NCBI RefSeq assembly: GCF_018398335.1
Contig: NZ_JAHBRX010000001.1
Span: forward strand, 868,001 to 932,000
Direction of reading: 5' to 3'
Length of the DNA stretch: 64,000 bases
Origin: Chelatococcus sp. HY11
GTDB lineage: Bacteria > Pseudomonadota > Alphaproteobacteria > Rhizobiales > Beijerinckiaceae
The position numbers and the translations under genes are program-made. The notes under the pieces are model-generated. The model was not told the origin of the DNA and made no database searches. It saw only the letters and a program-made list of their open reading frames with translations. Shown here one piece after another: positions 1-64,000 of this stretch (position 1 is its first letter; every line of letters starts with the position of its first letter).

Positions 1-1125
1 GCCAATATGCAGGCGTAGCGCTGGGCCGCCAGGCGTCCACCGCGTCGCCGTGCGCAGTGGCGCGCAGTCGAACGGAATGGCAAGGCTCTCGAAACCGCCC
101 CACGAATAGCCCATGCCAAACAGCGCGAGCCCGTCGAGCAAGGCAGCGACCGCCTCGTCCGGCCCGGGTTTCAGCACGATCGAGAACAAACCCGATGCGC
201 CGCGATAGTCGCGCGTGAAGAGCGCATGACCTGGATCTGTCGGGAGCGCAGGGTGCAGGACGCGCTGGACTTCCGGATGGCCCGCCAGCCAGCGTGCCAT
301 CTCCAGCCCGGCCTGATGGTGCCTGGCCATGCGCAGCGGCAGCGTGCGCAAGCCACGCAGGACGAGAAACACATCGTCCGGCGCGACCGTGACGCCAAGA
401 TCACCCCAGGTGCGCTTCAGCGCCGGCCAGGTCGCGGCATTGGCGGAGATCGATCCGGACATGACGTCGGAGTGGCCGCCGAGATATTTCGTGGCCGCCT
501 GGATCGTTATATCGGCGCCATGCTCGTGCGCGGAATAGAACAGGGGCGTCGCCCAGGTGTTGTCCGTGAGAACGACCGCGCCATGCGCGTGGGCCACTGC
601 CGCGATGGCGGGAAGGTCCTGCACCTCGAAGCTCTGCGAGCCGGGCGATTCGGTGAAGACCGCACGCGTGTTCGGCTTCAGCAACTGCGCGATGCCAGCG
701 CCGAGAAGCGGATCGTAATAGGTCGTCTCCACACCGAATCGGCGCAGCACGCCGTCGCAGAAATTGCGGGTCGGACCGTAAACGCTGTCGGTCATCAGCA
801 GGTGATCTCCCGCTTTCAGGCACGAGAGGAGGGCGGTGCTCACAGCCGCGAGCCCGGACGGGCAAAGGACGACCCCTGCACTTTCCTTGCCTTCGAGCGC
901 CACCAGCGCTTCTTCGAGCGCGCCCATCGTTGGAGAGCCGCGGCGGCCGTAGCTGTAGCGGCCGGTATGGCCGAGGAGATCGGCCATGGTGGGGCTGAGA
1001 ACCGTCGATCCGTGCACGACGGGTGGGTTCACAAAACCAAAATTCTCGTCGGGATGACGCCCGGCCACCACCATCCGCGTGCCCTCACCCAAGCCTTCGA
1101 TATCGCTTGTTGTCAGCTTGCGCAT
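1..1125 (-). CDS. metC: Cystathionine beta-lyase, C-terminus cut by window edge
   Basis: A PLP-dependent Cys/Met metabolism enzyme that cleaves cystathionine to homocysteine, pyruvate and ammonia in methionine synthesis. I read it directly from the minus strand. It opens with MRKLTTSDIE, preceded by GGGAGG 9 bases upstream of the ATG at 1125, and runs open for 375 codons to the window edge. The PLP-lysine motif ATKYLGGHSD places the Schiff-base lysine at residue 213. SYGRRGSPT and VLCPSGLAAV are also typical of the family. Related enzymes are about 390-395 residues, so roughly 20 C-terminal residues lie outside the window. It diverges from aapJ across a 253-bp spacer. Cystathionine gamma-synthase-like relatives cannot be fully excluded. 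Confidence 0.9.
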   Translation of the reverse strand, partial: MRKLTTSDIEGLGEGTRMVVAGRHPDENFGFVNPPVVHGSTVLSPTMADLLGHTGRYSYGRRGSPTMGALEEALVALEGKESAGVVLCPSGLAAVSTALLSCLKAGDHLLMTDSVYGPTRNFCDGVLRRFGVETTYYDPLLGAGIAQLLKPNTRAVFTESPGSQSFEVQDLPAIAAVAHAHGAVVLTDNTWATPLFYSAHEHGADITIQAATKYLGGHSDVMSGSISANAATWPALKRTWGDLGVTVAPDDVFLVLRGLRTLPLRMARHHQAGLEMARWLAGHPEVQRVLHPALPTDPGHALFTRDYRGASGLFSIVLKPGPDEAVAALLDGLALFGMGYSWGGFESLAIPFDCAPLRTATRWTPGGPALRLHIG

Positions 1126-1378
1126 GTCGGCGCCTCCCGGATTTCTGCCAGTCGAGAAAAAGGTGTCGTGCTCACTGCACCGTGCACGGCATCTCCGTCA
1201 AGCCACACGAAAGCCCTATGATGCGGCTCTTGACCGCCGCCTTAATCTCGAATGTGATGCGATTATCGAGGTTTCGTGCTGACTGGATCGATCTGCAGGT
1301 GCCGGAGGAGCGGTACTGGCAGGCGCCAAGAAAGGTCCGTCGTCGGCGGGTAAGCGGAACCAGAGCGGGAGAACTGCA

Positions 1379-2410
1379 ATGAAGGCAAAATTCAAGGCGC
1401 TTGCGACGGCGCTGGGTATCGCAGCGCTCGGCGCCACCACTGCCATGTCCTCCGCCGCGGCCGCGACGCTGGATCAGGTCAAGCAGCGCGGCGTGCTGCA
1501 ATGCGGCTCGAACACCGGCCTTGCCGGTTTCGGTGTCCCGAACGACAAGGGTGAATGGACTGGCTTCGATGTCGATATGTGCCGCGCCATCGCGGCCGCG
1601 ATCTTCGATGATCCGACCAAGGTGAAATTCGTACCTCTGTCGGCGAAGGATCGCTTTACGGCGCTTCAGTCGGGTGAAGTGGACGTCTTGATCCGCAACA
1701 CCACCTGGACCATGTCGCGCGATACATCGCTCGGCTTGAATTTTACGTCCATCAACTATTACGACGGCCAGGGCTTCATGGTCCGCAAGGGCTTGGGCGT
1801 GAAATCCGCGCTCGAACTCAATGGCGCTTCGGTCTGCGTGCAGCAGGGGACGACCACCGAACTGAACCTCGCGGATTTCTTCCGCTCCCATAACATCAAA
1901 TACGAGGTGGTGGCCTTCGCCTCGTCCTCGGAAGCCGTGAAGGCCTACGACTCCGGCCGTTGCGACGCCTTCACCACCGATGCGTCGGCCCTCTATGCTG
2001 AGCGCCTGCGTTTGGTCGCGCCGGACGACAGCATCGTCCTGCCCGAGATCATTTCCAAAGAGCCTTTCGCTGCGGCGGTTCGCCATGGCGACGACCAGTG
2101 GTACGACCTCGTGCACTGGACGTTATTTGCGATGATCAATGCCGAGGATCTTGGCGTCGCGCAGGCCAATGTCACCGAGCAACTGCAGTCGCAGAACCCG
2201 GAGGTGAAGCGCCTGCTTGGCACGGAAGGCAATTATGGCGAGAGCATTGGGCTGACGAAGGATTGGGTGGTGCGCATCGTCAAGCATGTCGGCAACTATG
2301 GCGACGTGTTCGAGCGCAATCTGGGTGAGAAGACACCGCTCAAGATCAAGCGCGGCCTGAATGCTCTGTGGACCAAGGGCGGCCTGATGTACGCGCCGCC
2401 GGTGCGCTGA
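1379..2410 (+). CDS. aapJ: General L-amino acid ABC transporter, periplasmic binding protein
   Basis: Periplasmic solute receptor of the Aap/Bzt broad-specificity amino-acid uptake system, family 3 solute-binding proteins. The 343-residue product has a cleavable signal peptide (Lys-rich start, hydrophobic core, Ala-rich cleavage region near residue 27). It has the family-typical start of the mature domain with LQCGSNTGLAGF, the GFDVDMCRA block, and paired cysteines. The ATG start gives a normal signal peptide. The permease and ATPase genes follow on the same strand but only after about 1.1 kb, longer than in typical aap operons. A GC-rich hairpin directly follows its stop codon and may lower transcription into the downstream genes, so that binding protein is made in excess. 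Confidence 0.93.
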   Translation: MKAKFKALATALGIAALGATTAMSSAAAATLDQVKQRGVLQCGSNTGLAGFGVPNDKGEWTGFDVDMCRAIAAAIFDDPTKVKFVPLSAKDRFTALQSGEVDVLIRNTTWTMSRDTSLGLNFTSINYYDGQGFMVRKGLGVKSALELNGASVCVQQGTTTELNLADFFRSHNIKYEVVAFASSSEAVKAYDSGRCDAFTTDASALYAERLRLVAPDDSIVLPEIISKEPFAAAVRHGDDQWYDLVHWTLFAMINAEDLGVAQANVTEQLQSQNPEVKRLLGTEGNYGESIGLTKDWVVRIVKHVGNYGDVFERNLGEKTPLKIKRGLNALWTKGGLMYAPPVR

Positions 2411-2422
2411 TCACGACGAGAC

Positions 2423-2444
2423 CGGGCCGATCATATCCGGCCCG
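2423..2444 (+). terminator. GC-rich hairpin after aapJ
   Basis: Perfect 7-bp stem CGGGCCG / CGGCCCG with an 8-base loop, 12 bases past the aapJ stop codon. There is no T-tract behind it, so it may act as a partial terminator or 3' mRNA stabiliser rather than a strong intrinsic terminator. Confidence 0.45.
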
Positions 2445-3056
2445 TGCTTGACCTCCATCGATGAGCGGTGCTTCGGCGGATCGCCCGCCAGAGCGCCGCT
2501 CACGTAAAGCTTGGCGAGCGGCGCCCCAAGGGTCTCCGTCGCGGTGGGCATCAGAGGGGTATCTCGTCAGGCGTGACGTATGGGCCGTCGAGGGTCGCCC
2601 CGTGTTCGGCGTCTTCTGCCACGGTCGCAGCTGTAACGCGCGTCTTGACTTGATCAGCCTCGCTTCGGGTCGGGCGTGTGCGTCGACTTCGACTGCGATC
2701 TCATGGCCTGATGCCGCTATTCCAGGTGCGAGAATTCCGCTGTTGTGCCCCCGGAGCCGCCAGGCAGCAGAAGGAGGGGTTTCCATCCAACGCCAGCGCG
2801 TGGCTTGCCGGGCTGGGCCCCGCCCTGACGGCTCCGTCCGCTATTCGCTGGCCAGATGCATTGCTCGTTTGTTGGTCTCTTAGACTATTGATGGAGCAAA
2901 TTGCGTGTGACTTGTTGCGCATGCAAAATTGCCAAAGCCCGTTAGTCTGTTAAGGTTTATGGTTAAGCAATCGCAGTCTTCGCCGCGAGCAAGGTGAAGC
3001 GCCGACTTCGTTGATCTTGCGCCGTCATTGCGGCTCGTCAGGAGTGGCGGTGTCTT

Positions 3057-3092
3057 GGGATTGTGGTTTGGGATCGTGGTTTGGGATTGTAA
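3057..3092. repeat. 13-bp tandem repeat, 2.7 copies
   Basis: The unit is GGGATTGTGGTTT. The second copy differs at one base (C for T) and the third is partial (GGGATTGT). Seen directly in the sequence. Function unknown. Confidence 0.85.
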
Positions 3093-3155
3093 GCGCACTA
3101 CCGCAATCGTTCCGCGGCGGGCGGGCCATGCGGACCTTGAGCTGAGCCCTGTTGG

Positions 3156-3195
3156 CATGGGTTGTGCGTGGAAGACATGGGTTGTGCGTGGAAGA
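3156..3195. repeat. 20-bp perfect tandem duplication
   Basis: Two identical adjacent copies of CATGGGTTGTGCGTGGAAGA at 3156-3175 and 3176-3195, in the long gap between aapJ and aapQ. The perfect identity suggests a recent slippage duplication. Confidence 0.9.
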
Positions 3196-3521
3196 GTTGA
3201 CTTGATGCGCGCGCAAGCTGCGCGACAGGCGCCCGGTCGTGATCAATGTCGGCGACGGATATGGCACGGAGCGGTGGACCTCCGCAGGAACGGGCGACGG
3301 CTTCTGTGCGTTGAATGCAAGCAGCTGGAAAGAAAGAAGTATCGGGCTGGGAGAAGCAGGTACGGCCGGCCCTATGGCATCCGCGGCCGACGCGTTCCGA
3401 ACCAGACTTCGTGCGCATATGGCCAAGAGTTTGCGGTTCTTCTCCTGCTCTTTCGCAATCAGGATTATGATGAATTTGACGCGAAATTCGGATCATAGGG
3501 CGACAACATCGGGGAGTGGCC

Positions 3522-4709
3522 GTGTCCAGCGCTGACGTTTCCGGACCCAAACGCGGGTCGCTGATCAACGACCCGAAGATCAGAGGCCTCATCTACCAGT
3601 TCGTATTGGTCGCTGTCCTGGCATTCCTCGTCTATGGAGCGGCCAGCAATGCCATCGAGAATTTGCGTGCTGCGCGCATTGCCTCCGGCTTTGGCTTCCT
3701 CAATCAGCCCGCCGGCTTCGACGTCAACCAGAAGCTCATTCCATTTTCCTCGTCGGGCTCCACCTATGCTGACGCGTTCTTCGTCGGCCTGCTGAACACC
3801 CTCCTCGTCGCGGCCATCGCGGTGGTCGTCGCCACCGTCCTCGGCTTTGTGATCGGCGTGGCGCGACTGTCCCAGAACTGGATCGTCGCGAAGCTCGCGG
3901 CGGTCTATGTCGAATGTGTCCGTAACGTGCCGCTGCTGCTGCAGCTGTTCATCTGGTACAACGCGGTGCTGAAGCCGTTGCCTGGTCCTCGGCAGTCGCT
4001 CGAGCTCGGTGCCGGAACCTATCTCAACAGTCGCGGTCTCTTCCTTCCCCAGCCCTTGTTCGGTGAGCGGTTCGGGTGGGTCTGGATCGGTCTCGCCGTG
4101 GCGATCGCAGGCTCTTACCTGTTCCATCGCTGGGCCCACCGTCAGCAACTGGCGACCGGCCGGCAATATCCGGTGATCCGCATCGCCATCGGCCTCATCA
4201 TAGGCTTGCCGTTGGTGATCTATTTCCTGATTGGGCAGCCGCTGACCTTCAATTATCCCGAGCTGCGCGGTTTCAACTTCGCCGGCGGCATCCAGGTCTT
4301 TCCGGAATTCGTGGCCCTTCTGATCGGCCTCGCGACCTACACGGCCGCGTTCATCGCCGAGATCGTGAGAGCAGGGATTCTCTCCGTCTCGCGCGGGCAG
4401 ACCGAAGCCGCCTACGCGCTGGGGCTGCATTCCAGCCCGACGCTGCGGCTGGTAGTGATTCCCCAGGCCATGCGGGTGATCATACCGCCGCTGACCAACC
4501 AGTACCTCAATCTCGTCAAGAACTCCTCGCTGGCGGTCGCGATTGGCTATCCCGATCTGGTCCAGGTTTTCATGGGCACGGTGCTCAATCAGACGGGGCA
4601 GGCGGTCGAGGTCATCGCGATCACGATGGCCGTCTATCTCGCCATCAGCGTCGTCACTTCGCTGCTGATGAACATCTATAACCGCCGCATGGCAATCGTC
4701 GAACGGTGA
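3522..4709 (+). CDS. aapQ: General L-amino acid ABC transporter permease
   Basis: First inner-membrane permease of the Aap system. It is 395 residues with the long N-terminal region and the large insert between early and late membrane helices that are typical of AapQ/BztB. The C-terminal EAA-type loop reads EAAYALGLHSSPTLRLVVIP, the contact site for the ATPase. GTG at 3522 is preferred over GTG at 3516 because GGGGAG at 3511-3516 would have no spacing to the earlier codon and 5 bases to the later one. aapM follows 7 bases after the stop, so the two are co-transcribed. Confidence 0.92.
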   Translation: MSSADVSGPKRGSLINDPKIRGLIYQFVLVAVLAFLVYGAASNAIENLRAARIASGFGFLNQPAGFDVNQKLIPFSSSGSTYADAFFVGLLNTLLVAAIAVVVATVLGFVIGVARLSQNWIVAKLAAVYVECVRNVPLLLQLFIWYNAVLKPLPGPRQSLELGAGTYLNSRGLFLPQPLFGERFGWVWIGLAVAIAGSYLFHRWAHRQQLATGRQYPVIRIAIGLIIGLPLVIYFLIGQPLTFNYPELRGFNFAGGIQVFPEFVALLIGLATYTAAFIAEIVRAGILSVSRGQTEAAYALGLHSSPTLRLVVIPQAMRVIIPPLTNQYLNLVKNSSLAVAIGYPDLVQVFMGTVLNQTGQAVEVIAITMAVYLAISVVTSLLMNIYNRRMAIVER

Positions 4710-4716
4710 GGCTGCG

Positions 4717-5868
4717 ATGTCGATGCTTGTGACCCAACAGCCCTACCTTCGTCAGACCCAAGTGGATCCGGAGCCGCCGCCGGCCCTTGTCAGCGGTCCG
4801 ATCGCCTGGGTCCGCGCCCATCTCCTGTCGTCACCGCTCAATATCGCGATGACGGTCATCACGCTGTATCTGGCCTACCTGGTCTTCGTGCCGCTGATCA
4901 AATTCGCGTTGATCGACGCGGTCTGGACCGGGCAGGATCGCGAGGCCTGCCTCGCCGGTCCGGGTGGAGGCGAGGTCGGCGCTTGCTGGGCTTATGTCAG
5001 AGCGAGGTTCAGTTATTTCGTCTATGGCTCCTATCCGTGGGAGCAGCGCTGGCGGGTTGACGTCTTCTTCGTGCTCACGGCGATCGGCGTCGTCTGGATG
5101 CTCTGGCTCGATGCGCCGCGGCGGAGCCTCGGCGCCATCTATTTCTTCATCATCTATCCGATCGTCTCCTTCATCCTGCTCAGCGGCTGGAGCGCCATCG
5201 GCCTGAGCATCGTCGACACCTCGCTGTGGGGCGGCATTCTCGTCACCCTGATCGTGTCGATCGTCGGCATCGTGTTTTCTCTGCCCTTTGGCGTGGTGCT
5301 AGCACTTGGCCGGCGGTCGGCGCTTCCGGCGATCAGGCTCGCCAGCGTCATCTTCATCGAGGTCATCCGAGGGGTGCCGCTGATCACCGTGCTGTTCATG
5401 GCCAATACCATGCTGCCGCTGTTCCTGCCGGGCAACATGACGCCGGATAGGTTGCTGCGTCCGCTGGTCGGCGTTGCGATCTTCGCCGCCGCCTATATGG
5501 CGGAGGTGGTGCGCGGGGGCCTGCAGGCCATCCCGAAGGGACAGTACGAGGGCGCGATGTCGCTTGGCCTCGGCTATTGGACGATGATGCGTCTGGTGGT
5601 GCTTCCACAGGCCCTGCGCATCGTGATCCCCGGCATCGTCAATGTGTTCATCGCGCTCTTCAAGGACACGACGCTGGTGTCCATCGTCGGCATCTTTGAT
5701 CTCCTGCGTACCATTGAAGCGACTTTGACGGACCCCACCTGGAGCACGCCCACGACCCGTTTCTCGGGTTACGCTTTCGCGGCGGTGTTCTATTTTATCT
5801 TCTGTTTCGGTATGTCTCGCTATTCACTCGCGATCGAACGGCGCTTCGCGAGGGGACACAAGAGGTGA
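4717..5868 (+). CDS. aapM: General L-amino acid ABC transporter permease
   Basis: Second permease subunit of the Aap system, 383 residues, with several hydrophobic helices. The ATPase-docking loop is [20 protein letters not shown]. As in other AapM/BztC proteins, there is an extended periplasmic segment with two cysteines between the first helices ([14 protein letters not shown] region). It begins 7 bases after aapQ and its stop codon overlaps the start of aapP, so translation is probably coupled. Confidence 0.92.
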
Positions 5869-6668
5869 ATGCGACAATGGCCACTGCAACTGCCCCTCAG
5901 ACATCTGCCCGTTTGAAGCCGACACCCCTGAACGGTGAGGTGGCGGTCGAGATGGTCGACGTGCACAAGTGGTATGGTGAATTCCATGTGCTCCGAGACA
6001 TCAATCTCAAGGTCACCCGTGGCGAGCGCATCGTGATCTGCGGGCCGTCAGGCTCGGGCAAATCGACGATGATCCGCTGCATCAACCGCCTCGAAGAGCA
6101 TCAGCGCGGCTCGATCGTCGTCGACGGGATAGAGCTGACGAACGATCTCAAGCGCATCGACGAGGTGCGGCGGGACGTCGGCATGGTGTTCCAACATTTC
6201 AATCTCTTCCCGCATCTGACTATTCTCGAGAACTGCACGCTCGCGCCGATCTGGGTCCGCAAGATGGCCAAGAAGCAGGCCGAGGAAGTGGCCATGCATT
6301 ATCTCACGCGCGTGAAGATCCCCGAGCAGGCCAACAAATATCCTGGCCAGCTCTCGGGCGGTCAGCAGCAGCGCGTGGCGATCGCCCGTTCGCTCTGCAT
6401 GAACCCCAAGATCATGCTGTTCGACGAGCCGACCTCGGCGTTGGATCCGGAGATGGTCAAGGAGGTCCTCGACACCATGGTAGGGCTTGCCGAAGAAGGG
6501 ATGACGATGCTGTGCGTTACCCATGAGATGGGCTTCGCGCGGCAGGTCGCCAATCGGGTCATCTTCATGGATGCCGGGCAGATCGTCGAAATGAACACGC
6601 CCGACCAGTTCTTCGCCAATCCACAGCACGAGCGCACGAAGCTGTTTCTCAGCCAGATCCTCCACTAA
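5865..6668 (+). CDS. aapP: General L-amino acid ABC transporter ATPase
   Basis: Cytoplasmic ATPase of the Aap uptake system. Walker A GPSGSGKS is at residues 60-67, the signature LSGGQ at 163-167, and Walker B IMLFDEP at 183-189, followed by the switch region VTHEMGFA. The length of 267 residues is usual for polar amino-acid transporter ATPases. The GTG at 5865 overlaps the aapM stop by three bases, with AGGGGA about 8 bases upstream. An in-frame ATG at 5877 is a possible alternative start. A terminator-like hairpin follows the gene, making it the last gene of aapJQMP. Confidence 0.94.
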
Positions 6669-6680
6669 GACCATCCGGGT

Positions 6681-6712
6681 CGGCTCTGCGGCGTGTCATC
6701 ACCGCGGAGCCG
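6681..6712 (+). terminator. Terminator-like hairpin after aapP
   Basis: CGGCTCTGCGG pairs with CCGCGGAGCCG across a 10-base loop, with one G-U type mismatch. It starts 12 bases after the aapP stop and is followed only by a weak T-rich run (GTTCTC). Confidence 0.45.
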
Positions 6713-6732
6713 GTTCTCACCGGAGGCTCGTG

Positions 6733-7233
6733 ATGCGTTTCCTGATCATTGCTTTCGCCGCAATCGCCGTGGCTTTCGCCGTTTCGCTCGTCCTCGGACG
6801 GCGCGGAATCTATGTGGCCACGGTCGCCTTGCTGATCGGCGCCGGGATAGCGCTGCTCTCGGTTTTCATCACGAGTTGCTCGCAATGCTGGACGTCGGCA
6901 TTGCCGGTGGGCGCCTTCTTTTCAGCGCCCTTCTACATCGTCGGATGGATCGCCCTGGCGCAGGCGGAGATGGTGGAGAGCAGACGCTCTCTGCTCTACG
7001 GCTTGTGCGGCGTGATGGTCGTGCAGGTCCTATGGGCGAGCAGGGTCATCCTGTTCGCGACGGTCGATGGCCGCTGCCCGTGTGGCGCGGGCCTTTTCGG
7101 CCTCATCACCACCGAACTGTCGGCGGTCGGGTTCGATCGCTGGGCGGGTCCCTGGTTCCTGGCCGAGGCAATCGTCACGCTGGCCATTCTCATCGCCGCC
7201 CTGCGGCGGCCAACCGAGCTGCCCGCCGCTTGA
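6733..7233 (+). CDS. Hypothetical multi-pass membrane protein
   Basis: I do not recognise the family. The 166-residue product has about five hydrophobic segments and starts with MRFLIIAFAA. It carries two cysteine pairs (SCSQC near residue 55 and CPC in the second half), which could be redox or metal sites. The ATG at 6733 has CGGAGG 6 bases upstream, and a GTG three bases earlier is possible. It stands alone between aapP and the convergent transglycosylase gene. I cannot infer a function. Confidence 0.65.
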   Translation: MRFLIIAFAAIAVAFAVSLVLGRRGIYVATVALLIGAGIALLSVFITSCSQCWTSALPVGAFFSAPFYIVGWIALAQAEMVESRRSLLYGLCGVMVVQVLWASRVILFATVDGRCPCGAGLFGLITTELSAVGFDRWAGPWFLAEAIVTLAILIAALRRPTELPAA

Positions 7234-7357
7234 TTCGGCTATCTCAGATGGCCGGGTAAGTGCCCACGTTCCCGCCTCTTGCTCCTCTTGCCCATTTTGC
7301 CGGCTAGCCTATCCCGGCCATTCGGCGGACAGTCGACGCGGTTGTCATGTGACGCGC

Positions 7358-8227
7358 TCAGTTCGATGCGGCGCGCGTCCCTTCAAGGCGCGAGGCAAAG
7401 TAGCCGATCGTGCGCGAGTAGACGCTCGCCCGGTTCCATTGCTTCAGCACCTCGGCATTGGCGGAGCCCGGCTCCCACGAGCCGCCCGCGACCCAGCCGT
7501 GGCCTTTCAGGAAGTTGGCGGTAGAGGCCAGCACGTCCGGGACGCTGCGAATGAGGTCACGACGGCCATCGCCGTCGAAATCCACCGCGTAACGGTAGTA
7601 GGACGTGGCCATGAACTGGGTCTGGCCTATTTCTCCAGCCCAGGCGCCACGCATCTCGGAGGGATGCAGATCGCCGCGATCGACAACGCGAAGCGCGTCG
7701 AGAAGCTGCGCGCGGAACATGTCGGAGCGCCGGCAGTCAAAAGCCAAGGTCGCGATGGAGCGAATGGCCGGCAGTTTGCCCATATTGCCGCCGAAATCGG
7801 TCTCCAGACCCCAGATGGCCACGATGATCGCGGGCTGGACGCCATAGCGCTGTTCGATCTGCCGCAGCAGGCCGGCGTGCCGCTTCAAGAGGCCTGAACC
7901 TTTCTGCACCCGATAGGGCGGCACCATGCGCTGTGAGAACTGCTCGAAGCTCTGGCGAAAATGGCCCTGGCGCCGGTCTTGGCGCACAACGGCGGGATCA
8001 AAGGTTACTCCGTCGAGCGCCGCCAGGCCGCGCGGCGATACGCCCTGGCTTGCCGCCTGCTGGCGGAAGCTGGCGATAAAACCCTCAAAGCTGCCAGTCG
8101 TCTGGCAACCCGCATTGGGCTGGGCCTGTGCGGGGCTCAAGGACGACAGGAGCAGGACGGGGAGCGCGGCCAGCAGAGACCTATGGAGGGAACTCAGTGA
8201 AACTCGACGCAGTTTGGCCGATATCAT
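7358..8227 (-). CDS. Lytic murein transglycosylase (MltB-type)
   Basis: Periplasmic enzyme that cleaves peptidoglycan glycan strands and forms 1,6-anhydroMurNAc ends. The 289-residue product starts at the ATG at 8227, with GAGAGG 6 bases before it. A signal peptide ends near SPAQAQ. The SLT_2 domain follows, with the catalytic-glutamate motif AIWGLETDFG and the substrate-site motifs GEIGQTQFMATSYY and FDGDGRRD. The protein ends shortly after the catalytic domain, so the C-terminal peptidoglycan-binding domain of some relatives is missing. Longer readings begin upstream in sequence that overlaps recO and lack a signal peptide. Divergent from recO. Confidence 0.9.
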   Translation of the reverse strand: MISAKLRRVSLSSLHRSLLAALPVLLLSSLSPAQAQPNAGCQTTGSFEGFIASFRQQAASQGVSPRGLAALDGVTFDPAVVRQDRRQGHFRQSFEQFSQRMVPPYRVQKGSGLLKRHAGLLRQIEQRYGVQPAIIVAIWGLETDFGGNMGKLPAIRSIATLAFDCRRSDMFRAQLLDALRVVDRGDLHPSEMRGAWAGEIGQTQFMATSYYRYAVDFDGDGRRDLIRSVPDVLASTANFLKGHGWVAGGSWEPGSANAEVLKQWNRASVYSRTIGYFASRLEGTRAASN

Positions 8228-8335
8228 GGCGCGCCTCTCGCGTTGTTTCCAAAGAAGTGCCGTTTCAAAACGGCATCGGTGATGGTAGGCCGCAGCCTGT
8301 AGCTTTTGCAATGTCGCGCGATCGGCGAACCGCTC

Positions 8336-9058
8336 ATGCAGTGGCAGGATGATGGTATCATTATAGGGGTCAAGCGTCACGGTGAGGGGAGTGTCATCCT
8401 CGAATTGATGACGAAGGTCCACGGACGACATCTCGGTCTCGTCCGGGGCGGCCGCTCGCCACGCCAGCAAGCCACCTTGCAGGCCGGCAATCGTGTTGAT
8501 GCGGTCTGGCGCGCACGCATCGAGGAGCAGCTCGGCACCTATGCGGTCGAGGCCGTGAAGCTGAACACGGCGCGCTTTCTCGGGGTGCCTGCCGCGCTTT
8601 ACGGGCTGGCGTCCGCCGCGGCGTTGCTGCGCCTGTTGCCCGAGCGCGACCCGCATTCCGGCCTTTTCGATGCGCTTGGGGTGCTTGTCGACCACCTGGA
8701 CGATACGCGAATCGCGCCTGCGCTGCTTGTGCGCTTCGAGCTCGAAATGCTGGCCGAGCTGGGGTTCGGCCTCGATCTTGGGGCCTGCGCCGTGACGGGC
8801 GCCACGTCAGAACTCGTCTATGTGTCGCCGAAATCCGGACGCGCGGTGTCGGCTTCGGCCGGCGAGCCCTATCATGAGCGCCTGCTCGCTCTTCCAGGCT
8901 TTCTCCGTGAAGATCGATCCCGCGATCATCCGACCCATGCGGAACTCGTGGCCGGGTTCACACTGACGGGCTATTTCCTGAGGCGGCATGTATTCGCGCC
9001 GCGAGGTATCGCCTGGCCTGACGCGCGCGATCTATTCGTTGCTCGGCTCAAGGATTGA
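8336..9058 (+). CDS. recO: DNA repair protein RecO
   Basis: RecO helps load RecA on SSB-coated single-stranded DNA in the RecF pathway. The 240-residue product begins MQWQDDGIIIGVKRHGEGS, the usual N-terminal OB-fold start, followed by LVRGGRSPRQQATLQAGN. The helical C-terminal domain holds FELEMLAELGFGLDL. Start chosen at the ATG at 8336, because relatives begin at this point and an upstream reading adds unrelated residues. The C-terminal zinc-cysteine cluster of many RecO proteins is not evident, as in other alphaproteobacteria. It converges on the MFS gene. Confidence 0.9.
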   Translation: MQWQDDGIIIGVKRHGEGSVILELMTKVHGRHLGLVRGGRSPRQQATLQAGNRVDAVWRARIEEQLGTYAVEAVKLNTARFLGVPAALYGLASAAALLRLLPERDPHSGLFDALGVLVDHLDDTRIAPALLVRFELEMLAELGFGLDLGACAVTGATSELVYVSPKSGRAVSASAGEPYHERLLALPGFLREDRSRDHPTHAELVAGFTLTGYFLRRHVFAPRGIAWPDARDLFVARLKD

Positions 9059-9098
9059 GCGAGGAGGGGCTCGCTCGGAGCTCCTCACCTGAAAACGC

Positions 9099-10766
9099 CT
9101 ACTGGTGCAGGTCGATCATCTCTTTGCGCGGCGCTGTGCGTGGCGGCCATTCCGGCGAGCGCTCGATCATGCGGTGAACTTTTGGCCGCTCCGGTCCGCT
9201 GTGCAACGCGCGCAGCCGTTCGCCCACGGCGGCATCGGCCTTCGTGATCCGCTGGTTGTGCCTGATGTAGTCGATCCAGGTAGGCGTCTGGTAGCTTTCC
9301 CACCAGATGTCGGGCTTCTCAAGGCTGCGCGTCAGCGTCCAGTAGCGGGCGCCGTCGCGGCGACGGATCCGGCGCCGCTCGGCCATGGCGCTCAGGAAAG
9401 CCGGCAAGTTCTCATCCTTGATGATGTATTCGATGATGATGACGATCGGCCCGCTTCGCGGCAGCAGATCGAGCGCGAGGTGCGGCTCCTTCCAGCTGTT
9501 GAGCGGGTCGAGGTTGAGGGCGGTCTGCTCTGGAAGACCGAGGCGTTTCAAGCCGAGTGCAGCACCGGCCAGCATAAGCGCCGATGCGATCATCAGCGCG
9601 GTCGCCGGCCCCGATTGCTGCGCGACCGCGCCCCAGACCCAGCTTCCGAGCGCCATGCCGCCAAAGCTCGCGGTCTGGTAGAGCGAGAGGGCCCGGCCCA
9701 CGACCCAGCGCGGCGTGGATAGCTGTACGGCGACGTTGAAGAGCGAGAAGGCGATGACCCAACTCGCGCCGCCGACGAGCAGCGCCGCGCCGGTGAGCCA
9801 GGCCTCCCGGCTCAGCGCGAGCGTGAAGGCGCACACGGCGAAGCCGGTGAAGGCGAGGCGGATGCGGATTTCCGCCGAGAGCGTCTGTCTCAGCCATTCC
9901 GCGATGAGCGCGCCGCCGACAGCACCCACACCAAAGGCCCCAAGGAAGATGCCGTAGAGAAGGGGGCCGCCGCCAACGATGTCACGCGCCACGAGTGGCA
10001 GCAGCGCGACGACCGAAATCACCGTGAAGCCGAAGACGCAGGAGCGCAGAAGGACCTTCTCGATGTTGGGCGACATCGCGACATAGCGCAGCCCGGCGGC
10101 GATGGCCGAGCCGATGGTCTCACGGGGCAGGGTGCTGGCGGGACGCTTGAGGTCCCAGCGCCAGAGCACCGCGATCAACGCGAGATAGCTCATGGCATTG
10201 ACAGTGAAGGCCGCGGCCGCGCCACCGAACGCGACGATGGCGCCGCCGATCGCCGGCCCCACGCTGCGGGTGAGGTTGAAGCCCATGCCATTGAGCGCGA
10301 CCGCGGCCGGAAGGTCTTCGCGCGGGACCATGTCACCGACCGATGCCTGCCACGATGGATTGTTGAGGGCGGTGCCGCATCCGATCAGGAAGGTGAACGT
10401 CAACAGCAGCCAAGGCGTGATCACCCCGAGATAGGTCGTGACGGCGAGGCCGACAGAGACCACCAGCATCGTGCTCTGGGCAACCAGCATGACGTCGCGG
10501 CGGTTGAAATTGTCGGCGATCGCGCCGGCCGCGATCGAGAACAGCATGATCGGCAAGGCCGCGGAGGCCTGCACAAGGGCGACCATGTCGGCAGAATCCG
10601 AAATGGTCGTCATCATCCAGGCGGCGCCGACGCCCTGAATCAGCGAGCCGAAGTTTGACGCGAGATTCGCGGTCCATATGGCACGGAACGTCTCATGCCT
10701 GAACGGCGCCAGCGGCGAAATTTTCTCGGTCAACGAATCAGTCTCGATTACAAAGACGGCACGCAT
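9099..10766 (-). CDS. EntS-type MFS exporter with C-terminal cytoplasmic domain
   Basis: Major-facilitator transporter of the MFS_3 (enterobactin-exporter-like) family, 555 residues. About twelve hydrophobic helices occupy residues 25-410, including an early FGSLIQGVGAAWMM block and the loop DNFNRRDVML. A soluble C-terminal part of roughly 130 residues (IIIEYIIKDENLPAFLSAM onward) resembles the alpha/beta tail seen in many members of this family in Rhizobiales. The substrate is unknown. Siderophore or drug export is possible from the family alone. It stands alone, converging on recO and diverging from parC. Confidence 0.82.
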   Translation of the reverse strand: MRAVFVIETDSLTEKISPLAPFRHETFRAIWTANLASNFGSLIQGVGAAWMMTTISDSADMVALVQASAALPIMLFSIAAGAIADNFNRRDVMLVAQSTMLVVSVGLAVTTYLGVITPWLLLTFTFLIGCGTALNNPSWQASVGDMVPREDLPAAVALNGMGFNLTRSVGPAIGGAIVAFGGAAAAFTVNAMSYLALIAVLWRWDLKRPASTLPRETIGSAIAAGLRYVAMSPNIEKVLLRSCVFGFTVISVVALLPLVARDIVGGGPLLYGIFLGAFGVGAVGGALIAEWLRQTLSAEIRIRLAFTGFAVCAFTLALSREAWLTGAALLVGGASWVIAFSLFNVAVQLSTPRWVVGRALSLYQTASFGGMALGSWVWGAVAQQSGPATALMIASALMLAGAALGLKRLGLPEQTALNLDPLNSWKEPHLALDLLPRSGPIVIIIEYIIKDENLPAFLSAMAERRRIRRRDGARYWTLTRSLEKPDIWWESYQTPTWIDYIRHNQRITKADAAVGERLRALHSGPERPKVHRMIERSPEWPPRTAPRKEMIDLHQ

Positions 10767-11114
10767 GCCGAAGTTGACTAATTAGAAAGCATCGAAGGCA
10801 GGGATACCAGTCCCGCGGTACGGAATCGTAAATTCTGCGGCCGGCCGTGCTGAATGAGTGACCTCGCGACCGGGAGGGCGAGGAGCGCTCGGCGGTGTGG
10901 CGGCGAAAAGCCGGGCCTGGTATCTGTTATGGACCGCTTGCGCCGCGGTTGTTTGTTCGCTACCTGTTCTCTCTTGCGGGAGCCTGTTGTCGCGCAACGC
11001 GTGTCGGGGCTTGGGATACACGTTATGGACCGACAATGCCTGGCGGTGGATAGCGTGTCGTGAGGGCAGAAAGTCGCCTTTCGCTTTCACGGTCCATGCT
11101 CTAAGGAGCGAACT
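10767..11114. other. Intergenic region, divergent MFS exporter / parC
   Basis: 348 bases between divergent genes. It must contain both promoters. I see no further gene, repeat or clear operator. AAGGAG at 11102-11107 is the parC ribosome site. Confidence 0.6.
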
Positions 11115-13361
11115 ATGGGAAAGCCAGTCGACCCGCCGGATCATGACGGCGTCGAAAGCGTCGGTTTGAAGGACGCGCTCGAGGAGCGCTACCTCGCCTA
11201 TGCCTTGTCCACGATCATGCACCGTGCCTTGCCCGATGCGCGCGACGGCTTGAAGCCGGTGCATCGTCGCATTTTGCACGGCATGCGGCTGCTCAGGCTT
11301 GAACCCGGCGCCGCCTTCAAGAAATCGGCCCGCGTCGTCGGTGACGTCATGGGTCAGTTCCACCCGCACGGCGATCAGGCCATCTATGATGCGCTGGTGC
11401 GGCTCGCGCAGGATTTCTCGCAGCGCTATCCGCTTGTCGACGGGCAGGGCAATTTCGGCAACATCGACGGGGATAGCGCGGCGGCGATGCGCTATACCGA
11501 GGCGCGCCTGACAGAAGTCGCACGGCTTCTCCTACAGGATATCGACGAGGATGCCGTCGATTTCCGCGACACCTACGATGAGGCCAACCGCGAGCCGGTC
11601 GTCTTGCCGGCGGCCTTTCCCAATCTCCTGGCGAATGGAAGCCAGGGCATCGCGGTGGGCATGGCGACCTCGATCCCGCCGCATAACGCAGCCGAGATCT
11701 GCGACGCGGCGCTCTATCTCATCGGCCACAAGGATGCGAGCTCCGACCAGTTGCTCACCTTCGTGCAGGGACCGGACCTGCCGACGGGCGGCATCATCAT
11801 CGATGACCGCGACAGCATCGCGGAGGCTTATCGCACGGGGCGCGGCTCGTTCCGTGTTCGCGCGCGCTGGCACCGTGAGGAGACCGGTCGCGGCGGCTGG
11901 ATTGCTGTCGTCACCGAGATCCCCTATGGCATCGCCAAGGCCCGGCTGATTGAGAAGATCGCCGAGCTCCTTCAGGAGAAGAAGCTGCCGCTTGTCGCCG
12001 ACGTGCGCGACGAGTCGGCGGAAGACATCCGCGTCGTCTTTGAGCCGCGCTCGCGCACCGTGGACGACACGCTGCTGATGGAATCGCTGTTCCGGCTCAC
12101 CGAACTCGATTCGCGCGTGTCCCTGAACATGAACGTGCTGACGAGCGGGCAGATCCCGAAGGTGCTTGGCCTCGCCGAGGTGCTGCGCGAGTGGCTGGAT
12201 CACCGCCGCGACGTCCTGCAGCGCCGCTCGCGCCATCGGCATGGTGTGATCGAGCGTCGCCTCGAGATCCTGAACGGCTTGCTGATCGTCTATCTGGACC
12301 TCGACCGGGTGATCAAGATCATCCGCGAGGAGGACGAGCCGAAGGCCGAACTGATCAAGGTCTTCACGCTGACCGATGTGCAGGCTGAAGCCATCCTCAA
12401 CACGCGCCTGCGCAGCCTGCGCCGGCTCGAGGAAATGGAACTGAAGCGTGAGCTGGAAAGCCTGACGGCCGAGAAGGCTGACATTGAGGCGCTGCTTGCG
12501 TCCGAGCCCACCCAGTGGAAGCGGGTGACGCAGGAAATCCGCGCGGTTCGCAAGACATTCGGTCCGGAGACGCCGCTGGGGCGTCGGCGAACCACCTTCG
12601 CTGCCCCACCGGCGGCCAGCGATATCGATCTCACCGAGGCGATGGTCGAGCGCGAGCCGATCACGGTCGTCATTTCCGAAAAGGGCTGGATTCGTGCCCT
12701 CAAGGGGCAGGTGTCGGATCTGTCCGGCCTTCAGTTCAAGGGGGACGATCGTCTCAAGCTGTCGCTCGCCACCGAGACGACCGCGAAGCTTCTCGTCTTC
12801 GCCACGAACGGCAAGGTCTTCACGCTCGATGCAGCGAAGCTGCCCGGCGGCCGTGGCTATGGCGACCCCATACGCCTGATGGTCGATCTCGACGACGGTG
12901 CGGATATCGTGACGGCAATCGCTTTCCTGCCGGACACGAAGCTCCTCGTCGCCTCGCACGAGGGCAGGGGGTTCATCGTCAAGAGCGAGGACCTGACCGG
13001 CACTACCCGCAAGGGCAAGCAACTCCTGAACGTCGATGCGTCGGGACGTCTTGCTCTGGTGGCACAGGCCGAGGGCAGCCACATCGCGGTCATCGGCGAG
13101 AATCGCAAGCTGCTCGTCTTCCCGGCGACGCAGGCGCCTGAGATGACGCGCGGTCGCGGCGTCCGCCTGCAGAAATATCGTGATGGCGGTCTTGCCGACG
13201 GCAAGGTGTTCAATCTCGCCGACGGTCTGACATGGAAGGACAGCTCAGGCCGCACCTGGACCGTGGGCGAGGCGGACCTGCGTGATTGGGTCGGTAACCG
13301 TGCCGAGGCCGGACGGCTGCCGCCAAAAGGCTTCCCCAAGAACAACCGGTTTGGAGATTAG
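11115..13361 (+). CDS. parC: DNA topoisomerase IV subunit A
   Basis: ATP-dependent type II topoisomerase subunit that decatenates daughter chromosomes together with ParE. The 748-residue product has the catalytic-tyrosine region [10 protein letters not shown] and the upstream helix motif [19 protein letters not shown]. The C-terminal beta-propeller is short and lacks a clear GyrA box, which favours ParC over GyrA. The ATG at 11115 is preceded by AAGGAG 7 bases upstream. It stands alone, and no clear terminator follows it. Confidence 0.93.
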
Positions 13362-14019
13362 GCGAGGGGGCCATTTTGCCGCCGAGCGCTCAGAATGCGA
13401 ACGGCGCCGACCGGGTGCCCTATGAAGCGTCTGGCGGTGAATAGTCGGACTGACCGACGAGGCCGGGTGTTTGCGGATGAGACCCGGCATCCGTCGTCGA
13501 GCATGGCGGCCGAACCGGCGACGAAGGCGAACTCTTTAGCCAGCAGATCGCCCAGCTTAAAAAATTCGAGCTGTCGGGGGCGTTATTCTGCCCGGCTTCC
13601 TGTTCCTCGTCCTGAAAATGCATGTGAAACATGAGGTTGCTCCTGAACGCATGCGGCGATGGGCGCCAAGTATTATATTTTTGATGGGAGGATCTCCCTG
13701 CTGTGGATATTTCTGTATCAGTGATGTTTTTTATTTCTCGATTTTCCTGATAAATTTGATTTATCTGATTTATATTCATGTTTTTATTTTCAAATCATCG
13801 GTATTTATCGATGTGTTAATGTGATTGCACTTATAGGATGCATTATTCAACTACCACAATCCCGAGATTTATATCAAATGTTTGAATTTCCGGGCAAAAT
13901 GCCTGGATTTTCCAGATCCGCTGAAGGCTGTCGGAGCGTCGCAAAGGCCGTTTGCTCGCGGATCGCGTCAGCCTTATTTTGCGTCAGCTGGTGATGACAC
14001 ATGGCGGACGCATCCACTC
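13362..14019. other. Intergenic region with AT-rich segment upstream of thiL
   Basis: 658 bases without a convincing gene. From about 13660 to 13880 the base composition drops sharply to AT-rich in contrast with both flanks. A perfect dyad GATAAAT-TTG-ATTTATC lies at 13749-13765. A short open frame at 13618-13824 has no recognisable features. The segment may be a rearrangement scar (see findings). Confidence 0.6.
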
Positions 14020-15030
14020 ATGAACGCAGTCGCATTCTCGGAAGACGAGCTTATCTCCCAATTCTTCGCGCCCCTGGCCGGGGCAGGGGGGCTCGGGCTC
14101 CGGGACGATGCGGCATGCTTCCCCGCGCCCGCAGGCGCGGACATCGTCGTGACGGTCGATGCGCTGGTCGCCGGCGTGCATTTCTTTGCGGACGACCCAG
14201 CGGGCGACATCGCCCGCAAGGCACTCCGCGTTAATCTCTCCGACCTTGCGGCGAAGGGCGCGGCACCGCTGGGCTTTCTGCTCACGCTCGCCATGCCGGC
14301 GCCTTGGCCGGATCAGCTCGTGCCGCCGACCGGTTGGCTAGGGGCTTTTGCGCAAGCGCTGGGTGAGGACGCTAAGGCCTATGGCTGTCCGCTCATCGGC
14401 GGAGATACGGTCAAGACACCGGGACCTCTCACGCTCTCGGTGACGGCTTTCGGGCGGGTTCCTGCCGGCGGGATGGTGGCGCGGACCGGGGCCCGCCCTG
14501 GAGATCTCATTGCGGTCACGGGCACGATCGGCGACGCTGCGCTCGGCTTGCGCTGTCGGCTCGACCCGGATGCTTCGTGGATCGCGATGCTTAAGCCGGT
14601 GTACCGGGAGCATCTGGCCCGGCGCTATCTGCTGCCTGAGCCGCGCAATGCGATCGCCGGTCTCCTCGGCGCCCATGGTCATGCGGGGATGGATGTGTCT
14701 GACGGCCTTGTCGGTGATCTCGAGAAGATGATGCGTGTATCCGGTGTGTCGGCGCGCGTGGCGCTCGACGCGGTCCCGCTGTCAGACGCGGCACGCCACG
14801 CGATCGCGGCTGAGCCTGCGCTGTTTGAGAGCGCGATGACCGGCGGGGACGACTACGAAGTCCTGTTGACGGCGACGCCGGCGGCAATGGAGCGTCTCAG
14901 GGCGGAGGCCGGCGCGGTCGGGGTCGCAATCTCTGTCATCGGAGAGGTGCTTTCAGGCACCGATGCCGTCACTTTCAGCCGCGGGGGAGCGCCCATGACC
15001 GTCTCGCGGCCTTCGTATAGCCATTTCTGA
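14020..15030 (+). CDS. thiL: Thiamine-monophosphate kinase
   Basis: Phosphorylates thiamine monophosphate to thiamine diphosphate, the last step of the cofactor pathway. The 336-residue PurM/AIR-synthase-like protein has GLRDDAACF near the N-terminus, the metal/ATP site [12 protein letters not shown], the [11 protein letters not shown] loop and [11 protein letters not shown]. The start at ATG 14020 ([16 protein letters not shown]) matches where relatives begin, while an upstream reading of 46 residues enters the AT-rich spacer. In relatives thiL usually follows nusB. Here nusB is about 23 kb away. hppA follows on the same strand, as it does in relatives. Confidence 0.92.
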
Positions 15031-15187
15031 GCCGATTTCGGGGTCTTGGGCGCAATGGCGTTTGCTTTGTTCCCGCAATTTTGATGCACTGGCTACCGCC
15101 AAAAAGGGCTGGGGGAATCCGACGTTCAGAATGCAGGATCGCACCGTCCGAGGGTGCGTAGACCCCCGTCGATCAAGGGACGGAAAC

Positions 15188-17311
15188 ATGACCGCATTGC
15201 TTATCATTATGCTGGCAGGCGCTCTATCCATCGTCTACGGCGTTTATACGATCCAGGTTGTCATGGCGGCGGATGCCGGCACAGCACGTATGCAGGAGAT
15301 CGCGGGAGCGATCAGGGAAGGGGCGCAGGCCTATTTGCGTCGCCAGTACAGCACCGTCGCGGTTGTTGGCGTGGTGCTTTTCATAGGGCTTGCATGGTTT
15401 CTGGGTATCGTCGTGGCCGTGGGCTTCGCGCTCGGTGCCGTCCTGTCGGCGGCCGCTGGCTTCATCGGCATGAATGTTTCCGTCCGCGCCAACGTTCGCA
15501 CCGCCCAGGCCGCGACGCATTCGCTGGCGGCCGGACTTGACCTCGCCTTCAAGTCCGGTGCCGTGACCGGCATGCTGGTCGCGGGCCTCGCCCTGCTCGG
15601 CGTCGTCGTGTACTACACCGCGCTTGTCATCTTCATGGGGCACGCGCCGGGCGACCGGCTGGTGATCGACGGCCTCGTCGCGCTTGGCTTCGGCGCCTCG
15701 CTCATCTCGATCTTCGCGCGCCTCGGCGGCGGCATCTTCACCAAGGGGGCGGACGTCGGCGGCGACCTCGTGGGCAAGGTCGAGGCGGGCATCCCGGAGG
15801 ATGACCCACGTAATCCCGCGACCATCGCAGACAATGTCGGCGATAATGTCGGCGATTGCGCCGGCATGGCGGCCGACCTGTTCGAGACCTATGCGGTGAC
15901 GGTGGTCGCGACGATGGTGCTCGGCTCGATCTTCTTCGCGGGAGGGCCGCTGCTCGAATCCGTACTGATCTATCCGCTGGCGATCTGCGCGGCCTGTATC
16001 GTCACGTCGATCATAGGCACGTATTTCGTGAAGCTCGGCGCCAACCAGTCGATCATGGGCGCGCTCTACAAGGGGTTCATTGGCGCTGGCGCACTGTCGA
16101 TCGTCGCCATCGCGCTGGTGACCTGGCTCGTGTTCGGCGGCTTCTCGACCGTCATGACGACGACGACGGGCGTCACCTTCACATCGGGGGCGCTTTTCAT
16201 CTGTGCCTGCGCGGGCCTCGTCGTCACGGCGCTGATCGTCATCGTGACGGAGTACTACACGGGTACGGGCTACCGGCCGGTGACCTCCATCGCCTCCGCC
16301 TCCGTGACCGGGCATGGCACCAATGTGATCCAGGGGCTTGCCGTCTCGCTTGAATCAACGGCCTTGCCGGCCCTGATCATCATCGCCGGCATCCTGGTGA
16401 CCTATGGCTTCGCTGGCCTGTTCGGCATCGCGATCGCCGTCACGGCCATGCTCGCGCTGGCGGGTGTCGTCGTCGCCCTCGACGCCTTCGGGCCGGTGAC
16501 GGACAACGCCGGTGGCATCGCCGAGATGGCCGGGCTGCCGAAGGAAGTGCGTGTGTCCACCGACGCGCTCGATGCGGTCGGTAATACGACCAAGGCGGTC
16601 ACGAAGGGCTATGCCATCGGCTCCGCCGGCCTCGGCGCGCTGGTGCTTTTCGCGGCCTACACCTCCGACCTCGCGCATTTCACCAGCAACAGCGCCAACT
16701 ATCCCTATTTTGCCGGTGTGACGGTCGATTTCTCGCTGTCAAATCCCTATGTCGTCGTCGGCCTCCTGTTCGGTGGCCTCCTGCCTTTCGTCTTCGCGGG
16801 GATGGGTATGACGGCCGTCGGCCGTGCCGCTGGTTCCGTTGTCGAGGAAGTGCGTCGGCAGTTCCGCGAACGGCCCGGCATCATGAAGGGGACCGATCGT
16901 CCCGATTATGGCCGGGCGGTCGACATGCTCACCAAGGCAGCCATCCGCGAGATGGTGATTCCATCATTGCTGCCGGTGCTGTCGCCGCTCGTCGCCTATG
17001 GCGTCATCTACGCCGTAGCCGGCAAGAGCAATGCATTCGCCGCGGTCGGCGCCATGCTGCTGGGTGTCATCATCACCGGTCTTTTTGTCGCAATCTCGAT
17101 GACCTCTGGCGGCGGGGCCTGGGACAACGCCAAGAAATATATCGAGGAAGGCCATCACGGCGGCAAGGGGTCGGACGCGCACAAGGCGGCGGTGACCGGT
17201 GATACGGTCGGTGATCCCTACAAGGATACCGCGGGTCCAGCCATCAACCCGATGATCAAGATCACCAATATCGTGGCCTTGCTCCTGCTCGCGGTGCTCG
17301 CGCATTTCTAA
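15188..17311 (+). CDS. hppA: Proton-translocating inorganic pyrophosphatase
   Basis: Membrane-bound pyrophosphatase that couples pyrophosphate hydrolysis to proton export. The 707-residue product has about 16 hydrophobic helices. The catalytic loop is [19 protein letters not shown] followed by [14 protein letters not shown]. The [10 protein letters not shown] motif carries lysine at the position that separates potassium-independent (Lys) from potassium-dependent (Ala) enzymes, so this one is predicted to be K+-independent. Start at ATG 15188, where the first membrane helix begins. It converges on bamE, with a shared hairpin terminator between them. Confidence 0.95.
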
Positions 17312-17377
17312 TCATAAAAACGTTCGGCACGGCCCGGGTGAGGGCTGTGCCTTGCTGGAATTGCTGGAAAAATGTCG

Positions 17378-17410
17378 CAAAAAAAGGCCCCGCGAGCGCT
17401 CGCGGGGCCT
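17378..17410 (-). terminator. Intrinsic terminator between hppA and bamE
   Basis: A perfect 24-bp GC-rich palindrome at 17386-17409 (arms GGCCCCGCGAGC / GCTCGCGGGGCC). On the minus strand it is followed directly by a run of seven T (17379-17385 read in reverse), a textbook terminator for bamE. For hppA read from the other side there is no T-run, so termination there would be weaker. Confidence 0.85.
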
Positions 17411-17435
17411 CTTGCATAGACGAGGTTCCTGGACG

Positions 17436-17921
17436 TCAGGCGCCGAAGGGGTTGAAGCTGCCGCCACCCGCGCCCCGGAAGATCTGGCGGAGGAAGTTCT
17501 GCTCCTGACCGCTCGACGCGGTGGTGCGGGAAATGAAATCGAAAATCTGGCCGTCCTGGATGCCGTAGTTGGCGACGCGCTCGACCTTGAAGGCCGAATT
17601 GAAGTAGACGGCGATCACGCGCTGATCGACGATCGACGGCTCCATGAACTGGACCGTCCGTTTCAGCGTCTGGCTGATATAGTAGAAGGTCTTGTTGCCG
17701 ACGGTTGAAACGGTGGAGGGCGTTCCCAACTTGGCGAGGACCGTATCGACGCTTGTTCCCGGCCTGATCTCCGCCAACGCGCGCTCGTCCAACACATAGC
17801 CGCGGGTAATGGTTTCGCGGCCGGAGCAGGCGGCAAGGCCCGTGAGAAGAGTGGCGCCAAGCGCCAACGTCATCGAACGCCGTGAGAGAAGTCGAGTCTC
17901 GCGCAGTTTCATTCGGCCCAT
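17436..17921 (-). CDS. bamE: Outer membrane assembly lipoprotein BamE/OmlA
   Basis: Small lipoprotein of the BAM complex that inserts beta-barrel proteins in the outer membrane. The 161-residue product has a lipoprotein signal with lipobox LTGLAAC (cysteine near residue 33), then the SmpA/OmlA fold: RPGTSVDTVLAKLGTPST followed by KTFYYISQ. The gene sits between hppA and the ubiquinol-cytochrome c chaperone gene, a position conserved in the order. ATG 17921 or 17912 could be the start, as neither has a good ribosome site. Confidence 0.9.
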   Translation of the reverse strand: MGRMKLRETRLLSRRSMTLALGATLLTGLAACSGRETITRGYVLDERALAEIRPGTSVDTVLAKLGTPSTVSTVGNKTFYYISQTLKRTVQFMEPSIVDQRVIAVYFNSAFKVERVANYGIQDGQIFDFISRTTASSGQEQNFLRQIFRGAGGGSFNPFGA

Positions 17922-18038
17922 CCGTGTCGTTTCAATGCCGTCTTTGCAGCTATCATATTCTCGCTTGCACTAACGTAGCCCGATGCCGTAACCCGCGGTT
18001 ATGTCTTTGGCAAGGCGATGCGGAGGGCGTTGCCCGTC

Positions 18039-18575
18039 ATGATTCTCAAGTTATTTCGTTCCCGACCGCGTGATGATGCCGCGGCGTCGCTGTTCGAGCG
18101 CGTGAACGCTGCCGCTCGGGCGCCGCAACTTTACCGCGACGGTTGGATCGTGGATACCGTCGAAGGCCGATTTGAATCGCTTACCCTGCATGCGGTCTTG
18201 CTTCTTCGGCGCCTCAGGGGCATGCCCGAGCCGGCTCCCGATCTCGCGCAGGAATTTGTGGATCGTCTGTTCCTTGAAATCGAACGGGCTTTCCGAGAGA
18301 TCGGAATCGGCGATCTCGCCGTGCCGAAACGCATGAAAGCTTATGCCAAGGCCTTTTATGGGCGCGCGGCGAGCTACGACGAGGCGCTGGCGGAAGAGGA
18401 TGATACGGCCTTGCGCGCGGCGGTGGAGCGCAACATCGGCGTTACCGGCGGGGATGCGCAAGTTGAGCTGGCTGCTTATATCAGAGCCGCGGACAAGCAT
18501 CTGGCCGGTTTCGATTTTGACGCGCTTCTTGCATCGGCGTCGCTTTTTCCGGAACCGGGCGTGATACCGAGGTGA
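18039..18575 (+). CDS. Ubiquinol-cytochrome c chaperone family protein
   Basis: Member of the Cbp3/UQCC1-like family linked to cytochrome bc1 assembly. The 178-residue product starts MILKLFRSRPRD and contains the family blocks YRDGWIVDTVEGRFE, MKAYAKAFYGRAASYDEAL and LAAYIRAADKHLAGFD. ATG 18039 is preferred over ATG 18018 since relatives start here and CGGAGGG lies upstream of it. It is divergent from bamE and followed by the DUF177 gene. In bacteria the exact role is inferred from the mitochondrial relatives. Confidence 0.85.
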   Translation: MILKLFRSRPRDDAAASLFERVNAAARAPQLYRDGWIVDTVEGRFESLTLHAVLLLRRLRGMPEPAPDLAQEFVDRLFLEIERAFREIGIGDLAVPKRMKAYAKAFYGRAASYDEALAEEDDTALRAAVERNIGVTGGDAQVELAAYIRAADKHLAGFDFDALLASASLFPEPGVIPR

Positions 18576-18683
18576 TAGATCGATCGGGGCAGGGCTCCGG
18601 ATGCGAATCCTGATAGGAAAGGAGACTGATCACAGCAGTCGGCCGGGTGATTCGTCCTGCTCGCGGTGATCGAGGGAACTGCC

Positions 18684-19337
18684 ATGGCAGCACGAGAAGA
18701 CCATTTTTTGCATTGGCCTTGCGCCGTTGTGGATATCCCGCCGCAGGGCCTTGAAGTGGAGCGTAGCGCGACACCCGAGGAACGCGCGGCTCTGGCCGAA
18801 AGTTTCGGGCTGCCTGCGATCCATCGGCTTGATGCGAGTTTTCGCCTCTCCGGTACGCCGAAGCGCGTCAAGGTGAAGGGTGAGGTGCGGGCGCGGATCG
18901 AGCAGATCTGCGTCGTGACGTTGGAGCCGTTCGCCAGTGATGTGGTGGAACCGATCGAGGTGGACTTCGCGGCGGAGCCATCCAAACGCGCGCTCGAGGA
19001 GCGTCGGTTGGACGACTGGGACGGGGACGAGAGCCGTTCTCGCGGGGGACGGCGGGGAAGCGAGCCCGAAGGCCGCAGCGCGGAAATGCGGTTGTCGGAT
19101 GCGGATCCACCGGATGAAATCGTCGATGGCTCGATTGATCTCGGCCAATTGGCGGCCGAGTTTCTTGCCCTTGGGGTCGACCCTTATCCCCGCAAGCCCG
19201 GGGCGGTCTTCCAAACGGAGGACGAGGAGGGTGACGGCGCGTCTTCGCGAAGGGATGAACTGAGGGAGCAGGTTGACAAACCGTCGCCTTTTGCCGCGTT
19301 GTCACGGTTGAGAACAAAGTCCGAGGGGCAAAACTAG
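18684..19337 (+). CDS. YceD family (DUF177) protein
   Basis: DUF177 protein encoded just upstream of plsX, as in most bacteria. It is linked to large ribosomal subunit / 23S rRNA maturation in other species. In many lineages rpmF lies between this gene and plsX, but it is not here. The 217-residue product carries RLSGTPKRVKVKGEVRARIE and the core ICVVTLEPFASDVVEPIEVDF. An acidic middle section follows, then a conserved C-terminal block DGSIDLGQLAAEFLALGVDP. ATG 18684 has GAGGGA 6-7 bases upstream. An in-frame GTG at 18666 is less likely. Confidence 0.88.
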   Translation: MAAREDHFLHWPCAVVDIPPQGLEVERSATPEERAALAESFGLPAIHRLDASFRLSGTPKRVKVKGEVRARIEQICVVTLEPFASDVVEPIEVDFAAEPSKRALEERRLDDWDGDESRSRGGRRGSEPEGRSAEMRLSDADPPDEIVDGSIDLGQLAAEFLALGVDPYPRKPGAVFQTEDEEGDGASSRRDELREQVDKPSPFAALSRLRTKSEGQN

Positions 19338-19511
19338 CAGTCCTGCTTGCATTTTGGTCTGCGATCATCTCAGCTGATATCGTTAGGTTTTCCCGACTCC
19401 CACCATGACCGGCGCCTATTCAAAATACAGGTTGCGAGCCTATGACGAGGCGCTATTGTCCGCCGCGCGTCGACTGCGGCCCTCGGCGTTGCGGAGATCA
19501 ATATAGGCACC

Positions 19512-20552
19512 ATGTCCTCACCGATTAGGATCGCTCTCGACGCGATGGGCGGCGATCACGGGCCTGCCGTCGTCATTCCCGGGGCCGCCAAAGCGCTTGA
19601 GCGGCGGCCGGACATCCGTTTCATCATCTATGGTGACGAGGCGCAGGTTCGGCCTTTGATTGACGCGCATCCCGCGCTTGCCAAGGCTTGTGAGCTACGC
19701 CACGCGGAAATCGCCGTGCGGATGGATGACAAGCCGAGCCAGGCGCTTCGGGCTGGCCGCTACAAATCATCCATGTGGCTCGCCATCGAGGCGGTCAAGA
19801 AGGGCGAGGCGGACGTCGCTGTCTCGGCGGGCAACACCGGCGCGCTCATGGCGATGGCCACGTTCTGCCTGAAGACGCTGGTCCAGGTCGAGCGGCCGGC
19901 GATTGCCGCCATCTGGCCGACCTTGCGCGGGGAGAGCATCGTGCTCGATGTCGGCGCGACGATTGGCGCCGACGCGCGCCATCTCGTGGAATTGGCGGTG
20001 ATGGGCGCGACGCTCGCCAATGTCATTTTCGACATCGAGCGCCCGACGGTCGGCCTGCTCAACGTCGGCGTGGAGGAGATCAAGGGGCTCGACGCCATCA
20101 AGGAGGCGAGCCGGATCCTACGCGAGGCCAACCTTCCGCAGATCGAATACAAGGGCTTCGTCGAAGGCAGCGACATCGGCCGTGGCACCGTGGATGTCGT
20201 GGTGACGGAGGGCTTCTCCGGCAATATCGCGCTCAAGACGGCCGAGGGAACGGCAACGCAGATCGCCACGTTCCTCAAAAACGCGATGGGCCGGACACTG
20301 ATGTCGCGTATCGGCTATCTCTTCGCCAAGGGCGCCTTTGATTCGCTGAGGCGGACCCTCGATCCGCGCCGTTCGAATGGCGGTATCTTCCTTGGGCTGC
20401 AAGGCAGCGTCATCAAGAGCCACGGCGGCACGGACGCGCTCGGTTTTGCAAGCGCCGTGGAACTCGCCTATGACATGGCGCGGCATGATTTGGTCCATCA
20501 GATCCGCGCCATGTTGGAGAAACTGCAGCTTGAGCCGGTCGTTGACGCCTGA
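19512..20552 (+). CDS. plsX: Phosphate acyltransferase PlsX
   Basis: Makes acyl-phosphate from acyl-ACP, the first step of the PlsX/PlsY phospholipid route. It acts at the membrane surface. The 346-residue product starts with [14 protein letters not shown], the signature of the family, and includes [25 protein letters not shown] and the C-terminal [17 protein letters not shown]. fabH follows with a 72-base spacer on the same strand, the usual plsX-fabH pair. Confidence 0.96.
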
Positions 20553-20624
20553 CGGGGTCTGCGCCGGACAAGAAGCGGCCCGCCGCCGCGAGAAGTGGTG
20601 GGCGAGGGACTGAGGAGCAAACAA

Positions 20625-21605
20625 GTGTCTCGGCTGAGATCAGTCGTTTGCGGCGGCGGGGCTTACCTGCCTGAACGCATCATGACCAATAGTGACATCG
20701 CCGGTTTGGTCGAGACCTCCGACGAATGGATCGTGCAACGCACGGGCATACGCGCGCGACACATCGCGGCCGACGGGGAAACCACGTCGATGCTCGCCGT
20801 GCGCGCCGCGCAGGCCGCGCTCGCCGACGCAGGTGTCTCCGCCGATGAAATCGATCTCATCGTCGTCGCGACATCGACACCAGATTACACCTTCCCGGCA
20901 ACCGCCACCCAGGTGCAGGCGGAGCTTGGCATCACCCATGGTGCGGCTTTCGATCTTCAGGCAGTCTGTTCGGGCTTCGTCTTTGCCCTGGCCACGGCCG
21001 ACAAGTTCCTGACCTCGGGGTCTCATCGCCGGGCTCTCGTCATTGGCGCCGAGACTTTCTCACGCCTGCTGGACTGGAGCGATCGCACCACCTGCGTGCT
21101 GTTTGGCGATGGGGCAGGCGCCCTGGTGCTGGAGGCGCAGGAGGTCTCGGGCGGCGGTGCCGGTGATCGAGGGGTCTTGACCACTCATCTGCGGTCCGAT
21201 GGCCGACATCGCAACAAGCTCTTCGTGGACGGCGGTCCCGGCTCGACCCGCACAGTCGGGCATCTGAGGATGGAGGGGCGTGAGGTCTTCCGTCACGCGG
21301 TCGGCATGATCACGGATGTCATCGAGGACGCTTTCCGCGCCACCGGCTTCACGGCCGAGGATATCGACTGGTTCGTTCCTCATCAGGCGAACAAACGGAT
21401 CATAGACGCCAGCGCCCAGAAGCTCGGCATCGCACCCGAGAAGGTGGTCATCACAGTCGACCAGCATGGCAACACGTCCGCCGCGTCCATACCGCTGGCG
21501 CTGGCTGCGGCGCGTGCCGACGGACGCATCAAGCGCGGTGATCTGGTGCTCCTCGAAGCCATGGGCGGCGGTTTCACCTGGGGCAGCGCGCTTGTCCGCT
21601 GGTGA
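20625..21605 (+). CDS. fabH: Beta-ketoacyl-ACP synthase III
   Basis: Starts fatty-acid synthesis by condensing acetyl-CoA with malonyl-ACP. The 326-residue product has the catalytic triad Cys115 (LQAVCSGF), His251 (VPHQANKRI) and Asn281 (QHGNTSAAS). GTG at 20625 is chosen because GAGGAG lies 7 bases upstream and the protein then begins [16 protein letters not shown] like its relatives. The longer reading from 20595 lacks a ribosome site. Follows plsX and precedes ihfA in the conserved order. Confidence 0.95.
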
Positions 21606-21763
21606 GGGGCGGGGATCGACCTGCCATCTGGTCCGCTCTTTACGGGCCGACAATATATGTCGTGGAACGGTCGCGTCTGTGATTGACCGGGCTGCCGCGA
21701 CTGAATATCGTTGTAATTCAGTGAGATGCTTCTGTTGTTAAAGGTTGCTTGCAAGAGGGTGCC

Positions 21764-22075
21764 ATGGCAGGTCGGACGGTAACGCGCGCGGACCTCTGCG
21801 AAGTGGTCTATCAGAAGGTCGGACTATCCCGGACTGAATCGGCCGCGCTCGTCGAGCTCGTTCTCAGCGAAATGTGCGATTGCCTGGCGCGCGGCGAGAC
21901 TGTGAAGCTCTCGTCCTTCGGCTCGTTTATCGTGCGCGACAAGGGCGAACGTGTGGGACGCAATCCCAAGACCGGCATTGAAGTGCCGATCGATCCCCGG
22001 CGCGTGATGGTGTTCAAGCCCTCAAACGTGCTGCGCGCCCGCATCAATGGCCTGGAAGTCGAGGACGAAGCCTGA
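21764..22075 (+). CDS. ihfA: Integration host factor alpha subunit
   Basis: DNA-bending nucleoid protein that pairs with IhfB. The 103-residue HU/IHF-fold protein has [20 protein letters not shown] and the DNA-inserting arm region [16 protein letters not shown], including the conserved proline at the tip. ATG 21764 is preceded by AAGAGGG. The stop codon sits in the loop of the terminator hairpin that follows. merR is next on the same strand. Confidence 0.95.
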
Positions 22076-22094
22076 GGCTTCGTCGTCGTTTTTT
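22064..22094 (+). terminator. Intrinsic terminator overlapping the ihfA stop codon
   Basis: GACGAAGCC (22064-22072), loop TGA (22073-22075, the ihfA stop codon itself), GGCTTCGTC (22076-22084), then GTCG and six T at 22089-22094. The stem is a perfect 9 bp. Confidence 0.85.
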
Positions 22095-22413
22095 GCACGA
22101 GCGTGCCTTTTGAGGGCCGCTAAGGGCGGCTGTCGAGATTCCTGTGCGCTTTTCTGAAAACGCTCATGGCTGCGCCATCCACAACCAAGCGGCCTATAAC
22201 GTGTCCGCTTTTCATCAGTTTTGCCATTAGCTTTTGCAAGCGAGTGCAATCGCGTCTTATTCTTGGAAGGTCGCGTCATCTGAGTCGGTGATGTTTTCAG
22301 GGGCAGACCCGGTTGAGCCAGGACGGTTAGGTCTGAGCGGGGGGACGATTTCGGATCTCAGGCATAGAGCCGAGGCCGGCGGAATCGAGAACGAGTGCAC
22401 GGAGGAGTAGACG
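22076..22413. other. Intergenic region ihfA-merR
   Basis: 338 bases. It starts with the second half of the ihfA terminator and ends with GGAGGAG at 22401-22407, the merR ribosome site. I see no gene in between. The merR promoter must lie here. Confidence 0.6.
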
Positions 22414-23172
22414 GTGGACAAAGGCCCAGACGCCTTTCGCACCATCAGCGAAGTCGGGGAAGAACTCGACGTTCCGCAGCACGTCCTGCGTTTCTGGGAA
22501 ACGCGTTTCACACAGATCAAGCCGCTCAAGCGTGGTGGTGGGCGACGCTACTATCGCCCCGATGATGTCGAGCTTCTTCGCGGTATCCGCCATCTGCTGT
22601 ACGGTGAAGGCTACACGATCAAGGGTGTCCAGCGCATCCTGAAGCAGGAAGGCGTGCGCTTCGTCCAGCAGGTCTGGCAGGAACCCCATCAGCTTTCGTC
22701 GATCAATGCCGGCCAACGTTTCGCCGATGATTTCGATGAAGCCGACACCAATGACGGCCGCGGTCATGCCACCGCCGCAACGGGTGAGATGAGGCCGGCC
22801 GGCGGCCCAGAGCAGCACGCTCATCACGGCGAGCAACAGAGCCTCGAGGCGGTGTGGCAGCAGACCCCGACCATGCCCGTGGTCGATGCCGATCTGCGAG
22901 AGCCAGTCGCCCAAGCGGGTCCAAGAACCTATCAACTGCGCAACCACGAGGCCTTGCACGGCCCTGACATGGCCCGCAGCGCGCGGAACGTGGATGTTGA
23001 CTCGCTCGACAGCGCGGATGAAAGGCTGGAGCCTGACGATGCTTTCGCGGCCCTCGGACATAGCGGCCTCGATGAGACGTCGGCGACTCGCCTCAGCATG
23101 GTGCTGGATGAGTTACGCGAATGCCGCCGCCTGATCGCCATCGCGCGTGGCGCGGTTGATGATGACAATTGA
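22414..23172 (+). CDS. MerR family transcriptional regulator
   Basis: The 252-residue product has an N-terminal MerR winged helix ([20 protein letters not shown], then [20 protein letters not shown]) and a long, Gln/Ala-rich low-complexity middle section. A conserved C-terminal helix ([11 protein letters not shown]) follows. This is the uncharacterised MerR protein encoded beside ihfA in many Rhizobiales. No effector-binding domain with metal cysteines is visible. GTG at 22414 has GGAGGAG 6 bases upstream. Confidence 0.85.
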
Positions 23173-23212
23173 CATTATGTTTTTTGTTTAGTTGATTGAA
23201 TTGTCTTGCTTA

Positions 23213-23959
23213 TTATCCGATGCGTGACCAGCCGTGCGGCAGCAGGCGTTCCTGGGGGCGGAAGCGCGTCTTGTAGTGCATCTTCCGCGAGCCTTCGACC
23301 CAGTAGCCCAGATAGACATAGGGCAAGCCGAATTCCCGCGCCTTGGCGATATGGTCTAGGATGATGTAGCTGCCAAGGCTGCGGTTGCCGTCATCGGGCT
23401 CGTAGAAGGAATAGACCATCGACAAGCCGTCGGCGAGAATGTCGGTCAATGCCACCGCCACGAGATCTCCAGCGCCGGAGCGGTCGAGATAGGGCCCGGT
23501 ACCGGGCGTCCTGTACTCGATGAGGCGAGTCGTGACGTGGCTGTCCTCCACCATCATCGCATAGTCGAGCACGGTCATATCAGCCATGCCGCCATCGGCG
23601 TGGCGTGTGTCGAGATAGTGCCGGAACAGGCCATACTGCTCGGATGTCGGTGTGGCGCTGCGCACCTCGGCCGTGAGATCGGAATTGGCGGTGAGGATCC
23701 GGCGGAAGCTGCGCGATGGCGCAAACTCGTTGACCAGGATGCGGACAGAAACACAGGCCCGGCAGGTCTCGCAGGCAGGGCGATAGGCAATGGTCTGGGA
23801 GCGTCGGAAACCGCCTTGCGTGAGGATATCATTGATCTCCGACGCGCGTTTTCCCACAAGATGCGTAAACACCTTGCGTTCCTCGCGCCCAGGCAGATAG
23901 GGGCAGGCCGAGGGAGCGGTCAGGTAAAACTGCGGAGTATCGCGCGGCTGTGTGGTCAC
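23213..23959 (-). CDS. bpt: Aspartate/glutamate leucyltransferase (N-end rule)
   Basis: Transfers leucine from Leu-tRNA to N-terminal Asp or Glu of proteins, marking them for ClpS/ClpAP degradation. The 248-residue product has the N-terminal cysteine cluster CETCRAC, followed by [13 protein letters not shown] and the C-terminal block [20 protein letters not shown]. Annotated in older records as arginyl-tRNA-protein transferase (ate), which differs mainly in tRNA choice. It converges on merR. Confidence 0.92.
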
Positions 23960-24083
23960 GCTGGCGCCCGCTCATTCAATTGGTGCGATCCTTTCACCCT
24001 CTTCACGATAGCACCGAGCCCGCGGCTCTTAAATATCGAATACGCGCGAGCCACGGCTGGGAAACGAGAACCGGGTCGATCGT

Positions 24084-24551
24084 TCAATCACGGATCACGG
24101 TGAGTTGCGCGAGCACATCATGGAGCATCCGCCGGTCGCTCCGCACGAAGGCGGTGACGATGTCGATGGCGAGGAGGAAGCCTGTGCTGGCGGCGACATA
24201 GAAAAATAGGGCGTGGATGGCCGCCGTGATGAAGTCCGGCCGACCATAGGGGCCGATGACCTTCAGGCCCATAAGGCGCATGCCGATGGTCGACTGGCGT
24301 TCGCCGCTGACCGTCACCGCGCTGTAAAGAATGCCCGTGCAGGCGCCGATCAAGGGAAACAGGAACCAGGCGAGGCCGAAGGTGATGACCCCAAGGACGG
24401 CCACAACCATGAACAGCACTAGCATCAGTAGCGCGATGACGACGATGTCGATGAGATAGGCGAAGAAGCGCGGCGTGATGACCCCGCGAATCGCACCATA
24501 ATCGTCCATTGTCATCGGCTGGGGCGCCTGGCGCGGCGGCAAATGGCTCAC
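24084..24551 (-). CDS. RDD family membrane protein
   Basis: A 155-residue inner-membrane protein of the RDD family. The first helix contains the family-type Arg-Asp pair in RFFAYLIDIVVIALL, followed by a second helix and the conserved QSTIGMRLMGLKVI block before the last membrane segment. Function unknown for most family members; some have been tied to ion transport. Same strand as bpt, separated by about 120 bases. Confidence 0.85.
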   Translation of the reverse strand: MSHLPPRQAPQPMTMDDYGAIRGVITPRFFAYLIDIVVIALLMLVLFMVVAVLGVITFGLAWFLFPLIGACTGILYSAVTVSGERQSTIGMRLMGLKVIGPYGRPDFITAAIHALFFYVAASTGFLLAIDIVTAFVRSDRRMLHDVLAQLTVIRD

Positions 24552-24619
24552 AACTTCACTCCCGTACGATTCGCACGCTTAGTGAATGATAATACGAGAG
24601 CGAGGTTCCGTCGCGGGCC

Positions 24620-25870
24620 TCAATGACCCTGTTCGGCCCGACTTCTGGCATCGACCCGGGTCGGGGCGAGGCCATCCTCGGCGAGCGCGCTGAGAATGCG
24701 CCGCGAGTGCTCGGCATCCCGGGTCTCGATGGTGAGGTCGATCGACACGCCCTTGGCCGGCACGTCAAGGAAAAGGCGCCCGTGCGAGACCTCGAGAATG
24801 TTGGCGCCGAGTTCGCCGAGCCGGCTCGCGATGCGGCCGAGCAGCCCCGGGCCGTCGTTGGTGATGACCCGGAAGGAGACAATGCGGTCGGCGCGCTCCA
24901 GCGCCCGCACCATCACTGAAGCCAGGAGCCGGGCATCGATATTGCCGCCACTCAGGACCAGCCCGACCTTGCGGCCCTTGAAACGCTCGGGATAGGCAAG
25001 GAGGGCGGCCAGCGCCGCCGCGCCCGCGCCCTCGGCCATGCTGCGCTGAAGCGTGGCATAGGCGTTCACGGCGCCTTCCAGCACCTCCTCATCGACCACG
25101 AGCACGTCGCTGGCGAGCTGGCGCACCACCGGCAGGGTCAGCTTGCCGACGTTCTTCACGGCGATGCCCTCGGCGATGGTCGGGCCGCCGATCGGCGTGT
25201 CTCTGCCTGAAAGCGCGTTGGAGAAGGACGGATAGAGCGCCGCCTCGACACCGATGAGCTCGATCCCGGGCTTCAGCGCCTTGGCTGCCGTGGCAATGCC
25301 GGCGAACAGGCCGCCACCGCCGATGGGAATAACCAGCACATCGAGATCGGGATTGTCGGTCAGGATTTCGAGTCCGACCGTTCCCTGGCCGGCCATGATG
25401 GCCTTGTCGTCGTAGGGGTGGATGAACACCAGGTTCTCAGCGGCGGCGATGGCCTCCGCCCGGACGGCGGATTCGGACAGGGTCTCGCCATCCAGCACGA
25501 CATGCGCCCCATGGGCGCGCGTATTCTCGACCTTCACCAGCGGCGTGGCCTGCGGCATGACGATTGTCGCGGGGATACCAAGGCGCTTGGCGTGGTAAGC
25601 GACAGCCTGCGCGTGGTTGCCGGCGGACATCGCTATGACGCCGCGCAGGCGTTCCTCCGGTGTGAGGCTTGAGAGTTTCACGAGCGCGCCGCGCTCCTTG
25701 AACGAGCCGGTCGGCTGCATGTTCTCGTATTTGACGTACACATCCGCACCGGTCAGCGCGCTCAGGGACGGCGAGGCGAGGAGTGGCGACCGGACAACGG
25801 CGTCGCCGAGGATGCCGGCGGCCCTTTCGATATCCGTAAGGTTCAGGATTGCATCGGTCGTTGTCGGCAC
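24620..25870 (-). CDS. Threonine ammonia-lyase with ACT domain
   Basis: PLP enzyme that deaminates threonine (and serine) to 2-oxobutyrate. The 416-residue product has the PLP-lysine motif PTGSFKERGA (Lys58), the glycine loop PIGGGGL and a C-terminal ACT-like domain from about residue 340 (VITNDGPGLLGRIASRLGEL). One short ACT domain suggests the catabolic/short form rather than long IlvA. GTG at 25870 with GGAGAT about 8 bases upstream is preferred. The ATG at 25939 lacks a ribosome site and adds residues unlike the family. Confidence 0.88.
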   Translation of the reverse strand: MPTTTDAILNLTDIERAAGILGDAVVRSPLLASPSLSALTGADVYVKYENMQPTGSFKERGALVKLSSLTPEERLRGVIAMSAGNHAQAVAYHAKRLGIPATIVMPQATPLVKVENTRAHGAHVVLDGETLSESAVRAEAIAAAENLVFIHPYDDKAIMAGQGTVGLEILTDNPDLDVLVIPIGGGGLFAGIATAAKALKPGIELIGVEAALYPSFSNALSGRDTPIGGPTIAEGIAVKNVGKLTLPVVRQLASDVLVVDEEVLEGAVNAYATLQRSMAEGAGAAALAALLAYPERFKGRKVGLVLSGGNIDARLLASVMVRALERADRIVSFRVITNDGPGLLGRIASRLGELGANILEVSHGRLFLDVPAKGVSIDLTIETRDAEHSRRILSALAEDGLAPTRVDARSRAEQGH

Positions 25871-26011
25871 GGCGGAATCTCCACTGGTGACATTGTCTTG
25901 CTTCGTTCCGTCACCGCTTAGCACAGATTTTTCGTGCATCTGTGATTGCGGCTCAAATCACGATTTGAATCTATTATTTTATAATGATATCAATAAATTA
26001 AAGAATATTTC

Positions 26012-27364
26012 TCATGTTTTTGACGAATTGTGGCTTATCGTGTGATCCGGGTCTGCTCCGAACAGACCCTGCGGACGCAGGACGAGAATGACCGCAAGCA
26101 GCGCATAGATCGCGATGTCGCGGCTCTCGATGGGCAGGGTGGCCGACCACAGCGCCTCGGCCGCGCCCACAATAAGCCCGCCGAGAAAGGCTCCCCCCAC
26201 GGATCCGACGCCGCCGAGGACGGCAGCGATAAGGGCCTTGAGGCCCAGGGACATGCCCGAGGTATAGCCGACATTGCCGTAGTAGATCGCCATGATGAAG
26301 CCGCCAAAGCCGGCCAGCATGCACGCCAGCAGGAACGTCTGGTCGAACAGTCGGCCGCCGTTGATGCCGCACAGCGCCGCGGCGCCCGGATCATCGGCAT
26401 AGGCACGCCATGCCCTGCCAAAGCCGGTCAGGCGCATGACGGCGATGAGAGCGATCGCGACGACGAAACCGGCCATGCTGATCGCGAGATTCATGGGTGT
26501 CGTCGTCACGGCGAAGCCTTCTGCTTCGGCCAGCGGCAGGGGATTGTTCCAGAGCGGTGGCAGCCACTGGGCATAACTACCCTGCGCCAGGCGTAGATAC
26601 TCCGCCATGGCAATGGACAGGCCGAGGCTCGCTATGAGAACGCGCTGGCCGCTGGCGTCACGCAGGGGGGCGATCGCAACGCGGCCAAGCACCACCCCAT
26701 GCAAGCCGGATGCGAAGAGCGCGAAAACAAGTCCCAGGCCGATGCCGACGAAGGGGGTGGAGATGCCCCCAGCGAGCGCGATGGCGACGCCAAGAGTGGC
26801 GGCGGTTCCGCCAAGAACAGCGAACTGGCCGAAGGCGAGGTTGATGCGGCCGATCAACCCGAAGATCAGGGCATACGTGCTCGCGATGAGGCCGTAGATG
26901 GCCAGCAAAGGCAGCGCGGAGACGGTCTGCTGGAGGCCGAGGCCGACGCTGCGCGATACCTGTGGTACGGGCCTTGCCGTCGCAATGTCGGCTTTCTCCT
27001 CCTCGGGAGCGTCCAGGTAAAAGCGCTTCAGGAAGTAGAAATTGGCATCGGAAACCGGCCCCCGTTCCGTGGCGATGCCGATCAGAAGCGACTTGTCGGC
27101 CGCGAGGCCCGTGCCCGCGAATCGGCAAAGCAGGACGCGCCCGCGCAATCGTCCGGCCGGGTCCTTCGCGGTGTAGTCGATGCGCAGGCTGTTGGGCAGG
27201 GGCCCCGATAAAGGGGCCGCGACGTCGACGATCTCACTTTCCAGATTGATCGCCGGCAGCACGGCGCGGCAGACCCTCTCCTGGTCGGCGTCCACCAACC
27301 TGGAACAGGCGGCCACCGTCATGACGCCGAGACCGATCAGGAGCAGGACGACAAGGCGGCGCAT
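26012..27364 (-). CDS. LivH-like ABC permease with lipoprotein-like N-terminal region
   Basis: The C-terminal two-thirds is a branched-chain amino-acid permease (PF02653 type). Its helices include YGLIASTYALIFGLIGRINL, and the ATPase-contact helix region holds GRAWRAYADDP. The first ~130 residues are not LivH-like. They begin with a signal and lipobox-like MTVAACS, then a predicted soluble part ending before the first permease helix near SVGLGLQQTVSALPLL. No livM, ATPase or binding protein is adjacent. Start placed at ATG 27364; the upstream extension has no signal. The 450-residue length is well above the ~300 of LivH. Confidence 0.75.
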   Translation of the reverse strand: MRRLVVLLLIGLGVMTVAACSRLVDADQERVCRAVLPAINLESEIVDVAAPLSGPLPNSLRIDYTAKDPAGRLRGRVLLCRFAGTGLAADKSLLIGIATERGPVSDANFYFLKRFYLDAPEEEKADIATARPVPQVSRSVGLGLQQTVSALPLLAIYGLIASTYALIFGLIGRINLAFGQFAVLGGTAATLGVAIALAGGISTPFVGIGLGLVFALFASGLHGVVLGRVAIAPLRDASGQRVLIASLGLSIAMAEYLRLAQGSYAQWLPPLWNNPLPLAEAEGFAVTTTPMNLAISMAGFVVAIALIAVMRLTGFGRAWRAYADDPGAAALCGINGGRLFDQTFLLACMLAGFGGFIMAIYYGNVGYTSGMSLGLKALIAAVLGGVGSVGGAFLGGLIVGAAEALWSATLPIESRDIAIYALLAVILVLRPQGLFGADPDHTISHNSSKT

Positions 27365-27493
27365 GGACAGGCCAACGGTGTGAGTGGGTGCCTTGCACAG
27401 GCTGGTCCGGCCTTTGAGCGGCCGGCCGATATTTCCGGATTGCGCGGGGCCGCCCGCCACCGCGGCCGACCGTTCCTGTATCAGCGGCGCCGC

Positions 27494-28950
<1,457 letters not shown>

Positions 28951-29403
28951 ATGGCAATGGCAAAAGCACGGCAAGACCGTTCGGGCGCACAGCAGGGCTT
29001 TGCCGATGCCCTGACGAATGATGAATCCCCGGGGCTGCAGTGGGATGTGGTGCTGGTGTGGTTCCTGCGCGCGATGGCTGTGGTCTGGCTGGTCACGGGC
29101 GTCGGGCATTGGGCGATCTTGCTCGGCGTATTTCCCGGTGACGCGCCTTTCGAGGGGCGGCCGATGGCCTACCAGGCCACCACGATCTACTTCGCGATCA
29201 TCGATCTCGTCGCGGCCGTCGGCTTGTGGCTGACCAGCACTTGGGGCGGCGTCATGTGGCTGCTCGCCGTGATGAGCGACCTGATCCTGGCGATCTTCTT
29301 TCCGCATATCATCGGTCACGGATTTGTGACCATTGCAGCCATGGTCATTCTCGTCGCGACCTATTTCCTGATCTCATGGCTTGCCGCGCGCGCGACTGAT
29401 TAA
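28951..29403 (+). CDS. DUF6163 family membrane protein
   Basis: A 150-residue protein with about four hydrophobic segments and a polar N-terminus (MAMAKARQDRSGAQQ). It matches the small membrane protein found between hemB and ldtR in Rhizobiales. Function unknown. The conserved position next to ldtR-ldtP hints at a link to the cell envelope, but this is inference only. Confidence 0.75.
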   Translation: MAMAKARQDRSGAQQGFADALTNDESPGLQWDVVLVWFLRAMAVVWLVTGVGHWAILLGVFPGDAPFEGRPMAYQATTIYFAIIDLVAAVGLWLTSTWGGVMWLLAVMSDLILAIFFPHIIGHGFVTIAAMVILVATYFLISWLAARATD

Positions 29404-29595
29404 GTCTTTGTGGCTGTGATTCCAGGAGGTTTTCATCGTCGGATTTCGCGCAATTTGCACCAGAATTACGTCCGATGAAGAAATATCTTGTTCATTTTAT
29501 TGATTAAATCGCTTTTCAGAGATCTAGCGTAGTCTCTGCCTCATTGGTTCGCAGATCCGATCAACGGATCGCAAAGATAATTTATGAGGCGTCAA

Positions 29596-30108
29596 ATGAC
29601 TATTGCAGCACAATTGATTGGAAAAAGTGTTCCCGCGCCGGTCGAAGACGAGATCAGCGGGCTCTATCTGGAATCGCTGACGCTCGTCGAGCGTCTCCAT
29701 CGCCGTCTTCTCGACGTCATCAAGGATGAATTCGAGCGGCGCGGTGGCAACGAGCTGAACAGCGTGCAGGCGCTTCTGCTCTACAATATCGGCGACAAGG
29801 AACTGAGCGCCAGCGAGTTGCGCTCGCGCGGCTATTATCTCGGCGCCAACGTCTCCTACAACGTCAAGAAGCTCGTCGAGATGGGCTATCTGCAGCAGAC
29901 CCGCTCCCGCGTCGACCGTCGCTCGATGCGTATCACGCTGACCCCGAAAGGCAGGGCGGTGCACGATGTCGTGACCGCGCTCTACGAGAAGCACATGCAG
30001 ACGATTGCGCCGCTCGGCGGCATCTCATCCGAGGACTTCAAGCTCATCAATCGCTCCCTCCTGCGATTGGAGCGCTATTGGACAGATCAGATCCGCTACA
30101 AGCTCTGA
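29596..30108 (+). CDS. ldtR: MarR-family regulator LdtR
   Basis: Winged-helix regulator of the L,D-transpeptidase gene encoded directly downstream. LdtR of Liberibacter and Sinorhizobium controls ldtP and stress tolerance. The 170-residue product contains ALLLYNIGDKELSASELRSR and the wing RSRVDRRSMRITLTPKG. ATG 29596 has GAGGCG just upstream; ATG 29584 is the alternative. The spacing to ldtP is about 270 bases and probably contains LdtR sites, which I did not resolve. Confidence 0.88.
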   Translation: MTIAAQLIGKSVPAPVEDEISGLYLESLTLVERLHRRLLDVIKDEFERRGGNELNSVQALLLYNIGDKELSASELRSRGYYLGANVSYNVKKLVEMGYLQQTRSRVDRRSMRITLTPKGRAVHDVVTALYEKHMQTIAPLGGISSEDFKLINRSLLRLERYWTDQIRYKL

Positions 30109-30376
30109 GTGGGCAATGGCATCGATGCAAAAGGTGGCAAGTAGATCTGGCATGTCTCCTGGGGCGCGCCGGGATCTCCTTGCCGCTTGTTGCGCGGTGG
30201 CAACACGGGATTGACGATGCGATACAGGTCCCGCTAGATGCCACAAATTAGCCCGACTGCTCATGGTTGTTTAACGGACTACCGCTTACAGTTCGACCGA
30301 TCGGACCCGGCGGTTGTTTGCCTGCGCAGATGCGCGGGCGTCGGGGCATGTTGAGTTCAACAGTGGGATTGGGTCT

Positions 30377-31657
30377 GTGAGCCTTCGGTACTCATTATCG
30401 AACGTCGGATTGCTGGCTGTCACGCTCGGCGTAACGTCGATCGCGGCGGTCGAAGTCGTGCAAGCGCAACAAGTGGCACTCGGCTCTCAGGCCGAGTGGG
30501 TGCAAAGCTACGATGCCGCATCAAGCATGCGGCTGCGCCGTTCCAATACGCCGACGCTGTCGGCCGAGGCCGTCGCGGCGACAGAAGCAGCGATCGCACA
30601 GTATCGCGATATCGTGAACCGTGGCGGCTGGGGACAAATCCAAGGCCGCCAGACGCTGAAGGTCGGTATGCGCAGCCCGGCTGTCGTCGCGCTTCGCCAG
30701 CGGCTTGCCATCAGCGGCGACCTCTCCGTCCAGTCCAGCGATACGGATATCTTCGATTCCTACGTCGAGGCCGCCGTGAAGCGCTTCCAGGGGCGCCATG
30801 GCCTCGCGCCGACGGGCGTCGTCAACGCCAGCACGATTGCCGCGATGAACGTGCCGGCGCAGGTGCGCCTGCAGCAGCTTGAGACGAACCTTGTCCGCCT
30901 GCGTTCGCTCTCCGGCAACCTCGGCCAGCGCTACGTGATCGTGAATATTCCGGCTGCCCAGGTGGAGACCGTCGAGAACGGTCACGTCGCGACGCGCCAC
31001 GCGGCCGGCGTCGGCAAGATCGATCGGCAGTCGCCGATCATGAACGCCAAGATCACCCAGGTGAACTTCAACCCCTTCTGGACCGTGCCGGCATCGATCA
31101 TCCGCAAGGACCTGATCCCGAAGATGCGGACTGATCCGAGCTATCTCTCGGACCAGAAGATCCGCGTGTTCAACGGACAGGGACAGGAAGTCCCGCCCCA
31201 GAGCATCAACTGGAACTCGAACGAGGCGACGCGCTACATGTTCCGGCAAGACCCGGGCGCGGACCTGAATTCGATGGGCATGGTGCGCATCAATATCCCG
31301 AACCCGCATGGCGTCTACATGCATGACACCCCGTCCAAGGGTGTGTTCGGTGACGATTTCCGCTTCGTGTCGTCCGGCTGCGTGCGCGTGCAGAACGTGC
31401 GCGACTACATCACGTGGCTGCTCAAGGACACGCCCGGTTGGGACCGCAGCCGCATCGACGCGGCGATTGCTTCGGGCGACCGCATCGACGCGACGATTAC
31501 GTCGTCGGTTCCGGTCTACTGGACCTATATCACGAGCTGGGCCACGGCTGACGGCGCTGTGCAGTTCCGTGACGACATCTACAATCGCGATGGCTTGAAT
31601 ATCGCGAAGGTGATGAACTATTCGGCGATCGACGAAGACATCGACGCGACGAACTGA
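30377..31657 (+). CDS. ldtP: L,D-transpeptidase
   Basis: Periplasmic YkuD-type enzyme that forms 3-3 crosslinks in peptidoglycan or attaches proteins to it. Signal region SLRYSLSNVGLLAVTLGVTS, cleaved near VVQAQ, then a peptidoglycan-binding helical domain (LKVGMRSPAVVALRQRL). The YkuD domain follows with the catalytic His in YMHDTPSKGVFG and Cys in FVSSGCVRVQN. GTG 30377 gives a normal signal peptide; a TTG at 30314 is another possible start. It is followed by a strong terminator. Likely regulated by LdtR. Confidence 0.9.
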   Translation: MSLRYSLSNVGLLAVTLGVTSIAAVEVVQAQQVALGSQAEWVQSYDAASSMRLRRSNTPTLSAEAVAATEAAIAQYRDIVNRGGWGQIQGRQTLKVGMRSPAVVALRQRLAISGDLSVQSSDTDIFDSYVEAAVKRFQGRHGLAPTGVVNASTIAAMNVPAQVRLQQLETNLVRLRSLSGNLGQRYVIVNIPAAQVETVENGHVATRHAAGVGKIDRQSPIMNAKITQVNFNPFWTVPASIIRKDLIPKMRTDPSYLSDQKIRVFNGQGQEVPPQSINWNSNEATRYMFRQDPGADLNSMGMVRINIPNPHGVYMHDTPSKGVFGDDFRFVSSGCVRVQNVRDYITWLLKDTPGWDRSRIDAAIASGDRIDATITSSVPVYWTYITSWATADGAVQFRDDIYNRDGLNIAKVMNYSAIDEDIDATN

Positions 31658-31680
31658 TCGCTCTCAACGCAATGAGACGA

Positions 31681-31711
31681 AAGGCCCGCCTCTTCGGCGG
31701 GCCTTTTGTTT
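31681..31711 (+). terminator. Intrinsic terminator after ldtP
   Basis: AAGGCCCGCC (31681-31690), loop TCTTC, GGCGGGCCTT (31696-31705), then TTGTTT. A perfect 10-bp stem with a T-rich tail, 24 bases after the ldtP stop. Confidence 0.9.
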
Positions 31712-31757
31712 GAGCGGCAGCCTGGCCTCTAGAGGTGCCTGGGCTCAGCCCCTGCCC

Positions 31758-32366
31758 CTAAAGAGCCAGCGCCCATTCATGTCCCGGATGGAGGCGATCA
31801 AGGCATCCCTTCAGCCACGCGCGTTCCGCCGGCGGCATAAGCGGCATGGCTCGCGCAAAATCCGCCTCATCCTTCGGACGCCGATATTTGGCCTTGAACA
31901 GAAGGACAGCGGAAGGCTTGAGGTAAGGGATGCCTTCGGCGGTCGTTGCCACCATTTCGGCCCGTGGAAGCCTGATCGTCGGATCCCGTTTGTAGACCCA
32001 TGTCTCAGGCGTGCCGGCTTCGATCATCATGTCAACCCGCCATCTCTGCGCGGCGCGGTCGAAGCACCAGATCTGGACGACATCCGGGGCCGGCTCCTGG
32101 TTGGGCGACAGCCGTTCGATCAAGCCATCCCTGACGCTGTAGAATTCGAGCGCCGCGAGGCTCTGGCGGAAGGTGGCGAGGTTTTCGCGCAGAACAGCGA
32201 ATTCGAGATCGCCATGCTCCCGCGTCTCACGGCCGTGCCAGAGATCGAGCGCCCAGCCTCCGACGATGCACCACGGGCTCGCCACGCCGGCGATACGGCG
32301 GGATAGAGCGGCCGGGTGCCACGAAGCCCAGGCATCCTGATCCGGGACAGTCGATTGATTCGGCAT
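31758..32366 (-). CDS. Nucleotidyltransferase-fold protein (aminoglycoside adenylyltransferase-like)
   Basis: The 202-residue product has the nucleotidyltransferase motif WCIVGGWALDLWHGRETREH followed by GDLEFAV, with acidic residues placed for metal binding. Further typical blocks are WRVDMMIE and LKPSAVLLFKAKYRRPKDEADF. It resembles the PF10706 / minimal nucleotidyltransferase group. Members include resistance-like proteins, but nothing here proves drug resistance. Start at ATG 32366 (MPNQSTVPDQ). Upstream in-frame sequence is arginine-rich and unlike the family. It lies between ldtP and glyA, convergent with ldtP. Confidence 0.75.
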   Translation of the reverse strand: MPNQSTVPDQDAWASWHPAALSRRIAGVASPWCIVGGWALDLWHGRETREHGDLEFAVLRENLATFRQSLAALEFYSVRDGLIERLSPNQEPAPDVVQIWCFDRAAQRWRVDMMIEAGTPETWVYKRDPTIRLPRAEMVATTAEGIPYLKPSAVLLFKAKYRRPKDEADFARAMPLMPPAERAWLKGCLDRLHPGHEWALAL

Positions 32367-32695
32367 GTCGGCCCATGAAGTTGGTTGTTGTGGCTCCGGC
32401 CGCTCCTTAGAACGAGGCGCGCGATCATGCAATTCACGCAGGACGGGTCGTCCTGTCCGCCGACCAACGGCCATCACGCCCTTGGAGCTGTGCCCGAGGT
32501 GCGTCCAATAGCCCGTCCGCCGCTGTTTTCGCCGTCCTGTGTTGGCCTTGATCGTGGCGCGTGATATGGGGACGGCGCGGTCAAGACGCCGTCGTTCCAG
32601 CACATCGTTCGGCACGGCTGGCCGAGCTTGGCACCGCTTGCGGTGGCGCATACATATCGCGCCATCGATACCGTTCTGTCACGGGAGTAGAGACG

Positions 32696-34003
32696 ATGAG
32701 CGCACATGAAGCCGCGGCCGGAAGCCATTTGACCAACAGCTTTTTCTCCGCGTCACTCGCGGACGCCGATCCGGAGATCGCGCGCGCCATTGAACTCGAA
32801 CTCGGTCGCCAGCGCGATGAAATCGAATTGATCGCCTCCGAGAACATTGTCTCCCGCGCCGTCCTCGAGGCCCAGGGCTCGGTGATGACGAACAAATACG
32901 CGGAGGGTTATCCGCGCCGCCGCTACTACGGTGGCTGCCAGTTCGTCGATATCGCGGAGGATCTCGCGATCGAGCGGGCCTGCCGCCTGTTCGACTGCCG
33001 CTTCGCCAACGTGCAGCCTAATTCCGGCTCCCAGGCGAATCAGGCCGTGTTCATGGCGCTGATGCAGCCTGGCGACACGTTCATGGGACTGGACCTCGCC
33101 GCCGGTGGCCATCTGACCCATGGCGCACCGCCGAACATGTCGGGCAAGTGGTTCAAGCCCGTCCCCTATCCGGTTTCGAAGACCGACCACCGGGTCGATA
33201 TGGACGAGGTGGAACGTCTCGCGCACGCGCACAAGCCCAAGGTCATCGTGGCGGGTGGCTCGGCCTATGCCCGCCATTGGGATTTCGAGCGCTTCCGCGC
33301 TATCGCCGATGCCGTCGGCGCCTATTTCATGGTCGATATCGCCCATTTCGCGGGTCTCGTGGCCGGTGGCGCGCATCCTTCGCCGTTCCCGCATGCCCAC
33401 GTGGTCACGACCACGACCCATAAGACCTTGCGCGGCCCGCGTGGCGGCATGATCCTCACCAACGACGAGGACCTTGCGAAGAAGATCAATTCAGCGATCT
33501 TCCCCGGTCTTCAAGGCGGACCGTTGATGCATGTCATCGCTGCGAAGGCGGTCTCCTTCGGTGAGGCGCTGAAGCCGGACTTCAAGATTTACGCGCGGGC
33601 GGTCGTTGATAACGCCAAGGTGCTGGCTGATGGAATCGCGGCCGGCGGCTATGACATCGTCACGGGCGGCACCGACAACCACCTCATGCTCGTCGACCTC
33701 CGGCCGAAGAAGCTGACGGGGAAGGCCGCCGAGGCCGCACTTGGACGCGCTGGCATCACCTGCAACAAAAATGGTGTGCCGTTCGACCCGGAGAAGCCGA
33801 CGATCACATCCGGCATTCGTCTTGGCACGCCGGCGGCGACCTCGCGCGGCTTTGGCGTGGCCGAGTTCAAGCAGGTAGCGTCGCTCATCGTCGAGGTGCT
33901 CGACGGCCTGGCGGCTCATGGTGACGTCGAGAACGCCGCCACGGAGGCCTCCGTGCTGAAGCGCACCCATGGACTGACCAAGCGCTTTCCGATCTACGGG
34001 TGA
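32696..34003 (+). CDS. glyA: Serine hydroxymethyltransferase
   Basis: Interconverts serine and glycine with tetrahydrofolate, the main one-carbon source. The 435-residue product has [14 protein letters not shown], the PLP-lysine motif [15 protein letters not shown] (Lys243) and [11 protein letters not shown] near the end. ATG 32696 gives the family-typical N-terminus (the [14 protein letters not shown] region); upstream in-frame residues are not conserved. First gene of glyA-nrdR-ribD-ribE-ribH-nusB. Confidence 0.96.
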
Positions 34004-34089
34004 TAGGACTCGCCTGGCCTTATCGGAGCCTGATATGGTTTTCGGACGCAGCGCCGGGGGGCGCTGCGTCGTGAAACCGGAGTGAAACC

Positions 34090-34635
34090 ATGCGTTGCCC
34101 GTTCTGCGGCAGTCTCGACACGCAGGTGAAGGACTCCCGGCCGACCGATGATCATTCCTCCATCCGCCGTCGGCGTGTCTGTCCGGACTGCGGTGGTCGT
34201 TTCACCACGTTCGAACGCGTTCAGCTGCGCGAGCTGATGGTGTTGAAGCGGTCCGGGCGGCGGGTGCCCTTCGACCGCGACAAGCTCACGCGATCCGTCA
34301 ATGTCTCGCTGCGCAAGCGGGCGGTCGATCCGGAACGCGTCGAGCGGCTTATCAACGGTGTGGTCCGCCAGCTCGAGAGCACAGGCGAGTCTGAAGTCAC
34401 CAGCCAGATGATCGGCGAGGTCGTAATGAAGGCGCTGCGCAATCTTGACAGCGTCGCCTATGTCCGCTTCGCTTCCGTGTACCGGAACTTTCGTGAGGCG
34501 CAGGATTTCAAGGCGCTCATTGGCGAGCTCGCCCTTGAAGAGTTGCCCGTCGAGGCCGATGTTGGGGAGGCCGCGCGAGGGGTTGACGCTTCCGGTGGGG
34601 CAGATGCTCCCGGCTCGGCTGACACGAAGACTTGA
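34090..34635 (+). CDS. nrdR: Ribonucleotide reductase repressor NrdR
   Basis: Zinc-ribbon and ATP-cone repressor of nrd genes, responding to dATP/ATP. The 181-residue product has the zinc ribbon [18 protein letters not shown] with [13 protein letters not shown]. The ATP cone follows ([19 protein letters not shown]). The C-terminal ~30 residues are an acidic Gly/Ala-rich tail beyond the usual ~150. Between glyA and ribD, as in many alphaproteobacteria. Confidence 0.95.
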
Positions 34636-34671
34636 GCTTTGTCCGCGACCGATCGCCCCTCGCCGCGCCAG

Positions 34672-35847
34672 ATGTCCCTGGATCGCCGTTTCATGCGCGA
34701 TGCGCTCGCCCTTGGCGCGCGGCATCTGGGGCTGACCTGGCCTAATCCCTCTGTCGGCGCCCTCATCGTCGCGCCGGGGCCGGAGGGGATCATCCTGGGC
34801 CGTGGCATGACCCAGCCCGGGGGGCGCCCCCATGGCGAGCCCGTGGCGCTAGCCGCTGCCGGCGCGGCGGCGCGCGGCGGGACGCTCTATGTCACACTCG
34901 AGCCCTGTTCGCATTGGGGGCGAAGCCCGCCCTGCGTCGACGCGGTCATCGCCGCGGGCATCGCGCGCGTCGTCTCGGCGCTCGAGGATCCTGACCCGCG
35001 GGTCGCGGGCTCGGGGCATGCGCGTCTCAGGGCGGCGGGTATCGCCGTGACCACCGGCCCTTTGGCCGTCGAGGCCGAGCGCGCCCATCGCGGCCATATC
35101 CTGCGTGTACGCGAGGGACGACCGGCGGTCACCGTGAAGCTCGCGATGACCGCGGACGGTTTCGCCGGCGTCGCGGGTGAGCGCCTGCGCATCACGGGGC
35201 CCATCGCCAACGACCACGTCCATCTCATGCGCGCGCATGCCGATGTGATCATGGTGGGCGTCGGCACGGTGCTCGCCGATGATCCCGCCCTGAATGTGCG
35301 GCTGCCGGGGATGGAGGCTCGCTCGCCCGTGCGCGTGATCATCGACACGGCACTCCGCACGCCACCCTCAGCGGTGGTCGCGCGAACGGCGCTCAAGCAT
35401 CCGACATGGATCATCGCTGGCCGGGACGCGCCGGTCGAGGCCGAGCGAGCACTGGTCGCGCAGGGCGTCGAGGTGATGCGGCTTGGCTCCGTCGGCACGG
35501 TCGATCTCGCTGCGGCGCTGCGGCTTCTGGCGACGCGTGGTGTGACACGCGTCTTTTGCGAGGGGGGCCCGCGACTGGCGGATGCGCTCGCCGCCGCCGG
35601 CTTGGTCGATGAGCTCGTGACCGTGACGGGACCGCGCGCGCTGCGGGCGTTGTCGGCGCGACTGGGCATCACCGCTCTTGGACCGCATCTTGGTGGACTT
35701 GTTCGCGGCGGGATTGTCAAAGCCGCCGCCACATGGGATGTCGCCACATCTGACGTTGCAAGGAATGACGCGGGCGGCGCGGTCGACGGGGCCGTTGATC
35801 GCTTCACCGTCCTTGAAAGGCCAAGTTCATGTTTACCGGAATCGTGA
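34672..35847 (+). CDS. ribD: Bifunctional riboflavin deaminase/reductase
   Basis: Two-step enzyme of riboflavin synthesis. The N-terminal deaminase domain carries zinc ligands His54, Cys79 (LEPCSHWGRSPPC) and Cys88, and the C-terminal reductase domain contains TVKLAMTADG and HLMRAHADVIMVG. The deaminase motif reads PHGEPVAL rather than the usual HAE, with the glutamate (56) kept. ATG 34672 (MSLDRRFMRDALALG) fits relatives; a TTG at 34639 is an alternative. Its 3' end overlaps ribE by 19 bases. Confidence 0.92.
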   Translation: MSLDRRFMRDALALGARHLGLTWPNPSVGALIVAPGPEGIILGRGMTQPGGRPHGEPVALAAAGAAARGGTLYVTLEPCSHWGRSPPCVDAVIAAGIARVVSALEDPDPRVAGSGHARLRAAGIAVTTGPLAVEAERAHRGHILRVREGRPAVTVKLAMTADGFAGVAGERLRITGPIANDHVHLMRAHADVIMVGVGTVLADDPALNVRLPGMEARSPVRVIIDTALRTPPSAVVARTALKHPTWIIAGRDAPVEAERALVAQGVEVMRLGSVGTVDLAAALRLLATRGVTRVFCEGGPRLADALAAAGLVDELVTVTGPRALRALSARLGITALGPHLGGLVRGGIVKAAATWDVATSDVARNDAGGAVDGAVDRFTVLERPSSCLPES

Positions 35848-36473
35848 CCGATGTCGGCGAGATCGTCGCCGCGGAGGACTTCCAGGGGACCCTGCGCCGT
35901 CTGCGCATCATTTCCCGCTATGACCCGGAGACGATCGCGATCGGCGCCTCGATCGCCTGTGGCGGTCCTTGCCTCACGGTTGTCGCAGTCGGCCCGCACG
36001 GGCAGGGTTCGTGGTTTGAGGTCGACGCGGCTGCCGAAACGCTTGCCTTGACGACGGTGGGCGACTGGACAGTCGGCACGCGTATCAATCTCGAACGCTC
36101 CCTCAAGATCGGTGACGAGCTCGGGGGACATATCGTCACGGGCCATGTGGACGGGATCGGCACGATCGTCGCGCGTCAGGACATCACGGAGGCGGGCGAG
36201 GGGAGTTCCTGGGGGGCGACCGCCCGGTTCGACATCCGCGCCCCCGAGGCTATTGCCGCGTTCATCGCCACCAAGGGTTCGGTTGCGCTCGACGGCTGTT
36301 CTCTGACGGTCAATCACGTCGAGGGCAGCGTGTTCTCCATCCTCCTCATTCCGCATACGCTCGAGGTCACGACCTGGGGCGCGAGAAATGTTGGCGACCG
36401 CCTCAATCTAGAGGTGGATCTCATGGCTCGCTATGCCGCACGCCTTGCGGAGGCGCGGGGGGCGGGTTACTGA
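35829..36473 (+). CDS. ribE: Riboflavin synthase alpha subunit
   Basis: Dismutates two dimethyl-ribityllumazine molecules to riboflavin. The 214-residue product has two lumazine-binding repeats. Repeat 1 begins [25 protein letters not shown] belongs to the second repeat and [11 protein letters not shown] to the first. [15 protein letters not shown] is the conserved linker region. Overlaps ribD, so translation is likely coupled. Confidence 0.95.
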
Positions 36474-36552
36474 GCACAGGTTCGGTTCGTGGCGAGGTTT
36501 GCCCGGACCCCAATTTTTCATCTGTCCCGTTTTATCTTGTCCGGATCATCTC

Positions 36553-37053
36553 ATGGCCGCTCCACGCCAAAGCACACCTGTCGCCTCCTCCTCGGGCCCA
36601 GCGCGCGTTCTTATTGTCGAGGCGCGCTTCTATGATGACCTGGCAGACGAACTGCTGCGGGGCGCGCGCGGCGCGTGCGAGGCTGCAGGCGCCGCCGTCG
36701 ACGTTCTTACAGTGCCGGGCGCGCTTGAATTGCCGGCTCTTTTGGCGATCGCGCTTGACGCGGCCGAGGCGCGGGGCCTTCCCTATGATGCGGCGGTGGC
36801 ACTCGGGTGCGTCATCAGGGGCGAGACGGGCCACTACGAAATCGTTGCCAATGAGAGCGCGCGCGCCCTCATGAATCTGGCGGTGAGCCGCCGTCTGCCG
36901 TTCGGCAATGGCATCCTGACGGTCGAGAACGACGAGCAGGCCTGGGCGCGGGCGCGGGTCAGCGAGATGGACAAGGGCGGAGGTGCAGCGCAAGCGGCGC
37001 TCGCCGTTCTTCGCATCAAGCGCGATCTGGCCGTGACGGGAAAAACCCGATGA
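36553..37053 (+). CDS. ribH: 6,7-dimethyl-8-ribityllumazine synthase
   Basis: Condenses the ribityl-pyrimidine with dihydroxybutanone phosphate. The 166-residue product has [18 protein letters not shown] and TVPGALELP. The phosphate/active-site block is [20 protein letters not shown], and [16 protein letters not shown] is near the C-terminus. ATG 36553 follows a 79-base gap from ribE without any FMN riboswitch. The stop overlaps nusB by four bases (ATGA). Confidence 0.95.
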
Positions 37054-37529
37054 GCGACGCGCAGATTTCCAAGGGCGAACGTCGCAGCGCAGCGCGCCTC
37101 GCGGCCGTGCAGGCGCTCTATGAGATGGACGTCGCTGCAACCGGCGTCATCGAGGCGGTTGCCCAGTTCGAGGCGCACTGGATGGGACAGGAGATCGACG
37201 GTGTCTCCTTCAAGCCGGCGGAAGCTGCATTTTTTCGCGATATCGTTGCTGGCGTCGTCCGTGAGCAGAAGCCGGTGGATCGCAAGGTCGACGCCGCCCT
37301 GGCCAAGGGTTGGCCGCTGACGCGCGTCGAGATCGTCCTGCGCGCCGTCTTGCGTGCCGGCTGCTATGAGCTGATGTTCCGCAAGGATGTGCCCGTCCGC
37401 GTCGTCATCTCCGAGTATGTGGATGTATCGCGAGCCTTCTATAGCGACGATGAGCCTGGCTTCGTCAATGCGGTGCTGGATGCCGTCGCTCGCGAGGTTC
37501 GGCCTGGAGAGCTCGGGCCGCGCGGCTGA
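37050..37529 (+). CDS. nusB: Transcription antitermination factor NusB
   Basis: RNA-binding partner of NusE/S10 in rRNA antitermination. The 159-residue all-helical protein has [37 protein letters not shown] and the end block [14 protein letters not shown]. Overlaps ribH by ATGA. In relatives thiL comes next, but here a minus-strand adenylate cyclase follows. Confidence 0.95.
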
Positions 37530-37616
37530 TCGGCGAATATGACTGGTCCGGCGTCCTCTGACGTTTTGAGTGCCTGAGATCCGAAGGTCGGCATTCTCTA
37601 TCGCCCGCCAGGGCCG

Positions 37617-38711
37617 TTAATCCACTTTTTCCGGTGTGGTGACACCAGATGTCTCGGCTGTCGTCGGATAGGTTTTGGCGGCTTCGTCGGTCGTGGATGT
37701 CGCAGGCGGCTTGTCAGAGGCCGCAAACAGGTGGATTGACACTCTTTTGCCGCGAATGCGGACAGGCCCGAGATCCTCGAAATGCAGATCTTCCATGCCT
37801 CCAGCAGCGAGGAGGTCATGGGCGGCCGCGGATACAAGGTAGTCTTTTCCGAGATCCCGACAGAGCGACTCAATCCGTGAGGTCGTGTTCATCAGGTCGC
37901 CGAGCAGCACGATTTCGCGTTTGAAGTCTCCCATCTCGCCGACCACCAGGGGGCCGACGTGGAGAGCTCCCCGGAAATGCGGCGACGTGCCGAAGGTGGC
38001 CTCGTAGCGCGACCTGTTCGCGGCGAGCGCGTCGCGAATAGCAAAGAAGCAATCGAGCACGTCGTGGCGCCGCCGCGCCGATTTCAGCAGTGACGGCACT
38101 TGCCATGTCACGATGACCTCATCGCCGATGTAACGGTAGATTTCGCCACCGCGATCGAGGATCGCGTCGGTCATGTCGGTGAAGAGGGTGTCGAGGAAGG
38201 CATGGAACCGCACGTCACCCAGCCGCTCCGCGGTTCCTGTCGAGCCGGCGAGGTCAAGGAAGAGAACGGCCCGCTCCTCCTGCCGCGGCTGCCTGTAGCG
38301 GCCGGTGACCAGCGCGATGAGGTTGGTGGTGCCGAACTGCCGTCGCAGGACGAAAAGGAAGTTGAAGCCGAAAGTCAGCGCGAGCGTTCCCCAGATGTCG
38401 CTGCTGCTCGCCTCATAGGGGATGCCCGTGACGAGACGGACGAGCTTCCCGATCATCAGCACGATGGCAAGATAGGCGACAAGACGAAGCGCCAGCGCCG
38501 CGCCCAGGCTCACGCGCCGTAGGCGGTCGTGGAAGGCCATTTCAAAATAGCAGACGCAGGCACCGATCAGCCCGACGACAAGCGCGCCGATCATCGCAGG
38601 TGTCAGATTATCGATGGAGCGCCATTGGATGACGGCGCCGATCAACGCGCATATGGCCGTGACCGCAATCATAACGCGTATTCTGAAGCGGGTCTTGATG
38701 CTCATGGCCAT
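37617..38711 (-). CDS. Membrane-bound class III adenylate/guanylate cyclase
   Basis: Nucleotide cyclase of about 364 residues. Four to five N-terminal membrane helices occupy residues 10-130, followed by a class III catalytic domain. The metal-binding segments are VLFLDLAGSTGTAERLG and IYRYIGDEVIVTW, and the later part has LLGDLMNTTSRIESLC. Both metal aspartates are present, so activity is expected; ATP versus GTP cannot be settled by eye. GGAGCG just before ATG 38711 decides the start. The C-terminal ~30 residues are Thr-rich and probably disordered. Confidence 0.88.
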   Translation of the reverse strand: MAMSIKTRFRIRVMIAVTAICALIGAVIQWRSIDNLTPAMIGALVVGLIGACVCYFEMAFHDRLRRVSLGAALALRLVAYLAIVLMIGKLVRLVTGIPYEASSSDIWGTLALTFGFNFLFVLRRQFGTTNLIALVTGRYRQPRQEERAVLFLDLAGSTGTAERLGDVRFHAFLDTLFTDMTDAILDRGGEIYRYIGDEVIVTWQVPSLLKSARRRHDVLDCFFAIRDALAANRSRYEATFGTSPHFRGALHVGPLVVGEMGDFKREIVLLGDLMNTTSRIESLCRDLGKDYLVSAAAHDLLAAGGMEDLHFEDLGPVRIRGKRVSIHLFAASDKPPATSTTDEAAKTYPTTAETSGVTTPEKVD

Positions 38712-39019
38712 GGCTCGCTCCAATATATCCGTTGGCTTCGCCGATGAGGCCCTTCAGTCGAATTGCCCACGGTGCGCTGCTTCATCTTCCAGCTCCGGGG
38801 GTGCGGGCGCGGTCGAGGTTCTGGTAGCCATTTGATCGAGCGTGTATTATTCGAACCGAGCTTCGTCTGCAGATGAGCTTCCTGGGGAAAATAGCGCAGA
38901 ATAGGCCAGCTCCCCAAGGCTCTTCACGAAGGGAAGGAGCTAGCCTGGAAACGCCGTGTAAGCACCGCGTGTTGCCTCACCCCTAGATGGGATCGGTGGT
39001 GAGGTTTTGGGGGAGGGGA
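38712..39019. other. Intergenic region upstream of the adenylate cyclase
   Basis: 308 bases between the divergent cyclase gene and a short hypothetical gene. I see nothing in it beyond the putative ribosome site GGGGGAGGGG just before 39020. Confidence 0.5.
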
Positions 39020-39403
39020 ATGGTTCGGTTGACGAATGGCAAGTTCGACGCTTTTCGTAGCGTCAGCCACGGTATCGCTTTTGAATTTCGAGACTTCCTG
39101 ACTTTGCGGAAGCGTTCACGAGAAAAGCCGGCTTTTGGGGATGGCAGGCTCTTTCCGACGCCGAATGAAGTCACGGTGGCGTGGCTTACCCCTCGCTTGC
39201 GGGGCGATTTCGCTGTGGAGAGTCGAGCGGGCGGCATTACCCAATTGGTGATGCTCGCCGATGAGGCGGACGCGCAAGCCTTGGCGCAAGACTTGCGGCT
39301 TTCCTTCACGCCGGGGGGGCACCAGCGCTGCACCTATATGGCGCGCTATGAGGTGACAGCTTTCACTCAGCTGAAATGGGCGACGCAGGCCGGGCTGATC
39401 TGA
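39020..39403 (+). CDS. Hypothetical protein, 127 residues
   Basis: Not recognised. It starts MVRLTNGKFDAFRSVSHG directly after a GGGGGAGGGG purine run, an unusually close ribosome site. No membrane helix or signal peptide. The composition is mixed polar, with a moderately conserved-looking middle (TPNEVTVAWLTPRLRGDF). It could be a real orphan gene or a chance frame; flanking genes give no help. An imperfect hairpin follows the stop. Confidence 0.4.
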   Translation: MVRLTNGKFDAFRSVSHGIAFEFRDFLTLRKRSREKPAFGDGRLFPTPNEVTVAWLTPRLRGDFAVESRAGGITQLVMLADEADAQALAQDLRLSFTPGGHQRCTYMARYEVTAFTQLKWATQAGLI

Positions 39404-39419
39404 GCCGCTGATGATCCAT

Positions 39420-39450
39420 CACTGAGCCAGTGCTGGCTTATGGCTCGGTG
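39420..39450. terminator. Imperfect hairpin after the hypothetical gene
   Basis: CACTGAGCCA pairs with TGGCTCGGTG (one G-T mismatch) across an 11-base loop. There is no T-tract on either side, so it is a structure of uncertain role between convergent genes. Confidence 0.35.
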
Positions 39451-39504
39451 AGGGCCGTCTCCGTCATTGACGATTTGCGACGTGAGGCCGGAGCCCGCCG
39501 CCCC

Positions 39505-40296
39505 TTAGGTCAGGGGCTTTGTGACGCAGATCGCGTATCGATCCTGGAAGAGACGGTCCAGCCCACGCAACAAGGGCATCTTGCGGGCCTGCGCCAGATG
39601 AATGTCATGCATTTTCCGGTCCACCACGGTGCCGGTGAAGCCAGCCTCCTCGAGGAGCGTCACCACTGATTCCGCGGTCATGCCCTTGGAAAAAAACAGC
39701 TGCGACCGAATTCGCTGATCACGATCGGCGAGATCCGCATCCCGCATTCCAGCTATCGGCTTGCCGGTGATTTTCTCCAGCGATGCGCGGAGCAGACCGG
39801 CCCATGTCTTTTTGTCTTGGTTCAGGTCGACGACCAGTAGTTTTCCGCCCGGCTTCAGTAGCGCATACCATTCCGCGAATGCGGCCCTGGGATCGACCAG
39901 GGTCCAGACGAGGTGGCGCGTAATGATGACATCGTAGCTGCCACGGGCCTCCATGGTGTTCTCGGCGTCGCACATGATGAAGCGGATATCGCTGCCGCGC
40001 TTCGCCGCCTTGGCGCGTGCCCGGGACAGCATCGCCTCCGACCAGTCGGCGCCTGTAACAGCGAAACCCAGGTCGTGCATGAGATGCGAGATGACGGCCG
40101 TGCCACAGGCAAGGTCCAGAGCTGCTCGCCCCTCTCCCTGACCGAGATGCCGCGTGATCAGCCGATGCCAGCCGCGCCTCTCCGCGTCGGAAAAAATTTC
40201 GTGTCCTACGCCCAAGTCAAAGGTTTCGGAGCGTATTGACCAATATTCGCGGATTTCGTCGCGCAGTGAATAGTTTGAGCTATGCACGTCCGTCAT
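39505..40296 (-). CDS. Class I SAM-dependent methyltransferase
   Basis: The 263-residue product has the SAM-binding motif I LDLACGTAVISH, motif post-I VTGADWSEAML, the acidic RFIMCDAEN and motif III LLKPGGKLLVVDLNQ. The substrate is unknown. It is transcribed away from the iron-complex ABC operon across a 100-bp spacer that holds a 35-bp dyad. A role with the transported metal chelate (modification or biosynthesis) is therefore plausible but inferred from position only. Confidence 0.8.
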   Translation of the reverse strand: MTDVHSSNYSLRDEIREYWSIRSETFDLGVGHEIFSDAERRGWHRLITRHLGQGEGRAALDLACGTAVISHLMHDLGFAVTGADWSEAMLSRARAKAAKRGSDIRFIMCDAENTMEARGSYDVIITRHLVWTLVDPRAAFAEWYALLKPGGKLLVVDLNQDKKTWAGLLRASLEKITGKPIAGMRDADLADRDQRIRSQLFFSKGMTAESVVTLLEEAGFTGTVVDRKMHDIHLAQARKMPLLRGLDRLFQDRYAICVTKPLT

Positions 40297-40326
40297 GGAA
40301 GCGAACTCATTGGAATTATTACAAAA

Positions 40327-40361
40327 GATAGCGATTGACGATCTCTCGTCGATTTTCTATC
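40327..40361. promoter_or_regulatory. 35-bp imperfect dyad between methyltransferase and FecB-like gene
   Basis: GATAGcgattGACGA (40327-40341), spacer TCTC, TCGTCgattttCTATC (40346-40361). The outer GATAG/CTATC and inner GACGA/TCGTC arms are perfect. Its position between divergent starts makes it a candidate operator for both genes. I cannot match it to a known Fur, Irr or RirA site. Confidence 0.5.
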
Positions 40362-40396
40362 GGCGAACTCAATAGCAAATTTAAAGGACGGTCGGA

Positions 40397-41533
40397 ATGG
40401 GTTTCCTTCATCGAACCGTGGTCACGGTCGTCGCGCTGGCAGCGCTGACGCCGGCCGCCGTCATGGCTCAGGCCTTCACCGTGAAGGACGTAGCCGGACG
40501 CGAGGTCAAATTCGACAAACCCGTTGATCGCGTCATCCTCGGCGAGGGGCGTCTTCTCTATTCCGTCGCGGCCATCGAGCCCGATCCCTTCTCGAAAGTG
40601 GTGGGATGGCGCAACGACCTCATGCGCAACGATGACGACACCTACAAGGCCTATGTCGCCAAGTTTCCCAAGGCCAAGGATGTGCCGTTTCTCGGCAACC
40701 TGACCGACGGAACGTTGCAAACCGAGACGGTCGTCAATCTCAAGCCCGACGCCATGATCTTGACCATCGGCGACAAGAAGGCCGCCGATGAGGTCAAGCT
40801 TGAGGAGATGCTGGGCAAGATCGGCGTGAAGGTCGTCTACGTCGACTTTCGCGAGCATATCTTGAAGAATACGGAGCCCAGCCTCAAGGTACTCGGTCAG
40901 CTCTTCGGCAAAAGCGAGCGCGCCGACGAGGTTGCCGCTTTCTGGCGCAAGGAGCTCGCGCGCGTCGCCGACAAGCTGAAGGCCGCCAATCCGAAGCGCC
41001 CGAACGTCTTCATGTACCGCGCCGCCGGGCTCGTGGAGTGCTGCGGGACTTTTGGCCCCGACAACTTCGGGCTGATGGCGGATCTGGCTGGTGGCCATAA
41101 CATCGGCTCGGATTTCCTGCCTGGTTATACCGGCTCCATCAATGCCGAGCAGGTCGTCGCGACCAACCCCGACGTCATCGTGGTGACCGGCGCCAACTGG
41201 AGCCAGACCCCGAATGCCAAGAACTTCGTCAATGTCGGTCCGGGCGCGGTCGCGTCGGCGGGGGCGAGCCGGGAGGCGCTGGCGGCGTTGATGAAGGAGC
41301 CCGCCTTCACCGGATCGAAGGCCGTGAAGAACAATGATGTTCACGCGATCTGGCACCAGTTCTACACGAGCCCCTACCAGTTCGTGGCGATCCAGCAGAT
41401 GGCCAAGTGGTTCCATCCGGAACTCTTCGCGGACCTCGATCCTGACGCGACGTTCAAGGAGTTCCACAATAAGTTCCTGCCGATTGCCTACCAGCCGGGT
41501 TATTGGATCTCGCTGGACGGCGGTAAGAAATAA
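40397..41533 (+). CDS. Iron-complex ABC transporter, substrate-binding protein (FecB-like)
   Basis: Periplasmic helical-backbone (class III) binding protein for a siderophore, heme or cobalamin-like ligand. The 378-residue product has a signal peptide ending near AVMAQA, then FTVKDVAGREVKFDKPVDRV typical of FecB/BtuF proteins. NPDVIVVTGANW and HAIWHQFYTSPYQ are in the second lobe. The permease ATG overlaps the end of this gene, showing a tight operon. Confidence 0.85.
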   Translation: MGFLHRTVVTVVALAALTPAAVMAQAFTVKDVAGREVKFDKPVDRVILGEGRLLYSVAAIEPDPFSKVVGWRNDLMRNDDDTYKAYVAKFPKAKDVPFLGNLTDGTLQTETVVNLKPDAMILTIGDKKAADEVKLEEMLGKIGVKVVYVDFREHILKNTEPSLKVLGQLFGKSERADEVAAFWRKELARVADKLKAANPKRPNVFMYRAAGLVECCGTFGPDNFGLMADLAGGHNIGSDFLPGYTGSINAEQVVATNPDVIVVTGANWSQTPNAKNFVNVGPGAVASAGASREALAALMKEPAFTGSKAVKNNDVHAIWHQFYTSPYQFVAIQQMAKWFHPELFADLDPDATFKEFHNKFLPIAYQPGYWISLDGGKK

Positions 41534-42612
41534 TGTCGACGCTGCACATGGCAGATCCTGCTGTCGGTAGCCTCGAGGGGCGCGGTCAATACCGCGCCCT
41601 TATTCGCAGGAAACTCGCCATTCTGACTGCCATGGTGTTGGCGCTGTGTCTGTCCTTCGCCATTGATCTGGCGTGGGGCCCAGCGCGCTATAGCCTTTTC
41701 GACGTGATTCTCGCGGTGTTCAATCCCGCCGCTGTTTCGGATTCCATCCGCACGGTGGTCTGGGACATCCGCATGCCGGTTGCGGTCATGGCAATCGTGG
41801 TGGGCGCGGCGCTTTCCGTCGCCGGCGCGCAGATGCAGACCATCCTGGCGAACCCGCTCGCGAGCCCGTTCACCCTTGGGATCTCGGCGGCGGCCAGCTT
41901 TGGCGCCGCCTTCGCCATCGTTGTCGGCGTGCCATTCCTGCCCGTGGTGGCTTCGGGCTTCATCGTTCCGCTGAACGCCTTTCTGATGGCGCTGGTCGCC
42001 ACGCTGTTCATCCATTTCATCTCCCAGATGCGCGGCGTATCCGTCCAGACGGTGGTGCTTCTCGGCATCGCCCTTGTCTTCACATTCAACGCGGCGCTCG
42101 CCTTCCTGCAATATCTCGCCTCCGAGCAGGCGCTTTCGACTGTGGTGTTCTGGACCATGGGCAGCCTCACGAAGGCGACATGGCCGAAGATCTGGATCAC
42201 GCTCACGGTGCTGCTGATCGCGCTGCCCCTGTTCGCCCGCAACGCCTGGGCTTTGACCGCCATTCGCCTGGGGGAGGACAAGGCCGCGAGCTTCGGCGTG
42301 AATGTGCGCTACATCCGTCTGGAGACCATGCTGATCATCTCGCTTCTCGCGGCCATTCCGGTCAGCTTCGTCGGGACTATCGGCTTTGTCGGGCTTGTAG
42401 GCCCGCATATCGCCCGCATGATTTTCGGTGAAGACCAGCGCTTCTTTCTGCCCGGCTCGGTCGTCTCCGGCGCGCTCCTGCTGTCGGTCACGTCGATTGT
42501 CAGCAAGTCGATCATTCCCGGCGTCGTCTTCCCGATCGGCATCATCACCGCGCTCGTCGGTGTGCCGTTCTTCTTCTCGCTGATCCTAACCGACGTGAGG
42601 CGCACATGGTGA
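41533..42612 (+). CDS. FecCD-type iron-complex ABC permease
   Basis: A 359-residue permease with about ten hydrophobic helices. Family motifs are GAALSVAGAQMQTILANPLA near the N-terminus, LASEQALSTVVFWTMGSL, and GTIGFVGLVGPHIARMIFG near the C-terminus. It overlaps the binding-protein gene at its start and the ATPase gene by seven bases at its end. Confidence 0.92.
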   Translation: MSTLHMADPAVGSLEGRGQYRALIRRKLAILTAMVLALCLSFAIDLAWGPARYSLFDVILAVFNPAAVSDSIRTVVWDIRMPVAVMAIVVGAALSVAGAQMQTILANPLASPFTLGISAAASFGAAFAIVVGVPFLPVVASGFIVPLNAFLMALVATLFIHFISQMRGVSVQTVVLLGIALVFTFNAALAFLQYLASEQALSTVVFWTMGSLTKATWPKIWITLTVLLIALPLFARNAWALTAIRLGEDKAASFGVNVRYIRLETMLIISLLAAIPVSFVGTIGFVGLVGPHIARMIFGEDQRFFLPGSVVSGALLLSVTSIVSKSIIPGVVFPIGIITALVGVPFFFSLILTDVRRTW

Positions 42613-43364
42613 CGCTCCAGCTCGATCAGGTCGGAGCCTATTACGGCAAGAAGCTGACGGTCTCCGAGATCAGCACGCCTGTGCTGACAGGGGGCGAGCT
42701 GGTGGCCGTCATCGGCCCCAACGCCGCGGGCAAGTCGACCCTGTTCAAGCGTGTCGCCGGGCTCCTGAAAGGGCCGGGCCAGATCCGCCTGAAAGGCAGC
42801 GCGAAGGGCAAGCGGGCCATCAGCTACATGCCGCAGGACAGTTCGGCGAATGCTGTGCTGACGGTCTATGAATCCATCCTGCTGGCGCGGAAACAGGGCC
42901 AGTCGTGGAGCGTCGGCGACGATGACCTGCGGCTGATCGATCACATCATGAGCGCGCTCGATATCCAGGATCTCAGTTTCCGGGATCTCGGCGCGCTCAG
43001 CGGGGGGCAGCGGCAGCTCGTGTCCATCGCACAGACACTGGCGCGCGAGCCCGATGTCGTCATCATGGACGAGCCGACCAGCGCGCTCGATCTCCATCGG
43101 CAGATGGAGGTGCTGGCCTTCATGCGCGCGCAGGCGCGACAACGCGGCATGATCGTCCTGATCGCGATCCACGACCTCAACCAGGCGCTCCGGTTCGCTG
43201 ACAAGACGCTGATCATCGCCAAGGGCCGCATGGTCGCTTGCGGCCTCTCCGGAGACATTATCACCGCCGAGATGTTGCGCGACGTCTATCGCGTCGAGGC
43301 CCGGATCGAGCGGTGCTCGCGCGATCTCAGCCATGTCATCGTCGACGCCAATATCCCGGCCTGA
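42606..43364 (+). CDS. FepC-type iron-complex ABC transporter ATPase
   Basis: The 252-residue ATPase completes the transporter. Walker A is GPNAAGKST, the signature is LSGGQRQLVSIAQTLA, Walker B is [12 protein letters not shown] and the switch is AIHDLNQALRFA. It overlaps the permease gene by seven bases. No TonB-dependent receptor gene is nearby, so the outer-membrane partner must be encoded elsewhere. Confidence 0.92.
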   Translation: MVTLQLDQVGAYYGKKLTVSEISTPVLTGGELVAVIGPNAAGKSTLFKRVAGLLKGPGQIRLKGSAKGKRAISYMPQDSSANAVLTVYESILLARKQGQSWSVGDDDLRLIDHIMSALDIQDLSFRDLGALSGGQRQLVSIAQTLAREPDVVIMDEPTSALDLHRQMEVLAFMRAQARQRGMIVLIAIHDLNQALRFADKTLIIAKGRMVACGLSGDIITAEMLRDVYRVEARIERCSRDLSHVIVDANIPA

Positions 43365-43457
43365 TACGCTCAGGGGCCGCTGTCTCCGCTGCGGTCATGC
43401 TTGCCCTGATCACGCGGCGGTGGGATAACGTCTCCTGCTGGAAGCGGGATGTGAACG

Positions 43458-43679
43458 ATGATGATCGAACACGCAGCAGTTATCAGGCGTATCGCTTTGG
43501 CCGGAAATGAAGGCGAGCCTGCTTATCCCTGGTCTCTTGTCACTCAGGACGCGATTGATCGTCTGGTGGAACTCCACCTCGTGGAAGTGGTGGGGACGGA
43601 CCGTGATCACCGTCCGCTGTATCGCCTGACCAAAGATGGCCGCGAGGTCTCCGGCGACATCGCTCCGGCCTACGGCTGA
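43458..43679 (+). CDS. Small hypothetical protein, winged-helix-like
   Basis: A 73-residue product. The segment LVTQDAIDRLVELHLVEVVG followed by PLYRLTKDGREVSG looks like a winged-helix fragment (recognition helix then wing). No family recognised. Codon use is GC-rich like its neighbours. Two adjacent ATG codons (43458 and 43461) are possible starts. Confidence 0.5.
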   Translation: MMIEHAAVIRRIALAGNEGEPAYPWSLVTQDAIDRLVELHLVEVVGTDRDHRPLYRLTKDGREVSGDIAPAYG

Positions 43680-43706
43680 GCGCTTTATCTCCGTCGCGTG
43701 CGGGTT

Positions 43707-43838
43707 TTAAGTGAAGGTGTGGATGACGAATGCCAGGCCGATAAAGGCCGCGATCGTGCCCGCGATCGCGAATTTCAGCGCGAGGCTGGGATCGCAGCGC
43801 GGCGTCAGTCCATCGTCGTAGTCACTCTGATCCAGCAC
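43707..43838 (-). CDS. Small single-helix membrane protein, 43 residues
   Basis: Reads VLDQSDYDDGLTPRCDP, then one hydrophobic helix (LALKFAIAGTIAAFIGLAFV) ending HTFT. GTG at 43838 has GGAGAA about 7 bases upstream. An acidic N-terminal head plus one helix resembles small subunits of respiratory complexes such as aa3-oxidase subunit IV, but the sequence does not let me assign it. Confidence 0.4.
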   Translation of the reverse strand: MLDQSDYDDGLTPRCDPSLALKFAIAGTIAAFIGLAFVIHTFT

Positions 43839-44248
43839 AATCGTTCTCCGGCATAATCTCCCGTCCGGATATGGCGGGGATGCTTCAGTTTCGTGACGGA
43901 TGCTCCAATCGTAGAATACACATGTGACGCCGGTTGTCTCGCATTGCCTGCCTTCGGCTCCATGCCCGCCCTCTGCATAAGGTCGCTCAATCGAGAGCTC
44001 TGAACAAAACGGCTCGCCTTGGCGAGATCGGCGGTCTCGCGGATGGGGGTGCTGAAGCAATCCCACCTGGGGCAATCTCTTTCATGGCCGTTTCGTCGTT
44101 GCGACCAACGACGCTCCGTGAAACCGGGTTCTGAAACCTCGCTATCCGACGAAGAAGCGGATTGCGCCGCATAAAATCAGTGCGCCACGACGGCATTTTC
44201 ACTTTCATGACTTGCGTCATGCTCATGCTGTGGACTATCTGAAGCGCG
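43839..44248. other. Intergenic region upstream of tRNA-Ser
   Basis: 410 bases. The tRNA-Ser promoter must lie near the right end. I see no convincing gene; open frames here are short and low in quality. Confidence 0.5.
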
Positions 44249-44338
44249 GGAGAGGTGGCCGAGTGGTTTAAGGCAGCGGTCTTGAAAACCGCCGTGCGGG
44301 CAACCGTACCGTGGGTTCGAATCCCACCTTCTCCGCCA
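44249..44338 (+). tRNA. tRNA-Ser(UGA)
   Basis: Cloverleaf read by eye. The acceptor stem is GGAGAGG with CTTCTCC (one G-U pair) and discriminator G. The D arm is GGCCGAGTGGTTTAAGGC, the anticodon loop CTTGAAA gives anticodon TGA, and a long variable arm is typical of serine. The T arm is GTGGGTTCGAATCCCAC, and CCA is encoded. The prophage-like patch begins just after it. Confidence 0.97.
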
Positions 44339-44436
44339 GCAACGCTTTGATTTAATTGATATAATCTGTTCGAAGGCTTGCCTTTTTCAGCCCCTCTCCG
44401 GCTTGGCCAAAGCGAAGAAATCGGGAACATTCCACG

Positions 44437-45054
44437 TCAATATTGAGGTTTCGGGACAGAGAGTCCCGAAAAAGTCCCGAAATCTGTTCCCTTCTTGTTC
44501 TTGTCTTCAAGTGCTCGGACTTTGCCAGCCAAGTTAGCCGCCCTAAGGCGAAGTTCGTTGAGGGTCCCATCATTCTGAAAAACCAGATCGGGCTCTCCCG
44601 GTAACACCTCTGAGGGGTGGTCGGACAACGGCCCGACACCCGGGCGTTGCACCTCGACGAGAAACGCACCACGTTGACGAAGCGCCGCGACCTCGTTCGC
44701 AAAGCGTACGCTCTCCTGCACCACATGGCCGCCGGCGCGGATGACGCGATCGACCTTCGCGAGCCAGAGCGACAACCAGAAATCGTCCGCCACACACTGG
44801 CGACCCCATTCGGTGCCGAGCGTCTGCTGCGCCTCTGTCGAGGTGATCCCCAATTCCGGAATGAGGTCGCGCTTCAGGTCGCCGTCGACGAACCGCACGA
44901 TGGTCGCCTCGTCATAGCCTATTTCCCGTAGTAGTGCGGCGAGCATTTGCTTGAGTGGCCGGCCGATGTGCGGCGCCACGAATCCATGGCGCCGGCATAG
45001 ATGGCGAGCGACCTCGCTCTTGCCGGCGCCGGCATAGCCCATCAGACCAATGAT
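44437..45054 (-). CDS. Phage-type deoxynucleoside monophosphate kinase
   Basis: The 205-residue product starts MIIGLMGYAGAGKSEVAR, a P-loop (GYAGAGKS). The middle contains GTEWGRQCVADDFW, typical of phage dNMP kinases. It is the last gene of the prophage-like patch on the minus strand. Its first 143 bases overlap the 3' end of the phosphoesterase reading frame, far more than phage genes usually overlap. The P-loop and catalytic blocks look intact. Confidence 0.75.
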   Translation of the reverse strand: MIGLMGYAGAGKSEVARHLCRRHGFVAPHIGRPLKQMLAALLREIGYDEATIVRFVDGDLKRDLIPELGITSTEAQQTLGTEWGRQCVADDFWLSLWLAKVDRVIRAGGHVVQESVRFANEVAALRQRGAFLVEVQRPGVGPLSDHPSEVLPGEPDLVFQNDGTLNELRLRAANLAGKVRALEDKNKKGTDFGTFSGLSVPKPQY

Positions 45055-46303
45055 CATGCCGCCGCCCTCGCCATGGTGGCGGTATCCGCAGGCGCGGCAG
45101 GGGAGGAACAGCCGGATCTTCAAGCTGGATCTCGACACGCTCGCGCAGCTTCCAGCGCTCATGCAGCAGGAACAGCCATTGCATCGGCGGCTCGAGGCTA
45201 GCGCGCAGACCGTTGCCGTATTCGGTATAGCCGGGCACCGAGCCGTTGCTGAGTACAGTCCCTGGATTGGCCGAGGTGTGGTAGTGCCCGTGCAGGATGA
45301 GATCGGGCCGCCGCCCGGCGCGAGCCTGTTGCGCCTCCACCTTCTTCGTGCCGCGAACAATCGGCGCCAGCGGCCCGATGAACCCTTGGCCGCCGCCCGT
45401 GCCCATGCCGTCGCCGTGGTTGACGAAGACCGTGTGGCCGAGGACGGGCACGACGGCGTCCCTTGAGGCGCCGATCTGGAACGTCACCCGTTTATCGCCC
45501 GCATACCGATCGGCAATCATCGAGGCGGCGAGGGTGTCATAGGACGTGCGCGCATAGAGTTTGGCTGTCGGCTTCACCGTGACGCGGCCGTGGTTACCCG
45601 GCACCGACACCACATGGACGCGGCCGAAGGTGTCGCGCAGATGCCGGATGCCGGCCGCGATCTCCTCGACGACGAAGCGCACCTGATCGTGAGCGGTGAG
45701 GGCATTCGTGATGCGCAGTTCCTCGTGAATGTCGCCAGAGATGAGATCACCACCCAGGACGAGGAGGACGCCTTCGTTCTGGCAATCGACCGTCCAGCGC
45801 GGGCCGATCTCGCAGGAGGCCGCGAAATACCGGCGCAGGCGGCGGCGGCAAATCTCGACATCGAAGGCATTGAGGCCGAGGATTTCATCGGGATCCACCC
45901 GCTCACCCGCATGCACATCGCTGAGCAGAAGGCCGATGACCGATCGGCTTCGTTTCGGTGACGCGGCGGCGAGCAGCCTTTCGGGCGGCTGCACCGGCTG
46001 GTTGCGAATGCCGGCCAGCTGCTCGGCCATCAACTCGACCTTGGCGAGATCCTTCTCGGCCGTCTTCAATCGCTTGCGCCAGAACGCGGCATCATGCAGC
46101 TCGCGGCGGGCTGCCTGGGGCGATGTTTCTGGCGTCTGCGCCAGTCCAGCCAGCATCGTGGACAACGTCCGGCTTGCCGTCTTCCGGCCTATACCGAGTT
46201 CGCGCGCGGCAACCGCTGGTTTGACGCCAGCGGCCAAGCGTTGGCGCAAGGCGGCTTTCTGCTCGGCCGAAAGGTGGGCGACCACCGCTGCTGCATTGAT
46301 CAT
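44912..46303 (-). CDS. Phage-associated metallophosphoesterase with HTH region
   Basis: An N-terminal Hin-like helix-turn-helix (RLAAGVKPAVAARELGIGRK) is followed by a calcineurin-type phosphoesterase with all motifs: LLSDVHAG, VLGGDLISGD, VPGNHGR, FVNHGDGMG and LHGHYHT. The catalytic domain looks intact. The last ~50 residues are Arg/Pro-rich and are an out-of-frame reading of the kinase gene, so the 3' end has probably shifted frame. ATG 46303 is chosen; the frame stays open upstream into the remains of another gene. Mobile-element protein of unknown role. Confidence 0.65.
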   Translation of the reverse strand: MINAAAVVAHLSAEQKAALRQRLAAGVKPAVAARELGIGRKTASRTLSTMLAGLAQTPETSPQAARRELHDAAFWRKRLKTAEKDLAKVELMAEQLAGIRNQPVQPPERLLAAASPKRSRSVIGLLLSDVHAGERVDPDEILGLNAFDVEICRRRLRRYFAASCEIGPRWTVDCQNEGVLLVLGGDLISGDIHEELRITNALTAHDQVRFVVEEIAAGIRHLRDTFGRVHVVSVPGNHGRVTVKPTAKLYARTSYDTLAASMIADRYAGDKRVTFQIGASRDAVVPVLGHTVFVNHGDGMGTGGGQGFIGPLAPIVRGTKKVEAQQARAGRRPDLILHGHYHTSANPGTVLSNGSVPGYTEYGNGLRASLEPPMQWLFLLHERWKLRERVEIQLEDPAVPPLPRLRIPPPWRGRRHDHWSDGLCRRRQERGRSPSMPAPWIRGAAHRPATQANARRTTTGNRL

Positions 46304-46508
46304 ATAGGCCGGATCGTCGATGATGCGCTTCGGCGCCACGAACTTGCCGACGAGCTCGAAGACGGCGCCGGCCTCGAATTCGATCGCATCCGGGTTGAGG
46401 TTGATCTCGACGCCCGGCGATGCCGTGTCGATGGCACGCGGGGTTGCTCAGCGCTTCGAGGGCGAACTTCTGCGCGGCGGTGATGATGAACTTGTTCTCG
46501 ACGCTCAT
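46304..46508 (-). pseudogene. Frameshifted phage structural-gene remnant
   Basis: Starts MSVENKFIITAAQKFALEAL with ATG 46508 overlapping the stop codon of the upstream remnant (ATGA). After about 23 residues the frame must shift for the text to stay coherent (then VEINLNPDAIEFEAGAVFEL and VGKFVAPKRIIDD), and it runs without a stop into the phosphoesterase. A frameshift plus loss of its stop is the simplest explanation. It resembles small genes downstream of Mu-like protease genes. Confidence 0.55.
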
Positions 46509-47195
46509 GATACGGTCCTGATCCTGGTGATGTAGTTCTGGATGACGGCGTTCAGATCGGCTTCCTTGCCGACCATCGAAACCCCGAGCATTGCGAAGCC
46601 GACGCGCCGCGTGCTGAACGTCGAAGGCGAGCGGCCGCAGATCCGGAATCGCTAGTGGGGCGGCCGGCAGCCGAGACGGTGGCTTCAGCCATCTGGACGC
46701 CGTCGCGCCAGATCCGTTCGGTCGTGGCATCAATGCGGGAGATTCCCGAAAGCGCGGTGCACGAGGCCGGCTGACGACAGCGGCGATTTCCCGTGTCTGC
46801 GGATCGAGCAGGAAGGCCGGGGAGAGGAAGCGTTATTCGCGATTGGCGACCTTCGGCGTCCAGCTCACGTCACCCCAGATGCCGTCCGGCAGAAGTTCGA
46901 GCCGTTCGACCTAGCCGACGGCCGGCCGTGCCTCCCCATCGGCGTTCTTCTCGCTGGCGTGCTCATAGTCGATCGGCAGTGGCATGCCGTTGGCTGCGAA
47001 GGCATCGACGACGGCTCGGGGGTGGCTCATGCGCCAGGATCGCCCATCACGGCCAACGATCTCGGGCCCGCGCGGCAGAATGTGGATGCGCTTGGGCGGA
47101 CCGCCCTCCGCCTGCAAGGCGACGACTCGCGTCTCAACCAGCAGTCCTGTGGGCTGTGGCTGGTCGTTCCGGGCAAGGGCGAGGTGCGAAATCAT
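46505..47195 (-). pseudogene. Degenerate Mu-like gpI protease/scaffold gene
   Basis: Begins MISHLALARNDQPQPTGLL and continues with PRGPEIVGRDGRSWRM and AANGMPLPIDYEHASEKN, the classic start of Mu-like prophage protein I. A TAG at 46911-46913 interrupts it (probably from TGG). The same frame then resumes with VERLELLPDGIWGDVSWTPK, meets a second stop near 46830, and has a frameshift around 46770. The end MLGVSMVGKEADLN is in another frame. It is clearly non-functional. Confidence 0.75.
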
Positions 47196-47465
47196 GGGGC
47201 GACATTGCGTCGTCGCCCCGGCGCTCAATACGGATGCGGATGCATCTCACTCGGGGGAATTCGACCATGATCATCGGGGCTGAACTCCCCGGAGGCAAGT
47301 GCGTTCCTCGATCAAGCTCTAACGCGGCTTTTAAAGGGTTTTAAAGGGGCCACGTGGCAGACACGAAAGAAATTGCCCCTATACTCATTGGTCACTTTCT
47401 CCGGCCGCAGATTACTTGACTGGTGCTAGCGCCTCTCCAAGATTCTCTGGAGCGTTGCAATGGAA

Positions 47466-47956
47466 CTAGGCACCCTGATTTATTCCAAGATACCGCAGCA
47501 CCCATCTGGTCGCACACTGCTTTGCAACCTCAAAGCCGACTTTCAAGCCCTCTTTACCCGTGTAGTTCGCGGTGTCAGAAAGCCACTTTTCGTCTGTTCG
47601 CCCAAGGTAGGCTTGCCAGCGTCAAGCTTGGCATCATCCTCCATTGCGCGCTTCAGGCTGTCGAAAGCTGATCGGTCGAGGCCAAGCTCACTCAAAACAG
47701 TTCGAAGCTCCTCAAGCTTTCCCTCGCTTACAGTGAGAGAATGGATCTGCGAGAAGTTGGCAGCGCTTGAGGCAATAACAACGTTTCCGCCATAGATGCT
47801 TGCGGTCACCGATCGTTCCACTGCACTTGTAGCTATAATGCTGAGATCATCTGCAAGGCATTCGAGGCTATAAGGAAGGTGCCCGAGCCACAGCGTCGCA
47901 AGACGCGCCGATGAACCGGCCTCGAGCCGTGTGGGGTTATTGGCCGACCGGGCGCA
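47466..47956 (-). pseudogene. AbiTii-like protein fragment with frameshift
   Basis: The frame is open from 47956 without a start. It carries SARLATLWLGHLPYSLECLA and IYGGNVVIASSAANFSQIHS, then LGLDRSAFDSLKRAMEDDAK. A one-base loss near 47585 shifts the frame. The other frame continues with WLSDTANYTGKEGLKVGFEV and ends YLGINQGA at 47466. The layout (Gly/Asn-rich bridge, helical part, W-containing tail) recalls the C-terminal half of AbiTii abortive-infection proteins. The family match is from memory. The N-terminal domain is missing. Confidence 0.45.
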
Positions 47957-47984
47957 TCATCTCTTCTCTCCCTTTTCAAACAGG

Positions 47985-48080
47985 ACGTGGACGAGACGGC
48001 TAAGGCGAACGCCAAGTTCGCGCTCGGCGATGGCCGGTTTGACGCCCGCGGTAAGGCGCTGCCGCCTGGCCGAGAGGTGG
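47985..48080 (-). pseudogene. Second degenerate copy of the phosphoesterase HTH region
   Basis: The minus-strand reading GGHLSARRQRLTAGVKPAIA then ERELGV parallels AHLSAEQKAALRQRLAAGVK and PAVAARELGIG at 46190-46300. It is shortened by about five residues and has no continuation. A relic of a paralogous mobile gene. Confidence 0.45.
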
Positions 48081-48356
48081 CCGCCCATAACGGATTTGCA
48101 TGCGTGCTCCTTTGGAAACAACGAAAGGCCCCGGCTCGCGCGACGCGAGTGGTAGAAAATCCGCCGGCGTTAAAGCGAACGTTGCGGAGGGTGCGCCAGC
48201 AACCTTGTGTTTGCCGCCCAATCAGTATATGTGAGCTCGGTAGGATTTAGTGGTTAGCAAATCGCGAAATTTTACTTTTATAATTTAGATATATCGAATA
48301 TCTATAACGTATAATTTTTTTGTATTTTTAATATAAACTGGAAATCAGGTTGCGCT

Positions 48357-48968
48357 ATGCCATTTTCGCCGCCCTTCAAGAACTTCCAGGCAGGAGATAT
48401 GCTCTTTGGCTTGGGCTCGATCCTCGGGGCTGGATTGGGTAGATATACGAAGTATCTTGCCCCTGGTGTTTGTCGACAGTTATTGATTGTAAATTGTTAT
48501 CTTATAAGGGATGAAACATCGTTCCTTGGGCCTGCGAAGCATAATAAGGATTTTGTTTTGATGCTTTCTCAGCACCCGAAATATCGAGAGGCCTTGAACC
48601 CCGATCTCGATTACAATACTTGGAGTAGAAAAAAATCAAAATTTGGACTATTCTGGAACGCACACAATGGGCTCAATACAACCGCTCATTTCATTCTAGA
48701 TGATTTGGATTTACTTGATGTAATCAAAAAGAATAATGAAGGCGATTCGTGTCCGGAAATGGGTATAAAAGGAAGATCAATAACTGGCGCTGAGTTGCGA
48801 TGGATATACCGGAATAGGTACGATCCAAAAGTGCAGAGATCTGTTCAATTCTGGCTCAATGGAGAGCCATCTTACCCTCCCTGGGAGGCGGGCTTTGATG
48901 AAGGCCGCGTGTTCGCGAGGAGTGAATACTGGACATTGTACCGTCCGCGATCACAACAGCGTAGCTAG
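48357..48968 (+). CDS. Low-GC hypothetical protein, 203 residues
   Basis: Not recognised. Base composition is clearly AT-richer than the window, with AT-rich codons such as AAT, AAA, TTA and ATA. It is preceded by a very AT-rich stretch at 48230-48350, so it was probably acquired. The N-terminal part has a Gly-rich hydrophobic segment (MLFGLGSILGAGLG). The C-terminal half contains ITGAELRWIYRNRYDPKVQR and ends in a Pro/Trp-rich stretch. No signal peptide or known motif seen. A toxin or effector role is possible from context but unsupported. Confidence 0.6.
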   Translation: MPFSPPFKNFQAGDMLFGLGSILGAGLGRYTKYLAPGVCRQLLIVNCYLIRDETSFLGPAKHNKDFVLMLSQHPKYREALNPDLDYNTWSRKKSKFGLFWNAHNGLNTTAHFILDDLDLLDVIKKNNEGDSCPEMGIKGRSITGAELRWIYRNRYDPKVQRSVQFWLNGEPSYPPWEAGFDEGRVFARSEYWTLYRPRSQQRS

Positions 48969-49232
48969 CTGGCTGGTCAAACAGGAAGGCCGGGACCGCC
49001 CGGGTGATCACGGCCCGACCCCGCGGTGGCGGCAATCCTAATTTTTCCCCACGAGCGGGACGATCGATGGGCTGGCTAAGCGGTCCGACGTGAACCGGTT
49101 CACTCCCTTGCCTGGCTATCGTCCCTAGTGCTTGCGCTGTTTAGCGGCGACCAGTTGCGCGGCCAGGCGTTGAGGAGATTGGCCGCGAAGTCTCCCTGGT
49201 TTCCGAGAGCCGTGAATGCTCGGTCTCTAGCG

Positions 49233-49982
49233 CTAGGGAGCTCCGGGCGACATCGGCGGTTTGAAGCGCACGACGAACCGGTGGCGATCGCCAGGATAGA
49301 TCAGCCGGACAAATGTGATGAGCTGGCCATCCAGCCATGTCCTGCGCGCGATGGAGATGCAGGCCGTGCGCTCGACCACCTGCAGTCTCCTGGCAAGGAT
49401 AGCGTCGGCGGACACCGCGCGTATCGAATGCTCCCCCTCAGTGAAAGGAACATTCTGGAGCAGCCAGCTGCCCGGTGGCTCGTCCTTGAACTGCAGCCGC
49501 TCCACTTGCGGGACCGCATCAAGATTGATCTGACGGGTCTCCATCGTAAATGGCAGATTGTCGGCATAGTGCATGACCTCGAGGGTCAGGAGACGGGTTC
49601 CCACGGGAACGCCGACGTGCCGTGCATCAAGAGCGTCGGTTGCTTTTCGTACGCTGCGATCCGTGATCTCGAACGAATAAGTCCGGTCAATCGCCAAGAC
49701 CTCCGCGCGAATATCCTGAATGTGCATCAGCGGTTCTTCGATGCGCGGGGGCGCCACGAAAGAACCCGACCGGCGCTTTCGAGAGATCATTCCCGCGGCG
49801 GCAAGACTTGATAAGGCCTTGTTCACCGTCATTCGCGAACAGTTATAGATGTCGACTAATTCACGCTCCGGAGGAATACGGGTACCCGGTCCCCATTCAC
49901 CGGTCGTAATCTTGCTCTCGATATCGCGCTGTATCTCCAAGTAACGAGACGAAGCTTGTTTTTCCGTCGAAAAATCATCCAT
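49233..49982 (-). CDS. hutC: HutC-type GntR/UTRA repressor
   Basis: Repressor of histidine-utilisation genes; family members are induced by urocanate. The 249-residue product has an N-terminal GntR winged helix (GPGTRIPPERELVDIYNCSR, then MTVNKALSSLAAAGMISRKR) and a UTRA ligand domain ending with ITFVRLIYPGDRHRFVVRF, typical of HutC. It follows hutH on the same strand. A HutC-like site lies 75 bases upstream of its start, so autoregulation is likely. Five such sites occur across 50-54.3 kb, which defines its probable regulon. Confidence 0.85.
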   Translation of the reverse strand: MDDFSTEKQASSRYLEIQRDIESKITTGEWGPGTRIPPERELVDIYNCSRMTVNKALSSLAAAGMISRKRRSGSFVAPPRIEEPLMHIQDIRAEVLAIDRTYSFEITDRSVRKATDALDARHVGVPVGTRLLTLEVMHYADNLPFTMETRQINLDAVPQVERLQFKDEPPGSWLLQNVPFTEGEHSIRAVSADAILARRLQVVERTACISIARRTWLDGQLITFVRLIYPGDRHRFVVRFKPPMSPGAP

Positions 49983-50056
49983 GGGCGGGCGATGCTACCT
50001 CCTGGATACCGGAACCGCTCATAGACTTGCCTCCCTCATCATCTGGAAAACTTCTA

Positions 50057-50072
50057 ATTGGTATATAACATA
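50057..50072. promoter_or_regulatory. HutC-like operator upstream of hutC
   Basis: ATTGGTATATAACATA matches the other four sites (for example TTTGGTCTATACATA at 54305-54319, reverse strand) with one extra A in the core, so it may bind more weakly. Lies between hutH and hutC. Confidence 0.55.
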
Positions 50073-50195
50073 TGGCGATTTAACCGTACATCAAAGACCA
50101 TATGGATGCCTCCAATGGCCTGTGGGGTGGTTTTCGACTGGCGGGGGCTTCGGACGCGGCGGCGACTATCCATGTCTTCGTCGCCGCCAAGCCCG

Positions 50196-51725
50196 TCAGA
50201 GCGCGGGGAGGGGTTCATTGGCAACCGGCGCGATCAACCGGCCGCTTCCGACAAGTTCCGCCGCCAGCGTGAGGTCGCGAGCCATATAGCGGTCGTCATC
50301 GAGTTTCGGAATCTCAGCCCGGATGGCCTTGCGAACGGCATCAAGCGCCGGACTGGAGGTAAGCGGCGCGCGCAAGTCTATGCCCTGGGCGGCGCTGAGC
50401 GCTTCTATGCCCACGATGGAGAACAAGTTCTCCGTCATCGGGAGGAGGCGGCGGGCGCCGTGGCACGCCATGGAGACATGATCCTCCTGGTTTGCTGATG
50501 TGGGTGTTGAATCCACCGAAGCGGGATGGGACATCTGCTTGTTTTCTGACATCAGCGCGGCGGATGTGACCTCGGCGATCATGAAGCCGGAGTTCAATCC
50601 GGGCTTGGGTGTCAGAAAGGCCGGCAGGCCGTAGCTCAAGGCGGGATCGACGAGCAGGGCGATGCGCCTTTGGGCGATCGCGCCGATCTCGCAGACAGCA
50701 ATGGCGATCTGGTCCGCCGCAAGCGCCACGGGTTCCGCGTGGAAGTTGCCGCCTGAGACGATCGTGCCGTCGGAGAGCACAAGAGGGTTATCCGTCGCTG
50801 CGTTCGCCTCCACGATCAGTGTGCGGGCGGCCTGACGTAGGACATCGAGACAGGCGCCGACCACTTGGGGCTGGCAGCGAAGGCAGTAGGGATCCTGAAC
50901 GCGTTCGTCGCCCTGCTCGTGGCTCGCCCGAATCTCGGAACCGTCCATCAGCGCCCGCAGCGCGTCCGCGGCGTCGATCTGGCCCTGGTGACCGCGAAGA
51001 GCGTGGATCTCTGGATGAAAGGGGGATGTCGATCCCATCGCGGCGTCAGTGGACAGCGCCCCTGAGACAAGCGATGAGACCAGCGCGCGATGAGCACGGA
51101 AGAGCCCGGCGAGTGCCAGCGCCGTCGAGGTCTGCGTGCCGTTGATCATCGCCAGCCCTTCCTTGGCCTTCAGGATGATCGGGGCTATCCCCGCTTTCGC
51201 CAAGGCTTCGCTGGACGGCAAAACCTTTCCGTCGAGTTTCGCCTCGCCCTCGCCGATCAAGGTCGCGGTCATGTGGGCGAGCGGAGCGAGATCGCCAGAG
51301 GCGCCGACCGATCCCTTTTCCGGAATGACCGGAAGGACGTTCCTCTCAAGCATGGCAGCCAGACAATGGATAACCGCAGGTCTGACGCCTGAGGCTCCGC
51401 GCCCGAGAGAGATCAGCTTCAGCGTCATGATGAGCCGAACGATACCGTCATCCAGAGGAGCGCCGACGCCACAGCAGTGTGACAGGATGAGATTGCGCTG
51501 TAGCTTTTCGATGTCGTCTGCGGGAATCCGCACGCTGGCAAGTTTGCCAAATCCGGTGTTGATGCCGTAGTGCGCCTGCTCTCCGCCGGCGATCTCCGTG
51601 ACCTTGGCGGCTGACGCCCGAACCCTCTCCAGCGCAGCGTCATCCAATCGCGGGATGAGCGATCCCTCGTAGACGGCGGCCAAGGTTTCGAGGGGGACTT
51701 TTCCGGGAACAAGCGTATGGGCCAT
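50196..51725 (-). CDS. hutH: Histidine ammonia-lyase
   Basis: Deaminates L-histidine to urocanate, the first step of histidine catabolism. The 509-residue product contains the MIO-forming Ala142-Ser143-Gly144 in [14 protein letters not shown], the active-site tyrosine region [12 protein letters not shown] and the C-terminal [20 protein letters not shown] block. ATG 51725 has AGG about 8 bases upstream. A HutC-like site lies 55 bases upstream, and a strong hairpin at 51835-51867 separates it from the synthase-like gene before it. hutU, hutI and hutG are not in the window. Confidence 0.95.
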
Positions 51726-51779
51726 ATCGGTACCTGATGAGACGAAGGCTGGGCAGACATATACGCGATCATGCCCGCA

Positions 51780-51794
51780 TTTGTATATACCATA
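51780..51794. promoter_or_regulatory. HutC-like operator upstream of hutH
   Basis: TTTGTATATACCATA, reverse complement TATGGTATATACAAA. It differs from the site at 53188-53202 by one base and contains the GTATATAC core that resembles known HutC sites (GTMTAKAC type). Confidence 0.75.
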
Positions 51795-51834
51795 CTAAGT
51801 TCGGGTTGATGTAAAGCGCACTCTCCGCAAATGG

Positions 51835-51867
51835 CATGGGCGGCCTTCCGAGGAAGGGCCGCCCATG
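51835..51867 (-). terminator. Strong hairpin between the synthase-like gene and hutH
   Basis: CATGGGCGGCC (51835-51845) pairs perfectly with GGCCGCCCATG (51857-51867), extended inside by TTCC/GGAA. It lies 28 bases after the stop of the minus-strand synthase-like gene. Read on that strand it is followed by CCATTTGCG, a weak T-run. It probably ends that transcript before the hutH promoter. Confidence 0.6.
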
Positions 51868-51894
51868 AAACGAAAGCGCATGCTAACTATATGA

Positions 51895-52857
51895 TCAGGA
51901 TTGCTTAACTGGATTGAAACGGCCGGGGAATTCCTGACCGTTCACGGCGCGCCCGTAGAACATTCCCAGGTACCAGGGGAAGTAGTGATACGACCACGCG
52001 CACAGGCGGTTGCCATACATAATGAAAGTCCGCAGGATCGTGCGGAGTTCTTCCTTGTCATCCGTTTCGCGGATGGCGACCCGCAGCTTGTTCGAGAAAT
52101 CGAGAAGCGTGTTCAGGCCGGAGTAGCCAAGATACTCGGAATAGGCCGGGTCGAACGCTTCGACCGCCGCCACGAAGTCATCATGAGACAGCGTGTCGAT
52201 CAGTTTCAGGAGCGGATAGGCCGTGTACATGATGTAGTCACGGAGCATTCCGTTCGCGAAATCCCAGGCGGTGAAATACTGCCCGTATGTACCCGTGTCG
52301 CCGATCTCGCCGGTGCGTATACGTCGCAGGTCCTCGGGCTCAAGGGTCTGGATTCTTTTCGCCTCCGCGTAAAACTCCGCCGCGACGCCTTTGAGATTTG
52401 AGAACCGTCCTTCGCCTTTGTAGGCCTGCGCCGGATCGTGCGGCTTCACCTCAACGAAGATCTGCTCTTTCGCGAAGAAGAGATTGGTCCAGATTGCCTT
52501 TCCGACGCCTTGCAGCAGGTGGTGGTATTCCGGAAGGACTTTTCCAAGCACGGGCTGGGCGAGAGGCTCTAGCCCCTTGCCGTACTGGATCGAAAACTTG
52601 TTGCCGGTCGCTTGAGAATACCTCAGGTCCCCGACCGCGCAATCAATGATGCGGCGTCGCAAGCGGACTGGTGCGGTGCTGATGGTTGGCGTCCACGCGT
52701 AAAGCGACTCTCCCGACACCACGGGATGCGCCTGCATCACCTTGAACGGAAGATCTTGCCAGAATTCTTCACACAGTTCCGGATTGTCTTCGTCCGCGAG
52801 CTCCGCCACGACAACGATGCCCAGTTCCGGCCATGCGATATCAACCAACCTGCCCAT
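51895..52857 (-). CDS. Cucumopine synthase-like protein, normal domain order
   Basis: Resembles the cucumopine/mikimopine synthases of Agrobacterium, which condense L-histidine with 2-oxoglutarate to a cyclic opine. The 320-residue product has a cyclophilin-like (DUF3830-type) domain at residues 1-137 (ENPELCEEF... SGESLYAW, RYSQATGNK, QPVLGKVLPEY). A helical bundle at 155-303 has IRTGEIGDTGTYGQYFT, NGMLRDYIMYTAYPLL and AWSYHYFPW. ATG 52857 with GAGGA 6 bases upstream is chosen; longer readings would run through the operator at 52912. It pairs with the permuted paralog at 53272 in divergent orientation. Direction of the reaction (synthesis or breakdown) is unknown; hutH next door favours breakdown. 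Confidence 0.75.
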   Translation of the reverse strand: MGRLVDIAWPELGIVVVAELADEDNPELCEEFWQDLPFKVMQAHPVVSGESLYAWTPTISTAPVRLRRRIIDCAVGDLRYSQATGNKFSIQYGKGLEPLAQPVLGKVLPEYHHLLQGVGKAIWTNLFFAKEQIFVEVKPHDPAQAYKGEGRFSNLKGVAAEFYAEAKRIQTLEPEDLRRIRTGEIGDTGTYGQYFTAWDFANGMLRDYIMYTAYPLLKLIDTLSHDDFVAAVEAFDPAYSEYLGYSGLNTLLDFSNKLRVAIRETDDKEELRTILRTFIMYGNRLCAWSYHYFPWYLGMFYGRAVNGQEFPGRFNPVKQS

Positions 52858-52911
52858 TTCAGTCCTCATATTTCGGTAATGGCTCAGGCCAAATAAGATC
52901 ATTAGCCCGAT

Positions 52912-52926
52912 TAGGTATATACCATA
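52912..52926. promoter_or_regulatory. HutC-like operator upstream of the normal-order synthase-like gene
   Basis: TAGGTATATACCATA, reverse complement TATGGTATATACCTA. Contains the perfect palindrome GGTATATACC. 55 bases upstream of ATG 52857, almost the same distance as the site in front of hutH. Confidence 0.75.
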
Positions 52927-53187
52927 CGAGGTGTCTGGCTTTCCGCAAGGCCGTTTTCCGCGAAAGAGCCGGAGATTCAAAGTATTTCATCAGGCCAAAT
53001 GGCACATTTGTCTAATTTCTCGCGCGCATAGGGCTCTTGCCATGGGATTGCGCTCGGGGGGCAGGGCAGTTCCATTCGCGCGCAGCGACGTGAATTTCGC
53101 CCGTCTGAGGATCGTTTCCCGAGCGAGTTTCGCCTGATATCCGCACGAGCGAGGTCGTTCGGGTCATTTTTGTGAACAAAAGCGACA

Positions 53188-53202
53188 TATGGTCTATACA
53201 AA
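53188..53202. promoter_or_regulatory. HutC-like operator upstream of the permuted synthase-like gene
   Basis: TATGGTCTATACAAA, 70 bases upstream of ATG 53272. The core GTCTATAC is identical to classic HutC operators recalled from Klebsiella and Pseudomonas. Confidence 0.75.
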
Positions 53203-53271
53203 TATCGATCATTGCATATGCTTGTCCCAGGCGGCCGTGACCGCCTTCTGCTCAAGATGGGAAGTTGGCAA

Positions 53272-54219
53272 ATGACATATGAAAGCTTGGGTGATGTCAC
53301 CAGGGCGGTGAAGGAGAAGACGGCGGCTTATGAAAAAACTGAGCCGAAGGAACTTCAGGATATTCGCACCGGTGCATTTGCGGTTGGTACCAACAATCAG
53401 TATTTCACCAACCTCGATTTCGTGAACGGTATGCTTCGCGATCAGTCCATGTACACGTGGTATCCGCTTCTGCTGACATTCCAGGATGAGCGGTTCACGC
53501 TCGAGCAGGCCTGCGTGCTCGTGCATCGCTTCGACTATGCGTACAGCAATTATCTGCGCTACAGCGGCCTGCAGGAGATGGGCGCCTTTGCGGAGGCGAT
53601 CACAAAGCATCTTCCGACGGCTTCCAGCCGCGAAGAGGCCGTCGAGGCGGTGAAGGCGTTTCTCGGGTATCTCAACAGGCTGGCGGCATGGTCCTTCCAC
53701 TATTTTCCGTGGAGTATCGGCAAGCATCTCACTTACGAGACGCCCGAGGGCTCCATCGCGGCTCTGGCAGACCCCGCGCGTCGCGTGAAAATCGTGGGAG
53801 GCCAGAAGGTTCGCTTAACCTGGCAGCCGCTCGGCGTAAGCGTCATTGCCTATCTGGCCACCAGAGAAAACCCGGAACTCTGCAACGACATTATCGAGGC
53901 TCTGCCGTTCACCGTTGTCCAGGATCACGCCGTCGTCAGCGGTGAATCCATGTATGCCTGGGCGCCCGTCGTCAGTACTTCCCCGGTCAATGTGAAGGAG
54001 CGCCAGTGCGACGCTCCGGTGGGACGCATTCGTTACTCACAGGGTACAGGCAACAAGATCATCGTGCAGTATGGCGAGGTCACCGAGGATATCGCAACAC
54101 CGGTTCTTGGTGAAATACTGCCGGAGTACGCGGCGGACATCTACAAGGTCGGCCGAGCGGTTCTTGAAAGCAACTTCGGCGACAAAGCGCCCATCATGCT
54201 GACGGTTGAGCTCGCATAG
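53272..54219 (+). CDS. Cucumopine synthase-like protein with swapped domain order
   Basis: Homologue of the gene at 51895-52857 but with the domains reversed. The helical bundle is at residues 5-153 (DIRTGAFAVGT, NQYFTNLDFVNGMLRD, YSNYLRYSGL, NRLAAWSFHYFPW). The cyclophilin-like domain is at 172-315 (ENPELC, LPFTVVQDHAVVSGES, MYAWAP, GRIRYSQGTGNK, PVLGEILPEY). Shared blocks are nearly identical between the two proteins. The 315-residue length equals that of the paralog. ATG 53272 has GGGAAG about 8 bases upstream; ATG 53218 is a longer alternative. It may form a hetero-oligomer with the paralog or carry out a companion reaction on a histidine-derived compound. This is inference. Confidence 0.75.
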   Translation: MTYESLGDVTRAVKEKTAAYEKTEPKELQDIRTGAFAVGTNNQYFTNLDFVNGMLRDQSMYTWYPLLLTFQDERFTLEQACVLVHRFDYAYSNYLRYSGLQEMGAFAEAITKHLPTASSREEAVEAVKAFLGYLNRLAAWSFHYFPWSIGKHLTYETPEGSIAALADPARRVKIVGGQKVRLTWQPLGVSVIAYLATRENPELCNDIIEALPFTVVQDHAVVSGESMYAWAPVVSTSPVNVKERQCDAPVGRIRYSQGTGNKIIVQYGEVTEDIATPVLGEILPEYAADIYKVGRAVLESNFGDKAPIMLTVELA

Positions 54220-54304
54220 CTCCCGTGTATTGCGCGACCACGGGATGGGTTGCCCTTCCCCTGGCCGTGAAAATGTGCCTTGATTGGCCATGCCTTTCTG
54301 ATAA

Positions 54305-54319
54305 TATGTATAGACCAAA
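54305..54319. promoter_or_regulatory. HutC-like operator upstream of the ABC transporter operon
   Basis: TATGTATAGACCAAA, reverse complement TTTGGTCTATACATA. It lies in the 495-bp gap between the permuted synthase-like gene and the transporter binding protein, about 400 bases before the latter. The rest of the gap holds a 35-codon open frame, a small hairpin (GGCGCT/AGCGCC at 54385-54407), and no other gene. Confidence 0.7.
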
Positions 54320-54351
54320 CGCAAATAATGCGGGTAGAGGAGAACGGCGCA

Positions 54352-54459
54352 ATGGCTTTCTGGTTCGAATTCGGATCTATCGGCGGCGCTCCAAATGGTT
54401 CAGCGCCTGTTGCGAAAGCGCCTGCCGGCTTACCAGCCTATGAGACGCTTCCACGGTGA
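54352..54459 (+). CDS. Possible 35-residue leader peptide or gene remnant
   Basis: ATG 54352 has AGAGGAG about 9 bases upstream and starts 33 bases after the HutC-like site. The product starts MAFWFEFGSIGGAPNG and ends AYETLPR; there are no histidine runs. It may be a translated leader of the transporter transcript, a small functional peptide or a remnant. Confidence 0.3.
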   Translation: MAFWFEFGSIGGAPNGSAPVAKAPAGLPAYETLPR

Positions 54460-54714
54460 TCATCCCTTGGCCGGCAATGGCTTTGGAGGGCCGGGCGCGA
54501 ACGGGATCGGGCCTGCGGCTTCAATATTCTTTCCAAAGCTTCCGGCCGTAACCAGGCAATAGCCGACTGCTGCCCCAGAAGCAGGCGGGGCCGCTCATGT
54601 AATCGCAGATGAACAGGATGCTCGCTTCCTTGGCGAGAGCCAGATGCGAGACGCTTAGTTTCTAGAAAAATATCGCAATACAGATCCGAACTTAAATATA
54701 AGGGGAGCGTATCC

Positions 54715-55737
54715 ATGAAATGGAGCTTTGGAAAAACCGTCGTCAAAAGTGTGATGATGGTTGCCGCTTGCGCGCTGAGTACGGCCGCGATGGCACAACA
54801 AAAGGAGCTTATCCTTAGCGGCTTTGGCGGCGCCTATGACGAGGCGATGGCCGCAAGCGTCAAATCCTTCGAGCAGGAAAACGGAGTCAAGGTCACCATT
54901 GTTGCCGGCTCGGGCGCGAACAATATTGCGCGCGTCCGCAACAAGGAAGTCGACGTTATTGTTTCCGACCCGGTATTCGCCCTGCGTATGGAAGCGGAAA
55001 AGGCCTTCTCGCCGCTCGATCCCAATCTCGTTCCCAATCTGAAGACCCTTTATCCGAACGCCATCTACTCTGACGCAGTGGTCGCGGCGAACTTCGGCGC
55101 CTACGTGATTGCTTATAATCCCGCTGAAGTTAAGGCCCCGGAATCCTGGTACGATCTGGCAAAGCCCGAATACAAGGGCCGGGTTGCTCTCCGGGGGTTC
55201 CGCCCGGAAAACATCGACCTGATTACCCTCTTCGCGAAGCGCGCCGGCGGCAGCGAGCGCAATCCGGATGCCGGCTTCGCCGAACTGGCGAAGATCGCCA
55301 AGAACATCGACGTCTGGGTCGATGCCCATGCCAACCATCTTGAACTTTATCGCAATAACCAGATTTCGATGAGCGTGTGGACCGACGGTCGCATTGCCTG
55401 GGCGCGCAATACGGAAGGCCTCAAGATCGAAGGTGTCATTCCGAAGGAGGGCTTTTTCCCTCTGTCCTCGACGCTCAGCGTCGTCGCGGGACGGCCGAAT
55501 GGCGAACTGGCTCAGAAACTCGTGAACCACCTGCTCAGTCCGGCCTCTGGCCTCAACATGGCATCGCGCCTTGGATATTTCCCGACAAACCGCGAAGCCA
55601 AGCTGCCGCCTGAGATCCAGGCCAAGATCATGATCACGCCCGACAACGTGAAGGATCTTCAAAGCGCCGATTGGAAGTATATCGTCTCGGTCTATGATAA
55701 GTGGCAGCAGCGCTGGGAACGGGAAGTTCAACGCTGA
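54715..55737 (+). CDS. ABC transporter substrate-binding protein (PotD/opine type)
   Basis: Periplasmic receptor of the 340-residue PotD-like group that binds polyamines, opines and similar small charged ligands. Signal peptide with core MVAACALSTAAMA, cleaved before QQKEL. Then LILSGFGGAYDEAMAASV, VDVIVSDPVFALRMEAE, PESWYDLAKPEYKGRV and NQISMSVWTDGRIAW. The stop codon overlaps the ATPase ATG (TGATG). Its place beside the synthase-like genes and a HutC-like site suggests a histidine-derived ligand, which is inference. Confidence 0.88.
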   Translation: MKWSFGKTVVKSVMMVAACALSTAAMAQQKELILSGFGGAYDEAMAASVKSFEQENGVKVTIVAGSGANNIARVRNKEVDVIVSDPVFALRMEAEKAFSPLDPNLVPNLKTLYPNAIYSDAVVAANFGAYVIAYNPAEVKAPESWYDLAKPEYKGRVALRGFRPENIDLITLFAKRAGGSERNPDAGFAELAKIAKNIDVWVDAHANHLELYRNNQISMSVWTDGRIAWARNTEGLKIEGVIPKEGFFPLSSTLSVVAGRPNGELAQKLVNHLLSPASGLNMASRLGYFPTNREAKLPPEIQAKIMITPDNVKDLQSADWKYIVSVYDKWQQRWEREVQR

Positions 55738-56819
55738 TGGCCGAGCAATTTGATATTGAGCTGTCGCATTGCCGCAAGCGTTATGGCGCGTTCAGCGTCC
55801 TTGACGACGTCTCGCTCCAGGTCAAGAGGGGTGAGTTCATCACCGTTCTCGGCCCGAGCGGCTGTGGCAAGACAACGACGCTGCGTGCTATCGGGGGGTT
55901 CATGACCCCCGATAGCGGCCGCATCTCGATCCGGGGGAGGGAGGTGACCCATCTTCCTCCCTACAAGCGCAATATCGGCGTTGTTTTTCAGAACTACGCT
56001 CTCTGGCCGCACATGACTGTGGCGGAGATCCTCGGCTTCGGCCTGCGCATTCGCAAGCTGCCACGCGAGGAGATCGCCCGCCGTGTCGACCGCGCGTTAG
56101 GCATGGTGCAACTGACCGGCTTGAAGGATCGCTATCCACGGGAGCTCAGCGGTGGCCAGCAACAGCGTGTCGCCATGGCGCGCGCGCTGGCGATCGACCC
56201 CGAGGTGATCATTCTCGACGAGCCCCTCTCCAATCTCGATCGCCGGTTGCGGGAGGAATTGCGTATCGAGCTGAAGCGTCTCCAGCGTTCCCTCGGCGTG
56301 ACGATGCTGTTCGTCACGCACGACCAGGAAGAGGCGTTGTCGATGTCTGACCAGGTCGTCGTCATGCAGTCGGGACGGATTCAGCAGGTCGCCGATCCGC
56401 GAACGGTTTATGAGCGTCCCGCGAACCGTTTCGTCGCGGGCTTCCTCGGCAGCGCCAACTTCCTGACAGGCGAGTTGGTGAGCGACGCCCAGGAGGACAA
56501 GGCGCAGGTCAAGCTCGGCAATGGCGCAGTCGTCGGCGCATACACCCCTTCGGCGAAATTCGCGGGGGATAGGGTCACCGTCGTCGTTCGGCCGGAGTGG
56601 TTCGTGCTTGAAAGGCAAAGTGACCAACCGCGTGAAAATCAGCTCGAAGGCACGGTCGGAGACGTGATCTACGAGGGATCGGCGGTCCGTTATGGGATCT
56701 CCCTCGATCATGATCCCGCAGCGCCGGTCTTCCTGCAGGAGCGATCGAATGCTGACGTCCTGAAACCTGGAGACAAGGTGAGGCTCAATGTCACTAACGC
56801 TGTCATCGCCACAGACTGA
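55737..56819 (+). CDS. ABC transporter ATPase (PotA/opine type)
   Basis: The 360-residue ATPase has Walker A GPSGCGKTT, signature [16 protein letters not shown], Walker B VIILDEPLSNLD, switch VTHDQEEAL and a C-terminal TOBE domain (VTVVVRPEWFVLERQ). Its start overlaps the binding-protein stop, and its end overlaps the next permease gene by 32 bases. It energises uptake by the two permeases that follow. Confidence 0.92.
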   Translation: MAEQFDIELSHCRKRYGAFSVLDDVSLQVKRGEFITVLGPSGCGKTTTLRAIGGFMTPDSGRISIRGREVTHLPPYKRNIGVVFQNYALWPHMTVAEILGFGLRIRKLPREEIARRVDRALGMVQLTGLKDRYPRELSGGQQQRVAMARALAIDPEVIILDEPLSNLDRRLREELRIELKRLQRSLGVTMLFVTHDQEEALSMSDQVVVMQSGRIQQVADPRTVYERPANRFVAGFLGSANFLTGELVSDAQEDKAQVKLGNGAVVGAYTPSAKFAGDRVTVVVRPEWFVLERQSDQPRENQLEGTVGDVIYEGSAVRYGISLDHDPAAPVFLQERSNADVLKPGDKVRLNVTNAVIATD

Positions 56820-57699
56820 CGACCGTGGCGGGCTCCGGGAGCGGTGTGCAGCTTGGGCTACCCGCGCGCCGCTGTTTGTGCCGTTCCTCTTCGTCGTCCT
56901 TTTCTTTTTCGTGCCCATGGCGTGGCTCGTCGCGACGAGCATGTCCACACACGAGGTCGGCAGTCCGCCCGTGTTCACCGGCACGCTCGAGCACTACGCG
57001 CGTTTCTGGACAGATCCATTCTATCTGGAGACTGCGCTCTGGACGACCGTCAAGCTTTCGGTGGTTTCCACAGCGCTCGCCTTGATCATTGGCTATGTGC
57101 TCGCCTATTACATCGCTGAACTTCCACCTGATCGGCGCGGCTTTCTGACGAGCATGGTGGTCGTCTCGCTCTCCGTGAACATCGTCATCCGGATCTTTGG
57201 TCTGAATGTTCTCCTGATGAGCGGCGGCCTTGTCGATAGCGCGCTCACTTTTCTCGGCATGCCCAGAGTCCGCATCATGTACACCGAGCTCGGCGTCCTT
57301 ATCGGCCTGGTACAGATTGCCGTACCCTATGTCGTTCTGCCCCTCATCGGTGTCATCGCGGCCATCGATCCGGCTCTGAAGGAGGCGGCCGCGAGTGTCG
57401 GCGCCAACAAGTACAGGACGTTCTGGGCCGTGACATTTCCCCTGTCCTTGCCAGGAGTGGTCGCCGGCACGCTGATTGCCTTCACGCTGAATGCCGCGGC
57501 ATTCGCCATTCCGGCCCTGATGGGCGGCGGCCGGGTCAGGATGATGGGCATGATGGCCTATGAGCAGGCGACCGTGCAGGGCAACTTCCCGTTTGCCGCG
57601 GCCGTCGGGATAAGCCTGACTATCCTTAGTATCGTGATCACGGCCATCTATCTGTTCGCCATCAATAGAACCTTCCGGACGGCGAGGAAAGCAGCATGA
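56788..57699 (+). CDS. ABC transporter permease (PotB type)
   Basis: The 303-residue permease has six to seven membrane helices. The first is PFLFVVLFFFVPMAWLVATS, and the ATPase-docking loop is EAAASVGANKYRTFWAVTFP. Overlaps the ATPase gene by 32 bases and the next permease by four (ATGA), showing a tightly coupled operon. Confidence 0.9.
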   Translation: MSLTLSSPQTDDRGGLRERCAAWATRAPLFVPFLFVVLFFFVPMAWLVATSMSTHEVGSPPVFTGTLEHYARFWTDPFYLETALWTTVKLSVVSTALALIIGYVLAYYIAELPPDRRGFLTSMVVVSLSVNIVIRIFGLNVLLMSGGLVDSALTFLGMPRVRIMYTELGVLIGLVQIAVPYVVLPLIGVIAAIDPALKEAAASVGANKYRTFWAVTFPLSLPGVVAGTLIAFTLNAAAFAIPALMGGGRVRMMGMMAYEQATVQGNFPFAAAVGISLTILSIVITAIYLFAINRTFRTARKAA

Positions 57700-58523
57700 C
57701 CGCCACCACAACGATGTCGAGCGGGAAGGTGCGCTGGCCATTGCCCACGGGGTTGGGAATCGCCGCATCTTGCGCGTTCATTTTCGTGGTTGCCCCCCTC
57801 ATCGTGGTCGCCGGGGCCGCCTTGAACGCGGAGGCGATGTTCTTTCCGCCCCGGCAATTGACCCTTCACTGGATGATCGCGGCGCTGACGGAGGGCAGCT
57901 TTGTCAACGGCGCGCTGATCAGCTTCGTCGTCGCAGCCGTGGCGGCGACGGTTTCGACGCTTTTCGCGCTGCCGGTCGCACTCCAGTTGAGGAAAGCACC
58001 GCCCGCCGTCGCGCGGATACTGACCCTGTCATTCATGGGGCCGCTACTCGTCCCCTCGGTCATCTTCGCCTTGGCGCTCTATTCGGTAATGATGTACGCG
58101 TTCGGTGTAACCAACCTGTTCATCCTGATGATAGGCCACGTCATCATCACCATGCCCTATCCGGTGCGGACCATCACGGCGGTGACCGAGCATCTTGATC
58201 CCGCGCTGGAAGACGCGGCGAGCAGTGTCGGCGCGTCGCCCTGGCGCACCTTCGTCTCGGTTACACTGCCACTGATAAAGCCTGGTGTGATCGCCGGATT
58301 TCTCTTCGCCTTCATCACGTCGTGGAACGACTTCTCGATTTCTGTCTTTTTGACGCCACGCGAGCTGCAACCCCTGCCGATCAAGATCTACGAATATCTT
58401 CTATTCCAATACAGGCCTATCATCGCGGCGGTCTCCACCTGGTCGGTCATTGGCTCGGCCATCATCGTTCTGATCATCGATCGGCTTGTCGGTCTGAACG
58501 TCTTCACCGGCCGCCGCGCTTAG
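57696..58523 (+). CDS. ABC transporter permease (PotC type)
   Basis: The 275-residue second permease has six helices and the docking loop EDAASSVGASPWRTFVSVTL. Last gene of the SBP-ATPase-permease-permease operon. A weak hairpin (AGAGC/GCTCT) and a Rhizobiales-type palindromic repeat follow. The adjacent TRAP/CoA-transferase genes converge from the other strand. Confidence 0.9.
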   Translation: MTATTTMSSGKVRWPLPTGLGIAASCAFIFVVAPLIVVAGAALNAEAMFFPPRQLTLHWMIAALTEGSFVNGALISFVVAAVAATVSTLFALPVALQLRKAPPAVARILTLSFMGPLLVPSVIFALALYSVMMYAFGVTNLFILMIGHVIITMPYPVRTITAVTEHLDPALEDAASSVGASPWRTFVSVTLPLIKPGVIAGFLFAFITSWNDFSISVFLTPRELQPLPIKIYEYLLFQYRPIIAAVSTWSVIGSAIIVLIIDRLVGLNVFTGRRA

Positions 58524-58564
58524 AGCACTCCCCGCTCTCATCGGATCGCCGAGACGTCCTTGTC

Positions 58565-58587
58565 ATGGCCGGGCTTGTCCCGGCCAT
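58565..58587. repeat. REP-like palindromic intergenic element
   Basis: ATGGCCGGG, loop CTTGT, CCCGGCCAT: a perfect 9-bp inverted repeat. This palindrome is, from memory, a dispersed intergenic element in many Rhizobiales genomes. Only one copy is seen in this window. Confidence 0.6.
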
Positions 58588-58670
58588 CCCGATTGAAGTG
58601 GACGCTAGGCGCTCTCCCGATCTGTCTCAACGCTGCTGCGTTCGGGCCGACAGCCCGAGCGATGTCGCGC

Positions 58671-59183
58671 TCAAGTGGCGCGGGCCTTGGCCGCGTCCCG
58701 GTATTTCACCGTCTGCAGGTGCTCGGCATACAGCACGAGCTCACCCTCGTTCTTGAAGATCTCGTAGGAGCAAACGACGAGGCCCATGTCGGGATATTTC
58801 GGCTCCTTCCGCAACCACGTGCGAATGCCGTAGATGGTGTCGCCGATGAACACCGGCTTCACGAACCTGAGCTTGTCATAGCCATAGCTGAAGCTCTGGG
58901 TGTTGTTGTGGGCGAAGAGCCCGAGCCCGTAGGAAAACACCTGCGCGCCGGAGACCAGCCGCCGGCCGAAGGCGCCTTCGGTCCTGGCGAAAATCTCGTC
59001 GCCGACGTAAGGGTGCATGTCGAGCACGAGGCTGTTGAACAGCATCGCCTCGCCCTCCGAGATCGTCCGGCGGATAGAGCGTTTGCGCTCACCGACGGCG
59101 AGATCCTCCCAGAGCCAAGTCTCCATGTTCCAGACGGGAATGTCGGCGTGGGTAGCGGGATCGGGATTGGGGTTCTTGCTCAT
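58671..59183 (-). CDS. MaoC-type hydratase/dehydratase
   Basis: Hot-dog-fold protein of 170 residues. Typical blocks are [30 protein letters not shown] and a later [16 protein letters not shown]. MaoC family members hydrate enoyl-CoA or related acyl-CoA double bonds. Its ATG overlaps the stop of the CoA-transferase gene by one base, so the two act in one pathway: probably CoA activation followed by hydration or dehydration. It is the last gene of the minus-strand TRAP operon. Confidence 0.85.
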
Positions 59184-60361
59184 CAGCCGACCTCTTCCTC
59201 GACGCCCAGGCCATATTCGCGCTCGATCTCATGGGTATGCTCACCAATCTTCGGCGCTCCGCGCCCCGATCGCAGCCGGTCACCGTCAACGGTGATAGGG
59301 CATCGCGTGGTGGTGAGCCTGGCGCCGCTCGTGCGCGCGACCTCCTGGAGGAAATCGAGCCGCTTGAAGGCCTCCGTTTCCAGAAGCTCACCCCAGGTCA
59401 TTACCGGCGCGCACCAATAGTCGGCTGGCACCAGCCGGTCCAGCCAATGCTGCGTCGTTTGCGTCTTGAGATGATCGGCCAGGAGCGCCTTGATCGTGTC
59501 GCGGCTGTCGAACCAGGACTTGGGGTCGGCGAAGGCTTTCAGGGGCTCGCAGCCGAGGAGTTCGCCGAGCCGGACCACCGAGCCCATGGCGATGGCGATA
59601 TGGCCGTCGCGTGTCTCGTAGAGGCCGTAGGGCGCGCCGAGATAGGCATGCGCGTTGTTGACGGCGCTCCGCTCGGGCTGCTTGCCGCCGTCATTGAGAT
59701 ACGTACTCAGCACCTCGAACTGGAAGTCGAGCATGGATTCCAGCAGGCTTACCTCCACATGGCCGCCGCGCCCGGTGACGCCGCGCCGCACGAGGCAGGC
59801 GAGCAGGCCCTGCACGAGATGGGCGCCGCAGAGAATGTCGGCGATGGCGAGCCCGGACGGCACCGGCCCGTCGCCAGCATCGCCATTGAGCCAGACGAAG
59901 CCCGAGCGGCTCTGGGCGAGCAGATCCTGGCCGGGCAGGTCCGCCCAGGGACCATCGCGGCCGTAACCCGTCACGCTGCCGTAGACGACGCGTGGGTTGA
60001 CCTTGGCGACCGCTTCGTAGCCGAGGCCGAGCCGGTCGATCACGCCCGGTCGGAAGTTCTGGATGAGGACGTCTGCGCGCTCGATCAGCTTCCACAACTT
60101 GGCGATATCGGCCGGGTTCTTGAGATCGGCCGCGTAGCTTCGCTTGTTGCGGTTGATGGTGTGGAACAGCGTGCTGTCGCCATCGAGTTCGAGGTTGGAG
60201 ATATAGAGCTGGCGGCAGAGATCACCGGTGCCCGGGCGCTCCACCTTGATGACGGTGGCGCCCATGTCGGCGAGGCGCAGCGCGGCGCTCGGGCCGGAGA
60301 GGAACTGGCTCAGGTCCAGCACCATGAGACCCTCGAGCGGGCGCGGGACGGTGTTTGTCAT
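59183..60361 (-). CDS. CaiB/BaiF-type CoA transferase
   Basis: Family III CoA transferase of 392 residues. [20 protein letters not shown] is the N-terminal CoA site, and [14 protein letters not shown] follows. [12 protein letters not shown] contains the catalytic Asp, and [13 protein letters not shown] is also typical. Start at ATG 60361, one base after the stop of the solute-binding-like gene. The substrate is unknown. Pairing with MaoC and a TRAP transporter suggests activation of an imported mono- or dicarboxylic acid. Confidence 0.9.
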
Positions 60362-60362
60362 G

Positions 60363-61544
60363 TCAGCCACCCCCGCCGACGCCGGCCTTGCGCTGCGCGG
60401 CGGCGAACTGCGTATTGAGCTCCTCGATCAGCGCGGCATCGTCGATCTCGCCCTTGAGGCAGGCGGTTATCCGCTCGCCGAAATGCTCGAACACGGGGAT
60501 CCAGCCGTCGAAGCGGGGCCGCACATGGGCGCTTTCCAGCGTCGCGAGCGTGTCGGAGAAGAAGCCGCCGCAGAGCGCGTCGTTGCCTGCGTCGGTCCAG
60601 GCGGCGAGGCTTGCGGGCTGGCCGCCGTGGGCCACGTAGTCACCGCTCTGGTGCTCCTTGCCGGCGAGCCACTTGGCGTAGGCGATGGCGGTGTCGCGGT
60701 TCTTCGAGAGGGCGCTGACGGCGATGCCGGTGCCGCCGAGCTGCGTTCCGGCCGGTCCGCGATCGCTGTGCGCCGGCGCATTGGCAAATTTGAGCCGCGG
60801 CCGCCCGTTGTCCCGGGCGTAGTTGGTGTAGCCGTAGCCATAGGCGCAATAGACGATGTCATCGCCCGATACCATCGCCTCATAGGCGTGGATCGGGTTC
60901 ATGGCGGGCGCCTTCGGATGCGCGACATCGACAAGTTGGTGGAAGCGGCTGATGACCTCGCGGCCGAGCACAGGCGGCAGGAAGGTCTCCGTGTCGTCGA
61001 CGATGGGATGCCCCAGATTGGCGGCGATCGAAATCACCGTGCTTATGGCATCAGTCGGGAAAGCGGTGGTGGTGATCCACTGGCCTTTGGCGCGCGCCCG
61101 GCGGCCCAGGGTGATCACCTCCTCGAAAGTCCGGGGTATCTCCGCGCCGAGATTCTCGAGAAGATCCGGCCGGCAGGAGGAGACCTGCGTCGCCGCATCG
61201 AGTGGCAGGGCCCAGATGCCCCCTTTGTAGTCGTAAGAGGGCCACGACTGGCCGACGCTGTCGGCGGCGAAGTCGGCTTTCTCCCTATCGCTCAGCACTA
61301 TCGCCCAATCAACGAGATAGGGATGGGCCGCGGCGAAGCCGACGAAAGGATGATCGATGACGATGAGGTCATAAGCGCCCGCATAGTCCTCGAGCGGTGC
61401 TTCGCCGAATTCGCGCAGGCTGCGCTTGTCCCATTGGATTTCAAGGCCGGGATGGCGCGCTTCGAAGCTGGCCGCCCCGCGGGCCAGCGGATCATAGCCG
61501 CGCGGGTGGTCCCACGTCATGCCGCGGAGGATGGTCTGAGTCAC
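60363..61544 (-). CDS. Solute-binding-like protein without signal peptide
   Basis: A 393-residue protein of the family 1 extracellular solute-binding fold: [52 protein letters not shown] and [11 protein letters not shown]. The N-terminus ([20 protein letters not shown]) is polar and has no signal, and no ABC permease is adjacent. GTG 61544 is chosen, 13 bases after the dctM stop. It may be a cytoplasmic sensor or binding protein, or secreted by another route. It belongs to the dctPQM-caiB-maoC operon. Confidence 0.75.
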
Positions 61545-61557
61545 GGTATCAATCCCG

Positions 61558-62856
61558 TCAGTTGTAGAAGAAATTCGGAAGCCAGAGCGAAAGGCCGGGG
61601 AAGGCACTCAGGATGACGAGCAGCACCATCATCATGAGGAGGTAAGGGCTGACCTCGATCGCATAGTCCTTCATCGGCACCCGGAGCACGCGCGAGGCGA
61701 TGTACATCATGCCGCCGACCGGCGGCGTGACGCCCGCGATCGTCAGGTTCGCGACCATGACGATTCCGAATTGCACCGGATCAACGCCAGCTTTCTGGAT
61801 GAGCGGCAGCAGCATCGGCGTCAGGATGATAAGCGCCGAGGACCCCTCGATCGCCGTGCCGATTATAATGAGCAACACGTTGATGGTGAGCAGCAGGCCG
61901 AGCGGGCTCCACTCATAGCTGGCGAGACCGGAGGCCATTTTTTGCGGCACCTGCTCCCAGGCGAGATAGAAGCCCAGCGCCGAGGCCGCGCAGATCATGA
62001 TCATCACCGCGCTCGTGTCGAGCACCGCCTCCTGGATGATCGACGGCAGTTGCCGCCAGGAGAATGCGCGATAAACGATAAGGCCGATGAGCAGGACATA
62101 GACGACGACAACGGCGCCGGACTCCGTCGTCGTGAAGATGCCGTAGCGCGTGCCGAACAGGATGACGAAGGGCACCGACAAGGCCCAGAGCCCGTCGAGA
62201 AGAGCCTGCTTCACCTCCGGCAGGGTCGCGCGGCTGGTGCGCTGGGCCGCGTAGCCGCGGCGCTTCGCCACGAAATAGGTGGTGATCATCATGCCGGCGC
62301 ACATCATGAGGCCGGGCACGATGCCGGCGGCGAACAGCCGGCCGATCGAGGTCTCGGTGAGATAGCCGTAGATGATGAGACCGATCGAGGGCGGCAGCAG
62401 CGAGGCGATGATCGAGGAACTGGAGGTTACCACCGCGGCAAAGGCGCGTGAATAGTTGCGCTCGGCCATCTGCAGGCCGATCGTCTTCGACAGGATGGCC
62501 GCGTCGGCGTTCGAGGAGGCGGTGAGCCCGCCGAGCAGCGTCGCGAGCACGATGCACATTTGAGCCAGAGCGCCGGTCATGTGGCCGACAAGGATCTCGG
62601 CGACGTTGAGCAGGCGCCGCGTGATGCCTGCCGCATTCATGATCGCCCCGGCCAATACGAAGAATGGCAGCGCGAGGAGCGAGATCGACTGGGTTCCTTC
62701 CGCCATCTCCTGGGCGAAGGTCGACAGCGGCACGTCGTTGCGGTTGATGATGAAGAACAGCAATGCCGGGATCGCCATCGCCCAGGTGATGGGCGTGCGC
62801 AACGCGAACAACACGAACATGAGGATGGAGGGAAGCCAGGGCGAAAGCGCGCTCAT
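61558..62856 (-). CDS. dctM: TRAP transporter large permease
   Basis: The 432-residue, about 12-helix permease of a tripartite ATP-independent periplasmic transporter, driven by a sodium or proton gradient. It includes ILVGHMTGALAQMCIVLATL, ASSNADAAILSKTIGLQMAE and a typical SLLPPSIGLIIYGYLTETSI. Its start overlaps the end of dctQ by four bases. The substrate is probably a carboxylate. Confidence 0.93.
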   Translation of the reverse strand: MSALSPWLPSILMFVLFALRTPITWAMAIPALLFFIINRNDVPLSTFAQEMAEGTQSISLLALPFFVLAGAIMNAAGITRRLLNVAEILVGHMTGALAQMCIVLATLLGGLTASSNADAAILSKTIGLQMAERNYSRAFAAVVTSSSSIIASLLPPSIGLIIYGYLTETSIGRLFAAGIVPGLMMCAGMMITTYFVAKRRGYAAQRTSRATLPEVKQALLDGLWALSVPFVILFGTRYGIFTTTESGAVVVVYVLLIGLIVYRAFSWRQLPSIIQEAVLDTSAVMIMICAASALGFYLAWEQVPQKMASGLASYEWSPLGLLLTINVLLIIIGTAIEGSSALIILTPMLLPLIQKAGVDPVQFGIVMVANLTIAGVTPPVGGMMYIASRVLRVPMKDYAIEVSPYLLMMMVLLVILSAFPGLSLWLPNFFYN

Positions 62857-63377
62857 GATATATTGGCCTCATGGACATGGCCGGGAAAACGTTGGGGATC
62901 GAGCCACAGCTGGACGTGCCTGAGCAGCATCATCGCGGAGGCGAGGGCGAGCGGCGCATAGATGATCGAGCGCGGCAGGTTGAGCGCGATTGTCAGCGAC
63001 TTCTGCGCATCGACAGCATGAATCGCGAAGAAGATCGTGAGTGCCGTGAAGAACGCGGCGAGCAGCCAGAAGTTGAAGAGCGCGACGATATGCTGCCAGC
63101 GCTCCGGAAACATGACGACGAGAACGTCGATATCCGAATGGAGCCGATAGCGCACGCCCGCCGCCGCGCCAAAGAAGACGACATAGGCGAAGGCTATGGT
63201 CGCCACCTCGTAACTCCAGGCAGCCGGCTGCGGAAAGATGTAACGGGTGATGACGCCCCAGATGACCGAGCCTACGACGATCACCATCGAGACGCCGGCG
63301 ACGATTTCCTCAAGGGGCCACATCAGGACGCGCTGCCAGCCCTCGGCCGGGGCGCCCGCTGCGGATTGAGAAGTCAT
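62853..63377 (-). CDS. dctQ: TRAP transporter small permease
   Basis: The 174-residue small membrane subunit, with four helices. Typical are SVIWGVITRYIFPQPAAWSY, VVFFGAAAGVRYRLHSDIDV and a final helix near LALASAMMLLRHVQLW. ATG 63377 has GGAG about 8-12 bases upstream; a longer reading is low-complexity. Lies between dctP (248 bases upstream) and dctM. Confidence 0.9.
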   Translation of the reverse strand: MTSQSAAGAPAEGWQRVLMWPLEEIVAGVSMVIVVGSVIWGVITRYIFPQPAAWSYEVATIAFAYVVFFGAAAGVRYRLHSDIDVLVVMFPERWQHIVALFNFWLLAAFFTALTIFFAIHAVDAQKSLTIALNLPRSIIYAPLALASAMMLLRHVQLWLDPQRFPGHVHEANIS

Positions 63378-63625
63378 GAAGGGAACTCCGGGCAGTTGAT
63401 CCACGGGAGGGGGAAGGGCCGGCTGGATATGACCCCTTCCAAGCGGCCGCAGGCATGCAGGGCGCTTTCGAGCGGGGGAGGCTGCCGGCATGCCCCCTCC
63501 GTCGCCGCTGCGCGGCGCCACCTCCCCCTGCGGAAGAGGATCGCGCCACGTTCTTCACGAATGGGGCCGGCTTGACCCAGGGCTGACTTGACCTGAGCCC
63601 ACTCGCCTTGGCCGAACCGACCCGA

Positions 63626-64000
63626 TCAGTTTGCCATGGCCGCGCGGGCCTTGGCGACGAAGCCTGGGGTGAGGTTCGGCAACTTCTCGTAGACACCGGC
63701 GCTCGCCTTCTGGAAGGCGGCCACGTCGATGTCGGTGACGAGGGTGACGCCGGCCTTCTCCAGCATCTTCGCGAACTGGTCGTCCTGCTCCAGCGTTGCC
63801 TTGGTCAGGTTCCTGGCCGAAACCTTGCCTTCCTCGATCAGGATGGTTTGCAGTTCCGGCGGCAGCTTGTTGAAGAAGCTCGTGCTTGTCACCCAGGCCG
63901 TGAACATGAGCTGGTGGTTGGTCTTTGACACGACCTTGCGCACCTCCTGGAGCTTGGAGCCCCAGATGGCGCCGAAGGGTGCTTCAGCCGCGTTGACCAC
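63626..64000 (-). CDS. dctP: TRAP transporter binding protein, N-terminus beyond window
   Basis: The C-terminal 124 residues of a DctP-type periplasmic binding protein. KTNHQLMFTAWVTSTSFFNK and LPPELQTILIEEGKVSARNL are typical of the last third of the family, and it ends AKARAAMAN. The frame is open to the right window edge, so the rest lies outside. It is the first gene of the operon on the minus strand. Confidence 0.9.
   Translation of the reverse strand: MVNAAEAPFGAIWGSKLQEVRKVVSKTNHQLMFTAWVTSTSFFNKLPPELQTILIEEGKVSARNLTKATLEQDDQFAKMLEKAGVTLVTDIDVAAFQKASAGVYEKLPNLTPGFVAKARAAMAN

Follow-up and report, generated by a model that had tools for sequence, protein, structure and literature searches.

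The divergent gene pair and its surroundings

The DNA analysed here (the window, 64,000 nucleotides from Chelatococcus sp. HY11) lies on a 4.6 Mb contig and carries a divergent gene pair, whose two open reading frames were found at the positions given in the original prediction. The encoded proteins consist of the same two domains and are called AB and BA here according to domain order. Together with hutC, hutH and an ABC importer they form a cluster like those known from Ri, Ti and opine plasmids:

49233–49982, minus strand: hutC, GntR/UTRA repressor of histidine utilisation (TIGR02018, 269.6 bits, NCBIfam cut-off 220)
50196–51725, minus strand: hutH, histidine ammonia-lyase (TIGR01225, 697 bits, NCBIfam cut-off 539; Lyase_aromatic)
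51782–51792: HutC-like operator TGTATATACCA before hutH
51895–52857, minus strand: AB protein, 320 amino acids, cyclophilin-like domain followed by helical bundle
51958–52395, minus strand: AB helical bundle (PF18631), residues ~155–300
52438–52857, minus strand: AB cyclophilin-like (DUF3830-like) domain, residues ~1–140, with invariant Glu97 (codon 52567–52569)
52914–52924: HutC-like operator before AB, one mismatch
53190–53200: HutC-like operator before BA, exact, on the minus strand
53272–54219, plus strand: BA protein, 315 amino acids, helical bundle followed by cyclophilin-like domain (permuted order)
53272–53736, plus strand: BA helical bundle (PF18631), residues ~1–155
53800–54210, plus strand: BA cyclophilin-like domain, residues ~177–313, with invariant Glu272 (codon 54085–54087)
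54307–54317: HutC-like operator before the ABC importer genes, exact
54715–55737, plus strand: importer solute-binding protein (SBP_bac_8/SBP_bac_6; 87–88% identity to pRi2659 and F2/5)
55737–56819, plus strand: importer ATPase (PotA/PhnT-like, under those equivalog cut-offs; 86% identity to pRi2659 and F2/5)
56788–57699, plus strand: importer permease 1 (BPD_transp_1; 90–91% identity to pRi2659 and F2/5)
57696–58523, plus strand: importer permease 2 (PotC-like, under cut-off; 88–90% identity to pRi2659 and F2/5)

The likely start codons are ATG 52857 for AB, with AGGA upstream, and ATG 53272 for BA, with GGGAAG upstream and the same start annotated in the plasmid homologues; the proteins are thus 320 and 315 residues long.

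A connection of the pair with histidine had been proposed, and the adjoining hutC and hutH equivalogs (NCBIfam) bear it out. HutC is 91% identical to its pRi2659 homologue, while HutH and AB share 85–87% and 91–93%, respectively, with the homologues of pRi2659 and F2/5; from hutC to the second permease, identities to the counterparts on these plasmids are 85–93%. Genes hyuA/hyuB, hutU, hutI, hutG and that for formimidoylglutamate deiminase are absent among the window genes annotated beside the cluster, and a urocanase gene is located elsewhere in the genome, outside the cluster. No exporter was recognised among the cluster genes. For hutH no match was found in the C. asaccharovorans cluster, and in G002 about 1 kb of it is missing.

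The window contains four HutC-like sites where 0.55 are expected, a number reached in none of 100 shuffles, for a motif that was picked after inspection of these same promoters. The site before hutH is present at the same location in pRi2659, the F2/5 plasmid, L020, L098 and L099. Both marks of a HutC regulon are present, a TIGR02018 match over the cut-off and promoters that share an operator-like motif, and judging from the sequences HutC may bind all four sites.

Swapped domains in a Pictet-Spenglerase fold

The opposite domain order of the two proteins, AB for the minus and BA for the plus gene, was confirmed by direct comparison. In BLASTP, residues 2–138 of AB pair with residues 177–313 of BA (48% identity, E 2e-43) and residues 173–298 of AB with 24–150 of BA (45% identity, E 5e-31); two extra segments reach only E 0.67 and 1.2. 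The native proteins have a local alignment score of 343, which rises to 588 once the halves of BA are exchanged, with at most 60 for shuffled BA (n=200).

Of the Pfam assignments proposed for the halves, only that of the bundle is above threshold. PF18631 (Cucumopine_C) exceeds its curated cut-off of 27 bits in both proteins (AB: 55.5 bits, residues 160–293 of a 322-residue ORF; BA: 56.9 bits, residues 18–148 of a 320-residue ORF), but DUF3830 stays under its cut-off of 26 bits in both (AB: 20.7 bits, residues 15–99; BA: 14.3 bits, residues 192–240). Both proteins of the pair nevertheless show sequence similarity to the cyclophilin-like halves of two known enzymes, KslB and McbB, and BA matches these halves also in fold. 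An NCBIfam scan of 12 AB, BA or split proteins assigned no name, the best chance matches having E values of 0.12 and 0.45. Matches to ergothionase (E 0.7) and DUF4183 (E 0.021) were likewise dismissed as chance, and a literature search for Cucumopine_C or DUF3830 found no papers; one on ergothioneine yielded nothing of use.

The structure models show the same swap. In Foldseek comparisons the BA model (pLDDT 87.7) aligns end to end with KslB (303–318 columns), also with the structure that contains the product formed from L-Trp and 2-oxoglutarate, whereas only 141–143 columns align with McbB. The AB model, which is poor (pLDDT 51.8) and served for domain order only, aligns with McbB over 321–324 columns and with KslB over only 139–155.

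KslB, the kitasetaline Pictet-Spenglerase (PDB 9ns6, 9nsc, 9nss, 9nst, 9nsu, 9k0a, 9k0b), thus has the BA order; its match to BA has a TM score of 0.80–0.85 by query length and 43–46% identity. It is a biosynthetic, actinobacterial enzyme that joins L-Trp to 2-oxoglutarate, and none of the five related actinobacterial loci retrieved showed an AB partner. McbB of the marinacarboline pathway (PDB 3x27) has the AB order and was aligned with residues 3–303 of the AB protein (E 1e-31), but with only 27–34% identity per domain; it branches, on a long branch, outside the clade of AB and BA. One glutamate is invariant in all 67 alignment rows, corresponding to Glu97 of AB and Glu272 of BA, and we take it to be the catalytic Glu97 of McbB. 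By bundle, partner domain and conserved glutamate, both window proteins are members of the Cucumopine_C/McbB-like Pictet-Spenglerase fold family, with putative Pictet-Spengler or retro-Pictet-Spengler activity.

Relatives on plasmids and in other genomes

The pair is no local novelty. A tblastn survey matched 16 plasmid records, 13 of them Agrobacterium/Rhizobium plasmids of the Ti, Ri or opine-catabolic type, and both domain orders co-occur on all 13 (pRi2659, pAvF25c, pAvCG412, pAtAg67 and nine other records) as the same two genes in the same orientation. In the four named plasmids, which were examined further, hutC, hutH and the ABC importer also adjoin the pair. Compared with these plasmid clusters the window copy is shorter: on pRi2659, pAvF25c and pAtAg67 the pair lies beside hutC, hutH, hutU, hutI, hutG, formimidoylglutamate deiminase and hydantoinase/oxoprolinase genes and the importer, and pAvCG412 is alike, except that hutU is not in its annotation table. 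The plasmid pAtAg67 has been described as octopine/cucumopine-catabolic, with one of its regions marked as responsible for cucumopine catabolism (PMC10745273).

A second kind of relative is found in T-DNA. The T-DNA copy of pRi2659 is 88% identical to BA over 297 residues and 92% identical to the catabolic BA of the same plasmid; it adjoins rolB-family genes and is recorded as 'hypothetical protein', its identity as cucumopine synthase (cus) being deduced from this location and the opine type of the plasmid. The copy of pTi CG412, which retains the invariant glutamate, is 85–91% identical to four catabolic BA proteins. All three T-DNA copies examined (pRi2659, pTi CG412, pTiAg57) are bundle-first like BA, so that the Pfam label, according to which the bundle of cucumopine synthases is C-terminal, misfits them. 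The original prediction had likewise placed the bundle C-terminally and regarded the plus gene as a circularly permuted paralog. The two genes are indeed paralogues with opposite orders and belong to the cucumopine synthase/McbB fold family, but the view of BA as the deviant form found no support. Unlike cus of pRi2659 and of the A. vitis and A. fabrum Ti plasmids, which lies in T-DNA by rolB-family genes, the window gene is located on a bacterial chromosome behind a HutC-like operator.

The mikimopine plasmid pRi1724 gave no tblastn match to either window protein at 1e-5, and its two family copies were found by profile search only. Mikimopine synthase (mis) has the same two domains in AB order, and next to it lies a split gene pair (27055–28022); mis and the split pair share only ~16–23% identity per domain with the window pair. 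The region also contains hydantoinase/oxoprolinase genes, importers and hutI. The split pair probably corresponds to riorf22/23 of PMC4242671. In the tree mis groups with split genes (support 100/99, long branch), which suggests that its AB fusion arose independently. The opposite orders of the T-DNA synthases raised the idea that domain order determines cucumopine versus mikimopine stereochemistry; it was dropped, since this grouping confounds order and stereochemistry with ancestry.

In trees without outgroup root, BA falls into a 34-row clade of bundle-first proteins (support 98/95), within its plasmid group, and AB into a 10-row clade of its own (support 100/99), sister to BA; the deeper branches of both are not agrobacterial. 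The four Chelatococcus genomes scanned contain seven PF18631 domains each, whereas none of 14 named control genomes has one at E 0.001 (at E 1 four of the 14 match, none over the cut-off). The four other PF18631-bearing regions of the window genome all have importers and two have hydantoinase/oxoprolinase genes; neighbours in this genome vary, including UbiD decarboxylase, ergothioneine-utilisation enzymes, a pyruvate oxidase-like enzyme and hydantoinases. A single genome combines both fused forms, AB and BA, with split ones in either gene order. An aromatic ammonia-lyase lies near the BA genes of Sodalis, P. xenovorans and Caballeronia (three of three tested neighbours of 510–529 residues), a fourth such neighbour, at L016, being a UbiD decarboxylase. 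At two actinobacterial BA loci tested a P450 gene adjoins BA, and these two loci look biosynthetic.

Between the window and C. asaccharovorans, AB is 89% but BA only 55% identical, and a long branch leads to the cucumopine-type group in BA only, not in AB. Horizontal exchange of BA in C. asaccharovorans was suspected; a tree holding the cucumopine-type BA and C. asaccharovorans BA together without G173 is rejected (p-AU 0.0003, for a constraint chosen post hoc, once the tree was known). In the AB tree C. asaccharovorans is outside as well (support 94/80, not starred). Since the two topologies agree no swap is needed, and the long BA-only stem fits.

Putative breakdown of cucumopine and alternative roles

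Cucumopine is formed from L-histidine and 2-oxoglutarate by a Pictet-Spengler reaction, and the T-DNA synthase is expressed in plant cells, where it works in the condensing direction. The original prediction had considered opposite or consecutive steps for the two proteins. The genomic context of the pair points to breakdown, and we regard it as likely that the window contains a chromosomal cluster by which Chelatococcus utilises cucumopine or a very similar adduct. The importer would take up the adduct, and BA would act as a retro-Pictet-Spengler hydrolase, running the reaction of its near-twin in T-DNA in reverse with its conserved glutamate as putative acid/base catalyst. Opening of the C-C bond at the imidazole ring would give an imine, and hydrolysis would release histidine and 2-oxoglutarate. 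Since HutH would deaminate the released histidine irreversibly, the equilibrium would be pulled toward breakdown. HutC could de-repress hutH, AB, BA and the importer via the common operator. AB, with the same fold and glutamate, would be a further enzyme of this pathway that has a specificity of its own, perhaps acting on another stereoisomer or adduct form.

The substrates might instead be other Pictet-Spengler adducts, arising spontaneously in plant litter where amino acids meet oxo-acids; the Agrobacterium plasmids would then have taken over this system for use with opines. The seven PF18631 domains in each of the four Chelatococcus genomes, their varied neighbours in the window genome and the non-agrobacterial deeper branches of the unrooted trees are consistent with this. 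The window BA, however, shares 88% identity with the T-DNA copy of pRi2659 and branches within the plasmid group, which makes cucumopine or a close analogue the simplest substrate; we therefore consider litter adducts unlikely for this cluster.

Somewhat less probable still is a joint hetero-oligomer of AB and BA whose two domain orders would be complementary, with neither protein active alone. All ten pair-type AB tree rows (nine different sequences) and one AB in L026 lie within ~5 kb of a BA gene, the two genes diverge in the window and on the plasmids and have corresponding operator-like sites, and the split two-gene members of the family imply that two chains can together build the fold. 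On the other hand, BA occurs without AB in the ~5 kb flanks of Sodalis, Acerihabitans, two Caballeronia and five actinobacteria, and Neorhizobium L024 retains BA with AB only as a remnant. The unequal identities to C. asaccharovorans would be unexpected for a co-adapted interface, and the solved relatives were deposited as single gene products. BA without nearby AB and the BA-only long branch lean against strict mutual dependence.

A biosynthetic pair, making a histidine adduct such as a metal ligand that is then re-imported, is the least probable reading, for although KslB, McbB and the T-DNA synthases condense and histidine and 2-oxoglutarate are always present in the cell, hutH and HutC-like operators lie within the same cluster, the cluster has an importer but, among its genes, no recognised exporter, and the same cluster occurs on pAtAg67, a plasmid described as cucumopine-catabolic.

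Returning to breakdown, the origin of T-DNA opine synthase genes is an old puzzle, and here the T-DNA cucumopine synthase is nested in a clade of bacterial genes from histidine-catabolic clusters. Most likely it descends from a catabolic BA gene. Taken together with the grouping of mis with split genes, this suggests that two opine synthases of the same fold were recruited separately, from relatives of different domain architecture. A more general proposal, which we put forward tentatively, is that non-actinobacterial BA proteins are dedicated cofactor-free retro-Pictet-Spenglerases that cleave a C-C bond and thereby salvage amino acids from cyclic adducts, with Chelatococcus holding several relatives, both fused (AB and BA) and split, and that AB and BA differ in the stereoisomer or adduct form on which they act; T-DNA cus would be such an enzyme, captured after the burst of change seen in BA only and run forwards in the plant.

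Part of these findings may already have been published. Several observations speak against breakdown of cucumopine by this cluster: the known family members, namely KslB and McbB and, judging by their names, Cus and Mis, are all condensing enzymes, the two actinobacterial BA loci with a P450 gene look biosynthetic, the genus Chelatococcus is, to our knowledge, not known as a gall coloniser, the window cluster lacks the additional hut and hydantoinase genes of the plasmids, and hutH is unmatched in the C. asaccharovorans cluster and incomplete in G002. Should BA work in reverse, it would provide an enzymatic retro-Pictet-Spengler reaction. The family is in addition a natural case of circular permutation.

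Domain order of the divergent pair

51895-52857, minus strand: AB, a cyclophilin-like (DUF3830-like) domain (A) followed by a helical bundle (B; PF18631, Cucumopine_C)
53272-54219, plus strand: BA, the same two domains in reverse order

ORF calls and profile search confirmed that both reading frames are real and that their halves correspond in exchanged order. With BLASTP, residues 2-138 of the minus protein align to 177-313 of the plus protein (48% identity, E 2e-43) and residues 173-298 to 24-150 (45%, E 5e-31). Exchanging the halves of the plus protein raises the local score between the two from 343 to 588; shuffled plus proteins reach at most 60 (n=200). The original prediction that the two proteins share both domains in opposite order is therefore borne out.

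Both orders are already present among solved structures of Pictet-Spenglerases, McbB having the order of the minus protein and KslB that of the plus protein. The BA model (mean pLDDT 87.7, pTM 0.87, 22 sequences) consists of a helical bundle (H6-19 to H120-143) and then a beta-rich cyclophilin-like half. KslB chains account for its 32 best Foldseek matches, with alignments of 303-318 columns (TM 0.80-0.85 by query length, identity 43-46%) and titles that include complexes with products of L-Trp and 2-oxoglutarate and of L-Trp and succinic semialdehyde; to McbB (3x27) it aligns over just 141-143 columns. The AB model is weak (pLDDT 51.8, 8 sequences); its top two matches are McbB chains (321-324 columns), followed by KslB chains (139-155 columns). 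The Foldseek matches of both models agree with the exchange. In the accessible part of PMC12513458, KslB, the nearest solved relative, is described as coupling L-Trp with 2-oxoglutarate. A literature search, with the primary structure papers outside its reach, found no remark on McbB and KslB as permuted relatives in the texts seen.

A tree of the concatenated A and B domains was built from 67 rows (65 different), hand-picked from the loci fetched and with near-copies partly omitted. The 34 BA rows form a single clade (support 98/95), and its sister is a clade of the ten pair-type AB rows (100/99). McbB branches outside both, and the mikimopine synthase mis clusters with seven split rows, in which A and B are separate genes (100/99); mis, McbB and one split row sit on long branches, and the program flags long-branch joins. 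The T-DNA cucumopine synthase gene cus (CG412 row) is nested within the catabolic BA rows. The plus gene had been predicted to be a circularly permuted paralog. The permutation is real, but the order is already known in a known family and the reading of the plus gene as the deviant is not supported: it is the supposedly permuted protein that pairs with cucumopine synthase as its true sister, which reverses the predicted polarity. Being midpoint-rooted, the tree does not fix the direction of the permutation. Since split genes occur in either gene order (13 A-B rows, 8 B-A rows), fission and re-fusion is a plausible route; tandem duplication followed by trimming may be an alternative.

Opine plasmids and T-DNA synthases

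Each protein matched 16 PLSDB plasmid records with tblastn. The same 13 for both are from Agrobacterium or Rhizobium and carry the genes divergently, about 360-385 bases apart; the other three (Paraburkholderia, Rhodococcus, Nonomuraea) show less than 60% identity. In pRi2659 (NC_010841), pAvF25c, pAvCG412 and pAtAg67, hutC-hutH stands on one side of the pair and a four-gene ABC importer on the other. Beyond this importer come a formimidoylglutamate deiminase gene and hut genes; ahead of the cluster are hydantoinase/oxoprolinase genes together with a second importer, of amino-acid type. The PLSDB gene tables, incomplete by their own account, list hutI and hutG and no hutU for pAvCG412, and no ATPase gene of the second importer for pRi2659. 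A comparable cluster in pTiAg57 has gaps and broken genes, and several genes of pTiLBA1191 are in pieces. The window's hutC, hutH, AB, BA and importer are 85-93% identical to their pRi2659 and F2/5 homologues. The part of PMC10745273 that was available describes pAtAg67 as an octopine/cucumopine-catabolic plasmid lacking vir and T-DNA regions, with a cucumopine-catabolic region marked after Hooykaas et al. 2022.

Profile search found a third PF18631 copy in pTi CG412, pTiAg57 and K599's pRi2659, and none in the F2/5 plasmid or in NC_010841, a disarmed pRi2659. The K599 copy, 963 bases long and in BA order, adjoins several rolB-family genes in a row and shares 88% identity with the window BA and 92% with the catabolic BA of the same plasmid; labelled "hypothetical protein", it is taken by us as cus from its place and the opine type. 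The mikimopine plasmid pRi1724 has a copy in AB order at 25138-26064, taken to be mis, between rolB-family genes and a split A and B pair at 27055-28022. We take the split pair to be riorf22 and riorf23, which the available part of PMC4242671 gives as mis homologues outside the T-DNA.

We believe three points to be new: a cluster of this kind on a chromosome outside Agrobacterium, the identification of the pair on cucumopine plasmids as AB plus BA, and the position of cus within the clade of catabolic BA proteins; part may already be in print.

Regulation, predicted function and uneven evolution

The HutC-like motif TRTATANACCA occurs four times in the window with at most one mismatch (expectation 0.55; none of 100 shuffled sequences has as many as four).

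HutC-like sites in the window
51782: before hutH
52914: before AB
53190: before BA
54307: before the importer genes

Since the motif was picked after viewing these promoters, its count has descriptive value; its conservation in other records supports it better. It recurs at the same promoters in pRi2659, the F2/5 plasmid and three other fetched loci (L020, L098, L099), with one mismatch before AB in all five and in the importer site of L020. Sites in L097, L100 and the Neorhizobium locus L024 are fewer or weaker, mostly with one mismatch, and one match in L097 lies inside AB. Both plasmids have two additional sites: one separates the divergently oriented formimidoylglutamate deiminase and hutI genes, the other lies about 130 bases within the annotated hutG gene.

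Cucumopine is the histidine counterpart of the L-Trp/2-oxoglutarate adduct. Mannopine and agropine offer precedents, their T-DNA synthases being matched by catabolic homologues encoded by the same plasmid. The 88% identity to the pRi2659 T-DNA enzyme, the invariant glutamate, the importer, the HutC-like sites and the histidine ammonia-lyase point to a predicted catabolic role, in which BA most likely splits the adduct, once imported, into histidine and 2-oxoglutarate, a reaction that HutH would pull. Hydantoinase/oxoprolinase chemistry is compatible with opine lactam opening, a step for which the plasmid genes would be suited. AB is a further family member and keeps the conserved glutamate. 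Because BA occurs without AB nearby in several genomes and pair-type AB without BA in none of the loci fetched, AB may extend the range of BA or act on the adduct in a different form. A P450 gene adjoins BA in the two actinobacterial loci tested; these are probably biosynthetic like ksl, which counts against a purely catabolic family.

The two proteins have evolved unevenly. Between the window and C. asaccharovorans, identity is 81% for hutC, 76-82% for the importer genes and 89% for AB, and 55% for BA; against comparison genome G173 the values are 80% (hutC), 81% (hutH), 76-80% (importer), 78% (AB) and 59% (BA). Outside the cucumopine group AB and BA diverged about equally in the single comparison of C. 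asaccharovorans with Martelella (AB 69% over 236 residues, cut by the locus end; BA 74%). The stem of the cucumopine-type group has a branch of 0.47 for BA and about 0.05 for AB. Cucumopine-type BA replaces residues conserved in other BA rows (two W-to-L changes, one Y to N and one Y to Q). PT becomes EV at positions -3 and -2 from the invariant glutamate, which is kept. From this long stem and these replacements we infer that BA changed substrate there and AB did not.

Alignment to the same-genus genome G002 is interrupted at 43900-49233, which looks like an insertion adjoining hutC; ORFs 44912-46339 and 48357-48968 have no Pfam match, the latter with a weak partial match in the G002 locus (L098). 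There, near 10207-11064, hutH lacks about 1 kb. In Neorhizobium (L024, near 4195-4700) AB is reduced to a short remnant, with BA and the importer kept.

Distribution and further copies in the host genome

The window covers 868001-932000 of a 4.6-Mb contig in a 6.9-Mb genome. Seven PF18631 domains per genome were found in all four Chelatococcus genomes sampled, and outside the genus a match was found in 1 of 145 (149 examined in all). The order sample gave 13 of 397 genomes, the window's own counted; in the phylum sample the single match among 398 was the window's genome itself. One same-genus genome agrees exactly with Chelatococcus asaccharovorans DSM 6462 in its AB and BA rows, which points to Chelatococcus as the genus.

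Elsewhere in the window genome there are two further BA loci and three split pairs. One of the latter, at C1:4012928-4013790 (contig C1), shows 85% and 87% identity, by domain, to the split pair of pRi1724, so that the chromosome holds both cucumopine-type and mikimopine-type relatives. At L016:9539-12051 (C1, about 2634.5-2637.1 kb), downstream of an amino-acid-type ABC importer, a BA gene overlaps by four bases a UbiD-family decarboxylase gene scoring above the TIGR00148 cut-off, perhaps to decarboxylate a Pictet-Spengler adduct or what is left after its breakdown. The adjacent L016:12239-19778 has a split A and B pair in one run with an importer, ErtE (N-carbamyl-L-glutamate amidohydrolase, 592 bits, cut-off 520) and ErtD (hydantoin-5-propionate amidohydrolase, 638 bits, cut-off 600), both ergothioneine-utilisation names; these split proteins may have a role other than Pictet-Spengler chemistry. 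On the 94-kb contig C5 (L019:4102-18874), a split pair with the bundle gene first precedes genes for hydantoinase B/A, an amino-acid importer and a regulator of GntR/UTRA type. The run has transposases at its two ends, one Tn3 and one of IS110 type, and may be a mobile salvage cassette. At L018:5450-16921, a BA gene without AB lies amid an NMT1-type ABC importer, a DJ-1/PfpI protein, a TrmB-type regulator, an oligopeptide-type importer and a hydantoinase/oxoprolinase gene.
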